The notes under the pieces were generated by a model. That model saw only the letters and a program-made list of their open reading frames with translations, searched no databases and was not told the origin of the DNA. Below, in pieces: positions 1 through 64,000 of a stretch of 64,000 nucleotides of DNA. Position numbers and translations under genes: made by a program. Source of the DNA: Luteimonas terrae (lineage in GTDB: Bacteria > Pseudomonadota > Gammaproteobacteria > Xanthomonadales > Xanthomonadaceae); contig NZ_SMTG01000002.1 in assembly GCF_004358165.1 (NCBI RefSeq), positions 992,001 through 1,056,000 on the forward strand, read 5' to 3'. Every line of letters starts with the position of its first letter. The stretch's first letter is position 1.

Positions 1-1
1 C

Positions 2-340
2 ATCCGGATCGGCATCCAAGGCGCGCAGCTCGGCGCCCAGGCCGCCAAGGGCGCCATCGCCAGCGCGCTGAGCGGCAAGACCGACGAGTTCGAACAGCGC
101 ATGCAGGCCGAGGCCGCGAAGATCGAGGCCGATGCCGACCAGCTGTGCGACCACCTGCCGCCGCTACTCGCCTCGCAGAATGCGCTGGCGGCCGCGCTGC
201 CCGCCTTCCAGCCCTACGCGACGATGGACGCCGGCGACGTCACCGACTGCCGCAAGGACACCGTCGTCCATCGGGAAGACGCTGCCGGCGAAGCCGATGC
301 CGCCGCGGACGCGGATCCCGCGCCGCCGACAGCAGACTGA
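2..340 (+). CDS. C-terminal end of a DUF2884/YggN-like protein (partial)
   Basis: Reading frame 2 is open from the left edge of the window to the TGA at 338-340, so about 112 C-terminal residues are present and the start is missing. The visible part begins with an Ala/Gly/Gln-rich helix, continues with a Glu/Ala/Asp helix containing a cysteine (QLCDHLPPLLASQNAL), then LPAFQPYA, and ends in a disordered Ala/Asp/Pro tail of about 30 residues. The helix plus LPAF-PYA ending resembles the C-terminus of the DUF2884 (YggN) family of predicted periplasmic proteins, which has no established function. This is a match from memory, not a search. The downstream fumC is convergent, so the gene says nothing about its neighbour. 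Confidence 0.5.
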   Translation: MRIGIQGAQLGAQAAKGAIASALSGKTDEFEQRMQAEAAKIEADADQLCDHLPPLLASQNALAAALPAFQPYATMDAGDVTDCRKDTVVHREDAAGEADAAADADPAPPTAD

Positions 341-451
341 GGCCCCTGCGTGCCGGAGACCAGCCGGCACGCCTGGCGGGCGTCGCGTTGACGCCGCACT
401 CGTGGACCGGACGGCGGGCGCGTCGCGATGCCCGCCCTGCAGGTCAAGGTC

Positions 452-1867
<1,416 letters not shown>

Positions 1868-1929
1868 GTGACCGGCTCCGGAAAATCGGGGAAGACGCGG
1901 CCCGCGGACGCGGGGCGTCGATGACGTGA

Positions 1930-3465
<1,536 letters not shown>

Positions 3466-3541
3466 GGCACGCGCCAGGGCGCGACACGGCCTGAACGATC
3501 GCGCCCCCAGGATGGCGGCGTTCCCACGCCACGAGGCCGCC

Positions 3542-4066
3542 ATGCGTTCCGTTCTGCCAGTACTGTGCATCGCCCTCCTGTGCGCGTCCGGCTGCAGCCG
3601 GGACGAGTCCGCCACGCCGGCGCCGTCCGCGCCAGTTGTCCCCGACGCCGCTGCGCCAGTCCCCGCGACCTCCGGCACGCTGATCGATCCGGCCAGCGGT
3701 GCGCGCTGCGATGGGCAGGACGTGGCCATCACCCGCGACGGATTCGAGCTGGTGCTCGAGGGCACGTGCGGTGCCATCGTCATCACCGCGTCCAACGGCG
3801 CCGTCAATGTGGACCGCGCGACCTCGGTGCGCGTCGAGGGCAGCCAGGTCACGGTGCTCAACAGCCGGGTGGAGAGCGTCGACGTGCGCGGCACCGACAA
3901 CACGCTCAACCTCACCGACGTCGGCACGCTCGACGTATCCGGTGACCGCAACCTGGTGCTCGCGCGTGGCATCGAACGCGTGACGCTCCGCGGCGCGTCG
4001 AACACGGTCAATCCCGACAACGCGCCTGCGGTCGAGGATTCGGGCACCGGCAACCGGGTCCTGTGA
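3542..4066 (+). CDS. DUF3060-like lipoprotein
   Basis: 174 residues. The N-terminus MRSVLPVLCIALLCASGC is a type II signal peptide with lipobox ASGC, followed by an Ala/Pro/Ser-rich linker of about 35 residues. The remainder is a series of short beta-strand repeats of the form V-x-V-x-G-(S/T)-x-N-T/V (for example VDVRGTDNTLNLTDVGTLDV), typical of the DUF3060 beta-solenoid family; function unknown. The ATG at 3542 is preferred over one 30 nt upstream because it places the signal peptide at the start. Its last base pairs overlap the next gene (GTGA), so the two are translationally coupled. With Ser at +2, an outer-membrane location is expected by the +2 rule (inference). Confidence 0.75.
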   Translation: MRSVLPVLCIALLCASGCSRDESATPAPSAPVVPDAAAPVPATSGTLIDPASGARCDGQDVAITRDGFELVLEGTCGAIVITASNGAVNVDRATSVRVEGSQVTVLNSRVESVDVRGTDNTLNLTDVGTLDVSGDRNLVLARGIERVTLRGASNTVNPDNAPAVEDSGTGNRVL

Positions 4067-4488
4067 GCGGACAGGCCGTGCGCATCCTGCTCAACATCGA
4101 CGTCGACGATCCCGATCGCGCGGCGGCCTTTTATGCCGCCGCCTTCGGCCTGACGCCGGCGAGGCGCTTCGGCGACGCCGCCATCGAACTGCTGGGCGCC
4201 TCTGCGCCGCTGTACGTGCTGCGCAAGGCGACCGGCACCATCGGCGCGGGCAGCGCGCCTCGCGACTACACGCGACACTGGATGCCGCTGCATCTGGACG
4301 TGGTGGTGGACGATGTGGACGCGGCACTCGCCACGGCCCTGCATGCGGGCGCGGTGCAGGAGGGCGCGATCCGCGACGAGACCTACGGGCGGATCGTGCA
4401 TCTGGCCGACCCCTTCGGCCACGGCTGGTGTCTGCTCGAGTTCAGTGCACGTGGGTATGACGCGATTGCGACGGGGCAACAGGGCTGA
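4063..4488 (+). CDS. VOC superfamily (glyoxalase/bleomycin resistance fold) protein
   Basis: 141 residues. Starts with GTG overlapping the previous stop (GTGA). The N-terminal module ILLNIDVDDPDRAAAFYAAAFGL and the C-terminal module LHLDVVVDDVDAALATALHAGA followed by GRIVHLADPFGHGWCLLEF are the two beta-alpha-beta-beta-beta modules of a VOC protein. DPFGHGWCLLE is the usual metal-site strand. The fold covers glyoxalases, dioxygenases and resistance proteins, and nothing here identifies a substrate. Coupling to a DUF3060 lipoprotein gives no functional hint. Confidence 0.85.
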   Translation: MSGQAVRILLNIDVDDPDRAAAFYAAAFGLTPARRFGDAAIELLGASAPLYVLRKATGTIGAGSAPRDYTRHWMPLHLDVVVDDVDAALATALHAGAVQEGAIRDETYGRIVHLADPFGHGWCLLEFSARGYDAIATGQQG

Positions 4489-4508
4489 CGATATCTGCTC
4501 GTCGTCCC

Positions 4509-4776
4509 AGCGGCTTTCAACGGACGCATGTCCGGTCAAGCTGGAAGCGCTTTTCAGCACCCGAACGACTGGTCACCCATTTTCGCGACGGACTTGCGCG
4601 CGTTACAAGCCAGATCAAAATGGGCCCCAGCGTCCGCTGGGGCGACGGCAATGGTTCCGTCATCCCGGCGAACGCCGGGATCCAGTGGCTTCCATGCAGC
4701 CACGCCTATCCCAGCGAAAGACGCTGGATCCCGGCCTGACCGGACGTGCGTCCACTGAAGGCCGCCGAGATGACGG
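4509..4776. repeat. Cluster of REP-like palindromes between the VOC gene and roxA
   Basis: This fills most of the 339-bp gap 4489-4827. It holds a palindrome at 4513-4541 built around GGACGCATGTCC, a 20-bp hairpin at 4624-4643 (GCCCCAGC/GCTGGGGC), another at 4662-4681 (ATCCCGGCG/CGCCGGGAT), and a composite at 4726-4776. In the composite, the REP halves GGATCCCGGC and GCCG-GATGACGG are separated by a second copy of the GGACGTGCGTCC-type palindrome. The same pieces recur near 15.6, 18.0, 30.5 and 39.2 kb. These are probably dispersed non-coding repeats that can fold in DNA or mRNA. Confidence 0.7.
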
Positions 4777-4827
4777 ACTCTGATGCAGGCCGGCCGGACA
4801 GCACATTTTCCGCTACCCTCCCGCCCC

Positions 4828-6045
4828 ATGAGCAAAGCCCCCCTTCCCTTCGAAATCGACGCCCGCAAGGCCGGCGGTCCGCTCGGCATGCCGGCCGCGC
4901 AATTCCTGCGCGATTACTGGCAGAAGCGCCCGCTGCTGATCCGCAATGCGTTTGCGGACTTCGAGAGTCCGCTGCAGCCCGAGGACCTCGCGGGCCTGGC
5001 CTGCGAGGAGATCGCGCTGTCGCGACTGATCCGCCACGACCGCAGCCGTGACGGCTGGCAGGTCGAGACCGGCCCCTTCGACGAGGACCTGTTCCCGGGC
5101 CTCGGCGACCGCGACTGGACGCTGCTGGTGCAGGACGTCGACAAGTGGGATGCCGACGTCGCCGCGCTGCTGCCGCATTTTGACTTCCTGCCGCGCTGGC
5201 GCATCGACGACGTCATGGTCAGTTTCGCCGCGACCGGCGGCTCGGTCGGTGCGCACGTCGACCAGTACGACGTGTTCCTGCTGCAGGGCCAGGGGCATCG
5301 CCGCTGGCAGATCGACGCGTCCGATGCGATGGGCCTTGGCGTGCCGTCGCAGGACTTCCGCGACGATGTCGAGCTCAAGCTCCTGCGCACGTTCGACCCG
5401 ACCCACGAGTGGGTGCTCGGCCCCGGCGACATGCTCTATCTGCCGCCGATGGTCCCGCATCACGGCGTGGCCGAAGATCCCTGCCTGACGTTCTCGGTCG
5501 GCATGCGCGCGCCGTCGGTGGCCGAGCTGATGGGCGACTACATCGATACGCTGGCCGCCGAGGCCGACGAGTCGATCCGCTACCACGACGGCAATCTCGC
5601 GCCGCAGGACGATCCCAACGAGATCGATGCCGACGCGATGGCGCGCGTGGTCGAGGCGCTCAACGTGATGCGCATGAACGATCCCGACCGGCTCGGCGAC
5701 TGGTTCGGCAGCTTCATCACCGGCTACCGCAATGCGCAGCAGGTCGTCGCCGGCGGCGAGCCGCCGCCACGCATCGAGCTGGAATGGCTGCTGTCGCAGG
5801 ACCAGGCCGTGCTGCAGCGCAATCCCTTCACCCGCATGGCCTGGCGCCGCGCGCAGAACGGCGCGCGCCTGTTCGCGTCGGGGACCGCGTGGCCGCTGCC
5901 GCTGCGTGATGCCCGCACCCTGGCTGCCGAGCCGCGCCTCGACGGCCTTGCTTACGCGGCGCTGTCGGGCAGCGGACGCGACGCCGTCCTTGAACTGCTG
6001 GCGCAGGGCCACTACACGGTGCTCGACGCCGACGCGGACGCATGA
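4828..6045 (+). CDS. roxA: JmjC/cupin ribosomal oxygenase, RoxA (YcfD) type
   Basis: 405 residues. Members of this family are Fe(II)/2-oxoglutarate oxygenases; E. coli YcfD hydroxylates an arginine of ribosomal protein L16. The cupin core is visible: GAHVDQYDVFLLQ supplies the HxD pair (His143, Asp145), and MVPHHGVAEDP supplies the distal histidine (His211). The N-terminal part (QFLRDYWQKRPLLIRNAF) is the standard lead-in of the family. The C-terminal 150 residues are the helical dimerisation/winged-helix region. The ATG at 4828 was chosen over one 45 nt upstream because MSKAPLPFEID starts the conserved region. The stop overlaps the next start (ATGA). Confidence 0.88.
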   Translation: MSKAPLPFEIDARKAGGPLGMPAAQFLRDYWQKRPLLIRNAFADFESPLQPEDLAGLACEEIALSRLIRHDRSRDGWQVETGPFDEDLFPGLGDRDWTLLVQDVDKWDADVAALLPHFDFLPRWRIDDVMVSFAATGGSVGAHVDQYDVFLLQGQGHRRWQIDASDAMGLGVPSQDFRDDVELKLLRTFDPTHEWVLGPGDMLYLPPMVPHHGVAEDPCLTFSVGMRAPSVAELMGDYIDTLAAEADESIRYHDGNLAPQDDPNEIDADAMARVVEALNVMRMNDPDRLGDWFGSFITGYRNAQQVVAGGEPPPRIELEWLLSQDQAVLQRNPFTRMAWRRAQNGARLFASGTAWPLPLRDARTLAAEPRLDGLAYAALSGSGRDAVLELLAQGHYTVLDADADA

Positions 6046-6953
6046 GCGCCGGCGCGCCGTTCGTGGTCCGCATGGTCGTCGACGGCGCGGCCCGCGATGC
6101 CGCGCACGCGGTGCGCACGGCGGTGTTCGTCGACGAACAGGGCGTGTCGCCCGACATCGAACGCGATGCGCTCGACGTGCTGAGCCGCCACGTCCTCGCC
6201 ACCGGACCCGACGGCACGCCGATCGGCGCCGGCCGGATCGCGCCCGATGGCCGGATCGGACGCATGGCCGTGCTGGCCGACTGGCGCGGCCGCGGTGTCG
6301 GCGAGGCGATGCTGCAGACCCTGCTCGACGACGCGCGCGAACGCGGCCTGCGCAGCACCTGGTTGCACGCGCAGTTGCCGGCGATGGGGCTCTACGCCCG
6401 CGCGGGCTTCGTGGCCGAGGGGCCGCAGTTCGACGAGGCCGGCATTGCGCATCGCACGATGCGCCGCCACGCCGGCGCCGCCTTCGCGGTCGAGGATGCC
6501 GACACCGCGGTCGATGCCACCGTGACCATCATCGCCTCGGCACGTCGCACGATCGCCCTTCGCAGCCGCGACCTCGATCCGGGCCTGTACGACCATCCCG
6601 ACGTGCTGGCCGCACTGCGCCGCTTCGTCACCGGCACCCGCGGCGCCAGCGTGCAGATGCTGCTGCACGACCCGGCCACGGTGCAGCGCCGCGGATCGCC
6701 GCTGCTGGCGCTCGCGCAGCGTCTGCCCAGCGCACTCGCGTTCCGCGCCGTCGAAGACCCGGTGGATCGCGAGTTCGCCGGCGCGTTCCTGGTCAACGAT
6801 GCGGGTGGGTTCCACGTGCGCACACTCGGCACGCGGATGGACGGCGACGCCGCCACCGACCTGCCCGGACGCGCGCGTCAGCTGCAGCAGCAGTTCGCGC
6901 CGGTATGGGAACGTTCACGTGTCTGCAGCGAGTTCCGCGCACTCGGCATCTGA
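6042..6953 (+). CDS. GNAT acetyltransferase with C-terminal DUF7931-like domain
   Basis: 303 residues. Residues 1-150 are a GNAT domain: RTAVFVDEQGVSPDIERDALD, then the acetyl-CoA binding loop RMAVLADWRGRGVGEAML (R-G-R-G-V-G). Residues about 160-303 (TIIASARRTIALRSRDLDPGLYD onward) form a second domain that looks like the DUF7931 family, related to phospholipase-D-like folds. No HKD catalytic motif is visible. The domain pairing is known from gamma-proteobacteria but the substrate is unknown. The gene overlaps roxA by 4 nt, so the two are co-translated and might act on related targets (inference). Confidence 0.8.
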   Translation: MSAGAPFVVRMVVDGAARDAAHAVRTAVFVDEQGVSPDIERDALDVLSRHVLATGPDGTPIGAGRIAPDGRIGRMAVLADWRGRGVGEAMLQTLLDDARERGLRSTWLHAQLPAMGLYARAGFVAEGPQFDEAGIAHRTMRRHAGAAFAVEDADTAVDATVTIIASARRTIALRSRDLDPGLYDHPDVLAALRRFVTGTRGASVQMLLHDPATVQRRGSPLLALAQRLPSALAFRAVEDPVDREFAGAFLVNDAGGFHVRTLGTRMDGDAATDLPGRARQLQQQFAPVWERSRVCSEFRALGI

Positions 6954-6995
6954 GGCGCGCGACCGCGTCCGACTCACGCCCTGCACGCATCGCGG

Positions 6996-7059
6996 GATGC
7001 ACCATTCCCGCGCATCGCCCTTGGTCATGGTGCATCGCGGCGAACGAGGCGCGTATACT
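6996..7059 (+). promoter_or_regulatory. sucA promoter region with 10-bp inverted repeat
   Basis: A perfect -10 box TATACT is at 7054-7059. Just upstream, GATGCACCAT (6996-7005) is repeated as ATGGTGCATC (7027-7036) with 21 bp between the arms. The right arm ends exactly 17 bp before the -10 and so covers the -35 position, where only a poor hexamer (TGCATC) is seen. This geometry fits a regulator binding site controlling sucA, as activator site or operator. The regulator is not identified. Confidence 0.5.
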
Positions 7060-7154
7060 GCCCGACGTCGTTTTCGCGCCCGATCCGGCCCGTTTTTCGT
7101 GACGAGCTCCGGGTCCGGCCCAGCCCCTTCCCCAAAGAGTCCGAATCACCCGAC

Positions 7155-9998
7155 GTGGACAGTCTCCTGAAGCAGTTTGCGCAGTCCTCCCAGTTCGGCG
7201 CCAATGCCGCCTTTATCGAAGACCTGTACGAGCAGTATCTCGTCGATCCCGACAGCGTCGGGACGGACTGGAAACGGTGGTTCGATACCTTCAAGGGCCG
7301 CGAGGCCGGTGACGTGCCGCACTCTGCGGTGCTGTCGGCCGTGGCCGAAGCCGGACGCCAGGCTGCACGCGGCGTGGTCCAGGCCGGTGGTACTGGCGCT
7401 GCAGGCGACGAGCGCGAGCGCCACGTCGGCCGCCTGATCACCGCCTACCGCTCGCGTGGCCATCTCGGGGCGAAGCTCGATCCGCTGGATCTGTCGCCGC
7501 CGATGAACCCGCCGGATCTGGGCCTGCCCTTCCACCAGCTCACCGATGCCGACCTCGACGACGAGTTCAGCACCGGCGGCGTCGGCGGCCAGCCGCGCAT
7601 GAAGCTGCGTGACCTGCTCGCGCTGCTCAAGACAACCTACTCCAGCCAGATCGGCGCGGAGTTCATGCACATCCCGGACTTCGAACAGCGCAGCTGGCTC
7701 TACCAGCGCCTGGAGAATGCCGGCGGCCGGTTCGCGCGCAGCGAGTCGGAGAAGAAGCGCATCCTCGAGCGGCTGACCGCGGCCGAAGGTCTCGAGCGCT
7801 ACCTGCACACCAAGTACGTCGGCCAGAAGCGCTTCTCGCTCGAAGGCGGCGATGCCCTGATTCCGCTGCTCGACAGCGTGATCCAGCGCGCCGGCAAGGA
7901 AGGCGTCAAGGACATCGTGATCGGCATGGCCCACCGCGGCCGCCTCAACGTGCTCGTCAACACGCTCGGCAAGAATCCGCGCAAGCTCTTCGACGAGTTC
8001 GAAGGCAAGTTCGACCACCACGACGACGATCGCGCCCACACCGGCGACGTGAAGTACCACATGGGCTTCTCGGCCGATCTCGCGACCCCGGGCGGCTCGG
8101 TGCATCTGGCGCTGGCGTTCAACCCGTCGCACCTGGAAATCGTCAACCCGGTGGTCGCCGGCAGCGTGCGTTCGCGCCAGCACCGCCGTCGCGACGCCGA
8201 GCGCAAGCTGGTGCTGCCGGTGCTGCTGCACGGCGACGCGGCCTTCGCCGGTCAGGGCGTCAACATGGAGCTGTTCCAGATGTCGCAGGCCCGCGGTTTC
8301 GCGGTCGGCGGCACGGTGCACGTGGTCATCAACAACCAGGTCGGCTTCACCACCAGCAACCTGGAAGACTCGCGCTCCACGCTCTACTGCACCGACGTGG
8401 CCAAGATGGTCGGCGCGCCGATCCTGCACGTGAACGCCGACGACCCGGAAGCGGTCGTGTTCTGCGCGGAGCTCGCCTACGACTTCCGCCAGCAGTTCGG
8501 CAAGGACGTCGTCATCGACCTGGTCTGCTACCGCCGCCACGGCCACAACGAGGCCGACGAACCGGCGGCGACGCAGCCGCTGATGTACCAGGTGATTCGC
8601 AAGCACAAGACCCCGCGCGAGCTGTACACCGCGCAGCTGGTGTCGGAAGGCGTGCTCACCGAGGACGCCGCCAAGGCCATCGTCGACGGCTACCGCGACA
8701 AGCTCGACGCGGGCGAGGTCACGGTAGAACTGGCCGACGCCAAGCCGGCCGACTACGAACTGACGATCGACTGGGACCCGTATCTCAAGGGCCGCCTGAG
8801 CGACACGCTCGACACCACGGTGTCGGTCGACAAGCTGAAAGCGCTGGCCACGCAGATCACCACCCTGCCCGAGTCGCTGGCACTGCAGGCCCGCGTGGCC
8901 AAGATCTACGACGACCGTCGCAAGATGGCCACCGGCGAGCAGCCGGGCGACTGGGGCTTCGCCGAGAACCTCGCCTACGCCACGCTGCTCGACGCGGGCA
9001 ACCGCCTGCGCCTGGTCGGCCAGGATTCGGGCCGCGGCACCTTCTTCCACCGCCACGCGGTGCTGCACGACCAGAAGAGCGGCGGCACCTACATGCCGCT
9101 GCGCGAGCTGGTGCAGAACCCGGAAGACGCGACGATCATCGACTCGCTGCTCAGCGAAGAAGCGGTCATGGCGTTCGAGTACGGCTACGCGTCGTCGGAG
9201 CCGGGCACGCTGTGCATCTGGGAAGGCCAGTTCGGCGACTTCGCCAACGGCGCCCAGGTGGTCATCGACCAGTTCCTGTCGTCGGGCGAAGCCAAGTGGG
9301 AGCGCCTCTGCGGTCTGGCGCTGTTCCTGCCGCACGGCTACGAAGGCCAGGGTCCCGAGCACAGCTCGGCGCGTCTGGAGCGCTTCCTGCAGCTGTGCGC
9401 GCTCGACAACATGATGGTCTGCGTGCCCACGACCCCGGCGCAGGCCTTCCACATGATCCGCCGCCAGCTGTGCATGACCACGCGCAAGCCGCTGGTCGTC
9501 ATGACACCGAAGTCGCTGCTGCGCCACAAGCTGGCCGTCTCGACGCTCGAGGAACTGGCCAACGGCGAGTTCCAGCATCTGATTCCGGACCACGACGCCG
9601 ATCCGAAGAAGGTCACGCGCGTCGTCGCCTGTTCGGGCAAGGTCTACTACGACCTGCTGGAAGAGGCGCGCAAGCAGGGTCTCGACAACGTCGCGCTGGT
9701 CCGCGTGGAACAGCTCTATCCGTTCCCGCGCGAACTGCTGACCGCCGAGCTCAAGCGCTTCCCCAAGGCCACCGAAGTCGTGTGGTGCCAGGAAGAGCCG
9801 CAGAACCAGGGCGCGTGGTACCAGATCAAGCATCACCTCGAATACTGCTCGGGTGCGAAGCAGTCGGTGCACTACGCCGGCCGTTCGCGCTCGCCCTCGC
9901 CCGCCGTCGGTCATTTCAACGACCACGTCGCCGAGCAGACGCAGCTGATCGCCGATGCCCTGGTCAACGATCTTGCCGGCAAGGTGATCGCCGAGTAA
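7155..9998 (+). CDS. sucA: 2-oxoglutarate dehydrogenase E1 component
   Basis: 947 residues, slightly longer than the 933 of E. coli. E1 decarboxylates 2-oxoglutarate with thiamine diphosphate and reductively succinylates the lipoyl group of SucB. Conserved blocks seen: GMAHRGRLNVL, AFNPSHLEIVNPVV, HGDAAFAGQGVNMELFQMS, GFTTSNLEDSRS, and HGHNEADEPAATQPLMYQ. The C-terminal transketolase-like part carries PHGYEGQGPEHSSARLERFL. GTG at 7155 is used because the first residues (DSLLKQFAQSSQF) match the family N-terminus; a recognisable ribosome site is not evident. First gene of sucA-sucB-lpdA, with a 57-bp gap to sucB. Confidence 0.97.
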   Translation: MDSLLKQFAQSSQFGANAAFIEDLYEQYLVDPDSVGTDWKRWFDTFKGREAGDVPHSAVLSAVAEAGRQAARGVVQAGGTGAAGDERERHVGRLITAYRSRGHLGAKLDPLDLSPPMNPPDLGLPFHQLTDADLDDEFSTGGVGGQPRMKLRDLLALLKTTYSSQIGAEFMHIPDFEQRSWLYQRLENAGGRFARSESEKKRILERLTAAEGLERYLHTKYVGQKRFSLEGGDALIPLLDSVIQRAGKEGVKDIVIGMAHRGRLNVLVNTLGKNPRKLFDEFEGKFDHHDDDRAHTGDVKYHMGFSADLATPGGSVHLALAFNPSHLEIVNPVVAGSVRSRQHRRRDAERKLVLPVLLHGDAAFAGQGVNMELFQMSQARGFAVGGTVHVVINNQVGFTTSNLEDSRSTLYCTDVAKMVGAPILHVNADDPEAVVFCAELAYDFRQQFGKDVVIDLVCYRRHGHNEADEPAATQPLMYQVIRKHKTPRELYTAQLVSEGVLTEDAAKAIVDGYRDKLDAGEVTVELADAKPADYELTIDWDPYLKGRLSDTLDTTVSVDKLKALATQITTLPESLALQARVAKIYDDRRKMATGEQPGDWGFAENLAYATLLDAGNRLRLVGQDSGRGTFFHRHAVLHDQKSGGTYMPLRELVQNPEDATIIDSLLSEEAVMAFEYGYASSEPGTLCIWEGQFGDFANGAQVVIDQFLSSGEAKWERLCGLALFLPHGYEGQGPEHSSARLERFLQLCALDNMMVCVPTTPAQAFHMIRRQLCMTTRKPLVVMTPKSLLRHKLAVSTLEELANGEFQHLIPDHDADPKKVTRVVACSGKVYYDLLEEARKQGLDNVALVRVEQLYPFPRELLTAELKRFPKATEVVWCQEEPQNQGAWYQIKHHLEYCSGAKQSVHYAGRSRSPSPAVGHFNDHVAEQTQLIADALVNDLAGKVIAE

Positions 9999-10055
9999 TC
10001 CGGCGCGCATCCCGCTCACCCATTCCCCACATTCAACGCTTTTCCAGGAAGCCAC

Positions 10056-12846
<2,791 letters not shown>

Positions 12847-12854
12847 CGTTGGCT

Positions 12855-12977
12855 GTGATTGGTGATTTGTGATGGGTGATTCGTAAGAGCGCCGTCCTGC
12901 ACCTCTCGCACACATCGGACGCCGGGCCATGCCCGGCGTCTGCTTTTTCGAACCACCAATCACCAATCACTAATCAC
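12855..12977. repeat. 29-bp inverted repeat of GTGATT units around the lpdA terminator
   Basis: The left arm 12855-12883 and right arm 12949-12977 are reverse complements at 25 of 29 positions. Both arms consist of repeated GTGATTG/GTGATTT-type heptamers. The loop contains the lpdA terminator. The right arm ends 8 nt before the LOG-gene ATG, so its RNA copy could fold over that gene's translation start. Confidence 0.7.
12918..12948 (+). terminator. Rho-independent terminator of sucA-sucB-lpdA
   Basis: GACGCCGGGC pairs with GCCCGGCGTC across a 3-nt CAT loop (12918-12940) and is followed by TGCTTTTT. This is a textbook terminator 72 nt after the lpdA stop. Confidence 0.85.
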
Positions 12978-12985
12978 GGCTTCTC

Positions 12986-13579
12986 ATGAAAAGCATCTGC
13001 GTCTACTGCGGCTCCAATGCCGGCAGCAAGCCCGTCTACGCCGATCGCGCGACCGCGCTGGGCGACCGTCTCGCGAAGGACGGCCTGCGTCTGGTCTACG
13101 GCGGCGGCAACGTCGGCCTGATGGGCACCGTCGCCAATGCCGTGCTCGATGCCGGCGGCCAAGTCACCGGCGTGATCCCGCAGCAGCTCGCCGACTGGGA
13201 AGTCGCGCACCGCGGCCTGACCGAACTGGAGATCGTCGATTCGATGCACGCGCGCAAGATGCGCATGTTCGAACTGTCCGACGGCTTCGTCGCCCTGCCC
13301 GGCGGCTTCGGCACGATGGAGGAGATCTTCGAGATGCTGACCTGGCGCCAGCTCGGCATCGGCAACAAGCCCTGCGCGTTTCTCGACATCGACGGGTTCT
13401 ACGCCCCGCTGATCGGCATGATCGACCGCATGGTCGAAGAGCGCTTCCTGCACCCCGACCAGCGCGCCGACCTGTGGTACGGCAGTGATATCGACGAGAT
13501 GCTGGCGTGGATGCGGGCGTACGAGCCGGCGCAAGCGAGTAAGTGGATCGATGAGAAGCGGCGGAGTGTGATGAAGTGA
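12986..13579 (+). CDS. LOG family protein (cytokinin riboside 5'-monophosphate phosphoribohydrolase-like)
   Basis: 197 residues. The family signature PGGFGTMEE (residues 105-113) and the preceding catalytic HARKM (88-92) identify a Lonely-Guy/TIGR00730 protein with a Rossmann-like fold (VYGGGNVGLMG at 38-48). Characterised members hydrolyse nucleoside 5'-monophosphates to free base and ribose phosphate. In bacteria without plant hosts the in vivo substrate is usually unknown. The gene follows the lpdA terminator and lies directly behind an inverted repeat. Confidence 0.88.
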   Translation: MKSICVYCGSNAGSKPVYADRATALGDRLAKDGLRLVYGGGNVGLMGTVANAVLDAGGQVTGVIPQQLADWEVAHRGLTELEIVDSMHARKMRMFELSDGFVALPGGFGTMEEIFEMLTWRQLGIGNKPCAFLDIDGFYAPLIGMIDRMVEERFLHPDQRADLWYGSDIDEMLAWMRAYEPAQASKWIDEKRRSVMK

Positions 13580-13671
13580 GGTAATGGTGGTGGTGGCGTG
13601 AAGCTCGTACGTTTGTGAAGTGGCTTGCGCTCTTCCCGCGTTGCTACGTCGCTTGGATCGGATTCCTTGCG

Positions 13672-13764
13672 AAAATGGATCCCAGCTTTCGCTGGGATGA
13701 CGGTGCCAGGTGTCGAGGCTTTCCTCCGCCCCGTCACCCCAGCGAAAGCTGGGGCCCATTTTGA
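13672..13764. repeat. Pair of inverted REP-like palindromes
   Basis: AAAATGGATCCCAGC-TTTC-GCTGGGATGACGG (13672-13702) is followed about 30 bp later by the same element in inverse orientation (13731-13764, ending in GGGGCCCATTTT). This is a BIME-like arrangement in the 275-bp gap between the LOG gene and the GIY-YIG gene. It gives the plain form of the element, without the extra palindrome seen at 4.7, 18.0 and 30.5 kb. Confidence 0.7.
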
Positions 13765-13854
13765 TCTTCGCGTGACCTTCTGCGGCGAAGTTCGCTGACA
13801 GCGCCCCTGCTCCGCCACCGGCACGATTGCCGCGTCGGAACACCGGGCGCCGAA

Positions 13855-14148
13855 ATGCGCGACCGCCTCCCCTGCACCTACATTCTCGCCAGCGCCCCGC
13901 GCGGCACGCTCTACATCGGGGTGACCTCCGATCTCGTGCAGCGAATATGGCAGCACCGCAACCATCTCGCACCCGGCTTTACATCGCAGCACCGCATCCA
14001 CCACCTCGTCTGGTTCGAAACCCACGATACGATGGAGGCCGCGATCACCCGCGAGAAGCGTCTGAAGGCCTGGCAGCGCCTTTGGAAGATCCAGCTCGTG
14101 GAATCCACCAACCCCCACTGGCACGACCTGTATCCTGACCTCGTCTGA
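13855..14148 (+). CDS. Small GIY-YIG domain protein (YhbQ-like)
   Basis: 97 residues, a lone GIY-YIG domain. TYILASAPRGTLYIGVTSDLVQRIWQHR carries the GIY/YIG pair (here TYI...LYIGV) and the catalytic arginine of helix 1; TREKRLKAWQRLWKIQLVE closes the domain. Such stand-alone domains are common in bacteria; some are nucleases on structured or damaged DNA, most are untested. It is not next to an intron or other mobile element, so a homing role is unlikely. No good ribosome site is seen. Confidence 0.85.
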   Translation: MRDRLPCTYILASAPRGTLYIGVTSDLVQRIWQHRNHLAPGFTSQHRIHHLVWFETHDTMEAAITREKRLKAWQRLWKIQLVESTNPHWHDLYPDLV

Positions 14149-14167
14149 TACCACCGAGGTTCCACGG

Positions 14168-15160
14168 ATGTCCCTGCCCGCACAGTTCGACGCCTTCCGC
14201 ATCCACAACGACGACGCCAGCTATCGCAGCGGCATCGAACAGATCGTGATCAACGACCTCGCCGATGGCGAAGTCGACATCCGGGTCGCGCATTCGTCGG
14301 TGAACTTCAAGGACGCGCTCGCGGGGACCGGCAAGGGGAAGATCCTGCGGCGCTTCCCGCTGGTCGGCGGCATCGACGTCGCCGGCCACGTCGTCGCATC
14401 GCGCGATGCGAAGTTCAAGGAGGGTGATGCGGTTCTGGTCACCGGCAGCGGCCTGTCGGAAACACGCGATGGCGGTTATTCGCAGTACGCGCGCATCGAA
14501 TCGCGGTGGGCGATTCCGCTGCCGCAGGGCCTCACGCTGCGCGAGAGCATGATTCTCGGCACCGCCGGCTTTACTGCCGCGCTGGCGCTGTTGCGCATGC
14601 ACGAGAACCGGCAGGTCCCCGAACTCGGGCCGCTCGCGGTCACCGGTGCGACCGGCGGCGTGGGCTCGCTCGCGGTCGACATCTTCAGCAGCGCCGGTTT
14701 CGAGGTGCACGCGATCAGCGGCAAGGCCGAGCATGCGGACTACCTCAAGTCGATCGGCGCCAGTGAAGTGCTGGGCCGCGATGCGCTGGCCACCACCCGC
14801 CCGATGGAATCGGCGCGCTTCGGCGGCGGCCTCGATAACGTCGGCGGGCCGATGCTGGTCAGCCTGCTCGCGCAGACCACGCCCTACGGCAACGTCGCCA
14901 GCGCCGGTCTCGCGGCGAGTGCCGATCTCGGTGCCACGGTCATGCCTTTCATCATCCGCGGCGTCTCGCTGCTGGGCGTGGCGTCGGCCGGCACCGCGCG
15001 CGACATCCGCGAGCAGGTCTGGCAGCACCTCGCCAGCGACTGGAAGCCGCGTCATCTCGATGCGATCTGCAAGCGCGAGGTGGCGCTGTCGGAATTGCCC
15101 GCCACGTTCGACACGATGCTGACGGGCGGCTCGCTTGGACGGACGCTCGTCACGCTTTGA
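14168..15160 (+). CDS. acuI: YhdH/YhfP-type quinone oxidoreductase (acrylyl-CoA reductase family)
   Basis: 330 residues, medium-chain dehydrogenase/reductase fold without the structural zinc cysteines. HSSVNFKDALAGTGKGKI is the YhdH-type N-terminal block; the NADPH motif TGATGGVGSLAVDIF and the segment SGKAEHADYLKSIGASEVL follow. AcuI/YhdH reduces acryloyl-CoA to propionyl-CoA with NADPH and is thought to detoxify acryloyl-CoA. The specific substrate cannot be proven here. A GAGG ribosome site lies 9 nt before the ATG. Confidence 0.85.
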   Translation: MSLPAQFDAFRIHNDDASYRSGIEQIVINDLADGEVDIRVAHSSVNFKDALAGTGKGKILRRFPLVGGIDVAGHVVASRDAKFKEGDAVLVTGSGLSETRDGGYSQYARIESRWAIPLPQGLTLRESMILGTAGFTAALALLRMHENRQVPELGPLAVTGATGGVGSLAVDIFSSAGFEVHAISGKAEHADYLKSIGASEVLGRDALATTRPMESARFGGGLDNVGGPMLVSLLAQTTPYGNVASAGLAASADLGATVMPFIIRGVSLLGVASAGTARDIREQVWQHLASDWKPRHLDAICKREVALSELPATFDTMLTGGSLGRTLVTL

Positions 15161-15172
15161 TGTCGGGCGTGC

Positions 15173-15200
15173 TTGCGACGCCTGAATGCGCCGCTAGAAT
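15173..15200 (+). promoter_or_regulatory. Sigma-70-type promoter of the response regulator gene
   Basis: TTGCGA (15173-15178), a 16-bp spacer and TAGAAT (15195-15200) precede the regulator ATG at 15227 by 26 nt. An AGGGGG ribosome site lies in between. This is the best-formed two-box promoter found in the window. Confidence 0.55.
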
Positions 15201-15226
15201 CGCGAAGTCATATCGAGGGGGAATCG

Positions 15227-15610
15227 ATGGCACGCATCCTGATCGTGGACGACTCGCCGTCCCAGCTGATGGGCATCCGGCGCATCGTCGAAAAGCTCGG
15301 CCATGAGGCACTGACCGCCGAAGACGGCCAGGCCGGTGTCGAGGCGGCCAAGCGCGAGCTGCCGGACCTGATCCTGATGGATGTGGTGATGCCCAACCTC
15401 AACGGCTTCCAGGCCACGCGCTCGATCACGCGCGAGCCGACCACCGCGCACATTCCGGTGATCCTGGTGACTACCAAGGACCAGGACACGGACCGCGTCT
15501 GGGGCATGCGCCAGGGCGCGAAGGCCTATCTCACCAAGCCCTTCAGCGAAGTGGAACTGTCGGACGCGATCCTCAAGACGATCGGTGGCGAGCCTACACC
15601 TGCGGCGTGA
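15227..15610 (+). CDS. Single-domain response regulator, PilH-like
   Basis: 127 residues, a CheY-type receiver with no output domain. Asp8, Asp9 and the phosphoacceptor Asp52 (LILMDVVMPN), the switch Thr in ILVTTKDQ and the conserved Lys in AYLTKPFSE are all present. The sequence, especially LNGFQATRSITREP and VTTKDQDTDRVWGMRQGAK, is close to PilH, which shuts down PilG-dependent type IV pilus extension. It is not in a pil-chp cluster here, so it may be a second PilH-like regulator or serve another kinase. The start is set by the AGGGGG site. Confidence 0.85.
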   Translation: MARILIVDDSPSQLMGIRRIVEKLGHEALTAEDGQAGVEAAKRELPDLILMDVVMPNLNGFQATRSITREPTTAHIPVILVTTKDQDTDRVWGMRQGAKAYLTKPFSEVELSDAILKTIGGEPTPAA

Positions 15611-15641
15611 GCGCTGCAGGGGTCGGACCTCCCGCTCGTCG

Positions 15642-15754
15642 CCCCAACGGCTTTCAACAGACGGATGTCTGGTCAGACTGTGGCCCATTCTGACTTCGCC
15701 GTTACACGCCAATCGCAAGATCAAAATGGATCCCAGCTTTCGCTGGGATGACGG
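15642..15754. repeat. REP-like palindromes downstream of the response regulator
   Basis: The 165-bp gap before the convergent cbpA holds a CTTTCAACAGACGGATGTCTGGTCAG palindrome variant (15651-15676) and a plain REP hairpin AAAATGGATCCCAGC-TTTC-GCTGGGATGACGG (15723-15754). It lies between two 3' ends and could act as bidirectional mRNA 3' protection. Confidence 0.65.
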
Positions 15755-15775
15755 TTCCGGCCTGACTGAGCGCCG

Positions 15776-16687
15776 TTACTTTTTCTCCACCACGAACGCA
15801 TCCCGCAACGCCTCGTAGGCCGCGACCTGCTTCATGTCGTGGGCGACCGGCGCCTGGATCTCCAGCTCGACGATCTGGTCGCCGTCCGGCGCACCGCCGG
15901 TGCCCGGCAGACCCCGTCCGCGCAGCCGCAGCTTGCGACCGGCTTCGGAACTGGCGGGAATCTTGAGTTCCACCGGGCCACCCAGCGTCGCCACGCTCAG
16001 CGTGGCACCGAGGGCCGCATCCCAGGGCGCGATCGGAAGTGTGTGGATGATGTTGCGGCCGTCGACTTCGAAGTCCGGATGCGCGGCATATTCGATCTCG
16101 AGCAACAGATCGCCGCCGTGCTGGCCCTGTCGCGGCAGGCGCACGACCTGCCCAGGCTTGATGCCGCGCGGAATCTTGACCTCGAACGTCTTGCCCATCA
16201 CCGGCACGCGCACGCTGTCGCCGCGATAAATCGTCTCCAGGTTCACCGCCAGCCGCGCGCGCGTGTCGCCACGCGGTTGCGGGCCGCCACGGCCAGGCTG
16301 CGCGCCACCATAGCCGCCACCGGCGCGCCGGCCGAACATCTGCTCGAAGAAGTCGCTGAAGCCGCCACCGGCGCCGCCGCCGGCGAATATCTCGTCGAAG
16401 TCGACGCCGCCCGGGCCGCCGCCGTAGCCCCCCGCCTGCGGCTGCACGTCGTCACCGGGACGATAACCGCGCGCGCGCAGGCTGTCGTAGGCCTTGCGCT
16501 TCTCCGGGTCGCGCAACGCCTCGTAGGCCTCGTTGACCGACTTGAAGGCGTCTTCGGCACCCGGCTCCTTGCTCACGTCCGGGTGGTACTTGCGCGCCAG
16601 GCGGCGGTACGCGGTCTTGATCTCCGCATCGCCGGCGTTCGGCTCGACACCGAGAATTCCGTAGTAGTCCTTGAACTGCATCTGCAT
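15776..16687 (-). CDS. cbpA: DnaJ-class co-chaperone, CbpA-type
   Basis: 303 residues (E. coli CbpA has 306). J-domain at 5-70 with HPD at 35-37 (KYHPDVSK). A Gly/Phe-rich linker follows (about 80-135; GGAGGGFSDFFEQMFGRR), then two beta-sandwich substrate-binding domains. There is no zinc-finger cysteine region, which separates it from DnaJ proper. It stimulates DnaK. Start at 16687 gives MQMQFKDYYG; the second ATG at 16681 is equally possible, and neither has a good ribosome site. Probably transcribed with the upstream hsp20 gene (133-bp gap). The usual partner gene cbpM is absent. Confidence 0.9.
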   Translation of the reverse strand: MQMQFKDYYGILGVEPNAGDAEIKTAYRRLARKYHPDVSKEPGAEDAFKSVNEAYEALRDPEKRKAYDSLRARGYRPGDDVQPQAGGYGGGPGGVDFDEIFAGGGAGGGFSDFFEQMFGRRAGGGYGGAQPGRGGPQPRGDTRARLAVNLETIYRGDSVRVPVMGKTFEVKIPRGIKPGQVVRLPRQGQHGGDLLLEIEYAAHPDFEVDGRNIIHTLPIAPWDAALGATLSVATLGGPVELKIPASSEAGRKLRLRGRGLPGTGGAPDGDQIVELEIQAPVAHDMKQVAAYEALRDAFVVEKK

Positions 16688-16820
16688 CTGTCCGGTAAGG
16701 GCGCGCGGCCGGAAAGGAACTCTGGAAAACGACACGCGCGGCGACGGCCCGCAGGATACCCGCAGGCCGCCGTCGCGTCGTGAGAAACCGCGGGCGCGGC
16801 GTGCGCCCGCGGTGCGGGAC

Positions 16821-17321
16821 TTACTGGCGCGTACCGGCCGCCGGCGTCGCGCCGACCTGGATGCGTCGCGGCGTGGTTTCGGCGCGCTTGGGGATGCTGA
16901 TCTCGAGCACGCCGTGGTGTCCGCTGGCGGTGATCGCATCGGCGTCCGCACTGTCGGGCAGCGTGAAGCGGCGATGGAAGCGACCGGTGCTGCGCTCGAC
17001 GCGCGAGAAGCGCACCTCGGCGCCCTCGCCGTCCGCATCGGCACCGGCGGCCGCGCGCTCGCCCTTGAGGCTCAGCACACCCTTGTCCATCCACACCTCG
17101 ACATCTGCCGGGTCGATGCCGGGCAGGTCGGCGAGGATGACGAAACGCGTGCGCTCTTCGCGGATGTCGACGCGCGGCGTCCACTCGCTGGTGACGACCG
17201 AAGACGCGTCGGTATCGGTCTGCACGAACTGCTGCAGGAACTGGCGCATCTCGTCGTGGAGCGCGTGACGGGTGCCGCGGCCGGGCTGGCGCGCGACGGC
17301 GCGGAAGGTGTCGTGTCGCAT
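16821..17321 (-). CDS. Small heat-shock protein, Hsp20 family
   Basis: 166 residues. The alpha-crystallin domain runs from about residue 50 to 150: WTPRVDIREERTRFVILADLPGI, VLSLKGER, and the closing GVLEISIPKR strand (the usual A-x-x-x-N-G-V-L motif reads ASGHHGVL here). It ends in a short disordered tail. These ATP-independent holdases keep stressed proteins soluble. The start MRHDTFRA is fixed by a GGAG ribosome site 7 nt upstream of the ATG; the 26-codon upstream extension is rejected. Placed head of cbpA, it forms a compact heat-shock unit. No CIRCE or ROSE-like element was recognised. Confidence 0.9.
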   Translation of the reverse strand: MRHDTFRAVARQPGRGTRHALHDEMRQFLQQFVQTDTDASSVVTSEWTPRVDIREERTRFVILADLPGIDPADVEVWMDKGVLSLKGERAAAGADADGEGAEVRFSRVERSTGRFHRRFTLPDSADADAITASGHHGVLEISIPKRAETTPRRIQVGATPAAGTRQ

Positions 17322-17458
17322 GGTGGAACTCCGATTCGGGGGCGGCGCGTGCGGCCGCGATGTCCCCGATCTGGGTGTCGGCGCAGGGCTTTCAAGCATC
17401 GCCGCGACGTCACGCCACGAGCGGCTAGACTGCCGTTCACCCTCCCCGGACTGCCCCC

Positions 17459-17938
17459 ATGACCATCCAGATCGGCGACGCCATCCCCGAAGTCACGCTC
17501 AAGCACATCCACGATGGCGTGCGCGTCATCGACACGCCGACGCTCTTCAGCGGCAAGAAGGTGGTGCTGTTCGCGGTGCCCGGCGCGTTCACGCCGACCT
17601 GTTCGGAGCGGCACCTGCCCGGCTTCGTCGAGGCCTTCGAAACCTTCCGCAAGCAGGGCATCGACGTGGTCTGCATCGCCGTCAACGACCCCTTCGTGAT
17701 GCAGGCCTGGGGTGAAAGCGTCGGCGTGCCGGACGGTCTGCAGATGATTTCCGACGGCAACGGCGATTTCGTCAAGGCCATGGGACTGGAGATGGACGCC
17801 AGCGCCTACGGCATGGGCCTGCGCGCGAAGCGCTTCGCGCTGTATGCCGAGGATGGCGTGGTCAAGCAGCTGTTCGTCGAGGCGCCGGGCGAATACAAGG
17901 TGTCGTCGGCGGAGAATGTGTTGGCGAATCTGGGTTGA
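17459..17938 (+). CDS. Peroxiredoxin, Prx5 type
   Basis: 159 residues. The peroxidatic cysteine is Cys48 in PGAFTPTCSERHLPG, the Prx5-group active site (P-x-x-x-T-x-x-C). Conserved later blocks are CIAVNDPFVMQAWG and YGMGLRAKRFALYAEDGVV. It reduces hydrogen peroxide and alkyl hydroperoxides, normally using glutathione/glutaredoxin or thioredoxin. It diverges from the hsp20-cbpA unit, which fits a stress setting. A TAGACT box at 17426-17431 may be the -10. Confidence 0.9.
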   Translation: MTIQIGDAIPEVTLKHIHDGVRVIDTPTLFSGKKVVLFAVPGAFTPTCSERHLPGFVEAFETFRKQGIDVVCIAVNDPFVMQAWGESVGVPDGLQMISDGNGDFVKAMGLEMDASAYGMGLRAKRFALYAEDGVVKQLFVEAPGEYKVSSAENVLANLG

Positions 17939-17964
17939 TCGACGGCAACCCCGTAACAAGGAAT

Positions 17965-18082
17965 CGTCGCCCCAGCGGAGGCTGGGGCCCATATTGAATT
18001 TGCTCTGAAAGTCTGAGATCAAGATCGAAATGGATCCCAGCTTGAACAGACATGCGTCCGTTGAAAGTCGCTGGGATGACGG
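17965..18082. repeat. REP-like elements, one with a nested palindrome in its loop
   Basis: A short REP arm pair (GCCCCAGC-GGAG-GCTGGGGC, 17968-17990) is followed by a composite at 18032-18082. In the composite, GGATCCCAGC and GCTGGGATGACGG are separated by TTGAACAGACATGCGTCCGT-TGAAAGTC instead of the usual TTTC loop. This is the clearest case in the window of a palindrome inserted into a REP loop. The gap lies between the peroxiredoxin gene and the convergent pbpC. Confidence 0.75.
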
Positions 18083-18115
18083 TCTGTAAGCGCCGGAGCT
18101 TTCGCGTCCGAAGCC

Positions 18116-20521
18116 TCACTCCCCCACCCGGAACTCCACACGCCGCCACGCGCCGTCATCCGCCAGTGCGGTCAGTGCATGGGCACCCGGCGTGTCGAAC
18201 TCGTGCCGCAACCATTGCGTGCCGCGCGTGTCACCGATCCAGCGGCCGTCGAGCAGCCACTGCACCCGGCCGTCGCTGCCCAGTGCACGCAGCTGCAGGC
18301 GCACGCCGTGCGGGCTGTTGGGTGGACGGGCGAGCAGCGTGCCCGGCGCCAGTCCTTCAATGTGCAGCGCGTCGGCGGTGTCGCGTCCGTCCGGCGCGCA
18401 ATCCGGCGACAGGGCCGGCAGCCGCGATGCCTGGCGCGCCGCGGCCGGCAACCACGGCGACGCGAGCGCGGGCCAGCGTGCGATCTCGCGCGACTGGCGG
18501 ACGTGAGGTGCCGTGCAGTCGGCCGACAACCGCAACCCGCTGGTCACATCCACATCGAAGCGCACCCGCCCGCTGCCCCAGCGCCCCGCGTCGCGTTCGG
18601 CGAAGGTCGGCGGCACGTTGCCGTCCAGCGTCCAGGCGGTGCGGCGGCGTTGGCACAGCGACGCGGCCTGGTCGTCTACCCCGGTGCCCAGCGGCCAGCA
18701 GATGGCGACTTCGCGCACGTTGCGCGGCGGCGGTGATCGCACCGCGTCGCCGCGCTCGCGCGGCAAGCTGTCGACGGTTTCGAACAGCAGCGGCAGCGCG
18801 GTGACCGCGCCGTACTGGCCGGGCAGCGGCGTGCCATCGGGCCGCCCCACCCAGACGCCGACCGTAAAGCGCCGTGTGCCGCCGATCGCCCACGCATCGC
18901 GATACCCGTAACTGGTCCCGGTCTTCCACGCCACGCGCGGGCGCGTGCCGGTGTCGAAGGTGTCGGCGCGTTCGCCGGGGCGCGGATTGGACTCGAGGAT
19001 CTCGCGCACGATCCAGGCCGCGCCGGGTGACATCAACCGCCGCTCGACCAGTGGCGCATCCGGCGTCAGGCGCACGCGCCCGGCGACGCCCTCGCGATGC
19101 AGGGCCGCGTGCGCGCCGACGAGCTGCTCGAGCGTCGCGCCGGTGCCGCCGAGGATCAACGAGAGGTTCGGCACGGCGCCACGCGGAAACCGCAAGGTGA
19201 CGCCGGCGTTGTCGAGCCGCGCCGCGAAGCGCGCAGGTCCGACACGATCGAGCAGATCGACGGCCGGCACATTGAGCGAGAGTCGCAGCGCGTCGTCCGC
19301 GCCGACCGGTCCGTTGAAGGCCGCGTCGAAGTTGCCGGGCCGATAGCCGTCGAAGGACTGCGGCGCGTCGACCAGCAGGCTGCCCGAGTGGATCAGGCCG
19401 TCGTCGAGCGCGATTCCGTAGAGAAACGGCTTGAGCGTGGAACCGGGCGAGCGCCACGCACGGACCATGTCGACATGGCCGAGCCGCGCGCGATCGCCGA
19501 ACGCGACCGAACCGACGTAGGCGCGCGCTTCCAGCGTGGCGTTGTCGACGACCAGCAGCGCGGCCGAGGTGCGCTCGGGCAGTTGCGAGAAGTAGCTGGC
19601 GACGCGGTGTTCGAGCACGCGTTGCAGATCGATGTCGATCGTCGACGTGATGCGCGAGGCCTGCGGCGCCTGCTCGCGCAGGCGCTGCGCGAGCAGCGCC
19701 GCGTGCAGCGGTGCGCGCAGGCTGCGCGCGACCACCGCCTCGACTTTGGCGTCGTCGACGTCGGCACGCGACCAGACTCCGAGCGTGGCCATCCGGTCGA
19801 GCACCTTGTCGCGTGCCGCGCGCGCGGCCTCCGGTTCCCGATCGGGCCGCAGCCGGCTCGGCGCCTGCGGCAGCACCGCGAGCAATGCGCCTTCCGCATG
19901 CGACAGCTGCGCGGCCGGCTTGCCGAGATAGGCCCAGCTCGCCGCCTCGACACCCTCAATGGTGCCGCCGAACGGCGCACGTTCCAGGTACAGCGTCAGG
20001 ATCTCGTCCTTCGACAGATGCACTTCGAGCTGCAGCGCCCGCAGCATCTGCACGAGCTTGCCATGCAGCGTGCGGCCACGTGGCTGCGGATCGAGGATAC
20101 GCGCGACCTGCATCGTCAGCGTCGACCCGCCAGACACGATGCGGCCACCGCGCAGCCACTGCCATGCGGCCCGCGCCATCGCCGGCGGGTTGATCCCCGG
20201 ATGGCGCCGGAACCAGCGATCCTCGTAGCCCAGCAGCGCCTGCAGGTACAGCGGCGACACGCTCTGTGGCGTCGCCGGATGCCGCCACACGCCATCGGCA
20301 TCGGCGAACGCGCGCAGCGGTGTGCCGTCGCGCGCGACGACCACCGCGCTGGTGTCGGCGCGCGCCGGAAGCTGCGGTGGAAATGCGAGGTCGAGCGCGA
20401 GCAGGGTCAGTAGCACGGCGACCGTGCTCCAGCGCAGCCAGGGCGCAAGTCGCTTCCAGGTCTGCCGCAATCGCGAAGCGGACGTTGCACGATCGTCCTG
20501 CCTTCCCAGGTGTTCGAACAC
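18116..20521 (-). CDS. pbpC: Bifunctional penicillin-binding protein 1C
   Basis: 801 residues (E. coli PbpC 770). One membrane anchor at about 32-50, then a GT51 transglycosylase domain with the catalytic Glu100 in LLGYEDRWFRRHPGINP and the STLTMQ block. The penicillin-binding transpeptidase domain carries SPGSTLKPF (Ser nucleophile) and KTGTSYGYRD. The C-terminal 90 residues are the BiPBP_C beta-domain typical of PBP1C. PbpC is a peptidoglycan synthase that is not essential in E. coli. It lies 87 bp after the alpha-2-macroglobulin gene, the same pairing as yfhM-pbpC, which suggests a joint defence or repair role in the periplasm. Confidence 0.95.
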   Translation of the reverse strand: MFEHLGRQDDRATSASRLRQTWKRLAPWLRWSTVAVLLTLLALDLAFPPQLPARADTSAVVVARDGTPLRAFADADGVWRHPATPQSVSPLYLQALLGYEDRWFRRHPGINPPAMARAAWQWLRGGRIVSGGSTLTMQVARILDPQPRGRTLHGKLVQMLRALQLEVHLSKDEILTLYLERAPFGGTIEGVEAASWAYLGKPAAQLSHAEGALLAVLPQAPSRLRPDREPEAARAARDKVLDRMATLGVWSRADVDDAKVEAVVARSLRAPLHAALLAQRLREQAPQASRITSTIDIDLQRVLEHRVASYFSQLPERTSAALLVVDNATLEARAYVGSVAFGDRARLGHVDMVRAWRSPGSTLKPFLYGIALDDGLIHSGSLLVDAPQSFDGYRPGNFDAAFNGPVGADDALRLSLNVPAVDLLDRVGPARFAARLDNAGVTLRFPRGAVPNLSLILGGTGATLEQLVGAHAALHREGVAGRVRLTPDAPLVERRLMSPGAAWIVREILESNPRPGERADTFDTGTRPRVAWKTGTSYGYRDAWAIGGTRRFTVGVWVGRPDGTPLPGQYGAVTALPLLFETVDSLPRERGDAVRSPPPRNVREVAICWPLGTGVDDQAASLCQRRRTAWTLDGNVPPTFAERDAGRWGSGRVRFDVDVTSGLRLSADCTAPHVRQSREIARWPALASPWLPAAARQASRLPALSPDCAPDGRDTADALHIEGLAPGTLLARPPNSPHGVRLQLRALGSDGRVQWLLDGRWIGDTRGTQWLRHEFDTPGAHALTALADDGAWRRVEFRVGE

Positions 20522-20608
20522 GCGGGGAGACCGGCTACGCGGACATGACGATGGAGACCGGTCGCCGCCCCGTCATGTCCGCATCGATGCCGATCCGGCG
20601 CATGCCCT

Positions 20609-23600
20609 TCAGGGCTGCACCACGGTGATCCGCGCCGGCACCGAGGTGCCCACGCCACGCAGCTGCGGGCGATACATGTCCTCGACCAGCGGCGGCGGTG
20701 CGGTGTAGCTGCCCGGGCTGACCGCGCGCACGAGGTAGAACACCCGCGCGGCGCGGCCGCTGTCGAGCTTGAGCGCGGCGACGTAGCGGTCGTCGCGGTA
20801 CTCCTCGTGCTGCACCGTCGCCGCGCTGCCGCGCTCGGTGATCTGGATGCCGTCGACGACGACGTCCGCCCACTGCTTGGCATCGGACAGATTGAAGTTT
20901 TCGACCTCCAGACCGGCCGGCAGCAGGTCGGTCAGCAGCGCGTCGGGCATGTCGCGATCGGCGACGACGGAGACCGAGACGATCAGCGCCTCGCCCTCCT
21001 TCAGCGGCCCCGGCGTCCACGGCTTGCCGTCGGTGGCGTAGAGCCTGCGCTCGACCTTGAGCACGCTGGCGTCCGCGGCCGGCGCGGTGCGCGGCACGCC
21101 GGCGACATCGATGCTGGCGTACATCGGCGGTTCGCCCTTCGGGGTGAAGCGCACGCCGCGGCGCAGGCCGGCCTCGTCATAAGCGCGGCCGACGAGCGTG
21201 GCGGCCGGCACCGCCTCGTCGACCCCGCCTTCGCGCAGCGTGCCACCGACGCGCTTGCGCTGGTCGGACGACAGCGCACGCCCCAGACGCGCGAGTGCGA
21301 TCTGCTCCTGCGTGCTCAGGTACATCCAGCCGCGATTGCGGCGCACGTCGACCTCGCGGCCGATGTCGACCGCGCGGGCATCGAACGCCGGCTTGGCGAT
21401 GCCGCGTTCGTGGGTCAGCGCGATCATCAGCGAGGCATCGCGCAGCGGCGTGCCGTAGTCCCACAGATAGCCCGGGCGATCGCCGCGGAAATCGAAGCCG
21501 GCCTGCACCGCGCGCTCGCCGCGGGTCTTGTCACCCTGCAGCGACAGGGCAAGACCCAGGTGCACCAGCGGCAGTCCGGTGCGGGACGTGCCACGCTCGT
21601 TGTCCCACATCGCCCGCAGGGTGCCGAGCGGCGCGCGGTTCACGCGCGCGAGCACGTAGCCGGCGTAGGCGCGGTAGGCGAAGCGCAGGTGGTCGCGCTC
21701 GTTCTGACCGTAGAACTCGTTGCCGCCCGACAGCAGGTCCTCGCCCAGGCGCTCGAGCGATTTCTGCAGCACCGCGTCGGGCACGGCGAAGCCCGCGTCG
21801 CGCGCATCGAGCAGGAACTCGACGATGTACGGGGTCAGCATCGGGTTGACGTAGCCGTCGCTGCCCCACATCGAGAAGTGCCCGGTGCCGACCTGCATCG
21901 AGGCCAGGCGGCCGAATGCGGCTTCGACGAACTGCCGCCGCTTCGCTGCATCCACGCCCCGGATGCCCAGCATCGACACCGTGGCATCGTCGAGCTGCAG
22001 GGCCGCGTAGCCGCGGCTGGTGGTCTGCTCGGCACACCCGTAGGGATACGACAGCGCCCCGTCGATCGCGGACGCGAACGGGATCGGCGGCAGCGCGCTG
22101 ACGGTGAAGCGCGCGTTGACCGAACCCGCCATCAGGCCGTCCATCAGGCCGGTGTCGAGCGTCACCGGCGTCGCGCCATCGAGCACACGCGTGCTCGACC
22201 GCAACACGGCCGGCCACGCCGCGCGCACCGGCAGGTCGTAGCTGCGGTCGACCTTGACCCCGGCGCCGTCCACGCGCACGCGCACCTTGGCGACCGAGTA
22301 GCCTTCCTGCGCGACCAGCGGGAAGCTCAGCGTGGTCTTGCCGTCGACGGACAGCTGCACCTTGCGTGCACCGTCCTCGACCGACAGCGGGCCGATGCCC
22401 TCGACGCGCACGTCGAAGGCGCCGGCACGCCCGCTGAAGTTGCTCAGGTCCAGCGTCACCGTGCTGCGGTCGCCCGGCGCCATGACGCGCGGCATGCTGG
22501 CCTCGGCGACCAGCGGTGCACGCACCACGGTCTCGACATCGTGGCTGCCGTAGCGGTCGGCCGACCAGACCAGTGCCGACACGCGCAGGGTGCCGTTGAA
22601 ATCAGGCAGCTGCAGCGGGACGCGCGCGGTGCCACGCGCGTCGAGCTTCACCGGACCGGCGAACAGGTCGACGGTCTGCACGCGCGCAGTCGGTCGCCGC
22701 GCCTGCGGCAGCGCGGCCAGCGGCGCATCGCCACCGAAGCGCAGGCGCGCGGTGCCGCCTTCGAAACTCTCGATCACGCGGCCGTAGAGATCGTAGGCGT
22801 CCACGCCGAAACGACGCTGCGCGAAGAAGTGCTTCCACGCATCGGGCACCGGGAACCGGGTGATGTTGAGGATGCCCACATCGACCGCCGACACGGTGAC
22901 CCAGGCCTCCTGGCCCGCGAGGTCGGGCGCGGCCACGGTGACCCGCATGGGGCCTTCCGGACGGACCAGTTCGGGTGCCTTGATGCCGACCGCGACGCGA
23001 CGCTCGCGTCGCTCCATCGGCACATGCGCCACGCCGACCGCGCGCGCCGGCGTGACCGTGCTGGTCGTGCTGCCGCCGCGGAATACCAGCGCGGTCACGT
23101 AGACGTCGTGACGCTCCCAGTCTTCGGTGACCGGGATGTCGAAGGTGCTGCCCGGCTTGGCGTCGATCTCGTGCAGGTAGAGCATGCGGTCGCTTTCGAC
23201 CATCAGCAGGCCCTTGCCCGGGTGCGGCGGCGTGACCGTGACACGCATCGTGTCGCCGGCGCGGTAGCCCGCCTTGTCGAGCGCGACCTTGACCTTGTCA
23301 GGGCGTGCATCGAGCCCGCGGTTGCCGTCGTCCCAGCTCCAGCCGGCGCGGAAGGGATAACGAGAGATCAGCTTCGTCGCCGGGTCCTCGACGTCGATGC
23401 GGTACTCGCCCCATTCCACCGGGAAATCGAAGCGCGTGGCATCGCTGCCGGCATCGAGCGTGCGCGTCTCGACGGTCTCGAAGCGGCGGGTGAACTCGTA
23501 GCGCCAGCCGGCGTCGTCGTTGCGCCAGTGGTAATCGCGATGCTCGCGGATCAGCGAGACCTTGAGGCCGGCCTGCGGACGCGGCTTGCCGTCGGCGCCG

Positions 23601-25534
23601 ACGCGCACCAGCTCGAAGCGGGCGTTGCTGTTGGGATCCGCGCCGTCGTCCGGCTCGAACAGCGGGCGCACGCCGACCAGCGCATCGGCCGGCCACAGCA
23701 CGCGCTTGAGCGTGCGGTTGACGTTGCGACCGCCGGTCTCGTACAGGCTGCCGGACACGATCGCGGCGATCGGCGTCGTCGGCTTCGCTTCCTCGGGCAA
23801 CGGAATGTCGACGGAGAAACGGCCCTGCGCGTCGAAGCTGTCATCGGCGACGTCCCTGGCCTCGCGCGGCAGATCGACCGTCGCGTCGCCGAACACGAAG
23901 CCCGGCAGGCCCTCGACCGGCGAACGCTCGACCGCCAGCGCCAGTCGCGCGGTGAAGCGGTTGCCGCTGGCCGGCGCGCCGTAGAGGTAGGCGCCGGTGG
24001 CCTGCAGCTTCAGCGGCTCGCCCGGGCGCAGCACCGCCTGTGCGTCGAGGTCGAGCTTCATGCGTTCGGGCAGGAACTCCTCGATGCGCAGCGTCATGCC
24101 CTGCACGGCTTCGCGCGCGGCGGGATCGGTGCGGAACTCGACGCGCCAGCTGCCCGTCGGCGCATCGACCGGAATCTCGCGCTCGAAACGGAAGTAGCCG
24201 CCCTCGCCCGGCTCGACGCGCGTCTCGAAGAAGGTCTTGCCGTCGGGCTGGCGCAGACGCGCGAACAGGGCCTGCGACCGACCCTCTTTCTGTGCGACCG
24301 GGCGCCCGTCCTGGTCGCGCAGCAGCGCCGACACGCGCACGGTTTCGCCGGGGCGGTACAGATCGCGGCCCGACCAGGCGAACACGTCGAACCACGCCTG
24401 CTCGCGGCCGCTGACCGCGAACTCCGACAGGTCCAGCGCCGGCTGGTTGAAGGGCAGCAGCGAGATGTCGCTGGCACGACTGGCCACGAGCACGTGGCCG
24501 GCGTCCAGCGTGTAGTCCAGCATCGCGTTGCCCTTGGCGTCGGTGCTGGCGCGGTATACCGGCGCGCCCTTGGCATCGAGCACGCGCAGTTCCGCATTCC
24601 CGATCGGTGCGCCGGACTGCAGCGACGCGGTGTGCACGAACAGCTTCTCGCCGTATGCGCGCGCGTGCAGGCCGATGTCGCTGACGGTGAAGAACGCGGT
24701 TTCGTACTGGTCCGCGAATGCGCCAGCCTGCTTCATCACCGCGAAGTACAGACCCGGCTGCTGCAACTCGCGGATGTCCTGCAGCGGCAGGTAGGTCAGC
24801 ACGCGCTCGTTGCGCGCGCCGTCGATCGCGAAGCGGTTGACGTAGACCGGCCTGGCGAGCTTCGACAGCGGCGTGTTCTCGCCCCAGCGGTTGTCGAGTT
24901 CCCAGCTGCCGCGGCGTCCGCCCCGCTGGTACTGGGTCAGGAAGGCCGGGAGCGATTCGTCGTCGACGCGCAGGAACTCGACGTCCACCTCGTCGACGTT
25001 GATCGACACGATCGGCAGACCGCGCGATTCCTTTGCCGGCAGCACGCTGCCCTGCGAGGCGAAGCCGACCACCGGGTCGAGCTCGCCGGTGAACACCTTG
25101 CGTTCGATGTCCGCGCCCAGCGTGTCGCCACCAGCCGAGGCAAGCTTGCCGGAAATCCGCACCGTGTAATCGCGGTTGGCCTCGACGTGCGGGAAGCGCA
25201 GGACCTTGCCGTCGTCGTCGAGCGTCCAACTGCCCTCACGCGCCGAACCGTCGGTGAAGGTCACCAGTGCGTCGAAATCCTGGGTACCCACCAGACTTTC
25301 GGAGAACTCCAGCGCCAGCGACAGCGCGCCGTCGCGCTGGTCGGGAAAGGCGCGGACCAGCCCGAAACCTTCGATCGTCTCGCGCTTGGTCCGGATGGCC
25401 TCACCGCTGACGCCCGGCGTCTGCCCAGCGCTGTCGCGCTCGCAGGCCGGCAGGCCCAGGACGAGCAGCAGCACCGCACACGCGGCGAGAAGACCGTGCA
25501 GACGCCACGCAGCGCGTCGGGTTCCGAAGGACAT
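20609..25534 (-). CDS. yfhM: Bacterial alpha-2-macroglobulin lipoprotein (YfhM type)
   Basis: 1641 residues (E. coli YfhM 1653). The N-terminus MSFGTRRAAWRLHGLLAACA with VLGLPAC is a lipoprotein signal peptide; the cysteine is followed by Glu-Arg. A tandem of MG/bait-type beta-domains leads to the thioester domain, where SYPYGCAEQTTSR keeps the reactive Cys1167 and Gln1170. So this is the thioester-competent form, expected to trap proteases covalently in the periplasm. The ATG at 25534 is chosen because it starts the signal peptide; 54 upstream codons are arginine-rich and rejected. It is transcribed with pbpC. Confidence 0.94.
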   Translation of the reverse strand: MSFGTRRAAWRLHGLLAACAVLLLVLGLPACERDSAGQTPGVSGEAIRTKRETIEGFGLVRAFPDQRDGALSLALEFSESLVGTQDFDALVTFTDGSAREGSWTLDDDGKVLRFPHVEANRDYTVRISGKLASAGGDTLGADIERKVFTGELDPVVGFASQGSVLPAKESRGLPIVSINVDEVDVEFLRVDDESLPAFLTQYQRGGRRGSWELDNRWGENTPLSKLARPVYVNRFAIDGARNERVLTYLPLQDIRELQQPGLYFAVMKQAGAFADQYETAFFTVSDIGLHARAYGEKLFVHTASLQSGAPIGNAELRVLDAKGAPVYRASTDAKGNAMLDYTLDAGHVLVASRASDISLLPFNQPALDLSEFAVSGREQAWFDVFAWSGRDLYRPGETVRVSALLRDQDGRPVAQKEGRSQALFARLRQPDGKTFFETRVEPGEGGYFRFEREIPVDAPTGSWRVEFRTDPAAREAVQGMTLRIEEFLPERMKLDLDAQAVLRPGEPLKLQATGAYLYGAPASGNRFTARLALAVERSPVEGLPGFVFGDATVDLPREARDVADDSFDAQGRFSVDIPLPEEAKPTTPIAAIVSGSLYETGGRNVNRTLKRVLWPADALVGVRPLFEPDDGADPNSNARFELVRVGADGKPRPQAGLKVSLIREHRDYHWRNDDAGWRYEFTRRFETVETRTLDAGSDATRFDFPVEWGEYRIDVEDPATKLISRYPFRAGWSWDDGNRGLDARPDKVKVALDKAGYRAGDTMRVTVTPPHPGKGLLMVESDRMLYLHEIDAKPGSTFDIPVTEDWERHDVYVTALVFRGGSTTSTVTPARAVGVAHVPMERRERRVAVGIKAPELVRPEGPMRVTVAAPDLAGQEAWVTVSAVDVGILNITRFPVPDAWKHFFAQRRFGVDAYDLYGRVIESFEGGTARLRFGGDAPLAALPQARRPTARVQTVDLFAGPVKLDARGTARVPLQLPDFNGTLRVSALVWSADRYGSHDVETVVRAPLVAEASMPRVMAPGDRSTVTLDLSNFSGRAGAFDVRVEGIGPLSVEDGARKVQLSVDGKTTLSFPLVAQEGYSVAKVRVRVDGAGVKVDRSYDLPVRAAWPAVLRSSTRVLDGATPVTLDTGLMDGLMAGSVNARFTVSALPPIPFASAIDGALSYPYGCAEQTTSRGYAALQLDDATVSMLGIRGVDAAKRRQFVEAAFGRLASMQVGTGHFSMWGSDGYVNPMLTPYIVEFLLDARDAGFAVPDAVLQKSLERLGEDLLSGGNEFYGQNERDHLRFAYRAYAGYVLARVNRAPLGTLRAMWDNERGTSRTGLPLVHLGLALSLQGDKTRGERAVQAGFDFRGDRPGYLWDYGTPLRDASLMIALTHERGIAKPAFDARAVDIGREVDVRRNRGWMYLSTQEQIALARLGRALSSDQRKRVGGTLREGGVDEAVPAATLVGRAYDEAGLRRGVRFTPKGEPPMYASIDVAGVPRTAPAADASVLKVERRLYATDGKPWTPGPLKEGEALIVSVSVVADRDMPDALLTDLLPAGLEVENFNLSDAKQWADVVVDGIQITERGSAATVQHEEYRDDRYVAALKLDSGRAARVFYLVRAVSPGSYTAPPPLVEDMYRPQLRGVGTSVPARITVVQP

Positions 25535-25566
25535 CCGCTGTACTCCGCTGCTGGGCGATGGCCGCG

Positions 25567-25572
25567 AGTATA
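25567..25572 (-). promoter_or_regulatory. Candidate -10 box of the yfhM-pbpC unit
   Basis: TATACT on the minus strand lies 32 nt before the yfhM ATG. No clear -35 hexamer is present at 17 bp. It lies between the gyrA terminator hairpin and yfhM. Confidence 0.4.
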
Positions 25573-25610
25573 GAGCGCGGCCACGTCCGGAATGCGGCGT
25601 CTGGACGGCG

Positions 25611-25635
25611 GAAGGGCCGGCAATGCCGGCCCTTC
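25611..25635 (-). terminator. Terminator hairpin after gyrA
   Basis: GAAGGGCCGGC pairs perfectly with GCCGGCCCTTC across a 3-nt loop, 24 nt beyond the gyrA stop. A U-tract is missing, but the stem is long and perfect, so termination or 3' end protection is likely. Confidence 0.6.
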
Positions 25636-25658
25636 TGCGTGTCGCGATTTTCCCTGGA

Positions 25659-28355
25659 TCAGGGTGAGGCGGTCGGTGCGTCCGTCGCCGGCGCATCGCC
25701 CGGCGGCAGCGCCTCCACCTCGTCGGCGTCGTCGATCGAACCGTCGACGCGCTCGATGCCCTGCAGACGCTCGTCCTTGGACACGCGCATCAGGGTGACG
25801 CCCTGGGTGTTGCGACCGACGCGGGCGATTTCCGACGCGCGCGTGCGCACCAAGGTGCCGCCGTTGGAGATCAGCAGCACCTCGTCGTGGTTGCGCAGCA
25901 GGACCGCACCGACCAGCGGGCCGTTGCGTTCGGTCGTCTGGATGCCGATGACGCCCTGCGTACCACGGCCCTTGCGCGGGTATTCCGACAGCGGCGTGCG
26001 CTTGCCGTAGCCGTTTTCGGTCGCGGTGAGGATGTAGGGAATGTCGTCGCCGGCACCGGTTTCGACCGCGACTTCGCCATTCGCCTCGACCACCAAGTCC
26101 TCGACGCTCTCTTCCGACTCGTCCTCGATGCCACCGGCGCTCTCGGCGACGATCAGGCTGACGACCTGCTCGCCCTTCGCCAGACGGATGCCGCGCACGC
26201 CACCGGCGGTGCGGCCCATCGAACGCACGCGATCCTCGCCGAAACGCACGGTCTTGCCATTGGACGCGAACAGCAGCACGTCGCGGTCGCCGTCGGTCAG
26301 CGCGACGCCGACCAGCGCATCGCCCTCGTCGAGGCGGATCGCGATCTTGCCGCGCGCCAGACGATAGGCGAACTCGGTCAGCGGGGTCTTCTTGACCGTG
26401 CCTGCGCGCGTGGCGAAGAACACGTACTGGCCGTCGATGTATTCGCGCACCGGCACCACGGCCTGCACCTTCTCGTCGGCTTCCAGCGGAATCCAGTTGA
26501 TGATCGGACGGCCGCGCGCGGTGGGGCCGGCGTCGGGCAACTGGTGCACCGGCAGCCAGAACACGCGACCGGCGCTGGTGAAGGTCAGCAGCGTGTCGTG
26601 GGTGTTGACCAGCCACAGCTGCTCGATGAAATCCTCGTCCTTGGTCGCCGCCGCGTTGCGGCCCCGGCCACCGCGCTTCTGCGCGCGATAGGCGCTGACC
26701 GGCTGGCGCTTGACGTAGCCCGAGTGCGACAGCGTGACCACCACGTCCTCGGGCGCGATGAGATCGAGGATGTCCAGGTCTTCCTCGCTGGCGCGGATCT
26801 CGCTGCGGCGTTCGTCGCCAAACTCTTCCTTGACGTTGCGCAGCTCGGTGCGGATGACCTCCAGCAGCACTTCGGGATCCTCGAGGATCTCGATCAGGCC
26901 GCGGATCGTCTCCAGCAGCTGCTTGTACTCGTCGGTCAGGCGGTCCTGCTCCAGCCCGGTCAGGCGGTGCAGACGCATCTCGAGGATCTGCTGCGCCTGG
27001 GTATCGGTCAGCTGGTAGAAACCCTCGGACAGGCCCACGCCGTCGGGCAGGTCTTCCGGACGCGAGGCTTCCGCACCGCTGGCCGCGAGCAGCGCGCCCA
27101 CCAGGCCGGCTTCCCAGCGCCTGCTGAGCATGCGCTCCTTGGCGACCTGCGGATTCTCCGAGGTCTTGATCAGCTCGATCATCTCGTCGATGTTGGCGAG
27201 CGCGACCGTCAGACCTTCGAGGATGTGGGCGCGGTTGCGCGCCTTGCGCAGCTCGAAGATCGTCCGGCGCGTGACCACTTCGCGGCGGTGACGGACGAAG
27301 GCCTCGAGGATCTGCTTGAGGTTCAGCAGCTGCGGGCGGCCTTCGACGATCGCCACCATGTTGATGCCGAACACCGACTCCATCTGCGTCTGCGAGTAGA
27401 GGTTGTTGAGCACCACCTCGGCCGAATCGCCACGCTTGATCTCGATGTAGATGCGCATGCCGTCCTTGTCGGACTCGTCGCGCAGCTCGCTGATGCCTTC
27501 GAGCTTCTTTTCCTTGACCAGCTCGGCGATCTTCTCGATCAGCCGCGCCTTGTTGACCTGGTAGGGAATCTCGGTGACCGCGATCGCCTCGCGGCCGTTG
27601 TCGGCGACTTCGACTTCCGCACGCGCACGCATGCGCACACGGCCACGGCCGGTGCGGTAGGCGATGTGGATGCCACCGACGCCGTTGATGATGCCGGCAG
27701 TGGGGAAATCCGGGCCCGGGATGAACTCCATCAGGCCGTCGATGTCGATCTCGGGATTGTCGATCAGCGCGATCAGCGCATCGACCACTTCACCGAGATT
27801 GTGCGGCGGGATGTTCGTCGCCATGCCGACCGCGATACCGGCCGAACCGTTGACCAGCAGGTTCGGGAAGCGCGTCGGCATGACCGACGGCTCGAGTTCC
27901 TTCTCGTCGTAGTTGGGCTGGAAATCGACGGTGTCCTTGTCGATATCGGCCATCAGTTCGTGCGTGAGGCGCGACATGCGCGCCTCGGTGTAACGCATCG
28001 CCGCGGCGGAGTCGCCGTCGACCGAACCGAAGTTGCCCTGGCCGTCCACCAGCAGGTAGCGCAGCGAGAACGGCTGGGCCATGCGCACCAGCGTGTCGTA
28101 GACCGACTGGTCGCCGTGCGGGTGGTACTTACCGATGACGTCGCCGACGATACGCGCCGACTTGAAGTAGGGCTTGTTGCTGTGCGCGCCCAGTTCATTC
28201 ATCGCGAACAGCACGCGGCGATGCACCGGCTTGAGGCCATCGCGGACGTCGGGAAGTGCGCGCCCCACGATCACGCTCATGGCGTAATCGAGGTAGCTGC
28301 GGCGCATCTCGTCTTCGAGGTTGACGGGGATGATTTCTTTCGCGGAATCGACCAT
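25659..28355 (-). CDS. gyrA: DNA gyrase subunit A
   Basis: 898 residues. The breakage-reunion domain has the catalytic Tyr122 in [13 protein letters not shown] six-bladed C-terminal domain begins near residue 530, with the GyrA box RGGRGR in [16 protein letters not shown]. The C-terminus ends in an acidic tail ([13 protein letters not shown]). In the quinolone-resistance region the sequence is GDQSVYD, so position 83 is Gln instead of the E. coli Ser, while Asp87 is kept. Numbering matches E. coli exactly. A -10-like TATGAT sits at 28462-28467 upstream. mtnA lies upstream in the same direction, with a terminator between the two. Confidence 0.98.
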
Positions 28356-28471
28356 CTAGAGGGTTTGCATCCTGTCTGCGCGGTCCGGTTTTCCGGCGCC
28401 GGACACAGGGTACCGGCGCGGCGCGTACCGGCCGCCGGCAACGCGATCAAAACGACAGGAAATCATAGCAC

Positions 28472-28498
28472 GAAAGCCGCCCTCGACGGGCGGCTTTC
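28472..28498 (-). terminator. Terminator between mtnA and gyrA
   Basis: GAAAGCCGCCC pairs with GGGCGGCTTTC (loop TCGAC), about 100 nt after the mtnA stop. On the minus strand the stem is preceded by an A run and its 3' arm ends in CTTTC. A TATGAT box that may serve gyrA follows 4 nt after the stem. The surrounding 246-bp gap (28356-28601) shows nothing else. Confidence 0.6.
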
Positions 28499-28601
28499 CA
28501 ACGTCAAAACAAGGACTTGCGCGCATTCCGCGGCCCGATTTTCGCCCGATCCGCGCAATACCGGGCGCAAGCGTCCGTCGACAGCGCCGCGTGCGCGCGG
28601 T

Positions 28602-29663
28602 TCAGGCGTTGAACAGCGCCCGCATCGAGGCCGTGGTCGGGCGTTCGACGACGCCCTGCTGGGTCACGATCGCGTCGATGAGCTCGCCCGGCGTCACGTC
28701 GAATACCGGATTCCAGGCCTGGATGCCTTCGGCCACGGTGCGGCTGCCGCCGACGCCGAACAGTTCGCCCGGATCTCGCTGCTCGATCTCGATCAGATCG
28801 CCCGACGGCGTGTCCATGTCGACGGTCGACGACGGCGCGACGACCATGAACTTCACCCCGTGGTGGCGCGCGGCGATCGCGAGCTGGTAGGTGCCGATCT
28901 TGTTGGCGGTGTCGCCGTTGGCGCAGATGCGGTCGGCGCCGACGACGATCCACTGCACCGCGCCGGTCTTCATCAGATGCGCGGCCGCGGCGTCGGCGAT
29001 CAGCGTCGCGTCGATGCCATCCTGCTGCAGCTCCCACACCGTCAGCCGCGCGCCCTGCAGCCAGGGACGCGTTTCGCCGGCGAAGACCTTGCCGATGCGG
29101 CCCTGCGCCATGCCTGCGCGGATCACGCCCAGTGCGGTGCCGAAGCCGGCCGTGGCCAGCGAGCCGGTATTACAATGGGTCATGACGCCGCTGCCCGGCG
29201 CGATCAGGTCCGCACCCAGCGCACCCATGTGCCGGTTCGCGGCCAGGTCTTCTTCCGCGATCGCCTGCGCCTCGCGCGCCAGCACCTCGCGCCAGTCCGC
29301 GCCCGAGGTCGCCAGCACCCGGCGCATGCGCGCCAGCGCCCAGGCGAGGTTCACCGCGGTCGGCCGCGCCGCGTTGAGCCGCTGCAACGCGGGCTCGAGC
29401 TTCATCAGCGCCGCTTCACCATTCTCCGCTTCGATCTCGCGCGCGCCGAGCACCGCGCCCCACGCCGCCGCGATACCGATCGCCGGCGCGCCGCGCACGG
29501 TCAGCGCATGGATCGCTTCGGCGACTTCGTCGCTGGTCGTGCAGGTGACGTGCTCGACCACGAACGGCAACTTGCGCTGGTCCAGCAGTTCGAGCGTGTC
29601 GCCGGTCCAGAGGATCGGGCGGATGTGGTCGTAGCGGTCGAAATCGAGGGGGGATGCGTTCAT
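28602..29663 (-). CDS. mtnA: S-methyl-5-thioribose-1-phosphate isomerase
   Basis: 353 residues. MtnA turns methylthioribose-1-phosphate into methylthioribulose-1-phosphate in methionine salvage. The catalytic cysteine is in [18 protein letters not shown] and the catalytic aspartate in [38 protein letters not shown] is the phosphate-binding N-terminal block. The ATG at 29663 ([12 protein letters not shown]) is used; the frame stays open for 174 further codons into the low-complexity island and these are rejected. A TACAAT box only 6 nt before the ATG and no ribosome site suggest a leaderless mRNA. No other methionine-salvage gene is nearby. Confidence 0.95.
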
Positions 29664-29669
29664 GGGGAC

Positions 29670-29675
29670 ATTGTA
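29670..29675 (-). promoter_or_regulatory. Candidate -10 box for a leaderless mtnA transcript
   Basis: TACAAT on the minus strand is separated from the mtnA ATG by 6 nt (GTCCCC). Transcription normally starts 6-8 nt after the -10, which would place the first base at or next to the A of ATG. No convincing -35 hexamer is visible. Confidence 0.45.
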
Positions 29676-29808
29676 AATCGAGGCGGTTGGATTGCTGTCG
29701 GCAGGACTGGTTCGTTGTGGATCTGGACCAGCAGGGAGCGTTTCCAACGCACCGGGTCGCCGTCCTTCGCGCGAAAGCGGGAATTCTTGGATGCAGGGTT
29801 TGTCTTGC

Positions 29809-30532
29809 GGCTCTGGCTCTGGCTCTGGCTCTGGCTTGGCTTGGCTTGGCTTGGCTTCGGCTTGGCTTCGGCTTCGGCTTCGGCTTCGGCCTTTGACTTT
29901 GACCTGCGAGCCGTAAAGCGGGCCGAGCACTGGAGTCTGGCGCGGCCGTAGAGCAGCCCATGTCTGAGCGCAGCGAGTTTGGGCTGCGTGCCGCGGCAGG
30001 CGAAGCGCGCAGGAGACCGCCGCGGCTTCATGCGGCGGATCGCGTCCGGCGAAGGGACCTTTTGGTTTCTTTTGGGTCCCGCCAAAAGAAACTCGCACGC
30101 GCAGCGGGCGAAAGCCGTGCACTTGCGTTGGCATTTGCTCTTCGCTTTGAAAGCTTTGAAAAAGCAGGATCAAGATCAAACCCAAGGCTTCCGCACGCTT
30201 CGCGCGCGGCTTCCTTTTGTCTTGTCAAAAGGAAGCACGACAGCGCGTATGCGCTGGCGAACGGCGAAGCCGGCCCGAAGGGCGAACGCCGAAGGCGTGA
30301 GTCAAACCGCCTTCGCCGGACGCGATCCGATGCGATGAAGCCGCATCGGTCCCCTGCGCTTCTCGGCCGACGGGGCACGCAGCCCAAACTCGCTGCGCTC
30401 AGACATGGGCTGCTCTACGACCCCGTCGTCCTGCGATGCTCTGCTCGCTCTACGGCTCGATTGAAATCAAAGGCGTGAAGCCGAGCCAAGCCAAGCCAGA
30501 GCTAGAGTCAAGCCAAAGCCAGGCCTGAAGCC
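29809..30532. repeat. Large composite inverted repeat: two inverted copies of one structured element
   Basis: This occupies most of the 968-bp gap between mtnA and epmA. The left copy starts with a GGCTCT/GGCTT/CGGCTT microsatellite (29809-29891). It continues with GAGCCGTA-AGC and a 45-bp stretch at 29948-29992, then a diverged stretch ending at 30055. The right copy is the reverse complement: 30374-30418 matches the 45 bp perfectly, 30311-30373 matches the diverged part, and CCAAGCC-rich sequence lies at 30478-30532. The 255-bp centre contains two perfect 11-bp hairpins, 30065-30092 (GTTTCTTTTGG/CCAAAAGAAAC) and 30209-30236 (GCTTCCTTTTG/CAAAAGGAAGC), one per copy. Frames are open through it but have no protein-like character. 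Confidence 0.85.
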
Positions 30533-30538
30533 GGATCG

Positions 30539-30595
30539 AAATGGGTGCCCGCGTTAACAGACATGCCTCTGTTGAGAGCCGCAGGCATGACGACG
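30539..30595. repeat. Degenerate REP element with nested palindrome
   Basis: GAAATGGGTGCCCGC and GCAGGCATGACG flank TTAACAGACATGCCTCTGTTGAGAG, a relaxed copy of the palindrome seen at 18.04 kb. It lies directly behind epmA's 3' end, next to the composite inverted repeat. Confidence 0.55.
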
Positions 30596-30631
30596 ATGCG
30601 TTTTGATGAGCTGCCGGAACCGCGCGAGCGA

Positions 30632-34143
<3,512 letters not shown>

Positions 34144-34306
34144 TCACGCGCGCGCCGCTCGTCGACCTGGCCTTCCCCGGCTTGCACGGGAGGATTGGGC
34201 GGGGACACGCCATCACACGCGTCGGAAACCGATACGCCGCGATGTCGCCAGAGATTTCGCCCGAGATGTCGCCGTGCCGCGGCCGGACCGTTCGCCCCCA
34301 TCCCAT

Positions 34307-34330
34307 CCTTCCCCCGTGGACGGGGGAAGG
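34307..34330. repeat. Perfect 10-bp palindrome (CCTTCCCCCG/CGGGGGAAGG)
   Basis: The arms are separated by TGGA. It lies in the 266 bp between ligA and the VOC remnant. A related unpaired fragment (CCTTCCCCGGCTTGCACGGG) is at about 34172-34191. Nothing else is recognisable in 34121-34306. Confidence 0.5.
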
Positions 34331-34373
34331 CGCAGGTCCGTGACGTCGTTGAATCGATCGTGCGTACGCGAGA

Positions 34374-34607
34374 CTCAGCCGGTTCGCTCTCGGGCCGCGT
34401 AACAGAGCTCCAGCCGCGCTTCGAGCGCGCCGCTGTCAGTGCGGCTCACACGCCGTCCGCCACAAAGACCTTCCAGGGCGACAGCGAGTGCACGTCCGCA
34501 CCGCTGTCGTAGACCTCGCGCGCGCCCAGACCTTCGACCAGCAGCCGGGCGCTGCGGTCGAGGTCGTGGACGACGAAGGTCAGATGGCTGATGCCGATGA
34601 TCGACAT
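34374..34607 (-). pseudogene. Decayed VOC-family gene (FosX-like) with internal deletion
   Basis: ATG at 34607 opens a 53-codon frame reading MSIIGISHLTFVVHDLDRSA...EVYDSG..HSLSPWKVFVADGV and then TGA (34446-34448). It fits the first 53 residues of VOC proteins of the fosfomycin-hydrolase/FosX type. A shifted frame immediately after it reads SGALEARLELCYAARERTG and stops at 34374. That fits the family's C-terminal end (H-T/S-G-x-L-E-x-R-L). The middle of about 65 residues, including the second metal-binding half, is missing. The simplest reading is a deletion with frameshift. It ends 10 nt before zipA's stop. Confidence 0.6.
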
Positions 34608-34617
34608 CGCGCCGGTG

Positions 34618-35370
34618 TCACCAGCGCGGGCTGCGCGTCACCGGCGGGACTTCATGCTCGCGGTCCCAGCTGCGCAGTTCGTCGCGCAGGCCGGCGATGC
34701 GCTGGCGGCCCAGCGCGTTGCGCTGTTCGTCCAGCAGCACGCCGTCGAGCAGTTCAGCCATGCGTTCGGCGGTGGGCAACATCGCGTCCCAGGCATCGAG
34801 AGCGCGGACCGGCGCCGGCAGGGTCAGGAAGAACGCGATCGCCGGCGTTTCGAGGGTCTGGATCTCGCCCATGTCGAAGCTGCCGGGACTGCGGATGTTG
34901 GCGACACTGAAGATCGGGCCGCGCTCGGGGTGCCCGTCGACGAGACGGTGGAAGACGTTCATGTGGCCGTAGGTCAGACCGGTCTTCTCGGCGGCGACGA
35001 CGATATCCGGGCCGCGCAGCACGTTGCCGGCACGCGCGGCGATATACAGGGTGACGATCTTGTCGAAGTCGTCTGTGTTGCGCTTGCCCAGTTCGCTGTT
35101 CGGCGAGACGGCGCCGACGGTCTGGTCGAGCAGGTCCATCTCGGCCTGCACGGCATCGGTATCGCCTTCGGCGCGCGGAACGCCCGCTTCGCCGAGATCC
35201 TGTTCCAGCTGCGCGCCGAGCGTGGGCTCCAGACGCTGCTCGCGCTCGTCGTTGCTGACGACGCGACGTCCCTGGCCGTTGCGCGGCCGGGTGCCGAAAT
35301 ACCACATGGCGATCATCAGCAGACCGCCGGCCACGAAGATCCCGATCCGCAACATCCACTCGTCGGTCAT
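34618..35370 (-). CDS. zipA: Cell division protein ZipA
   Basis: 250 residues. A single N-terminal membrane segment (about 6-25: MLRIGIFVAGGLLMIAMWYF) is followed by a short charged linker and the C-terminal FtsZ-binding domain from about residue 95 (DDFDKIVTLYIAARAGN..., LTYGHMNVFHRL, FSVANIRSPGSFDM). ZipA tethers FtsZ to the membrane during early divisome assembly. The linker is much shorter than in E. coli (328 residues), as usual in xanthomonads. It lies between smc and ligA, the lineage's standard order. Confidence 0.92.
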   Translation of the reverse strand: MTDEWMLRIGIFVAGGLLMIAMWYFGTRPRNGQGRRVVSNDEREQRLEPTLGAQLEQDLGEAGVPRAEGDTDAVQAEMDLLDQTVGAVSPNSELGKRNTDDFDKIVTLYIAARAGNVLRGPDIVVAAEKTGLTYGHMNVFHRLVDGHPERGPIFSVANIRSPGSFDMGEIQTLETPAIAFFLTLPAPVRALDAWDAMLPTAERMAELLDGVLLDEQRNALGRQRIAGLRDELRSWDREHEVPPVTRSPRW

Positions 35371-35476
35371 TCGCGCAGCTCTCCTTCAGGGTCGTTCATT
35401 ATGCGCACGCGATGTGCACGTGGGCATGAGGACCGCGCGGGGTTGCCCACGCGGTCGCGGCACATGATGACAGGGC

Positions 35477-38400
35477 TCAGGCGGCGCCGGCCAGTCGCGC
35501 GGCCTCGGCGAGGTCGACCGACACCAGACGGCTCACACCCGGCTCGCGCATGGTCACGCCGCTGAGCTGCGAGGCGGCTTCCATCGTCGCCTTGTTGTGG
35601 CTGACGAACAGGAACTGCACGGCCTCGCTCATCTCCTTGACCATGGCGGTGAAGCGGCCGACGTTGGCCTCGTCGAGCGGCGCGTCCACCTCGTCGAGCA
35701 GGCAGAACGGCGCCGGATTGAGCTGGAAGATCGAGAACACCAGCGCGACCGCGGTCATCGCCTTCTCGCCGCCGGACAGCAGCGAGATGTTGGACACGCG
35801 CTTGCCCGGCGGGCGCGCCATGATCGCCACGCCCGTGTCGAGCAGGTCGTCGCCGGTCAGCTCCAGATACGCGTGGCCGCCACCGAACAGGCGCGGGTAC
35901 AGCGCCTGCACGCCGGCATTGACCTTGTCGAAGGTGTCCTTGAAGCGGCCGCGGGTCTCGCGGTCGATCTTGCGGATCGCCTCTTCCAGTGTCTCGAGCG
36001 CCGAGTTGAGGTCGGCGTCCTGCGCGTCGAGGTACTCCTTGCGCTGCGCAGCCTCGGCATGTTCGGCGATCGCCGCGAGGTTGACCGGCTCCAGGCGACG
36101 CAGCCGCGCGTCGAAATCGGTGACCGTCTTCTCCCAGTCCTTGGCGTTCGCCGCATCGTCGAGGCCGTTCAACACGTCCTCGACGACGAAACCGGCCTCG
36201 ACCACCTGGGCAGCCAGCTGGTCGGCGGCGATCACCAGCGCCTGCTGGTCGAGCCGGCGCTGGCCGATGGCCTCGCGCTGGGTCAGCGCCTGCGCGTCGC
36301 GCTGCTGGCGGACCTGTTCGAAAGTGCGCAGTTCGTTGTCCACGCCTTCCAGCGCGGAGCGGGCCTCGGCCAGCGCGCGCTCGGTGCGGACGCGCTCTTC
36401 CAGCGTGACCTGGCGCTGCTGCTCCAGCGTGTCGACCGGCGAATCGCCGCTGGCGAGCTGGGCGGAGAGTTCGCCGAGGCGATTGTCGATCTGCCCGCGC
36501 TGGCCGCCCATGCGCGCCAGCGTCTGGGTCAGCGAGGTGATCTGGGCGCGCTGCGATTCCAGCGTCAGCGCCAGTGCATGCGCGGTATCGCGCGATTCAC
36601 GTGCGGCGGCGCGCGCCTGTTCGCGGGCCTCGCCCAGATTGCGGCGCTCGGCTTCGAGCGCGGACCGCGCGGCTTCCAGTTCGGCCATACGATCGACGGC
36701 GTCTTCCAGCCGCACGCGCGCCTCGGAGGTCTGCTGTGCGGCGTCGTCGAGGGTCTCGTGCAACTGCGCGAGATCGGCATCGATGCGTTCGAGGCGGTTG
36801 CGCGCGGCTTCCACCCGGCCCTGCTGGCTCTGCACCTGGCCGGCGAGCTCGGACACGCTGCGATGGGCGACGTACAACGCGCGCTGCGCTTCCTCGCGCT
36901 GCTGCTCGACGCCGAGCAGCTGTTCGCGGCCCTGCGCGATGCGCGATTCAAGCGACTGCTCCTGTTCCTGCAGCGTCGCGATCTCCTCGCGCAGCGACTG
37001 GATTTCGCGCTCGCGCAGCAGCGCACCCTGCTTGGCCGCGCCCGAGCGCGACACGCGCACCCAGCCCGCGCCCAGTCGCTCGCCGCTGCGGGTGATCACC
37101 GAATCGCCGTCGCTCAGGCCCGCCTGCAGCGCGCGCGCTTCGGCGAGGGTTTCGGCCACGTGCAGGCGCGCAAGCAGGCGGCGGATCGCCAGCGGACCCT
37201 GCACCTTCGCCGCCAGCGAGGTCGACGGGAAGGTGTCGCTGCCGGTCTCGGCCGAGACCAGCGCCAAACGGCTCTCGCCGAGTTCGCCCAGCGCATCGAC
37301 CAGGTCGGCCGGCACGCCGTCGCCCTCGACCAGCACGCCTTCAATCAGTTGGCCCAGCGCGCTTTCGACCGCGAATTCCCAGCCCGATTCCACGCGCAGC
37401 TTCTCGCCCACGCGTGCCGATGAATCCAGCCCGCGCTGGCGCAGCCACTCCACCGCGGCGCCCTGCTCCTGGCCGAGCGCAGCATTCTGCAGCGTCTCCA
37501 GCGAGGCCAGACGGCCGCGGGCTTCCTGCGCGCGCTTGCGCACGCCCGACAGCTCTTCCTGCGCGGCGCGCTGTGCGTCCTGCAGATCGACGGCGGCGGC
37601 CTTGCGCGTTTCGAGGTCGTCGCCAAGCGTGTCCAGCGCCGCTTTCTGCTCGTCGTGGCGGATCTGCAGGTCGGAGAAGGCCTCGCTCAATGCATCGAGA
37701 TCGAGACCGGCGCGTTCGGACTGCAACTGCTCGCGGCGGCGATCGGCTTCGAGCGCCTGCTTGTCGAGGTAGTCGACGCGGGTGCGTTCGACGTCTCCGG
37801 CACGGGCCGCCTCGCCCTGCTCGCGGTTGTGCGCTTCCCAGCGCGACTGCCAGTCGCCGAGCGCGGTTTCGGCGTCGCGCAGCGCGTCCTGGCGCACCGC
37901 GTCGTCGTCCTGCAGTTGTTCCAGACGCGGCTCGGCGTCGGCGATGCTCTCGTGCAGCGTATCGAGGCGCAGCTGGTCCTGGTCGATGTGCTGGCCGATC
38001 TCGGCCAGCTGCGCCTGCGCCTCATCCCGGGCCTTGAGCAGGCGCGCGGACAGTTCACGCTGGTGCTGGATCTGCTGCTCGAGCCGCGCCAGCGCACCGC
38101 TGACCTCGTAGCTCTCGGCCTGCGCGCGATTGAGGCCTTCGCTGGCCTCGTGGCGACGCTCGCGGCCGGTCTCGATCTCGCGTTCGGCCTCGCGCTGCTC
38201 GGCGATGATCTGCTCGAGCTTGGTCTCTTCCTGCGCCAGACCCTCGCGCAGCGCGCGCAGGCGCGAATCGAGCGTGCGCCATTCCAGCGCCTTCCACTCG
38301 GCATCGCGGATACGGCGCTCGGCCTGGATCGCGGTGTACTGCTCGGCCTGTTTCGCCTGCCGCGCGAGATGCTGCAGCTGCTTGCCCACTTCCTCGCGCA

Positions 38401-38989
38401 GGTCGCTCAGGCGGTCGAGGTTCTCGCGGGTATGGCGGATACGGGTCTCGGTCTCCTTGCGGCGCTCCTTGTACTTGGAGATGCCGGCCGCTTCCTCGAG
38501 ATAGACGCGCAGTTCCTCGGGCTTGGCGTCGATGACCTGCGAGATCATGCCTTGCTCGATGATCGAGTAGCTGCGCGGGCCCAGGCCTGTGCCCAGGAAC
38601 AGATCGGTGATGTCGCGGCGGCGGCACTTGGTGCCGTTGAGGTAATAGCCGCTCTGCCCGTCGCGGCTGACGGTGCGCTTGACCGAGATCTCGTTGAACG
38701 CGGCGTACTCGCCCTGGATCGTGTGGTCGGAGTTGTCGAACACCAGCTCGACCATCGCCTGCGACACCGGCTTGCGCGCCGTGGAGCCGGCGAAGATCAC
38801 GTCGGTCAGCGAGTCGCCGCGCAGGCGACTGGCCGAGGACTCGCCCATGACCCAGCGCACCGCATCGATGATGTTCGACTTGCCGCAGCCGTTGGGCCCC
38901 ACCACGCCGGTCATGTTGGTCGGCAGGTGCAGCGTCGTCGGATCGACGAAGGATTTGAAACCGGCGAGCTTGATGGTGGACAGGCGCAT
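35477..38989 (-). CDS. smc: Chromosome segregation protein SMC
   Basis: 1170 residues. The N-terminal ATPase half has Walker A GPNGCGKSN at 31-39. Two long coiled coils flank a hinge around residues 510-640. The C-terminal half has the ABC signature LLSGGEKAMTAVAL and Walker B FCLLDEVDAPLD. SMC with ScpA/ScpB organises and separates chromosomes. This is the canonical SMC, not MukB. The ATG at 38989 gives the conserved start MRLSTIKLAGFKSF; a 20-codon upstream extension is rejected. A TATACT box at 39123-39128 on the minus strand is the likely -10. Confidence 0.97.
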   Translation of the reverse strand: MRLSTIKLAGFKSFVDPTTLHLPTNMTGVVGPNGCGKSNIIDAVRWVMGESSASRLRGDSLTDVIFAGSTARKPVSQAMVELVFDNSDHTIQGEYAAFNEISVKRTVSRDGQSGYYLNGTKCRRRDITDLFLGTGLGPRSYSIIEQGMISQVIDAKPEELRVYLEEAAGISKYKERRKETETRIRHTRENLDRLSDLREEVGKQLQHLARQAKQAEQYTAIQAERRIRDAEWKALEWRTLDSRLRALREGLAQEETKLEQIIAEQREAEREIETGRERRHEASEGLNRAQAESYEVSGALARLEQQIQHQRELSARLLKARDEAQAQLAEIGQHIDQDQLRLDTLHESIADAEPRLEQLQDDDAVRQDALRDAETALGDWQSRWEAHNREQGEAARAGDVERTRVDYLDKQALEADRRREQLQSERAGLDLDALSEAFSDLQIRHDEQKAALDTLGDDLETRKAAAVDLQDAQRAAQEELSGVRKRAQEARGRLASLETLQNAALGQEQGAAVEWLRQRGLDSSARVGEKLRVESGWEFAVESALGQLIEGVLVEGDGVPADLVDALGELGESRLALVSAETGSDTFPSTSLAAKVQGPLAIRRLLARLHVAETLAEARALQAGLSDGDSVITRSGERLGAGWVRVSRSGAAKQGALLREREIQSLREEIATLQEQEQSLESRIAQGREQLLGVEQQREEAQRALYVAHRSVSELAGQVQSQQGRVEAARNRLERIDADLAQLHETLDDAAQQTSEARVRLEDAVDRMAELEAARSALEAERRNLGEAREQARAAARESRDTAHALALTLESQRAQITSLTQTLARMGGQRGQIDNRLGELSAQLASGDSPVDTLEQQRQVTLEERVRTERALAEARSALEGVDNELRTFEQVRQQRDAQALTQREAIGQRRLDQQALVIAADQLAAQVVEAGFVVEDVLNGLDDAANAKDWEKTVTDFDARLRRLEPVNLAAIAEHAEAAQRKEYLDAQDADLNSALETLEEAIRKIDRETRGRFKDTFDKVNAGVQALYPRLFGGGHAYLELTGDDLLDTGVAIMARPPGKRVSNISLLSGGEKAMTAVALVFSIFQLNPAPFCLLDEVDAPLDEANVGRFTAMVKEMSEAVQFLFVSHNKATMEAASQLSGVTMREPGVSRLVSVDLAEAARLAGAA

Positions 38990-39122
38990 GCGGGCGTCGG
39001 TGGCCTCTTGGCGCCTGTGCGGCGCGATGGATGACGAAGTGCGTATCACGCGTTACGCGAGGTCATCACCGCAAGGGATTGATTCCACAAGGATGAAACG
39101 CCGCTAGCGCGCGCAAGCGACC

Positions 39123-39151
39123 AGTATAGCGACGCACGGGCGCGCCAACAG
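39123..39151 (-). promoter_or_regulatory. Candidate smc-zipA promoter
   Basis: Minus-strand TATACT at 39123-39128 has CTGTTG at 39146-39151, a 17-bp spacing. It lies 134 nt before the smc ATG. Confidence 0.4.
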
Positions 39152-39189
39152 GGTTCGGCAGCCGCACGCCTCCTGACGCCCGTCGCTCC

Positions 39190-39298
39190 GGCGGATTCCC
39201 ACAGACGCACGTCTGGTCACGCGGGAATCCGGTGCCTTCTCGCAAATCTTGCGACTGGAAGCCGCTGGATGCCCGCGTCGCCCGGAGCGACGGTGAGA
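39190..39298. repeat. REP-like palindromes between smc and the ABC ATPase gene
   Basis: GGATTCCC (39193-39200) and GGGAATCC (39223-39230) enclose ACAGACGCACGTCTGGTCAC, again a palindrome nested between REP arms. A second degenerate element follows up to GGAGCGACGGTGAG (39298). This accounts for most of the 350-bp gap 38990-39339 together with the smc promoter. Confidence 0.6.
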
Positions 39299-39339
39299 TG
39301 GTGCGAGCGGCGCTCATCCGGGCGGGATGCAGCGGAGCC

Positions 39340-40437
39340 TCAGCAGGCCGATGACACCAGTCGCGCACCTGTCTCGACATCGAAGGCATGCACGCGCCCG
39401 GCAGGGATCGACAGCGGCAACGTCTCGCCCGGCACCGGCACGCGATCGGGCGGCAGGCGCGCGATCAGGGCGTGGCTGCCCAGGCGCAGGTTGACGAAGA
39501 CTTCGCTGCCCACCGGTTCCACCACTTCGACCACCGGCGACAGCGACGCCTCGGCCTCGCTCGCGGGCAGCAGGTGTTCGGGGCGGATGCCCAGATCGAC
39601 CGTGCGGCCGTCCCAGCCGGCCGGGAATCCGGCATCGCCGAGCGCGAGCGTGATGCCCTCGCCCGCATCGAAGCGCCAGCCGGCCGCGGTCTGCGCCAGC
39701 GTGCCGCGCAGCACGTTCATCGCCGGGCTGCCGAGGAAGGTCGCGACGAACAGGTTGGCCGGCTGCTCGTACAGCGCCATCGGCGTGTCGATCTGCTGGA
39801 TCTGGCCGTCCTTGAGCACCACGATGCGCTGGCCCAGCGTCATCGCTTCGATCTGGTCGTGGGTGACGTAGATCATCGTCGTGCCGAGCTTGCGGTGCAG
39901 GCGTGCGATCTCGACGCGCATGCCGCTGCGCAGCTTGGCGTCGAGGTTGGACAGCGGCTCGTCGAGCAGGAACACCTGCGGCTGGCGCACCAGCGCCCGG
40001 CCCAGGGCGACGCGCTGGCGCTGGCCGCCCGACAGCTGGCCCGGCTTGCGGTCGAGCACCTTGTCCAGTTCGAGCACCTGCGCCGCCTCGGCAACGCGCG
40101 CGGCGATGTCGGCCTTGGCCTGGCCGCGCAGCTTCAGGCCGAAGGCCAGGTTCTCGGCCACGCTCATGTGCGGATACAGCGCGTAGCTCTGGAACACCAT
40201 CGCGATGTCGCGGTCCTTGGGCGCCACGTCGTTGACCACGCGATCGCCGATGGTCAGCGTGCCGTCGCTGATCGCCTCCAGCCCCGCGACCATGCGCAAC
40301 AGCGTCGACTTGCCGCAGCCCGACGGGCCCACCAGCACCAGCAGCTCGCCGTCGGCGACCTCGAAGCTTGCGCCTGCCACACCCACGTAACCGTTGGGGT
40401 AGACCTTCCGTACCGCGTCGAACCGCACCTGTGCCAT
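39340..40437 (-). CDS. ugpC: ABC sugar importer ATPase (MalK/UgpC/MsiK type)
   Basis: 365 residues. Walker A GPSGCGKST (37-45), Q-loop MVFQSYALYPHMSV, signature LSGGQRQRVALGRAL, Walker B VFLLDEPLSNLD and the H-loop VTHDQIEAM are intact. The C-terminal 120 residues are the TOBE/regulatory domain typical of CUT1 importers (LGIRPEHLL). No permease gene adjoins it. The two CUT1 permeases and binding protein at 55.8-58.9 kb lack an ATPase and are its probable partners, and MsiK-type ATPases can serve several importers. The gene diverges from zwf and shares the spacer with a LacI-type operator. Confidence 0.92.
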   Translation of the reverse strand: MAQVRFDAVRKVYPNGYVGVAGASFEVADGELLVLVGPSGCGKSTLLRMVAGLEAISDGTLTIGDRVVNDVAPKDRDIAMVFQSYALYPHMSVAENLAFGLKLRGQAKADIAARVAEAAQVLELDKVLDRKPGQLSGGQRQRVALGRALVRQPQVFLLDEPLSNLDAKLRSGMRVEIARLHRKLGTTMIYVTHDQIEAMTLGQRIVVLKDGQIQQIDTPMALYEQPANLFVATFLGSPAMNVLRGTLAQTAAGWRFDAGEGITLALGDAGFPAGWDGRTVDLGIRPEHLLPASEAEASLSPVVEVVEPVGSEVFVNLRLGSHALIARLPPDRVPVPGETLPLSIPAGRVHAFDVETGARLVSSAC

Positions 40438-40521
40438 GCACGCTCCCAGTGTGTTGCCTTGTCGCCCGTCGATCGCATCGTGCCGCGCTCGCAGTGAAGG
40501 TGCGACGGCATGCGATTGCGC

Positions 40522-40545
40522 TATTCTGGCATGTAATCGTTTTCA
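40522..40545 (+). promoter_or_regulatory. LacI-type operator and -10 box upstream of zwf
   Basis: TGTAATCGTTTTCA at 40532-40545 fits the LacI-family consensus TGNAANCGNTTNCA at every fixed position. It starts 4 nt after a -10-like TATTCT (40522-40527), so binding would block the start site. It lies 204 nt before the zwf ATG and 94 nt before the divergent ATPase gene. The rest of the 312-bp spacer shows nothing clear. Confidence 0.7.
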
Positions 40546-40749
40546 ATCCAGTCGACGGCCGTGCGGGAGGCACACCGTGGTGCAAGCAGTGATCGGATCC
40601 ATCCGCCTGGGCCGCGTTGCGCCCGCGTCAGATGACAGCGCTGGACACGCACCTCGCGGTTTCCGGTTACGGTGCACGTTGCGATCTGGACGTCTCCAGC
40701 GACACACTCCGTGATCACCCATCCTGAACCCGAGGCGGCCCCGGCGCCC

Positions 40750-42171
40750 ATGCACGATTCCCTGCTGCTGTTCGGCGCCACTGGCGACCTCGCGCAACGC
40801 TATCTCTTCCCGTCCCTGCTGCACCTGCTGCGCGACCGGCTGCTGCCCGACAACTTCCGGGTGATCGCGATCGCCCGCAGCGAGCACGACGACACCAGCT
40901 TCCGCACTTGGCTGCGTGAACGCCTGGGCGACGACTACGAGGCCGCGCAGCTAGACGAGCTGCTGCGGCGCGTGCAGTACGTGCCGGTCGACCTGAGCGA
41001 CGCCGACTCGATGGCCGCCGCGCTGTCGCGTTTCGCCGATCGCCCGACGGTCAGCTATCTGTCGACGCCGCCGAACCTGTTCGCTTCCGCCTGTCGCGGC
41101 CTGAAGGCCGCCGGCCTGCTGGAAACGCCGTCGCGTCTGGTCCTCGAGAAGCCGATCGGCCACGACCTGGCCAGCGCGCAGGAAATCGACGCGACGCTCA
41201 AGTCCGCACTCGACGAGTCGCGGATCTTCCGCATCGATCATTACCTCGGCAAAGCGCCGGTGCAGAACCTGCTCGCGCTGCGCCTGGGCAACACGCTGTT
41301 CGAGGCGACGTGGGAACGCCGCTGGATCGAGTCGGTCGACATCATCGTCGCCGAGACCGCCGGCGTGGACGGCCGCGAGGGTTACTACGCCGACTATGGC
41401 GCGCTGCGCGACATGGTCCAGAACCACATGCTGCAGCTGCTGGCGCTGATCGCGATGGAGCCGCCCGCGGCAATGGACACCGACAGCATCCGCGAAGAGA
41501 AGAAGAAGGTCCTGCGCGCGCTGCGACCGATGTCGGCTGCCGACGCGGACGCCGACAGCGTACGCGGCCGGTACACCGCCGGCGTCGTCGACGGCCAGGC
41601 GGCCAAGGGCTTCAACCATGGCGGACACGAGGACGTCGAGACCTTCGTCGGCCTGCGCGCGTGGATCGACAACTGGCGCTGGGCCGGCGTGCCGTTCCGC
41701 CTGGTCACCGGTAAGCGCATGCCCTCGCGCACGACCGAGGTCGTGGTGACCTTCAAGCCGGTCACGCACTGGCTGTTCGGGCCGGGCGAGCGCAAGCGCG
41801 CGCGTGCCAACCAGCTGCGCGTGCGCCTGCAACCGGAGGAGACGATCGAACTCGGCCTGATGGGCAGCCTCGCCGCGTCCGAATGGGCGGCCAACGAGCT
41901 GCAGCCGATGTCGCTGGACCTGGCGATGCTGCCGCCCAAGCGCCGCATCGCCTACGAGCGCCTGATGATCGACGCGCTCAAGGGCGACCAGACCCTGTTC
42001 GTCCGCGACGACGAAGTCGAGGCCGCCTGGCGCTGGATCGACAGCGTCAGCGCCGCGTGGCGCGAAGCCGGCACGCCGGTGCGCGACTATCCGGCGGGCA
42101 GCTGGGGTCCGGCCGAGGCGCAACCGTTCCTGCCGCGCACGCTGACCACGCACAACGGGCGCAAATCGTGA
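40750..42171 (+). CDS. zwf: Glucose-6-phosphate 1-dehydrogenase
   Basis: 473 residues from ATG 40750. Zwf oxidises glucose-6-phosphate to 6-phosphogluconolactone with NAD(P)+. The coenzyme site LLLFGATGDLAQRYLFPSL is at the N-terminus; the substrate and catalytic block RIFRIDHYLGKAPVQN is intact, as is VLEKPIGHDL. GTG at 40711 and 40672 are in-frame alternatives; the ATG places the nucleotide motif five residues from the start, as in related Zwf proteins. The stop overlaps the glk start (GTGA). First gene of the Entner-Doudoroff unit and probably controlled by the upstream operator. Confidence 0.95.
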   Translation: MHDSLLLFGATGDLAQRYLFPSLLHLLRDRLLPDNFRVIAIARSEHDDTSFRTWLRERLGDDYEAAQLDELLRRVQYVPVDLSDADSMAAALSRFADRPTVSYLSTPPNLFASACRGLKAAGLLETPSRLVLEKPIGHDLASAQEIDATLKSALDESRIFRIDHYLGKAPVQNLLALRLGNTLFEATWERRWIESVDIIVAETAGVDGREGYYADYGALRDMVQNHMLQLLALIAMEPPAAMDTDSIREEKKKVLRALRPMSAADADADSVRGRYTAGVVDGQAAKGFNHGGHEDVETFVGLRAWIDNWRWAGVPFRLVTGKRMPSRTTEVVVTFKPVTHWLFGPGERKRARANQLRVRLQPEETIELGLMGSLAASEWAANELQPMSLDLAMLPPKRRIAYERLMIDALKGDQTLFVRDDEVEAAWRWIDSVSAAWREAGTPVRDYPAGSWGPAEAQPFLPRTLTTHNGRKS

Positions 42172-43178
42172 CCGGTCCGCTTGCCCTGCTGGCCGACATC
42201 GGCGGCACGAATGCGCGCTTCGCGCTCGCCGACACGACCAGCCCGACGCCGTTGCAGCTCGAGACCGTGCAGATCTTCCCGGTCGCCGACTTTCCTTCGC
42301 TGGCCGACGCCGCCCTGCACTACCTCGACGGGATCGGCCACGACGGCCACGGCAAGCCCGATGCCGCGATCGCCCGGGCCGTACTCGCGGTCGCCGGCCG
42401 CGTCGACGGCGACGATGCGCGCATCACCAACCACCCCTGGGTGATCTCGCGCACGCGCACGCAACAACGGCTCGGCATCGACGACGTCGTGCTGACCAAC
42501 GATTTCGCGGCGCAGGCCATGGCCATTCCGCTGCTGCAGCCCGGCGATTTCAGCGCCGTCGGCGGCGTGCCGTGGTCGGTGCCCAAGGACCCCGATGGCC
42601 CCTGCACCTACGCCGTCATCGGCCCGGGCACCGGGCTGGGCGTCGGCGGTCTGGTGATCCGCGACGGCCGGCATTACCCCCTCGAAACCGAAGGCGGCCA
42701 CGTCAGCTTTCCGCCGGGTACGCCCGAGGAAACCGCAATCCTCGAACGCCTGTCGGCGCAGTTCGGTCGCGTCTCCAACGAGCGGCTGATCTGTGGCCCG
42801 GGCCTGGTCAACATCCATCGCGCACTGTGCGAGATCGCCGGCGTCGATCCGGGCCCGATGCAGCCTGCCGACATCACCGCGCGCGCCGCGGCCGGCGACG
42901 CGCTGTGCGGCCGCGCGGTCGACGTGTTCTGCGCGGTGTTCGGCGCGATCGCGGGCGATCTCGTGCTCACGCTCGGCGCCTGGGACGGCGTGTTCCTGAC
43001 CGGCGGGCTGGTGCCGAAGATGCTCGATTCGATCCGCCATTCGGGTTTCCGCCAGCGCTTCGAACACAAGGGCCGGTTCTCGCCGAACATGGGCCGCGTG
43101 CCCAGCGTCGCGGTGCTGCACCCGCACGCGGGCCTGCTGGGCGCCGCGGCGATCGCCGCACGCAGGGCCGCGGCATGA
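42168..43178 (+). CDS. glk: Glucokinase
   Basis: 336 residues, bacterial Glk family (not ROK). The ATP/phosphate motif LADIGGTNARFALAD is at residues 8-22. The conserved glucose-site region includes LTNDFAAQAMAIPLL, and GPGTGLGVGGLV and LETEGGHVSFPP follow. It phosphorylates free glucose, which the neighbouring beta-glucosidase would release if the products reach the cytoplasm. GTG start overlaps the zwf stop by 4 nt; its own stop overlaps the pgl start by 4 nt (ATGA), so zwf-glk-pgl is one coupled unit. Confidence 0.94.
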   Translation: MTGPLALLADIGGTNARFALADTTSPTPLQLETVQIFPVADFPSLADAALHYLDGIGHDGHGKPDAAIARAVLAVAGRVDGDDARITNHPWVISRTRTQQRLGIDDVVLTNDFAAQAMAIPLLQPGDFSAVGGVPWSVPKDPDGPCTYAVIGPGTGLGVGGLVIRDGRHYPLETEGGHVSFPPGTPEETAILERLSAQFGRVSNERLICGPGLVNIHRALCEIAGVDPGPMQPADITARAAAGDALCGRAVDVFCAVFGAIAGDLVLTLGAWDGVFLTGGLVPKMLDSIRHSGFRQRFEHKGRFSPNMGRVPSVAVLHPHAGLLGAAAIAARRAAA

Positions 43179-43927
43179 GCCCGACCGGCGCCGCCGCCTT
43201 TGGCATCTCCGGCGGAATCGGCGACGATGGGCGCATGCAGCTGCACGCCTACGAATCGGCGACCCAGTGGACCTGGGGCGCCGCGATCGCCATCTCGTCC
43301 GCGCTCGCACGCGATCTGGAGCAGAACGCGCGTGCGCGGCTGCTGCTCTCGGGCGGCAAGACGCCCGGCCCGGTGTATGCGGCGCTGTCGAAGTCGCCGA
43401 TCGCCTGGGACCGCGTCGACGTGGCGCTGGTCGACGAGCGCTGGCTGCTGCCCGACGACCCCGACAGCAACGCGCGCCTGCTGCGCGAATCGCTGATCCA
43501 GAACAAGGCGCAGAAGGCGCGGCTGGAGACGATCACCCGCGCCGGACGTCCCTTCGACGAGGCGATCGCCACCGCCAACCTGCACGCGCGTCAGCCGGCG
43601 GGCGTGGTGGTGCTGGGCATGGGCGACGACGGCCACACCGCATCGCTGTTTCCAGGCATGGTCGATCTCGAAGGCGCGCTGTCGGCGAGTTCACCCTATG
43701 TCGGCGTCGATGCCGGCGGCAGCCCCGGCGCCGGCAACTGGCAGCGCCGCATCAGCCTGACGCCTGCGGGCCTGGCGCCCGCGCACACGCGCATCCTGCT
43801 GATCCGCGGCGAAAAGAAGCGCGCCCTGCTCGACCGTCTGCTGCAGAGCGACGATGCCACCGAGTTCCCGGCCCGCATCGCCTTCACCACGCCGGGCGCA
43901 AAACTGCACGTCCACTGGTGCCCGTGA
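43175..43927 (+). CDS. pgl: 6-phosphogluconolactonase
   Basis: 250 residues, DevB/SOL family. LLLSGGKTPGPVYAAL is the conserved N-terminal block, VDVALVDERWLLPDDPDSNARLL the central one, and GMGDDGHTASLFPG the substrate-binding loop. It hydrolyses 6-phosphogluconolactone to 6-phosphogluconate. ATG at 43175 overlaps the glk stop; a second Met (MQLHAYES) 20 residues later is an alternative closer to the family start. Confidence 0.93.
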   Translation: MSPTGAAAFGISGGIGDDGRMQLHAYESATQWTWGAAIAISSALARDLEQNARARLLLSGGKTPGPVYAALSKSPIAWDRVDVALVDERWLLPDDPDSNARLLRESLIQNKAQKARLETITRAGRPFDEAIATANLHARQPAGVVVLGMGDDGHTASLFPGMVDLEGALSASSPYVGVDAGGSPGAGNWQRRISLTPAGLAPAHTRILLIRGEKKRALLDRLLQSDDATEFPARIAFTTPGAKLHVHWCP

Positions 43928-44033
43928 GTCGGGCAGCCGGTTTCCGCTGCGGCCCGCCCGCAGCATCGCGCGCCCGTCTCCGCGGCGCATCCGCCCTGCC
44001 CCCGGGCGCCCCTCCGTCTCATTGCCGCCGCCC

Positions 44034-45950
<1,917 letters not shown>

Positions 45951-45954
45951 GCCG

Positions 45955-46626
45955 ATGTCCCACGTGTCCCCGATGTCCGAGCGCCAGACCCGCGCCGCCG
46001 AACTCCTGCGCACCGCCGGCGTGCTGCCGGTGATCACCGTGCACAGCCTCGACGAAGCGCGCGCGATCGCCGATGCACTGCTCGAAGGCGGTCTCAACAC
46101 GCTCGAACTCACGCTGCGCACGCCGGTCGCGATTGAAGCGCTGGCGATGCTCAAGCGCGAGCGTTCCGGCATCGTCATCGGCGCGGGCACGGTCCTGAGC
46201 GAGGAGAACATCCGCGCCTCGATCGACGCAGGCGCCGATTTCCTGGTCACGCCGGGCACCCCGGCGGCGCTGGCCGATGCGCTCGCCGCGGCGGACATTC
46301 CGGTGGTGCCGGGCGCCGCCACGCCGACCGAGTTCATGGCCCTGCGCGAGCGTGGCTTCCGCAACTGCAAGCTGTTCCCGGCGAGCGCGGTCGGCGGCCT
46401 GGCGATGCTCAAGGGCCTGGCCGGTCCGCTGCACGACATGCGCTTCTGCCCGACTGGCGGCATTTCCGAATCGAACGCGGCCGAGTTCCTGTCGCAGCCG
46501 AACGTGCTGTGCATCGGCGGCTCGTGGATGCTCGACAAGGCGTGGCTGGCCGCCGGCGACTACGCCCGCGTGCGCGAGACCACCGCGCGCGCGGCGCAGA
46601 TCGTGCGGGACGTCCGGGCGAACTAA
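45955..46626 (+). CDS. eda: 2-keto-3-deoxy-6-phosphogluconate aldolase
   Basis: 223 residues, class I aldolase. The general-base glutamate is in NTLELTLRT and the Schiff-base lysine in RNCKLFPASAVGG. PGAATPTEFMALRERG and CPTGGISE are also conserved. It splits KDPG into pyruvate and glyceraldehyde-3-phosphate, completing the Entner-Doudoroff route. ATG at 45955 follows an AAGGA site in the end of edd; a second ATG at 45973 is possible. Last gene of the unit. Confidence 0.95.
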   Translation: MSHVSPMSERQTRAAELLRTAGVLPVITVHSLDEARAIADALLEGGLNTLELTLRTPVAIEALAMLKRERSGIVIGAGTVLSEENIRASIDAGADFLVTPGTPAALADALAAADIPVVPGAATPTEFMALRERGFRNCKLFPASAVGGLAMLKGLAGPLHDMRFCPTGGISESNAAEFLSQPNVLCIGGSWMLDKAWLAAGDYARVRETTARAAQIVRDVRAN

Positions 46627-46680
46627 GCGGACGCGGCTTGCGGGCTGCCGGTCCGCGCCAAAAAAGCTCAGCGGCCGACT

Positions 46681-46711
46681 GCCGTCATCTGGCGACCGCC
46701 GGGATGACGGC
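46681..46711 (+). terminator. Hairpin after eda (possible terminator)
   Basis: GCCGTCATC pairs perfectly with GATGACGGC, 54 nt after the eda stop. The sequence GATGACGG is also the tail of the local REP elements, so this may be a REP remnant acting as a 3' end. No U-tract follows. Confidence 0.4.
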
Positions 46712-46762
46712 ACATGACCAGGGGACCTCGTGTCCTCCATCCGCCCTGCTCGCAACGCAGCG

Positions 46763-46776
46763 TGTAACCGGTTCCA
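46763..46776 (+). promoter_or_regulatory. LacI-type operator upstream of the secreted discoidin enzyme
   Basis: TGTAACCGGTTCCA fits TGNAANCGNTTNCA at every fixed position. It lies 42 nt before the ATG at 46819. No clear -10/-35 pair is recognisable around it. Confidence 0.65.
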
Positions 46777-46818
46777 ACGGGTGATAGCGTCGGGGTCCCA
46801 GAGACCGTCGGTTCCCGC

Positions 46819-49800
46819 ATGCCCATCCGATCCCGCTGCGCCGCGTCGCCTTGCCCGCAGCTGCCGCGCACATCCATCGCGCAGCCGCTGCTGGCCGCCC
46901 TGCTCGCCTGGTCCTCCGTCGTCTCTGCCGCCTTGCCGCCGCGCGGCGAATGGACGGCCTCCGCGTCGTCGACGCAGGTGGCGGCGCTCTCGCCGGTGCA
47001 CGCGATCGACGGCGACCGTAGCTCGCGCTGGGGCGGCAGCTTCTTGCCCGGGCACTGGTTCCAGGTGGACCTGGGGCGCGCCGCCGACGTCGGCGGCGTC
47101 TCGATTCTCTGGGACAGCGGTTTTCCGGTGCGCTGGACGCTTCAGACTTCGCTCGACGGCACGCACTGGGACGTCGCCTACACCAGTGTGGATTCGCGCG
47201 GCGACACCGACCTGATCGTCTTTCCCGCGCGGCAGGCGCGCTACATCCGGATCGCGAGCCCCTCGAAGTCCTCCGACTGGGCAACCTCGATCTTCGAATT
47301 CGAGCCGATCGCCGCCGACGCCGCGCCACGTCTGGACGGTCTGGCCGCGGTCGTCGACGGGGCCCGCCTGTTCGCCGCGGACGCGCCGCCCGCGCGTGTC
47401 GAAGCGCGCGGCCCCGCGCCGCGCACGCGCCAGCTCTCGCTCGAGTTGCCGCGCGCTGACGCCATCGCCGGGCTCGAGGTCTGGTGGGACGGGCCGCGTA
47501 ACGGCGCAACGCTCGAAGCCCGCGACGCGCAGGGACGCTGGACCGTCGTGGCCGAGGACCCGGGCCGCGACGGCACGCGCTCCTGGCTCGCCGGCGAGGC
47601 CGCGATTACGCCGACCGCCTTGCGCCTGGTGCTCGGCGACGTGGCCGATGGCGCGCCGTCGATCGCCCGCTTGCGGCTGCTCGGGCCCAGGCAGGTGCGC
47701 ACCCCGACGCGCCGCTACGAGATCGCGGCTTCGCGCGCGCATGCCGGGCTGTTCCCGTCGTCGCTGCACCAGCAACAGGTCTACTGGACCGCGCTGGGCA
47801 TTCCCGCCGGGCGCCAGAAATCGCTGCTCGACGAGTACGGCAATCTCGAGCCCTTCAAGGGCGGGCCGATGCTGCAGGCGGTCTGGCGCGGCGACGATGG
47901 CAAGGCCGCGGTGGCCGACAACGACCCCGACCGGCGTCATGCGCTGCGCGAGCGCTGGATGCCGATGCCCTCGGTCGAATGGCAGGCGCAGCCCGGTCTG
48001 ACGATCCGCAACGAGGCCTTCGCACTCGAGCAGCACGGCCAGCCGGTGACGCTGGTGCGATACCGGCTGCACAACGCCGGTCGCGCGCCGGTGGCGGGCA
48101 CGCTGTCGCTTTTGGTGCGCCCGCTGCAGGTCAATCCACCGTGGCAGCACGGCGGCTGCTCGCCGATCCGGCGGATCGCGATCGATGCCCTCGACGACCG
48201 CACGCGCGTGCGGGTCGACGGCCGCACCCTGCTCGCCTCGCTGACGCCGGTCGGCGCGGCCGGCGCGGCGCCCTTCGGTGCGCACGGCGAAAGCGAGATC
48301 ACTGCGTACGCTGCCCGCGGAACGCCACCGCCCGCGCGCGAGGCACGCGATCCCGACGGTCTCGCGGCCGGCATGCTGGCCTATCCGGTGCGCCTGGCGC
48401 CCGGCGCGCGCTCGGACATCGTCGTCGCCTTCCCGCTGGGCACCGCCGCGCTCGATCCGGCCAAGGGCGATCTGCCCGAGCCGCCCGCGCTCGACCTCGC
48501 CACGCTCTCTGCCGGCGCCACCACGCCGTCCGCCGCGTTCGACGCGCAGGCCGCGCGTGTCGCGGCAGGCTGGACGGCCCGCTTCGACGGCTTCGACGTC
48601 CGCCTGCCCGACCGCGATCTGGTCGACATGCTGCGCGCGCAGGGCGCCTACATGCTGGTCAACCAGACCGGCCCGGCGATGCAGCCGGGGCCGCGCAACT
48701 ACAACCGCTCGTTCCTGCGCGACGGCGCGGCGACGGCCGCGGTACTGCTGCGCATGGGCCAGCCGCAGATCGCGCGCGACTACCTGCGCTGGTACACCGA
48801 CCATGCGCTCAATCCCGACGGCATGGTCTCGCCCATCCTCAACGAGGACGGCAGCATCAATCGCGGTTTCGGCTCCGACATCGAATATGACAGCCAGGGC
48901 CAGTACATCCAGCTGGTCGCCGACGTGGCACGGCTCGACGGCGGTCCGGACACCGTGCGCGAATACCTGCCGGCGGTGACGTCGGCGATGCGCTTCCTGC
49001 AGACGCTGCGCGAACGCACCCTGGTGCCGGATTACATGGGCACGCAGCCGTCGCCGGAACGCTTCCGCGGCATCCTCGCGCCGTCGATCAGCCACGAGGG
49101 CTATTCGACGCCCACGCACAGCTACTGGGACGACTTCTACGGCATCAAGGGCTGGCACGACGGCGCATGGCTCGCCGACGCACTCGGCGATGTGCAGACC
49201 GCGAGCTGGGCCCGCGAACAGGGCCGCCAGCTGTCGGATGCCGTCGCCGCATCGATCCGGGCGACCATCGCGTGGAAGGGCATCGACTTCCTTCCCTCGT
49301 CTGCGGACCTCGGCGACAGCGACCCGACCAGCGTGTCGATCGCGCTCGACCCCACCGGCGCGCGTCACGTGCTGCCCGGGCGCGAACTGCGCACGACCTT
49401 CGATCGCTACCTCGCCCGGCAGTTCGGCGACCGCCTCGCGCCCGACGCGCTGTGGGCCTACACGCCTTACGAGGTCCGCAACGTCCTGACCTTCGTGCAC
49501 ATGGACCGGCCCGCCGATGCGCTGACGGTCCTGCAGGGCCTGCTCGCCGACCGGCGCCCGCGCGCCTGGCAGATGTGGCCCGAGGTCGTGCATTCGCGGC
49601 CGCGCTATCCCGGCTATATCGGCGACATGCCGCATACCTGGATCGGCGCCGAGTACGTGCGCACGCTCGTCGGCATGCTGCTGCATGAGGGCGACGACGG
49701 CCTGCACCTGCTGCCGGGCACGCCGCCCGCCTGGCTCGCGGGCGATGGGCTGGCGGTGCGCACGCTGCCAACCGCCTTCGGCCCCCTGACGATGGCCGCG

Positions 49801-49989
49801 CGGCAGACCGGCGACCGGCTCGAGCTCACGCTGGATGCGCCGCTGCGCGACGCACCGTCGGTCGAGGTCGTGTGGCCCAGCCGCACGCGGCCGACATCGG
49901 TCCAGGTCGACGGCCGCGAGATCACCGACTACGACGCACGCGGCGTGCGGCTGGCAGCGCCCTTCCGGCGACTCGAAGCGCGCTGGTAG
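46819..49989 (+). CDS. Secreted discoidin-domain protein with predicted alpha/alpha-barrel glycosidase domain
   Basis: 1056 residues. A signal peptide probably ends at SVVSA-ALPP (about 38). Residues 40-165 are an F5/8 type C (discoidin) domain (AIDGDRSSRWGGSF, FQVDLGRAADVGGVSILWD), and 170-300 look like a second, diverged one. A beta-sandwich region (about 310-580) holds RPLQVNPPWQ. The C-terminal half looks like a six-hairpin alpha/alpha barrel with NYNRSFLRDGAATAAVLLRM, SISHEGYSTPTHSYWDDFYG, GIDFLPSSADLGD, and WQMWPEVV. The same blocks recur in the lipoprotein at 52.4-55.6 kb. I do not recognise the CAZy family. Acidic residues in LRDGA, SHEGY and WPEVV are conserved and are candidate catalytic residues (inference). 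Confidence 0.75.
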   Translation: MPIRSRCAASPCPQLPRTSIAQPLLAALLAWSSVVSAALPPRGEWTASASSTQVAALSPVHAIDGDRSSRWGGSFLPGHWFQVDLGRAADVGGVSILWDSGFPVRWTLQTSLDGTHWDVAYTSVDSRGDTDLIVFPARQARYIRIASPSKSSDWATSIFEFEPIAADAAPRLDGLAAVVDGARLFAADAPPARVEARGPAPRTRQLSLELPRADAIAGLEVWWDGPRNGATLEARDAQGRWTVVAEDPGRDGTRSWLAGEAAITPTALRLVLGDVADGAPSIARLRLLGPRQVRTPTRRYEIAASRAHAGLFPSSLHQQQVYWTALGIPAGRQKSLLDEYGNLEPFKGGPMLQAVWRGDDGKAAVADNDPDRRHALRERWMPMPSVEWQAQPGLTIRNEAFALEQHGQPVTLVRYRLHNAGRAPVAGTLSLLVRPLQVNPPWQHGGCSPIRRIAIDALDDRTRVRVDGRTLLASLTPVGAAGAAPFGAHGESEITAYAARGTPPPAREARDPDGLAAGMLAYPVRLAPGARSDIVVAFPLGTAALDPAKGDLPEPPALDLATLSAGATTPSAAFDAQAARVAAGWTARFDGFDVRLPDRDLVDMLRAQGAYMLVNQTGPAMQPGPRNYNRSFLRDGAATAAVLLRMGQPQIARDYLRWYTDHALNPDGMVSPILNEDGSINRGFGSDIEYDSQGQYIQLVADVARLDGGPDTVREYLPAVTSAMRFLQTLRERTLVPDYMGTQPSPERFRGILAPSISHEGYSTPTHSYWDDFYGIKGWHDGAWLADALGDVQTASWAREQGRQLSDAVAASIRATIAWKGIDFLPSSADLGDSDPTSVSIALDPTGARHVLPGRELRTTFDRYLARQFGDRLAPDALWAYTPYEVRNVLTFVHMDRPADALTVLQGLLADRRPRAWQMWPEVVHSRPRYPGYIGDMPHTWIGAEYVRTLVGMLLHEGDDGLHLLPGTPPAWLAGDGLAVRTLPTAFGPLTMAARQTGDRLELTLDAPLRDAPSVEVVWPSRTRPTSVQVDGREITDYDARGVRLAAPFRRLEARW

Positions 49990-50007
49990 GCGCGCGCTTC
50001 GCGACGT

Positions 50008-52221
50008 TCAGTCGAGCTGGCGCGCCGGCAGGCGCAGCGCGGCGCGCGCGCCGATGTCGGCGGCGGACTGGCCGAGCACGATGTCGTAATCACCGGCCGC
50101 GATGCGCCAGCTGCGGTCCTCGGGGTGATAGTCGGCGAACAGGCGCGGCGCGAGTTCCACTTCGACCTCGCGCGACTCGCCCGGCTGCAGCTCGACACGC
50201 TGCCAGCCGACCAGACGCAGCGGCGTGGTGTGGCCTTCGGGCAGATGCACGTAGAGCTGCGGCACGGTGGCGCCGGCACGATCGCCGGTGTTGCGGACAT
50301 TGAAGCGCGCGAGGATGCGCGCGCCTTCGCTGCGCACCGTGAGATCCGAAGTGGCGAAGGTTGTGTACGACAGACCGTGGCCGAAGGCGTAGCGCGGGGT
50401 CAGACCCTTGGCCGCGAACCAGCGATAGCCGACGTTGGCGCCCTCGATGTCGTAGTCGATCGTGTCCTCGGGCTTCTGCGGCGGGTTGAAGCCGAGCCCC
50501 GGGATCGACGGGCGTGGCAGCTGCGACACGTCGACGGGCCAGCTCACCGGCAGGTGGCCGGACGGATTCACCGCACCGGTGAGCAGCTGCGCGATCGCCT
50601 CGCCGCCGCGGATGCCCGGATACCACGCCTGCAGCACGGCCGGTACGCGCTCGACCCACGGCATCTCGATCGGGCCGTTGGTCTGCAGCACCACGATGTT
50701 GCGCGGATTGGCCGCGGCCACGGCGGCGATCAGCGCGTCCTGGCCATCGGGCAGGCGCATGTCCGGCAGGTCGACCGACTCGGCCGCCCATTGCGTGGCG
50801 AACACGATGGCGACGTCGGCCTCGCGCGCGAGGCGTGCCGCGGCGGCGCGATCGCGACCATCGGCGAAGTCGATGCGTGCATCCGGCAGCGTCGCGCGCA
50901 ATGCGAGCAGCGGCGAAGACGGCTGGAACATCACGGGCCCCGGCCACGTGGTCGGCTTCAAACCGCTCACCGCGGTGGTGCCGCGCGAGGTCCAGCCCAC
51001 CATCGACGAGCCGCCGCCGGCGATCACGCCCTTGTCCGCGTGCCCGCCGATGACCGCGATGCGACGCACGGTCTTCGCCAACGGCAGCGTGGCGTTCTCG
51101 TTACGCAGCAGCACCGCGCCGGCCTCGGCCGTGCGCTGCGCCACGTCGAAACCGATCGCATCGAGCGCATCGTCGACCGGCTGTCGCTGAGGCGGGTGTT
51201 CGAACGCGCCGACCGCGATGAAGCTGCGCAGGATGCGATGCACCATGTCGTCGAGCCGCGCCTGCGGCACGGTACCGGCGCCTACCGCCATGCGCAGCGG
51301 CCCATCGAAATACACGGCCTTGTCGAAGACCTCGCCGGCCGACTGCTGGTCCAGACCGGCGTTCGCGGCCTTCGATGCACTGTGCACGCCGCCCCAGTCC
51401 GACATCACGTAACCGGGGTACTGCCAGTCGCGCTTGAGCACGTTGTTGAGCAGTTCGTCGTGCTCGCAGCCGTAGGTGCCGTTGATGCGGTTGTAGCTGC
51501 ACATCACCGAGCCGGGCTTGCCGATGTCGATGGCGATGCGGAAGGCTAGCAGATCGGATTCGTGCATCGCGCGGTCGCCGATCTCGGCGCTGTGGAAGTT
51601 GCGCGCGGTCTCCATGTCGTTGAGCGCGTAGTGCTTCATCGTCGAGAGCACGTGCTGCGACTGCACGCCGCGGATCGACTCGCCGACCAGCGTGCCGGCA
51701 AGCAAAGGGTCTTCGCCGGCGTACTCGAAGTTGCGCCCGTTGCGCGGATCGCGCTGCAGGTTGACGCTGCCGGCCAGCAGCACGTTGAAGCCTTGCCGCC
51801 AGGCTTCGCGGCCCATGGTCTCGCCGCCCTTGAAGGCGATCTCGCGGCTCCAGGTCGAGGCGGTCATCGGGCCGGACGGCATCGCGGTGGCGTGGTCGCC
51901 TTCGCGTGCACCGCCGGGATTGGTGACGCCGAGGCCGGCATCGACCAGCCCCTGCGACGGAATGCCCAGGCGCGGGATCGGTGCGACGTAGCCGGCCGCG
52001 ACCAGCGCCTCGTCGGGCTTCTTCTCACCGATCGCGAAGCGGCTGCGGATCAGCGCGAATTTCTCGTCTTGGGTCATCTCCGCGACCAGCAAGGCGGCGC
52101 GTTCGTCGGGTGACTTCGCCACGTCCATCCACGGCTGCGAGGCCGGTGCGTCCTGCGCGAATGCGGGCATCGCCGCGAGCAACGCGCATGCCAGCATGCG
52201 CACCGGAAACCTGGTCTTCAT
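50008..52221 (-). CDS. bglX: Periplasmic GH3 beta-glucosidase (BglX type)
   Basis: 737 residues. A Sec signal peptide ends at AMPAFA-QDAP. The GH3 N-terminal barrel has the nucleophile Asp in YPGYVMSDWGGVHSA and the KHYALNDMETARN block. The C-terminal alpha/beta sandwich and fibronectin-III-like domain (APRLFADYHPEDRSWRIAAG) complete the usual three-part architecture. It removes glucose from the non-reducing ends of beta-glucosides. The ATG at 52221 has a strong GGAGGGG ribosome site; the 31-codon extension is rejected. It is convergent with the discoidin gene (18 bp between stops). Confidence 0.92.
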   Translation of the reverse strand: MKTRFPVRMLACALLAAMPAFAQDAPASQPWMDVAKSPDERAALLVAEMTQDEKFALIRSRFAIGEKKPDEALVAAGYVAPIPRLGIPSQGLVDAGLGVTNPGGAREGDHATAMPSGPMTASTWSREIAFKGGETMGREAWRQGFNVLLAGSVNLQRDPRNGRNFEYAGEDPLLAGTLVGESIRGVQSQHVLSTMKHYALNDMETARNFHSAEIGDRAMHESDLLAFRIAIDIGKPGSVMCSYNRINGTYGCEHDELLNNVLKRDWQYPGYVMSDWGGVHSASKAANAGLDQQSAGEVFDKAVYFDGPLRMAVGAGTVPQARLDDMVHRILRSFIAVGAFEHPPQRQPVDDALDAIGFDVAQRTAEAGAVLLRNENATLPLAKTVRRIAVIGGHADKGVIAGGGSSMVGWTSRGTTAVSGLKPTTWPGPVMFQPSSPLLALRATLPDARIDFADGRDRAAAARLAREADVAIVFATQWAAESVDLPDMRLPDGQDALIAAVAAANPRNIVVLQTNGPIEMPWVERVPAVLQAWYPGIRGGEAIAQLLTGAVNPSGHLPVSWPVDVSQLPRPSIPGLGFNPPQKPEDTIDYDIEGANVGYRWFAAKGLTPRYAFGHGLSYTTFATSDLTVRSEGARILARFNVRNTGDRAGATVPQLYVHLPEGHTTPLRLVGWQRVELQPGESREVEVELAPRLFADYHPEDRSWRIAAGDYDIVLGQSAADIGARAALRLPARQLD

Positions 52222-52259
52222 CGAACGCCCCTCCCCTCGAAATGTGTGCTTTGCAGAAG

Positions 52260-52311
52260 CGGCCCACGGCCGCGATGGCTTCACCGGGAAGCCCATCGCG
52301 GCCATGGGCCG
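52260..52311 (-). terminator. Long hairpin between the discoidin lipoprotein gene and bglX
   Basis: CGGCCCACGGCCGCGATGG pairs with CCATCGCGGCCATGGGCCG with one mismatch. The stem continues through CTTC/GAAG with a one-base bulge to a 5-nt loop, about 23 pairs in all. No U-tract. It lies 38 nt before the bglX ATG and 48 nt after the upstream gene's stop, so it could set the relative mRNA levels of the two enzymes. Confidence 0.55.
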
Positions 52312-52359
52312 CACCTGCAGCGTTCGCGCCCGCCGACGAGTGCCGGCAGGCGTCGTGAC

Positions 52360-55300
52360 TCAACCCGCGCCGGCGATCCGCACCTTCGCGCCGGCGCGCG
52401 TGATCCGCAGTTCGTTGCCCTGCCACTGCGCCGGCTGGCCGTCGATCGTGGTCGCGCCCGGCACGCTCGAATACGGCCACTGCAGCACCAGACCGCCTTC
52501 GGGCAGACCGCTGTTCGCGGCGACGTCGAGCAGCAGCGCGTCGCCGTCACGGCGCAGCGAATAGCCCACCGTGCCCTGCGGCGTCCGCATGCCGCGCAGT
52601 GCCACGCCCTCGTCCAGCCACGCGGCCGGCACGCCGGCCGCGAGCACCAGGCTGTCGTCGACCTCGCGCACGTAGGCGAACATGTCCAGCGCCGAGCGCA
52701 CGAAGTCGGAACCCACCCAGGCATGCGGCAGATCGCCGAGGAAGAACGGCTCGCGCGGCGTCGGCGTCACCACCTCGCCCCACTGGTTCCAGGGCTGCGG
52801 CGCGCGGTGACCGAAGAACCACTCGCGCACTTCGTTGGCGCGCTCGCGCCAGCCCAGACGCACGAACGCGGCGACGTTGCGCCACTCGTAGGGCGTGTAG
52901 TTCTTCCATTCCAGCGTGCCGTCGCGGCGGCCCGAGAACTGCGTCCAGTAGCGCTCGAAGGTGTTGGTCAGCAGCGGCTCGGGCAGACGGCCCTGTTCGC
53001 CGCCCGGCGCCAGCGCGATCGTCGTCGAGGTCGCGTCGAAATCGCCGAGTTCGGCGGCGCCCGGCAGGAAGTCGATGCCGTGCTGCTCGGCGGCCTTGCG
53101 CAGGGACGCGTCGAGATCGACGCGGAACTCGTCGCGAGCCGCGGCCATGCGCTTGGCGTCGTCGGCCTTGCCGAGCGCCTCGGCGATCTCCACCGCGTCC
53201 TTGTAACCACGCAGCGCCCAGAAGTTGTCCCAGTACGAATGCATCGGCTTGGCCGAATAGCCTTCGTGGCTGATCGAGGCCGGCATCATCCCGTAGAAAG
53301 CCGCATTGCGTTGGCGGTTCTCCTCGGTGCGTTCGCTGGCGCGCAGCTCTTCCATGTAGGTGTAGGCGCCGAACACGTGCGGCCACATCTTCTGCAGGAA
53401 GGCGTCGTCGCCGGTGTAGCGCCAGTACTCGGCGATGTTGAAGATCAGCTCGCCATGGCTGTCGTTCTCCGGCACCGGGTCGCTGCCGCGGTCGTCGACG
53501 CAGCACGGCACCTTGCCGTTGTCGAACTGGTAGGGCGCGTAGAACTCGACGTATTCCTTGACCACTTCCGGGCGGCCCATGCGCAGCAGGCCTTCGGAAA
53601 TCATCGCGCCGTCGCGGATCCAGCTGCGCGCGTACGAACGCGTGCCCGGTTGCAGGCGCGGGCCGATACGCGAGATCAGCATGTGCGCCAGCGACGTGCG
53701 CAGCGTGTCGGCCAGATCCTTGCCGGCGGCCGGCACGTCGAAGCCCACTTCATCGAGCTTGCCGTGCCACTCGCGCGCCATCGCGTCCTGCATCGACTGC
53801 GCATTCCAGTTCGCCGGCGCGCTCGACATCTCGCCGGTCATCGGAATCAGCAGATCGAACTCGCGTGACTCGCCCGGCGCCAGCCGCACGTCGTAGACCA
53901 TCGCGCCGGACGCCAGCGCCTGCGGGTCGTCGACTTCGGTCGTCGACGGCCAGGTGCCGGTCGCCAGATGCTCGACGTCCATGCCCGCATCGAACGTGGT
54001 CGCGAACGCGGCCTGCGCCGGCTGGCGTGCGAACACGCGCGGCGTGCCGTCGACGCGCACGCCGTCGGTGCTCACGCCGAGCTGGCGCAGCGGGCTGACG
54101 CCGCCGGTGATGTTGAGGAACTGGGTCGGCGGGTTGACCTGCATCGGCCGCACCGCGAGCGCGAGCTGGTAATCGCGCGCCTCGTTGCCGGGATTGGTCA
54201 GGCGGTAGCGCGCGACCAGCTGCGAATCCTTGGGCGTCCCGCGGGCGAATCCGGTGACGCGCAGGTTCAGCGCGTCATGGGTCCAGTCGACACTCGGGAT
54301 CGGCAGATAGTCGTCCTGCAGGGTCTGCGCGATCTTGGCGTCGGCCCAGGTCACCAGTGCATCGCCGACGCGTACGAAGGGCTCGATGGAGAACCCGCCG
54401 GCCGCGACCTCGATCGCGCCGTCCTCGCCGATCAGGCCCTGCTCGTAACCGCCATCGAGACCGAGGATGGTCCAGTAGGCCTGCTCGCCGCTGAAACCAC
54501 GCGGGAACTGGCCCTTGGGCCGGTCCCTGGCGACCGCTTCGAGCACGTCGTTGGGGTGCTCGGACATCGCCAGCGGCTGCACCGCAACTTCGCTCAATGC
54601 GAAGCCCTCACCGGGACCGCCCTGCAGATCGAGACCGATGTAGCGCGCCTCGGCCTCCGGCAGCGACAGCCAGTCGATGCCGCCGTTGCCCGCGGTGACC
54701 TCGCGGACCTGCGTCCAGGTCTCGCCGTCGCTCGACAGCGAGACCGTATAGGCCGATGCATGACGCCCCGGCTGCCACTGCAGGCGCAGACCGCCGAATT
54801 CCCGGGTCTTGCCCAGATCGAGCACGAGGTTCTGCGGCGCGGCCGGCGTGACCCATGCGCTTTCGGCGTTGCCGTCGACGACATTGCCGACATCGGCAGG
54901 CGTGGTCGTGGAGGCCGCGCTCGCGGTCAGCGGCGAGGTGTCGTCGGCCGGCAGCGCTTCGAACGTCAGCTGGTCGAAGCAGACCGTGCCCTTGCCGCCG
55001 GCGTTGTTGTAAATCGTGAACTCGATCTTCTCGCTGGCCCGCAGCGTCTTGTCTTCGTCCGGTCCCCAGGCCTTGTCGATGTGGCGCTTGCGATAGCGCA
55101 CGTCGGTCCAGTCGTCCGGGAAATCGTATTTGGGCCGATTGACCCACCACACGTTGTCGCCGCTGGCGTCGATGAGCTTGAACTGCAGGTCGTTGGCCGG
55201 CGACTCGCCGCGCATGCGGAAGGCGAAGCGGTAGTTTTCCGGATACTCGAGCTTGAGCGCACGCTGGATGCCGACGTGGCCGGATACGCCGTTGTAGTCG

Positions 55301-55608
55301 TAATCCAGGCACACGGCCTTGCCGCCGTCGACGTCGACCTGGCGCAGCGTGCCGGTGACCTGGTTGGAGGTCACGAGGGTCCACGTCGAGGGATCGTCGA
55401 AGTCGTCGAGGATGCGGATGCCGTCGCCGCCTGTGGCAGCTGCCGTCGTCGCGCCGTCGGGCGCGGGCGAGACGTTGCAGGCCCCAAGCGCGGTGGCCAG
55501 CGCGGCGATACCGAGTGCGCGTACCGCGTTTCGAAATTGGAGTGCGCCAGCAGGCGTCATGTCGGTGTCGGCAGGCGCGCAGGTCGCGCGGGTGTCGAGG
55601 GTCTTCAT
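52360..55608 (-). CDS. Lipoprotein with CBM-like and discoidin domains and predicted alpha/alpha-barrel glycosidase domain
   Basis: 1082 residues (1066 if the ATG at 55560 is used; that start gives a more normal signal peptide, MTPAGALQFRNAVRALGIAA). Lipobox ALGAC at Cys44, with Asn at +2. Residues 65-225 (ILDDFDDPSTWTLV...GTVCFDQLTFEAL) resemble CBM11/CIA30-type beta-sandwich modules. About 240-350 is a discoidin domain, followed by a beta-rich region with RPMQVNPPTQF. A catalytic-looking alpha/alpha barrel follows, with SYARSWIRDGAMISEGLLRM, PASISHEGYSAKPMHSYWDN, GIDFLPGAAELGD and WNQWGEVV. It is a clear paralog of the secreted protein at 46.8-50.0 kb. Probably displayed on the outer membrane. 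CAZy family not recognised. Confidence 0.75.
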   Translation of the reverse strand: MKTLDTRATCAPADTDMTPAGALQFRNAVRALGIAALATALGACNVSPAPDGATTAAATGGDGIRILDDFDDPSTWTLVTSNQVTGTLRQVDVDGGKAVCLDYDYNGVSGHVGIQRALKLEYPENYRFAFRMRGESPANDLQFKLIDASGDNVWWVNRPKYDFPDDWTDVRYRKRHIDKAWGPDEDKTLRASEKIEFTIYNNAGGKGTVCFDQLTFEALPADDTSPLTASAASTTTPADVGNVVDGNAESAWVTPAAPQNLVLDLGKTREFGGLRLQWQPGRHASAYTVSLSSDGETWTQVREVTAGNGGIDWLSLPEAEARYIGLDLQGGPGEGFALSEVAVQPLAMSEHPNDVLEAVARDRPKGQFPRGFSGEQAYWTILGLDGGYEQGLIGEDGAIEVAAGGFSIEPFVRVGDALVTWADAKIAQTLQDDYLPIPSVDWTHDALNLRVTGFARGTPKDSQLVARYRLTNPGNEARDYQLALAVRPMQVNPPTQFLNITGGVSPLRQLGVSTDGVRVDGTPRVFARQPAQAAFATTFDAGMDVEHLATGTWPSTTEVDDPQALASGAMVYDVRLAPGESREFDLLIPMTGEMSSAPANWNAQSMQDAMAREWHGKLDEVGFDVPAAGKDLADTLRTSLAHMLISRIGPRLQPGTRSYARSWIRDGAMISEGLLRMGRPEVVKEYVEFYAPYQFDNGKVPCCVDDRGSDPVPENDSHGELIFNIAEYWRYTGDDAFLQKMWPHVFGAYTYMEELRASERTEENRQRNAAFYGMMPASISHEGYSAKPMHSYWDNFWALRGYKDAVEIAEALGKADDAKRMAAARDEFRVDLDASLRKAAEQHGIDFLPGAAELGDFDATSTTIALAPGGEQGRLPEPLLTNTFERYWTQFSGRRDGTLEWKNYTPYEWRNVAAFVRLGWRERANEVREWFFGHRAPQPWNQWGEVVTPTPREPFFLGDLPHAWVGSDFVRSALDMFAYVREVDDSLVLAAGVPAAWLDEGVALRGMRTPQGTVGYSLRRDGDALLLDVAANSGLPEGGLVLQWPYSSVPGATTIDGQPAQWQGNELRITRAGAKVRIAGAG

Positions 55609-55757
55609 GCGGTGCGTTGGCTCCGTGGTTCGGACGGGTGTTGCGATTCGATCTGGAGATGCGTCGCTGTCGAGTCGCGTTTCAGGCGGGAAAAGCGCGC
55701 ACTCGACACGATGTCGTTGCCATCCATGGAGTCACACTTCTGGCGCAGGAACGCCCT

Positions 55758-55820
55758 GCCCGGCCATCCGTGGCCGGGCGTTCGCCGACGCGCGAACCTT
55801 CGGTTCGCAAACGCGTCGGC
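55758..55820 (-). terminator. Two hairpins ending the ABC permease genes
   Basis: Directly after the permease stop, GCCGACGCG pairs with CGCGTCGGC (55784-55792 / 55812-55820) and encloses GCGAACC/GGTTCGC. A second stem GCCCGGCCA/TGGCCGGGC is at 55758-55779. Together they probably end the transporter mRNA. The remaining 55609-55757 shows no operator or clear promoter for the next gene. Confidence 0.6.
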
Positions 55821-56672
55821 TCACCCCTTCACGCTGCCGAGCAGCAGGCCCTGGATGTAGTAGCGCTGCAGCGCGAGGAACAGCAGCAACACCGGAATCA
55901 CGGTGACGACGGCGCCGGCCATCATCATCTCGACGTCCTGGATGTGCTCGCGCGACAGTGCCGCCAGTGCGACGGGCAGCGTGTAGTTGGTCTGGTCGGT
56001 CAATACGATCAGCGGCCACATGAAGTCGTTCCACGCGGCCATGAAGGTGAAGATGGTCAGCGTGACCAGCACCGGCTTGAGCATCGGCAGCACGATCTGG
56101 AAAAAGATCCGCAGCTCGCCGGCGCCGTCGATGCGCGCGGCCTCCAGCAGTTCGTCGGGAATCGACCGCGCGTACTGGCGCACCAGGAAGATGCCGAACA
56201 CCGTCGCCAGACCCGGGATGATCACCGCGCCGAAGCTGTTGACCAGGCCCATGCCCTTCATCATCAGGAACAGCGGCAACATCGCCACCTGCGCGGGAAT
56301 CACCAGCGCGGCCAGCAGGATCTGGAACAGCCGCTCTCGGCCCTTGAACTGCAGCTTGGCGAAGGCATAGCCGGCCATGGTGTTGACCAGCAGCGCACCG
56401 AAGGTGATCGCGGCCGAGATCATCAGACTGTTGGCGAAGTAGCGGCCCATGCCGGCACGCGCGAACAGCTGCTGGTAGTTGTCGAACGTCAGTGCGGACG
56501 GCAGCAGCGGCGGCGGAAAGCCGCTGGCCTCGCCGGTCGGCATGAACGACACCGACAGCATCCACGCCAGCGGCGCCAGCGCCACGACGGCCAGTGCGAC
56601 CAGCCCACCGTTGACCAGCCACGCCGACCAGCGCGAGGCGCCGACTTCGCGATACCTGCCCACCGCGCTCAT
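55821..56672 (-). CDS. ABC sugar permease, MalG/UgpE type
   Basis: 283 residues, six predicted membrane helices (first at about 20-42, NGGLVALAVVALAPLAWML). The EAA loop that contacts the ATPase is ELLEAARIDGAGELRIFFQIVLP. It is the second inner-membrane subunit of a CUT1 (carbohydrate) importer. ATG at 56672 overlaps the stop of the preceding permease by 4 nt (ATGA). No ATPase gene follows; the ATPase at 39.3-40.4 kb is the likely partner. Confidence 0.9.
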   Translation of the reverse strand: MSAVGRYREVGASRWSAWLVNGGLVALAVVALAPLAWMLSVSFMPTGEASGFPPPLLPSALTFDNYQQLFARAGMGRYFANSLMISAAITFGALLVNTMAGYAFAKLQFKGRERLFQILLAALVIPAQVAMLPLFLMMKGMGLVNSFGAVIIPGLATVFGIFLVRQYARSIPDELLEAARIDGAGELRIFFQIVLPMLKPVLVTLTIFTFMAAWNDFMWPLIVLTDQTNYTLPVALAALSREHIQDVEMMMAGAVVTVIPVLLLFLALQRYYIQGLLLGSVKG

Positions 56673-57547
56673 ACCAGCTCCCTCCGGCGCCCGAAGCGCA
56701 GCAGCAGCGTGGTCACGCCGAGGATGATCAGGAACAGCAGGAAGGCCACCGCCGACGCACGGCCGAGGTTCCACCACATGAAGCCTTCCTCGTACATGAA
56801 GTACAGCACGCTGACCGTGCTCTGCAGCGGATCGCCGCGGGTCATCACGTAGGGCTCGGCGAACAGCTGGAAATAGCCCGACACGGTGATCACCGCGACC
56901 ACCAGCAGCACCGGCCCGAGCATCGGCAGCGTCACGTGCAGGAACTGCTGCCAGCGCGAGGCGCCGTCGATGCGCGCGGCCTCGTAGAGGTCTTCGGGAA
57001 TCGCGGCCAGACCCGCGATGAAGATCACCATGTTGTAGCCGAAGTTCTTCCACACCGCGAACAGGATGATCGTCGGCATCGCCCAGGTCGGATCGCCCAG
57101 CCAGTCGATCGGCGCGATGCCGACGTGGCCCAGCGCCCAGTTCACCAGGCCGTAGCTGGTGTGGAACAGATAGCGCCAGATCACCGCCACCGCGACCAGC
57201 GTGGTCACCACGGGCGCGAACAGCGCGGTGCGGAACAGACCCTTGAAGCGCGCGACTTTGGCGTTGAGCAGCAGCGCCGCGCCCAGCGACACGCCGATCG
57301 ACAGCGGTACGCCGATGACCACGAAGTAGGCTGTGTTGCCCAGCGACTTCCAGAACAGCGGCGTCTGCAGCAGATCGAAATAGTTGCCCAGCGCGACGAA
57401 GCGCAGGTTCGACAGATCGGCCAGCGCGTAGAGATCGAAATCGGTCAGGCTCAGCAGCAGCGCCGAGGCGACCGGAATGCCGAAGAAGATGCCCAGAACG
57501 ATCAGCGCCGGGCCGGCGAAGATCCAGCCGGCGGTACTAGCGCGCAT
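56669..57547 (-). CDS. ABC sugar permease, MalF/UgpA type
   Basis: 292 residues, six predicted membrane helices (first at about 8-28, IFAGPALIVLGIFFGIPVAS). The EAA loop is DLYEAARIDGASRWQQFLHVTLP. It is the first inner-membrane subunit of the CUT1 importer. The start MRASTAGWI at 57547 lies inside the end of the binding-protein gene (11-nt overlap), so binding protein and permeases are co-translated. Its stop overlaps the next permease start. Confidence 0.9.
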   Translation of the reverse strand: MRASTAGWIFAGPALIVLGIFFGIPVASALLLSLTDFDLYALADLSNLRFVALGNYFDLLQTPLFWKSLGNTAYFVVIGVPLSIGVSLGAALLLNAKVARFKGLFRTALFAPVVTTLVAVAVIWRYLFHTSYGLVNWALGHVGIAPIDWLGDPTWAMPTIILFAVWKNFGYNMVIFIAGLAAIPEDLYEAARIDGASRWQQFLHVTLPMLGPVLLVVAVITVSGYFQLFAEPYVMTRGDPLQSTVSVLYFMYEEGFMWWNLGRASAVAFLLFLIILGVTTLLLRFGRRRELV

Positions 57548-58892
57548 GGGTCGCTCCCGTGTGCAGCGCGGTCGCAGGTGCGGCGCCCGCTTCCGCTTCG
57601 CGCTCGCGCACCCAACGGCGCTTTTCAAGCAGTGTGTCGACGCGCGCATCCAGATCGCGCAACGCCTGTTCCTGGGCCATGCCGCCGCGCACGACACGTT
57701 CGCTCATCAGGCGCATTTCCTGCACGATCCGCTCCCACTCCAGCACCTTGGGCGTCGGTTCGACGCGCTCGAGCTGGTCGCGGAATGCCTGCGCATACGG
57801 GTCCTCGCGCAGCTGCGGGAACTCCCAGGTGCTGCGGCGTGGCGGCAGGTTGCCGATCATCGCGTGGAAGCGCTGCTGGATGTCCGGACGCGACAGGAAT
57901 TCCATCAGCTGCCAGCTCGCTTCCTTGTTGGGCGAATCGCGGAACATCACCAGCGAGGTGCCGCCGGCAATGCCTGCGCCCGGCCCGTCGGGACCGGGCA
58001 GCGGCGCGGTGCCCCACTGGTCCTGCAGCTCGGCAGGCAACCGCGTGCGGAACTCGCGGATGTTCCAGGGACCGGACACGTAGAACGAGAAGAAGCCGCG
58101 GCCGAACTCGTCCCAGACGTTGGAGATCTGCGTCTCCGACATCTTCGGCGCCCAGCCCTTGTCGAACATGCCGGCATAGAAGCCGAGCGCGCGCTGGAAG
58201 CCGGGGCTGGAGAAATTGCCGCGGCTGTCGTCGTCGCGCAGCAGCGGATCGTCCTGCTGCAGGCCGAAGGACAGCAGCTGCTCGAACTCGTTGAGCGGCA
58301 GCATCACCGCGTAGCGGTCCGGACCGACGTGCGCCTTGACCGCCGCCATCGCGGTTTCCCATTCCTGCCACGTGCGGGGCAGCATGGTCACGCCGGCGGC
58401 GGCGAGGATGTCCTTGCGATAGAAGATCAGGCGCGTGTCGACGTACCAGGGCACGCCGAGCAGCGTGTCGTCGACGACGTTGGTGTGCCAGATGCCGGGG
58501 AAGTAATCCGCTTCGTCGATGACCGTCGAGCGGTCGACGCGCGACTGCAGCGGTTCCAGCGCGCCGAGCACCGCGAACTCCGGCACCCAGGTATTGCCGA
58601 GCTGGCAGATGTCCGGCAACGCGTCGGCCGCGAACGCGGTGAGCAGCTTCTCGTGCGCCGAGGTCCACGGAATCTGCTGGATCTCGACACGGATGCCGGG
58701 ATGTTGGGCCTCGAACTCCCGGACCAGTTCCGACACCACCTCGGCCTCGCGGCCCATCGCCCAGAAACGGACGACCGTCTGCTCGTCCCGCTTCGCGCAG
58801 GCGGCGAGCAGCGCGACGGCCAGCAGCAGGCAGATGACGCGCGCCGCCGCGGTGAAGCGGCGGGCGCGTGGCACGTGTCGGAATGCGTGCAA
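57537..58892 (-). CDS. ABC sugar-binding lipoprotein (SBP family 1)
   Basis: 451 residues from a TTG at 58892. TTG is preferred because a GGAG ribosome site lies 7 nt upstream and no ATG precedes the signal peptide; GTG at 58874 is the alternative. The signal peptide ends in a lipobox (AVALLAAC, Cys32), so the binding protein is membrane-anchored, less usual for a Gram-negative importer. The mature part has the SBP-1 features VVRFWAMGREAEVV, PWTSAHEKLLTAFA and GVPWYVDTRLIFYRKDIL. The gene starts 4 nt after the GH144-like gene. Confidence 0.88.
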   Translation of the reverse strand: MHAFRHVPRARRFTAAARVICLLLAVALLAACAKRDEQTVVRFWAMGREAEVVSELVREFEAQHPGIRVEIQQIPWTSAHEKLLTAFAADALPDICQLGNTWVPEFAVLGALEPLQSRVDRSTVIDEADYFPGIWHTNVVDDTLLGVPWYVDTRLIFYRKDILAAAGVTMLPRTWQEWETAMAAVKAHVGPDRYAVMLPLNEFEQLLSFGLQQDDPLLRDDDSRGNFSSPGFQRALGFYAGMFDKGWAPKMSETQISNVWDEFGRGFFSFYVSGPWNIREFRTRLPAELQDQWGTAPLPGPDGPGAGIAGGTSLVMFRDSPNKEASWQLMEFLSRPDIQQRFHAMIGNLPPRRSTWEFPQLREDPYAQAFRDQLERVEPTPKVLEWERIVQEMRLMSERVVRGGMAQEQALRDLDARVDTLLEKRRWVREREAEAGAAPATALHTGATHAR

Positions 58893-58901
58893 GCGCTTAC
58901 T
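58888..58901 (-). promoter_or_regulatory. LacI-operator-like palindrome at the binding-protein start
   Basis: On the plus strand TGCAAGCGCTTACT matches TGNAANCGNTTNCA except for the last base. It covers the GH144-like stop and the TTG start of the binding-protein gene, so it could be an internal operator or chance sequence. Confidence 0.4.
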
Positions 58902-60564
58902 CCGCCGGCACCGGATCGGACGCGCGGGCCGGCGCCGGGGCCGGTGCGCGCTCGTCGCGGTCGGCGTCCTGGTTGGCCGCGCGCGATTCGGCGATGCCCA
59001 TCGAACGCGCCATCGCCGCGTCGGCGTCCGGCGGACCCGAATCCTTGGGCTCGTCCTCGCCGGCCAGCCAGCCACCGGTGAAGCCGGCGCGCTCCAGACC
59101 CGCGCGGATGTACGGGTTCTTCTTCATCACGTTCCAGACGAAGTCGTTCCGGTAGTTCGAGATCATCGCCAGGATCGGGCCCTGGTCGATCGCGATGTAG
59201 TCGCTGGCCACCCAGCCCTTGCCCGGCACGATGCGGCCGGTCTTCAGCGGCACGTCCTCGTAGGTGAAGCTCGGGTTGAACGAGTCGAGGAAGCCGTAGC
59301 TCGAATAGAGGTAGTCACCGTAGCGGCGGTGCATCTCCTCGGTCGCGGGAATCACGATTTCCGGCGCGAACGCGATCGAGGCGACCGCCGCGGTCGGTGC
59401 GAGCGTGCCGTCGTCGAACGCGACGTCCAGACCCGCACCGCGGGCGCTGTAGTGGCGGAACTCGCGCTGCTCGCCGTTGAAATCCTGGTCGGTGCGCTGC
59501 GGACCATCGCTGGCGGTCAGACCCCAGACGTTCTCGCCGTAGTCCTTCCAGCCCATCGGGTTGTCGATGGCGTACTGGCGCTGCGCATAGGTCGCACGGC
59601 GGCTGTTCTCGAAGTAGTCGATGCCGCGGCGACGCATGTAATCGTCGCGGATGCCGCGGAAGTCGACCCACACATGCGTGTACTGGTGACCGAAATGCGG
59701 CGCGAAGCTCAGGTACTCCTGCCCGCGGAACACGCCCCAGGACTTGTCGTAGGTGCGCGTCCACACTTCCCAGGCTTCCGGCTCGACCGCATGCGTCGGC
59801 GAACCCAGCGCGAGGATGTAGACCAGCATCGCTTCGTCGTAGCCGGTCCAGTCGTGCTGGATGAAGCCGCTTTCAGGGTACCAGCCCATCGAGATCAGCG
59901 GCTTGCGCTGCTGCAGGAACGGCCAGCGCACGTTGCGATAGAGCTTGTCGGCCAGTTCGCGGATCTCGACCTCGCGCGGGTCGTCACGGTCGTAGTACGA
60001 CTGCGCGAACAGCACGCCCATCATCATCAGGCCGGTGTCGACACTCGACAGCTCAACCCACGGCTCGAAGCGGTGGCCGGTCTGCATGTCGATGAAGTGA
60101 TAGAAGAAGCCCTGATGACCGGCGGTGCCGGTCGCCTGCGGGCCCATCTTGACGTTGCTGAAGAACTTCAGCGTTGTCAGGGTGCGATCCACCGCCTGCG
60201 TGCGGCTGACCCAGCCGCGCTCGATGCCGATCGGATACGCGGTCAGCGCATAACCCACCGCGGCCACGCTCGAGAAGGGGCGCGAGGGAAAGCGGTCCGG
60301 TGTCAGCCCGTTGACCTCGTTGGTCGTGTCCCAGAAATACTGGAACGTGCGGCGCTCGATGTCGGCGAACAGCGGCGGCAGCTCCGGCGGTCCCTTTGCC
60401 TCTTCCTCGACGGGCGCAGCCACCTCGGGCACCTGCTCGATGGGGCCGGGCTTGGGCGGCGGCACCGCCGGTTCGGCGGGCTCCTGCTTGCCGCAGCCGG
60501 CCAGGAACAACGCGGCGAGCGCGACGAGAATCAGGAGTTGGAACGCACGGAGACGGGATTGCAT
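58897..60564 (-). CDS. GH144-like (glycoamylase-domain) lipoprotein, predicted endo-beta-1,2-glucanase
   Basis: 555 residues. Lipoprotein signal MQSRLRAFQLLILVALAALF with lipobox LAGC (Cys24) and Gly at +2. A Pro/Glu-rich linker (25-65) is followed by the catalytic domain: FADIERRTFQYFWDTTN, FPSRPFSSVAAVGYALTAYP, GFFYHFIDMQTG, SVDTGLMMMGVLFA, GYDEAMLVYILALGSP, and FAPHFGHQYTHVWVDFRGIRD. This is the PF10091 glycoamylase-like domain shared with GH144, whose characterised member cuts beta-1,2-glucan. A 55-residue disordered Ala/Asp/Pro tail ends the protein. The substrate is inferred from the family and the neighbours; automatic naming as glucoamylase would mislead. Confidence 0.8.
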   Translation of the reverse strand: MQSRLRAFQLLILVALAALFLAGCGKQEPAEPAVPPPKPGPIEQVPEVAAPVEEEAKGPPELPPLFADIERRTFQYFWDTTNEVNGLTPDRFPSRPFSSVAAVGYALTAYPIGIERGWVSRTQAVDRTLTTLKFFSNVKMGPQATGTAGHQGFFYHFIDMQTGHRFEPWVELSSVDTGLMMMGVLFAQSYYDRDDPREVEIRELADKLYRNVRWPFLQQRKPLISMGWYPESGFIQHDWTGYDEAMLVYILALGSPTHAVEPEAWEVWTRTYDKSWGVFRGQEYLSFAPHFGHQYTHVWVDFRGIRDDYMRRRGIDYFENSRRATYAQRQYAIDNPMGWKDYGENVWGLTASDGPQRTDQDFNGEQREFRHYSARGAGLDVAFDDGTLAPTAAVASIAFAPEIVIPATEEMHRRYGDYLYSSYGFLDSFNPSFTYEDVPLKTGRIVPGKGWVASDYIAIDQGPILAMISNYRNDFVWNVMKKNPYIRAGLERAGFTGGWLAGEDEPKDSGPPDADAAMARSMGIAESRAANQDADRDERAPAPAPARASDPVPAE

Positions 60565-60583
60565 CGTGAAGAAAACCTCGCGG

Positions 60584-60609
60584 TGAAATCGTTTACAGCG
60601 GTGAGTATA
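60584..60609 (-). promoter_or_regulatory. LacI-type operator and -10 box before the GH144-like gene
   Basis: TGAAATCGTTTACA (60584-60597) fits TGNAANCGNTTNCA at every fixed position. On the minus strand a TATACT box (60604-60609) lies 6 nt upstream of it, so the operator would cover the transcription start. The ATG follows 19 nt after the operator. The arrangement mirrors the one at zwf. Confidence 0.72.
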
Positions 60610-60640
60610 AAACTGCCGATGCCCCGAGAGGCACCGGCAG
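60606..60640 (-). terminator. Rho-independent terminator of the TonB receptor gene
   Basis: Minus-strand CTGCCGGTGCC pairs with GGCATCGGCAG and is followed by TTTTAT. It lies 10 nt after the receptor stop and overlaps the -10 of the next promoter. Confidence 0.75.
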
Positions 60641-60649
60641 CGGGGTGTA

Positions 60650-63616
60650 TTACCAGTTGATACCGAAGGACAGCTTGAAGGTACGGGTCGGCAGACGGAT
60701 CGCGTTGCTGTGCTGGCCGAAGTTCGCGCTGGTCCAGTCGTCGTTGTAACCATCCCAGTTGTAGCGGTTGGTCACGTTCAGCACGTCGGCGCGGACACGG
60801 AAACTGATGTCCTCGCTGGCCTGCCAGACCTTCTGCGCGGCCAGATCGAGCTGCAGATGACCGAAGGTGCCGTCAGGCTTGTACCAGTCGAAGAACGGCG
60901 CATCGCCGCTCCGGTTCACGCCGACACGCTGGCGCTGGCTTTCCAGCGTGAGCTTGCCCGAGTAGGTGACGCCCCAGGGACCGTCCCAGATGCCGGTCGT
61001 GACGAAGCGATGCTCCGGCACCTGCGACACGGGCAGATACCCGTAATAGCCCGCGTACGGCCAGTCGAAGATGCCCGCACCGTCCTCGTTCGAGTTCCGC
61101 TCGGCATCGGTGTAGGTGTAGGCCATCGTGACACCCCATCCCGACGCATTCGTATACGGCTTGTCGAACTTCGCCAGCAACGTGTTGGTGCGCGTCTCCA
61201 GCCCGTTGTCGAGCAGCACCAAGCGGCCGAACGGCGCGTCGTAATTCCACGGCGGCCCGAAGTTGGTACCCGGCTCGAAGAAGCTGCCATCCGGCCGGCG
61301 ATTGCCCAGCCGGACCGACAGACCGTCACGGCTGCGGATGTGCGCGACCGCGACTTCGCTGGTCCATGTGGTCTCACCGAAATCCCAGGCGTTGCGGATG
61401 CCCAGGCTGAACTGGTCGGAGTACGGCACCTTCAGATCGTTGTTGATCAGGTAGAACTCGCGCGACACCTGGCCGGAGGCGACCAGCGCATCGAGACCCG
61501 CATCGGTGAAGTACGCCGGATCCCAGTCGACGCAGCCGCCGAGGTTGCGGCACTCGCCGTCGATGTCGGTGAACCACACGCGGTACGGCGAGGCGTACGA
61601 CGTGGTCTGCTCTTCCTTCTGCAGGTTGGTGAACAGGTTGCGGTCGTAGGACCGGCCTGCACCACCGAACAGTACGTGGCGCTGGTCGCCGCCGAAGTCG
61701 TAGGAGAAGCCCAGACGCGGCTGCCAGGCGCCCTTGTAGGCGCTGCGGTTGCTGCCGTTGCTGATGTAGTTCTCGACGTCGATGTCGGAGTTCTGCAGGT
61801 TCGGCCAGGCGCGCAGATTGGCCGCGAGATCGGCCGGCGTGACGTAATCCTCGTAGGCCGGCGTGCTCTCGTAGTCGTAGCGCACACCCAGGTTGAGGGT
61901 CAGGTGCTCGTTGAGCTCCCAGTCGTCCTGCACGTAGATGCCGATCTGCTTGTTGTCCGAACTGGTCACGCCACCGACTGTCCCGGCGATCGGACGACCG
62001 AACTCGACGCGGTAAGGCTGGTCGATGCTCTGGTTGATGTCGTAATAGAACTGCGGATTGGTGAAGTTGCGCTCGGTCGACAACAGATCGACCTGCTTGA
62101 ACTTCACGCCCATCTTCAGCGTGTGGCCTTCCCAGCCGTTGAAGGTCAGGTCGTTCTGGAAGGACCAGCCCTTCTGCCCCTTGTCCTGGTTGCCCGAACC
62201 CGGACCGGAGCTGACGACGTTGGCGATGTTCTCGCGGAAACCGGTGGTGTCGCCGAAGTCGGATACGGTCAGGATGTAGCCGTTGCCGCCGACAAGTGGC
62301 GCCTGCACCCACGCAGAATCCTCGTAGGTCACGTGCATGTCGTTGAGCCAGCGCTCGCCGCTGTACTGCCAGCGCAGGTCGTAGCGGCTGACGTCGTTGT
62401 CGATGAAGCTCGCGCGATCGACGGTGAAGGCGCCATCGTTGCGGATGGTTTCCTCCTCGCGACGCAGCTGCGTCGACAGTTCGACCAGATTGAAGTCGTC
62501 GACCTGCCAGCTCAGCTTGCCGAAATACATGTCCTGCTTGAACGGCGAGTTGCTGGGGCCAATCCCTGCGATCAGATCGGCAGGCACGTCACCCACGTCG
62601 TAGCGGCTGTCGGCGAGCAGCTCGAGGGTCTTGGGCGTCATGTACTCCTTCGCCTCGTAGGCGACGAAGAAGTGCAGCTTGTCCTCGATGATCGGGCCAC
62701 CGAAGCTGGCACCGTACTGCTCCTCCTTCGAATCGACCTTGTTGCCGCTGGCGAGCTCGGCCGGCGTGCGCGCGCGCCATTCGCTGGCCGTGCGATCCCA
62801 GAAGAAGCTGCCTTCGAATTCGTTGGTGCCGCTGCGGGTCGCAGCGACGATGGCAGCCGAACTGATCTGGTCGAACTCGGCCTTGTAGTTCGAGGTGATG
62901 ACCTTGTACTCGCCGATCGCCGACTGTGGGAACGGGTTGCCGCGGCTCGAATCCTGGCCCGGCACGCCGCCCGGCAGCGTGTAGCTCTTCTGGCCAACGC
63001 CGTCGATGAAGACGTTGATGTTGTTGGCCGACTGGCCACCCGAACGCAGCTTGCTGTTTCCGTTCGAATCCTGCTGGAAAACCATGCCCGGCACGGTGTC
63101 GGCAAAGGCGAGGAAGTTGCGCGTGCCCTGCGGCAGCGATTCGATCTGCTTCTGCGACACGTAGGTCGCAACTTCGGACGTGCGGCTCTCGACCAGCGCC
63201 GCGGCGGTGACAGTCACGGTATCGAGATCCTGCGCCTCACCCGCGGGCGCGGCTTCGGCAACACCACCCACGCCGAGATTGAGCGTTGCGGTCTGACCGA
63301 CTGCGATCGTCACGGTCTGCGACGAACTCTGCCCGTTCGCGTCGACCTGCAGGCGATACGTTCCCGGCGGAAGGCCGGCGAGGTTGTAATTGCCGTTGCC
63401 CGTGACCTGCACCGCGCGCGTGAGCCCCGTTGCGGTATTGACCGCGGTCACGCGAGCGTCGGTTGCAGGCGCGGAATCGACCATGACCTGGCCACGGATC
63501 GTGCCGGCGGTGGACTGTGCGAGCAGCGTCGGCGCAGCCATCGCCAGGCAGCTTCCCAGCGCAATGCTGAGCAATGAGCGCGAAAATGCGCGCGGACGGG
63601 GGGAAAAAGGTGTCAT
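60650..63616 (-). CDS. TonB-dependent receptor, Oar/CarboxypepD-regulatory type
   Basis: 988 residues. Signal peptide ends at PTLLA-QSTA. Residues about 38-120 are a carboxypeptidase-regulatory beta-sandwich (GTIRGQVMVDSAPATDARVT, GLPPGTYRLQVDANG). A plug domain follows (ESLPQGTRNFLAFADTVPG, NNINVFIDG), then a 22-strand-type barrel ending in the aromatic C-terminus FKLSFGINW. It drives energised uptake across the outer membrane. Start MTPFSPRPRAFSRSLLS is used; 55 upstream codons are rejected. Its terminator separates it from the GH144-like gene, so it has its own promoter in 63617-63842, where no operator was found. Confidence 0.9.
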   Translation of the reverse strand: MTPFSPRPRAFSRSLLSIALGSCLAMAAPTLLAQSTAGTIRGQVMVDSAPATDARVTAVNTATGLTRAVQVTGNGNYNLAGLPPGTYRLQVDANGQSSSQTVTIAVGQTATLNLGVGGVAEAAPAGEAQDLDTVTVTAAALVESRTSEVATYVSQKQIESLPQGTRNFLAFADTVPGMVFQQDSNGNSKLRSGGQSANNINVFIDGVGQKSYTLPGGVPGQDSSRGNPFPQSAIGEYKVITSNYKAEFDQISSAAIVAATRSGTNEFEGSFFWDRTASEWRARTPAELASGNKVDSKEEQYGASFGGPIIEDKLHFFVAYEAKEYMTPKTLELLADSRYDVGDVPADLIAGIGPSNSPFKQDMYFGKLSWQVDDFNLVELSTQLRREEETIRNDGAFTVDRASFIDNDVSRYDLRWQYSGERWLNDMHVTYEDSAWVQAPLVGGNGYILTVSDFGDTTGFRENIANVVSSGPGSGNQDKGQKGWSFQNDLTFNGWEGHTLKMGVKFKQVDLLSTERNFTNPQFYYDINQSIDQPYRVEFGRPIAGTVGGVTSSDNKQIGIYVQDDWELNEHLTLNLGVRYDYESTPAYEDYVTPADLAANLRAWPNLQNSDIDVENYISNGSNRSAYKGAWQPRLGFSYDFGGDQRHVLFGGAGRSYDRNLFTNLQKEEQTTSYASPYRVWFTDIDGECRNLGGCVDWDPAYFTDAGLDALVASGQVSREFYLINNDLKVPYSDQFSLGIRNAWDFGETTWTSEVAVAHIRSRDGLSVRLGNRRPDGSFFEPGTNFGPPWNYDAPFGRLVLLDNGLETRTNTLLAKFDKPYTNASGWGVTMAYTYTDAERNSNEDGAGIFDWPYAGYYGYLPVSQVPEHRFVTTGIWDGPWGVTYSGKLTLESQRQRVGVNRSGDAPFFDWYKPDGTFGHLQLDLAAQKVWQASEDISFRVRADVLNVTNRYNWDGYNDDWTSANFGQHSNAIRLPTRTFKLSFGINW

Positions 63617-63842
63617 GTCGTCGGTCTCTATCTTCAGGGGATGTTTGTACGGACGGCATTCCCGCCATCCTGTGCACCACTGCAGCTGCAGCAACGCGGT
63701 TGCGTCATCTCGAACGTCCGTCGGAGGGGCGCATCCATCGAGCCGACACGCGACGACGCCCGCGCCCCCCTGCGCGCACAAGCGTCTTCGGTATCGGACT
63801 TGATGTCATGCAACCCCTCCCAAGGTGCCGACGGCGACCCGG

Positions 63843-64000
63843 TCATGGCCGGGTCGACGGCTCTCCACTGGACGTCAGCGATGCGGCAGAGCCGCTCGAA
63901 TCACGGATCACGAGCGCGGGTTCGAGCAGGACGGACTGTGTGGTGGGGTCCGTGCGCCCGGATGCTTCGATCTCCAGCAACGCCTTCAACGCGCGTGCGC
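63843..64000 (-). CDS. LacI-family transcriptional regulator (3' part only)
   Basis: The last 52 residues are in the window; the rest lies beyond the right edge. The visible part reads ARALKALLEIEASGRTDPTT then [20 protein letters not shown]. This is the C-terminal end of the LacI/GalR ligand-binding domain, where Q-x-V-L-L-E/P-x-L-V-I-R-x-S is the usual final strand. It is followed by a 12-residue tail and TGA (63843-63845). Being next to the TonB receptor and within reach of several LacI-type operators, it is the likely regulator of the sugar locus (inference). Confidence 0.8.
   Translation of the reverse strand, partial: ARALKALLEIEASGRTDPTTQSVLLEPALVIRDSSGSAASLTSSGEPSTRP

Follow-up and report, generated by a model that had tools for sequence, protein, structure and literature searches.

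Two proteins encoded within the window (the whole 64,000-nucleotide stretch of Luteimonas terrae DNA that was analysed), here named DAB1 and DAB2, are on balance likely to be exported glycoside hydrolases acting as inverting exo-glucosidases, with DAB2 taking part in the utilisation of beta-1,2-glucan, a polysaccharide of bacteria that has been connected with the infection of plants. Our best guess is that DAB2 is a GH15-like inverting exo-glucosidase directed at a linkage beyond the reach of GH144, which may be the alpha-1,6 bond found in cyclic beta-1,2-glucans. Judged from sequence, the DAB family, which is unnamed in Pfam, NCBIfam and PDB sequences, appears to be related to clan GH-L and nearest to GH15. 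The genes concerned are as follows, in coordinates of the window.

46819..49989, plus strand: DAB1, putatively exported discoidin, super-sandwich and (alpha/alpha)6-barrel protein of 1056 aa (ORF, Pfam, AlphaFold, Foldseek)
50008..52314, minus strand: GH3 beta-glucosidase-like gene between DAB1 and DAB2 (Pfam)
52360..55608, minus strand: DAB2, 1082 aa, with a lipobox-like site, N-terminal beta domain, discoidin, super-sandwich and (alpha/alpha)6-barrel (ORF, AlphaFold, Foldseek, gene-order conservation)
54949..55419, minus strand: N-terminal beta domain of DAB2, CBM-like (predicted secondary structure; a stretch missing in DAB1)
55821..57053, minus strand: ABC permease 2 (order kept in 69 of 70 full loci)
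56669..57697, minus strand: ABC permease 1 (conserved gene order)
57537..59075, minus strand: solute-binding protein (PDB sequence matches)
58897..60753, minus strand: GH144 endo-beta-1,2-glucanase (Pfam PF10091; PDB 8xul match)
60650..63781, minus strand: TonB-dependent receptor (Pfam; conserved gene order)

Both reading frames have the coordinates and lengths claimed in the first-pass annotation (1056 aa on the plus strand, 1082 aa on the minus strand), and the paralogy it proposed was borne out, since BLASTP aligned the two proteins over 927 positions with 32% identity (E 4e-114), a resemblance far above chance. The same genome encodes a third paralog at another site, with 58% identity to DAB1. 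The Pfam discoidin domain (PF00754) covers residues 46-160 of DAB1 and 229-338 of DAB2. Read by eye, the N-terminus of DAB1 is plain and signal-like and that of DAB2 carries a lipobox-like L41-G42-A43-C44; one DAB2 ortholog (L088) gave a below-threshold match to CBM_4_9 (E 0.094). The extra N-terminal domain and lipobox-like site reported earlier for DAB2 are present, but the contrast with DAB1 in lipid anchoring is not a conserved trait and was dropped after a lipobox test across loci, in which the anchor was found only in loci closely related to that of the window. The script used was rough: it called 11 of 79 ORFs positive, and 9 of these, all from close relatives of the window, appear genuine. 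The count is a lower bound, because for several other ORFs the cut fell within the domain or in upstream sequence.

Across 198 sampled genomes of the bacterial family DAB2 was found in 98, a count that excludes four of 102 listed genomes, two with the discoidin part only (G393, G529) and two with DAB1-type copies only (G387, G460). All 98 DAB2 genomes contain GH144, within 8 kb of DAB2 in 97 of them. GH144 occurs without DAB2 in 9 of 107 GH144 genomes (G383, G387, G460, G502, G510, G511, G529, G538, G554), six weak cases among the 113 listed having been excluded (G374, G393, G406, G435, G455, G479; best E 7e-29 to 9e-4). Of the 70 full loci, 69 share a single order (TonB receptor, GH144, binding protein, two permeases, DAB2), and these genes may form one transcript. 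Two genomes belonging to another taxonomic class likewise have genes for GH144, the binding protein and a permease next to DAB2, and in one of them a receptor was identified. Upstream of the receptor, 67 of 80 loci carry a gene from one recurring cluster, with ORFs chosen by a simple script, and the five cluster members scanned were all LacI; edd and eda are near the DAB2 locus in 39 of 80. Because a widespread unnamed family is tied to one polysaccharide by strict gene order, its substrate is directly testable.

DAB1 and the GH3 gene stand apart from this arrangement. DAB1-type copies occur in at least 21 of the 198 genomes, 19 of these with DAB2, the count being a lower bound because at most three candidates were scored per genome. 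The GH3 gene, earlier taken as part of the saccharide system, is outside the conserved order and that link was dropped: it is matched at more than 80% identity in 4 of 70 full loci, and 62 contain no GH3 match at E 1e-20. Besides GH144, then, DAB2 is the one conserved exported hydrolase observed in these loci. The first-pass suggestion of a division of labour between DAB1 and DAB2 is unsupported given that neither the GH3 gene nor the lipid anchor is conserved, and it is no conserved trait, as only 2 of 80 loci have a DAB1 copy in the neighbourhood of DAB2.

The GH144-like neighbour recognised earlier matches PF10091 and, at E 1.3e-265 in the PDB sequence search, XcSGL XCC2207 (PDB 8xul); it is a close homolog, and probably the ortholog, of this characterised enzyme, which acts on beta-1,2-glucan according to an excerpt of PMC12102758. 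Its translation contains a lipobox-like LAGC, read by eye. The nearest PDB chain to the binding protein is 3uor, described in an excerpt of PMC7676653 as the putative maltose/trehalose-binding Xac-MalE with its ligand listed as unknown. Next is Lin1841 (E 8e-68), a beta-1,2-glucooligosaccharide binder in the excerpted text of PMC12369401 and, by sequence comparison, the nearest PDB relative of known ligand; the sugar-binding 7c63 (8.9e-37) and 8art (2e-33), the first chain named as maltose-binding, follow. A beta-1,2-glucanase and an oligosaccharide importer thus adjoin, a layout that, as predicted from the genes, is that of beta-1,2-glucan utilisation.

Searches for a family were made against several libraries. 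On whole DAB1 and DAB2, Pfam and NCBIfam gave no named family above cut-off outside the discoidin part, the PDB sequence-profile search gave no significant match for the catalytic part, and no confident family for that part was found among Pfam, NCBIfam, PHROGs and PDB sequences, in line with the earlier failure to recognise one. The expectation that annotation would report only discoidin was nearly right: PF17389 (GH78) is just under its cut-off on the whole protein (23.4 vs 24.5) but above it, at 26 bits, on the matched stretch alone. Among 36 family members PF17389 was weakly matched in 30 (best E 5e-7), PF06202 in 23 (8.4e-6) and PF22124 in 12 (0.0025); PF00723 (GH15) was unlisted at E 1 for DAB1, DAB2 or any of the 36. 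The nearest named NCBIfam models are oligosaccharide amylase, trehalase and debranching enzyme, the first of these (TIGR01577, which we take to be a GH15 model) being matched by 16 of 21 members with a best E of 1.1e-8, far under cut-off. The weakly matched models with most members (GH78, GH133, GH95, GH15) are presumably alpha-acting. PDB profile matches were short and non-significant (GH78 chain, E 0.077; amylo-alpha-1,6-glucosidase chain, E 0.012). A viral fold library was uninformative, giving mostly discoidin or tail proteins and one named barrel match, a Tetraselmis virus protein of GH65. Searches of an open-licence literature library turned up no characterised protein of the DAB type.

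Profiles were then compared using hhalign. Against 13 GH15 sequences the 36-sequence profile gave E 5.5e-5 (probability 66.3) and a 39-sequence profile, which includes three members of a remote family without discoidin, gave E 2.2e-8 (probability 95.3, score 72.8). GH94 scored 44.5 (E 1.4e-4) with the remote family included, and gave a weak E 0.02 with the 36-sequence profile alone. Thirty column-shuffled profiles each gave maximum scores of 21.5 for GH15, 22.1 for GH94 and 21.4 for GH65, and the reversed GH15 profile scored 23.5. That GH94, too, exceeds its own shuffled null counts against the GH15 reading. GH65 was rejected as parent with a score of 21.5 against its null of 21.4, its profile holding only 2 sequences. 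By profile the DAB family is nearest to GH15 among these three.

The AlphaFold models of DAB2 (pLDDT 87.9, pTM 0.85) and of the catalytic part of DAB1 (pLDDT 81.5, pTM 0.85), searched using Foldseek, are predicted to combine a super-sandwich with an (alpha/alpha)6-barrel, as in GH94, GH15, GH116, GH95 and GH78. The two methods agree for both proteins on the barrel-glycosidase fold proposed earlier, and the best 50 matches listed for each model are all barrel glycosidases, phosphorylases or CGS. Among the listed matches GH94 is first (E 2.7e-15) and GH15 third for DAB2; for the catalytic part of DAB1 GH116 is top (E 5.9e-17), GH94 next and GH15 at rank 22. This ranking, with GH94 or GH116 placed above GH15, speaks against a GH15 reading.

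The motifs first quoted for the pair occur in both proteins, except that the last reads W-x-x-W-(P/G)-E-V-V, not W-x-x-(W/G)-(P/G)-EVV. In DAB2 numbering, R665-D666, E714, D716, S780, E782, Y792-W793-D794, E945 and G958-D959 are invariant in the 39 aligned sequences, seven of them being acids (D666, E714, D716, E782, D794, E945, D959), and the Trp two positions before E945 is kept in 38. The most remote sequences are 21-23% identical to DAB2. The three acids picked at first pass, in RDGA, SHEGY and EVV, are all among the invariant residues.

48721..48723, plus strand: DAB1 Asp635 of RDGA, aligned with the GH15 RD motif; invariant
49096..49098, plus strand: DAB1 Glu760 of SISHEGYS, candidate general acid, invariant in 39 and placed by spacing only
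49582..49584, plus strand: DAB1 Glu922 of WPEVV, candidate general base, aligned with the GH15 base Glu (hhalign)
53611..53613, minus strand: DAB2 Asp666 of RDGA, aligned with the GH15 RD motif; invariant
53263..53265, minus strand: DAB2 Glu782 of SISHEGYS, candidate general acid, invariant and placed by spacing
52774..52776, minus strand: DAB2 Glu945 of WGEVV, candidate general base, aligned with the GH15 base Glu (hhalign)

Two of the three picked acids fit a glycosidase site by alignment: hhalign pairs the GH15 RD motif with R665-D666 and the GH15 general base with E945, as is also seen side by side. By GH15 analogy we take the RDGA Asp (DAB1 Asp635) to be a minus-1 subsite residue, and the GH15 Glu aligned with E945 to be the general base on a C-terminal barrel loop. 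E782 lies about where the GH15 acid (WE motif) would be, but this pairing is by eye from spacing, unaligned by hhalign, which together with the unlisted PF00723 counts against the GH15 reading.

In the mechanism that we propose, glucan would enter via the TonB receptor and be cut by GH144, and DAB2 would take off a residue or linkage resistant to GH144. The Arg-Asp of the RDG motif would hold the terminal glucose, with Glu782 as general acid and Glu945 as general base. Oligosaccharides would be taken up by the ABC importer and glucose passed to the Entner-Doudoroff pathway.

Since fragments of beta-1,2 linkage already seem suitable for import, another conserved hydrolase would need a different target. 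We tentatively suggest, as a possibility rather than an expectation, that DAB2 supplies the missing alpha-1,6-glucosidase activity on alpha-1,6-cyclised beta-1,2-glucans (Xanthomonas-type OPG), representing a new GH family in a dedicated eating or recycling system. The ring would be opened or shortened by GH144, and DAB2 would take off the alpha-1,6-linked glucose standing in the way of import. The GH15-like site of DAB2 is in favour, as is the presence of GH186 in 76 of 98 DAB2 genomes vs 8 of 100 without DAB2 (raw counts, kinship ignored); against it, GH186 is missing from 22 of the 98. The GH186 of the window genome keeps only one of three cyclisation residues in the alignment (R477, with Tyr for W76 and Ala for D343), and the same genome has a CGS-like gene (a 2901-aa frame with a GH94 domain), both of which also count against it, as does the preference of Foldseek for beta-acting families. 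In an excerpt of PMC11842490, a review from 2025 on enzymes acting on beta-1,2-glucan, no enzyme is named that opens the alpha-1,6 linkage in glucan of the Xanthomonas type. Were the alpha-1,6 reading true, it would establish DAB as a new GH family, complete the utilisation pathway in about half of the sampled family genomes (98 of 198), suggest that X. citri 'MalE' is a beta-1,2-glucooligosaccharide binder and reveal a system dedicated to eating or recycling a bacterial glucan required in plant infection.

Rather less probable than the GH15-like reading is one in which DAB2 descends from a GH94-like or GH116-like ancestor and works as an exo-beta-1,2-glucanase or sophorohydrolase, trimming GH144 products from one end, in which case the operon needs no further exo-enzyme. 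The Foldseek ranking, the GH94 profile score above its shuffled maximum and the status of DAB2 as the only other conserved exported hydrolase are consistent with this, yet the GH15 profile scores clearly higher (72.8 vs 44.5), the weakly matched Pfam and NCBIfam models with most members are those of the presumably alpha-acting families, and the presence of another invariant Glu, which pairs with the general base of GH15 in the alignment, speaks against a phosphorylase. Action on another alpha-glucoside (alpha-glucan, trehalose or a glucosylated exopolysaccharide), with the locus shared through a mixed diet, is improbable: the nearest named NCBIfam models and the annotation of 3uor would suit it, but the GH144 linkage is strict and, apart from 3uor, Lin1841 precedes 7c63 and 8art. 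More improbable still is an inactive glycan-binding or chaperone-like protein whose discoidin and beta domains hold glucan at the receptor, since the large non-catalytic part and the endoglucanase already in the gene set are outweighed by seven acids invariant down to 21-23% identity, three of which fall within GH15-like motifs or close to them.

Compared with known families, DAB shares with GH15 (glucoamylase, glucodextranase, dextran dextrinase; clan GH-L) the super-sandwich and (alpha/alpha)6 barrel, the RD motif, a base Glu followed by a G-N/D-x-P block, and the top profile score of the three families. It differs in the unlisted PF00723, 16-19% identity in the aligned part, a long N-terminal discoidin part and, for DAB2, a locus with a beta-1,2-glucanase. 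GH94 (cellobiose and 1,2-beta-oligoglucan phosphorylases, CGS) is the best Foldseek match of DAB2 and second by profile, although well below GH15; DAB differs from it in having an invariant Glu945 at a place where a phosphorylase requires no such residue. Beta-1,2 enzymes do occur within GH94 (excerpt of PMC3960220). The GH116 family (beta-glucosidase; exo-beta-D-arabinanase ExoMA2, PDB 8ic6, which we take to be a member) provides the top match of the DAB1 catalytic part, a likeness known from fold only, no GH116 Pfam match being listed. The barrel domains of GH78, GH133 and GH95 show weak Pfam likeness to DAB members (PF17389, PF06202, PF22124). While excerpts of the sgl cluster literature mention no DAB-type enzyme (PMC11842490, PMC12102758, PMC12369401), the Listeria innocua lin1839-1841 sgl cluster likewise brings together a beta-1,2-glucan enzyme, an oligosaccharide-binding protein and an ABC importer.

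The two paralogous reading frames reported by the first-pass annotation were both confirmed in the window. They are listed here with a binding-protein gene from the DAB2 neighbourhood.

46819-49989, plus strand: DAB1, exported protein of 1056 aa
52360-55608, minus strand: DAB2, protein of 1082 aa with a lipobox-like site
57537-59075, minus strand: binding protein

DAB1 and DAB2 are alignable over 927 positions with 32% identity (E 4e-114). The expectation that automatic annotation would report discoidin alone was nearly borne out: the Pfam models above cut-off were PF00754 and PF22633 in both proteins, none exceeded it over the remainder of either sequence, NCBIfam gave zero models above cut-off, and the confident matches in a PDB sequence search were discoidin/CBM relatives only. 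When 21 family members were scanned singly, TIGR01577 was matched by 16 (best E 1.1e-8), a trehalase model by six and an archaeal debranching model by five, all far below the respective cut-offs. Profile searches of PDB sequences with the DAB family gave no significant match, the best being a GH94 chain (E 0.094) in one search and an amylo-alpha-1,6-glucosidase (E 0.012) in another. A third paralog, 58% identical to DAB1, is found elsewhere in this genome (C5:876368-879439); it adjoins GH16 and glutaminase genes (L101:5883-11500), away from the GH144 locus.

Remote relatives of 742-782 aa were obtained from a phylum search (L093, L094) and from a further genomic region (L102). These three contain no discoidin and no Pfam match of any kind, and their family aligns with the DAB family over 590 columns, most of the remote length (hhalign, E 1.8e-26). 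Acids invariant across the 36 DAB and 3 remote sequences are, in DAB2 numbering, D666, E714, D716, E782, D794, E945 and D959. The L094 relative adjoins a GT4 glycosyltransferase gene and a phosphodiesterase/Exo_endo_phos gene, while that of L093 adjoins a VTT-domain gene. The Exo_endo_phos Pfam domain is also located near the remote family in L098, and such a gene follows DAB2 at L040:12994-13971, its gene cluster occurring in 17 of 80 loci (one member scanned); the domain is thus a neighbour common to both.

The AlphaFold model of DAB2 residues 44-1082, built from 67 sequences (mean pLDDT 87.9, pTM 0.85), has many strands followed by barrel helices in its catalytic part. Foldseek against the PDB ranked GH94 phosphorylases first (8hob, E 2.7e-15) and the GH15 dextran dextrinase 9ju0 third (E 4.3e-15), followed by GH116, GH95, GH78, GH65 and further GH15 entries, with TM by query length of 0.31-0.47 among the 50 matches listed. 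Entries without a family in their title are numbered here by their usual assignment. The catalytic part of DAB1 was modelled on its own (30 sequences, pLDDT 81.5, pTM 0.85), and this model retrieved a GH116 exo-beta-D-arabinanase at the top, then GH94 and other GH116 entries, with GH15 from rank 22.

Profiles were compared by hhalign using 13 GH15, 8 GH94 and 2 GH65 sequences. Against GH15 the DAB family (36 sequences) scored 46.5 (E 5.5e-5, probability 66.3), and with the remote family included (39 sequences) 72.8 (E 2.2e-8, probability 95.3); a reversed GH15 profile scored 23.5. Maxima over 30 column-shuffled profiles each were 21.5 for GH15, 22.1 for GH94 and 21.4 for GH65. The real GH94 profile reached 44.5 (E 1.4e-4) against the DAB and remote families together and E 0.02 without the latter. 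GH65 was rejected as nearest family, its profile of only two sequences scoring 21.5, about the shuffled maximum.

In GH15 the two Glu residues are the general acid and general base, and an Arg-Asp binds the terminal glucose. The proposal that the conserved acids fit a glycosidase site held in part: D666 (in RDGA), E782 (SISHEGYS) and E945 (WGEVV) are invariant, and the RD motif and E945 pair with GH15 counterparts, but hhalign left E782 unpaired with the GH15 acid. In a visual side-by-side comparison, the WE motif of GH15 and SHEGY of DAB2 lie at a like distance before the next helix, and H-T/S-Y is common to DAB2 and some GH15 rows. DAB1 is one residue shorter in this region, and the remote family is without the His. 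The DAB family is a real, conserved and unnamed enzyme family with a clan GH-L-like barrel, and GH15-like inverting hydrolysis is its likely predicted chemistry.

Gene order around DAB2 was analyzed in the best 80 of 268 related stretches, nearly all titled as Lysobacteraceae genera; 70 of these 80 loci contain 23 kb or more. TonB receptor, GH144, binding protein, permease 1, permease 2 and DAB2 follow one another on one strand in 69 of these 70 loci; no receptor was detected in the exception, L043. The GH3 gene did not hold up as a conserved locus partner, being present at >80% identity in four of the 70 loci, with a partial match (<40%) in four more. A LacI-type gene cluster lies upstream in 67/80 loci (five members scanned, all LacI), edd and eda occur in 39/80 and a malK-like gene in 43/80. 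One locus (L042), from a record titled Bacillus subtilis SK7B5, carries a Stenotrophomonas-like DAB2 gene set, and that assembly is probably contaminated or mislabelled.

The GH144-like neighbour is confirmed as a homolog of Xanthomonas campestris XCC2207 (PDB 8xul), which it matches at E 1.3e-265. XCC2207 is described as active on beta-1,2-glucans (PMC12102758), and XCC2208, the next number, appears in a list of TonB-receptor-like proteins as having no canonical plug domain (PMC1790865). The PDB chain nearest to the binding protein is 3uor (E 2.1e-190), followed by Lin1841 (8e-68), 7c63 (8.9e-37) and 8art (2e-33), which is the first chain with the name maltose-binding. Chain 3uor is Xac-MalE, named for maltose/trehalose, with ligand specificity listed as unknown (PMC7676653). 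Lin1841 is reported to bind Sop3-5 (PMC12369401). Gene neighbours and kinship with Lin1841 point to beta-1,2-glucooligosaccharides as the putative ligand.

DAB2 was matched at E 0.001 in 102 of 198 genomes of the window's family (30 of 54 genera); removal of two discoidin-only and two DAB1-only genomes leaves 98 with an ortholog, which reflect shared ancestry and not 98 independent events. All 98 contain GH144 (E < 1e-100); in 97 the two genes share a contig, their starts separated by 3.2-7.2 kb. GH144 is found in 107 of the 198 genomes, nine of them without DAB2. Outside the family, 190 genomes from another class include two with DAB2, both with GH144, binding-protein and permease genes adjoining and a receptor identified in the one scanned for it.

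A role of the DAB family in beta-1,2-glucan use is very probable. GH144 would yield beta-1,2 fragments and the ABC importer looks fit for their uptake. Because these already cover such fragments, DAB2, as a further exported enzyme that is conserved and has a GH15-like site, would most simply act on GH144 leftovers, for example a non-beta-1,2 linkage.

Alpha-1,6 specificity is a tentative lead and not a result, because the product of the window genome's GH186 is uncertain and a CGS-like gene is present too. In the alignment this GH186 retains the acid D379 and R477, and its product is uncertain because it has Tyr for W76 and Ala for D343; the change at W76 is also described for clade 4 members and some of those in clade 3 (PMC11228985). 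The CGS-like label reflects length and domain content, the gene being an open frame of 2901 aa with a GH94 domain. With both proteins encoded (L133 and L104), this genome may direct the synthesis of two or more beta-1,2-glucans. GH186 is found in 76 of 98 DAB2 genomes versus 8 of 100 without DAB2, and the 22 DAB2 genomes lacking it could scavenge. The Xanthomonas GH186 enzyme is reported to make a 16-glucose ring closed by one alpha-1,6 bond (PMC11228985, PMC11842490), and the co-occurrence of GH186 with DAB2 fits loosely with a DAB family specific for such a bond.
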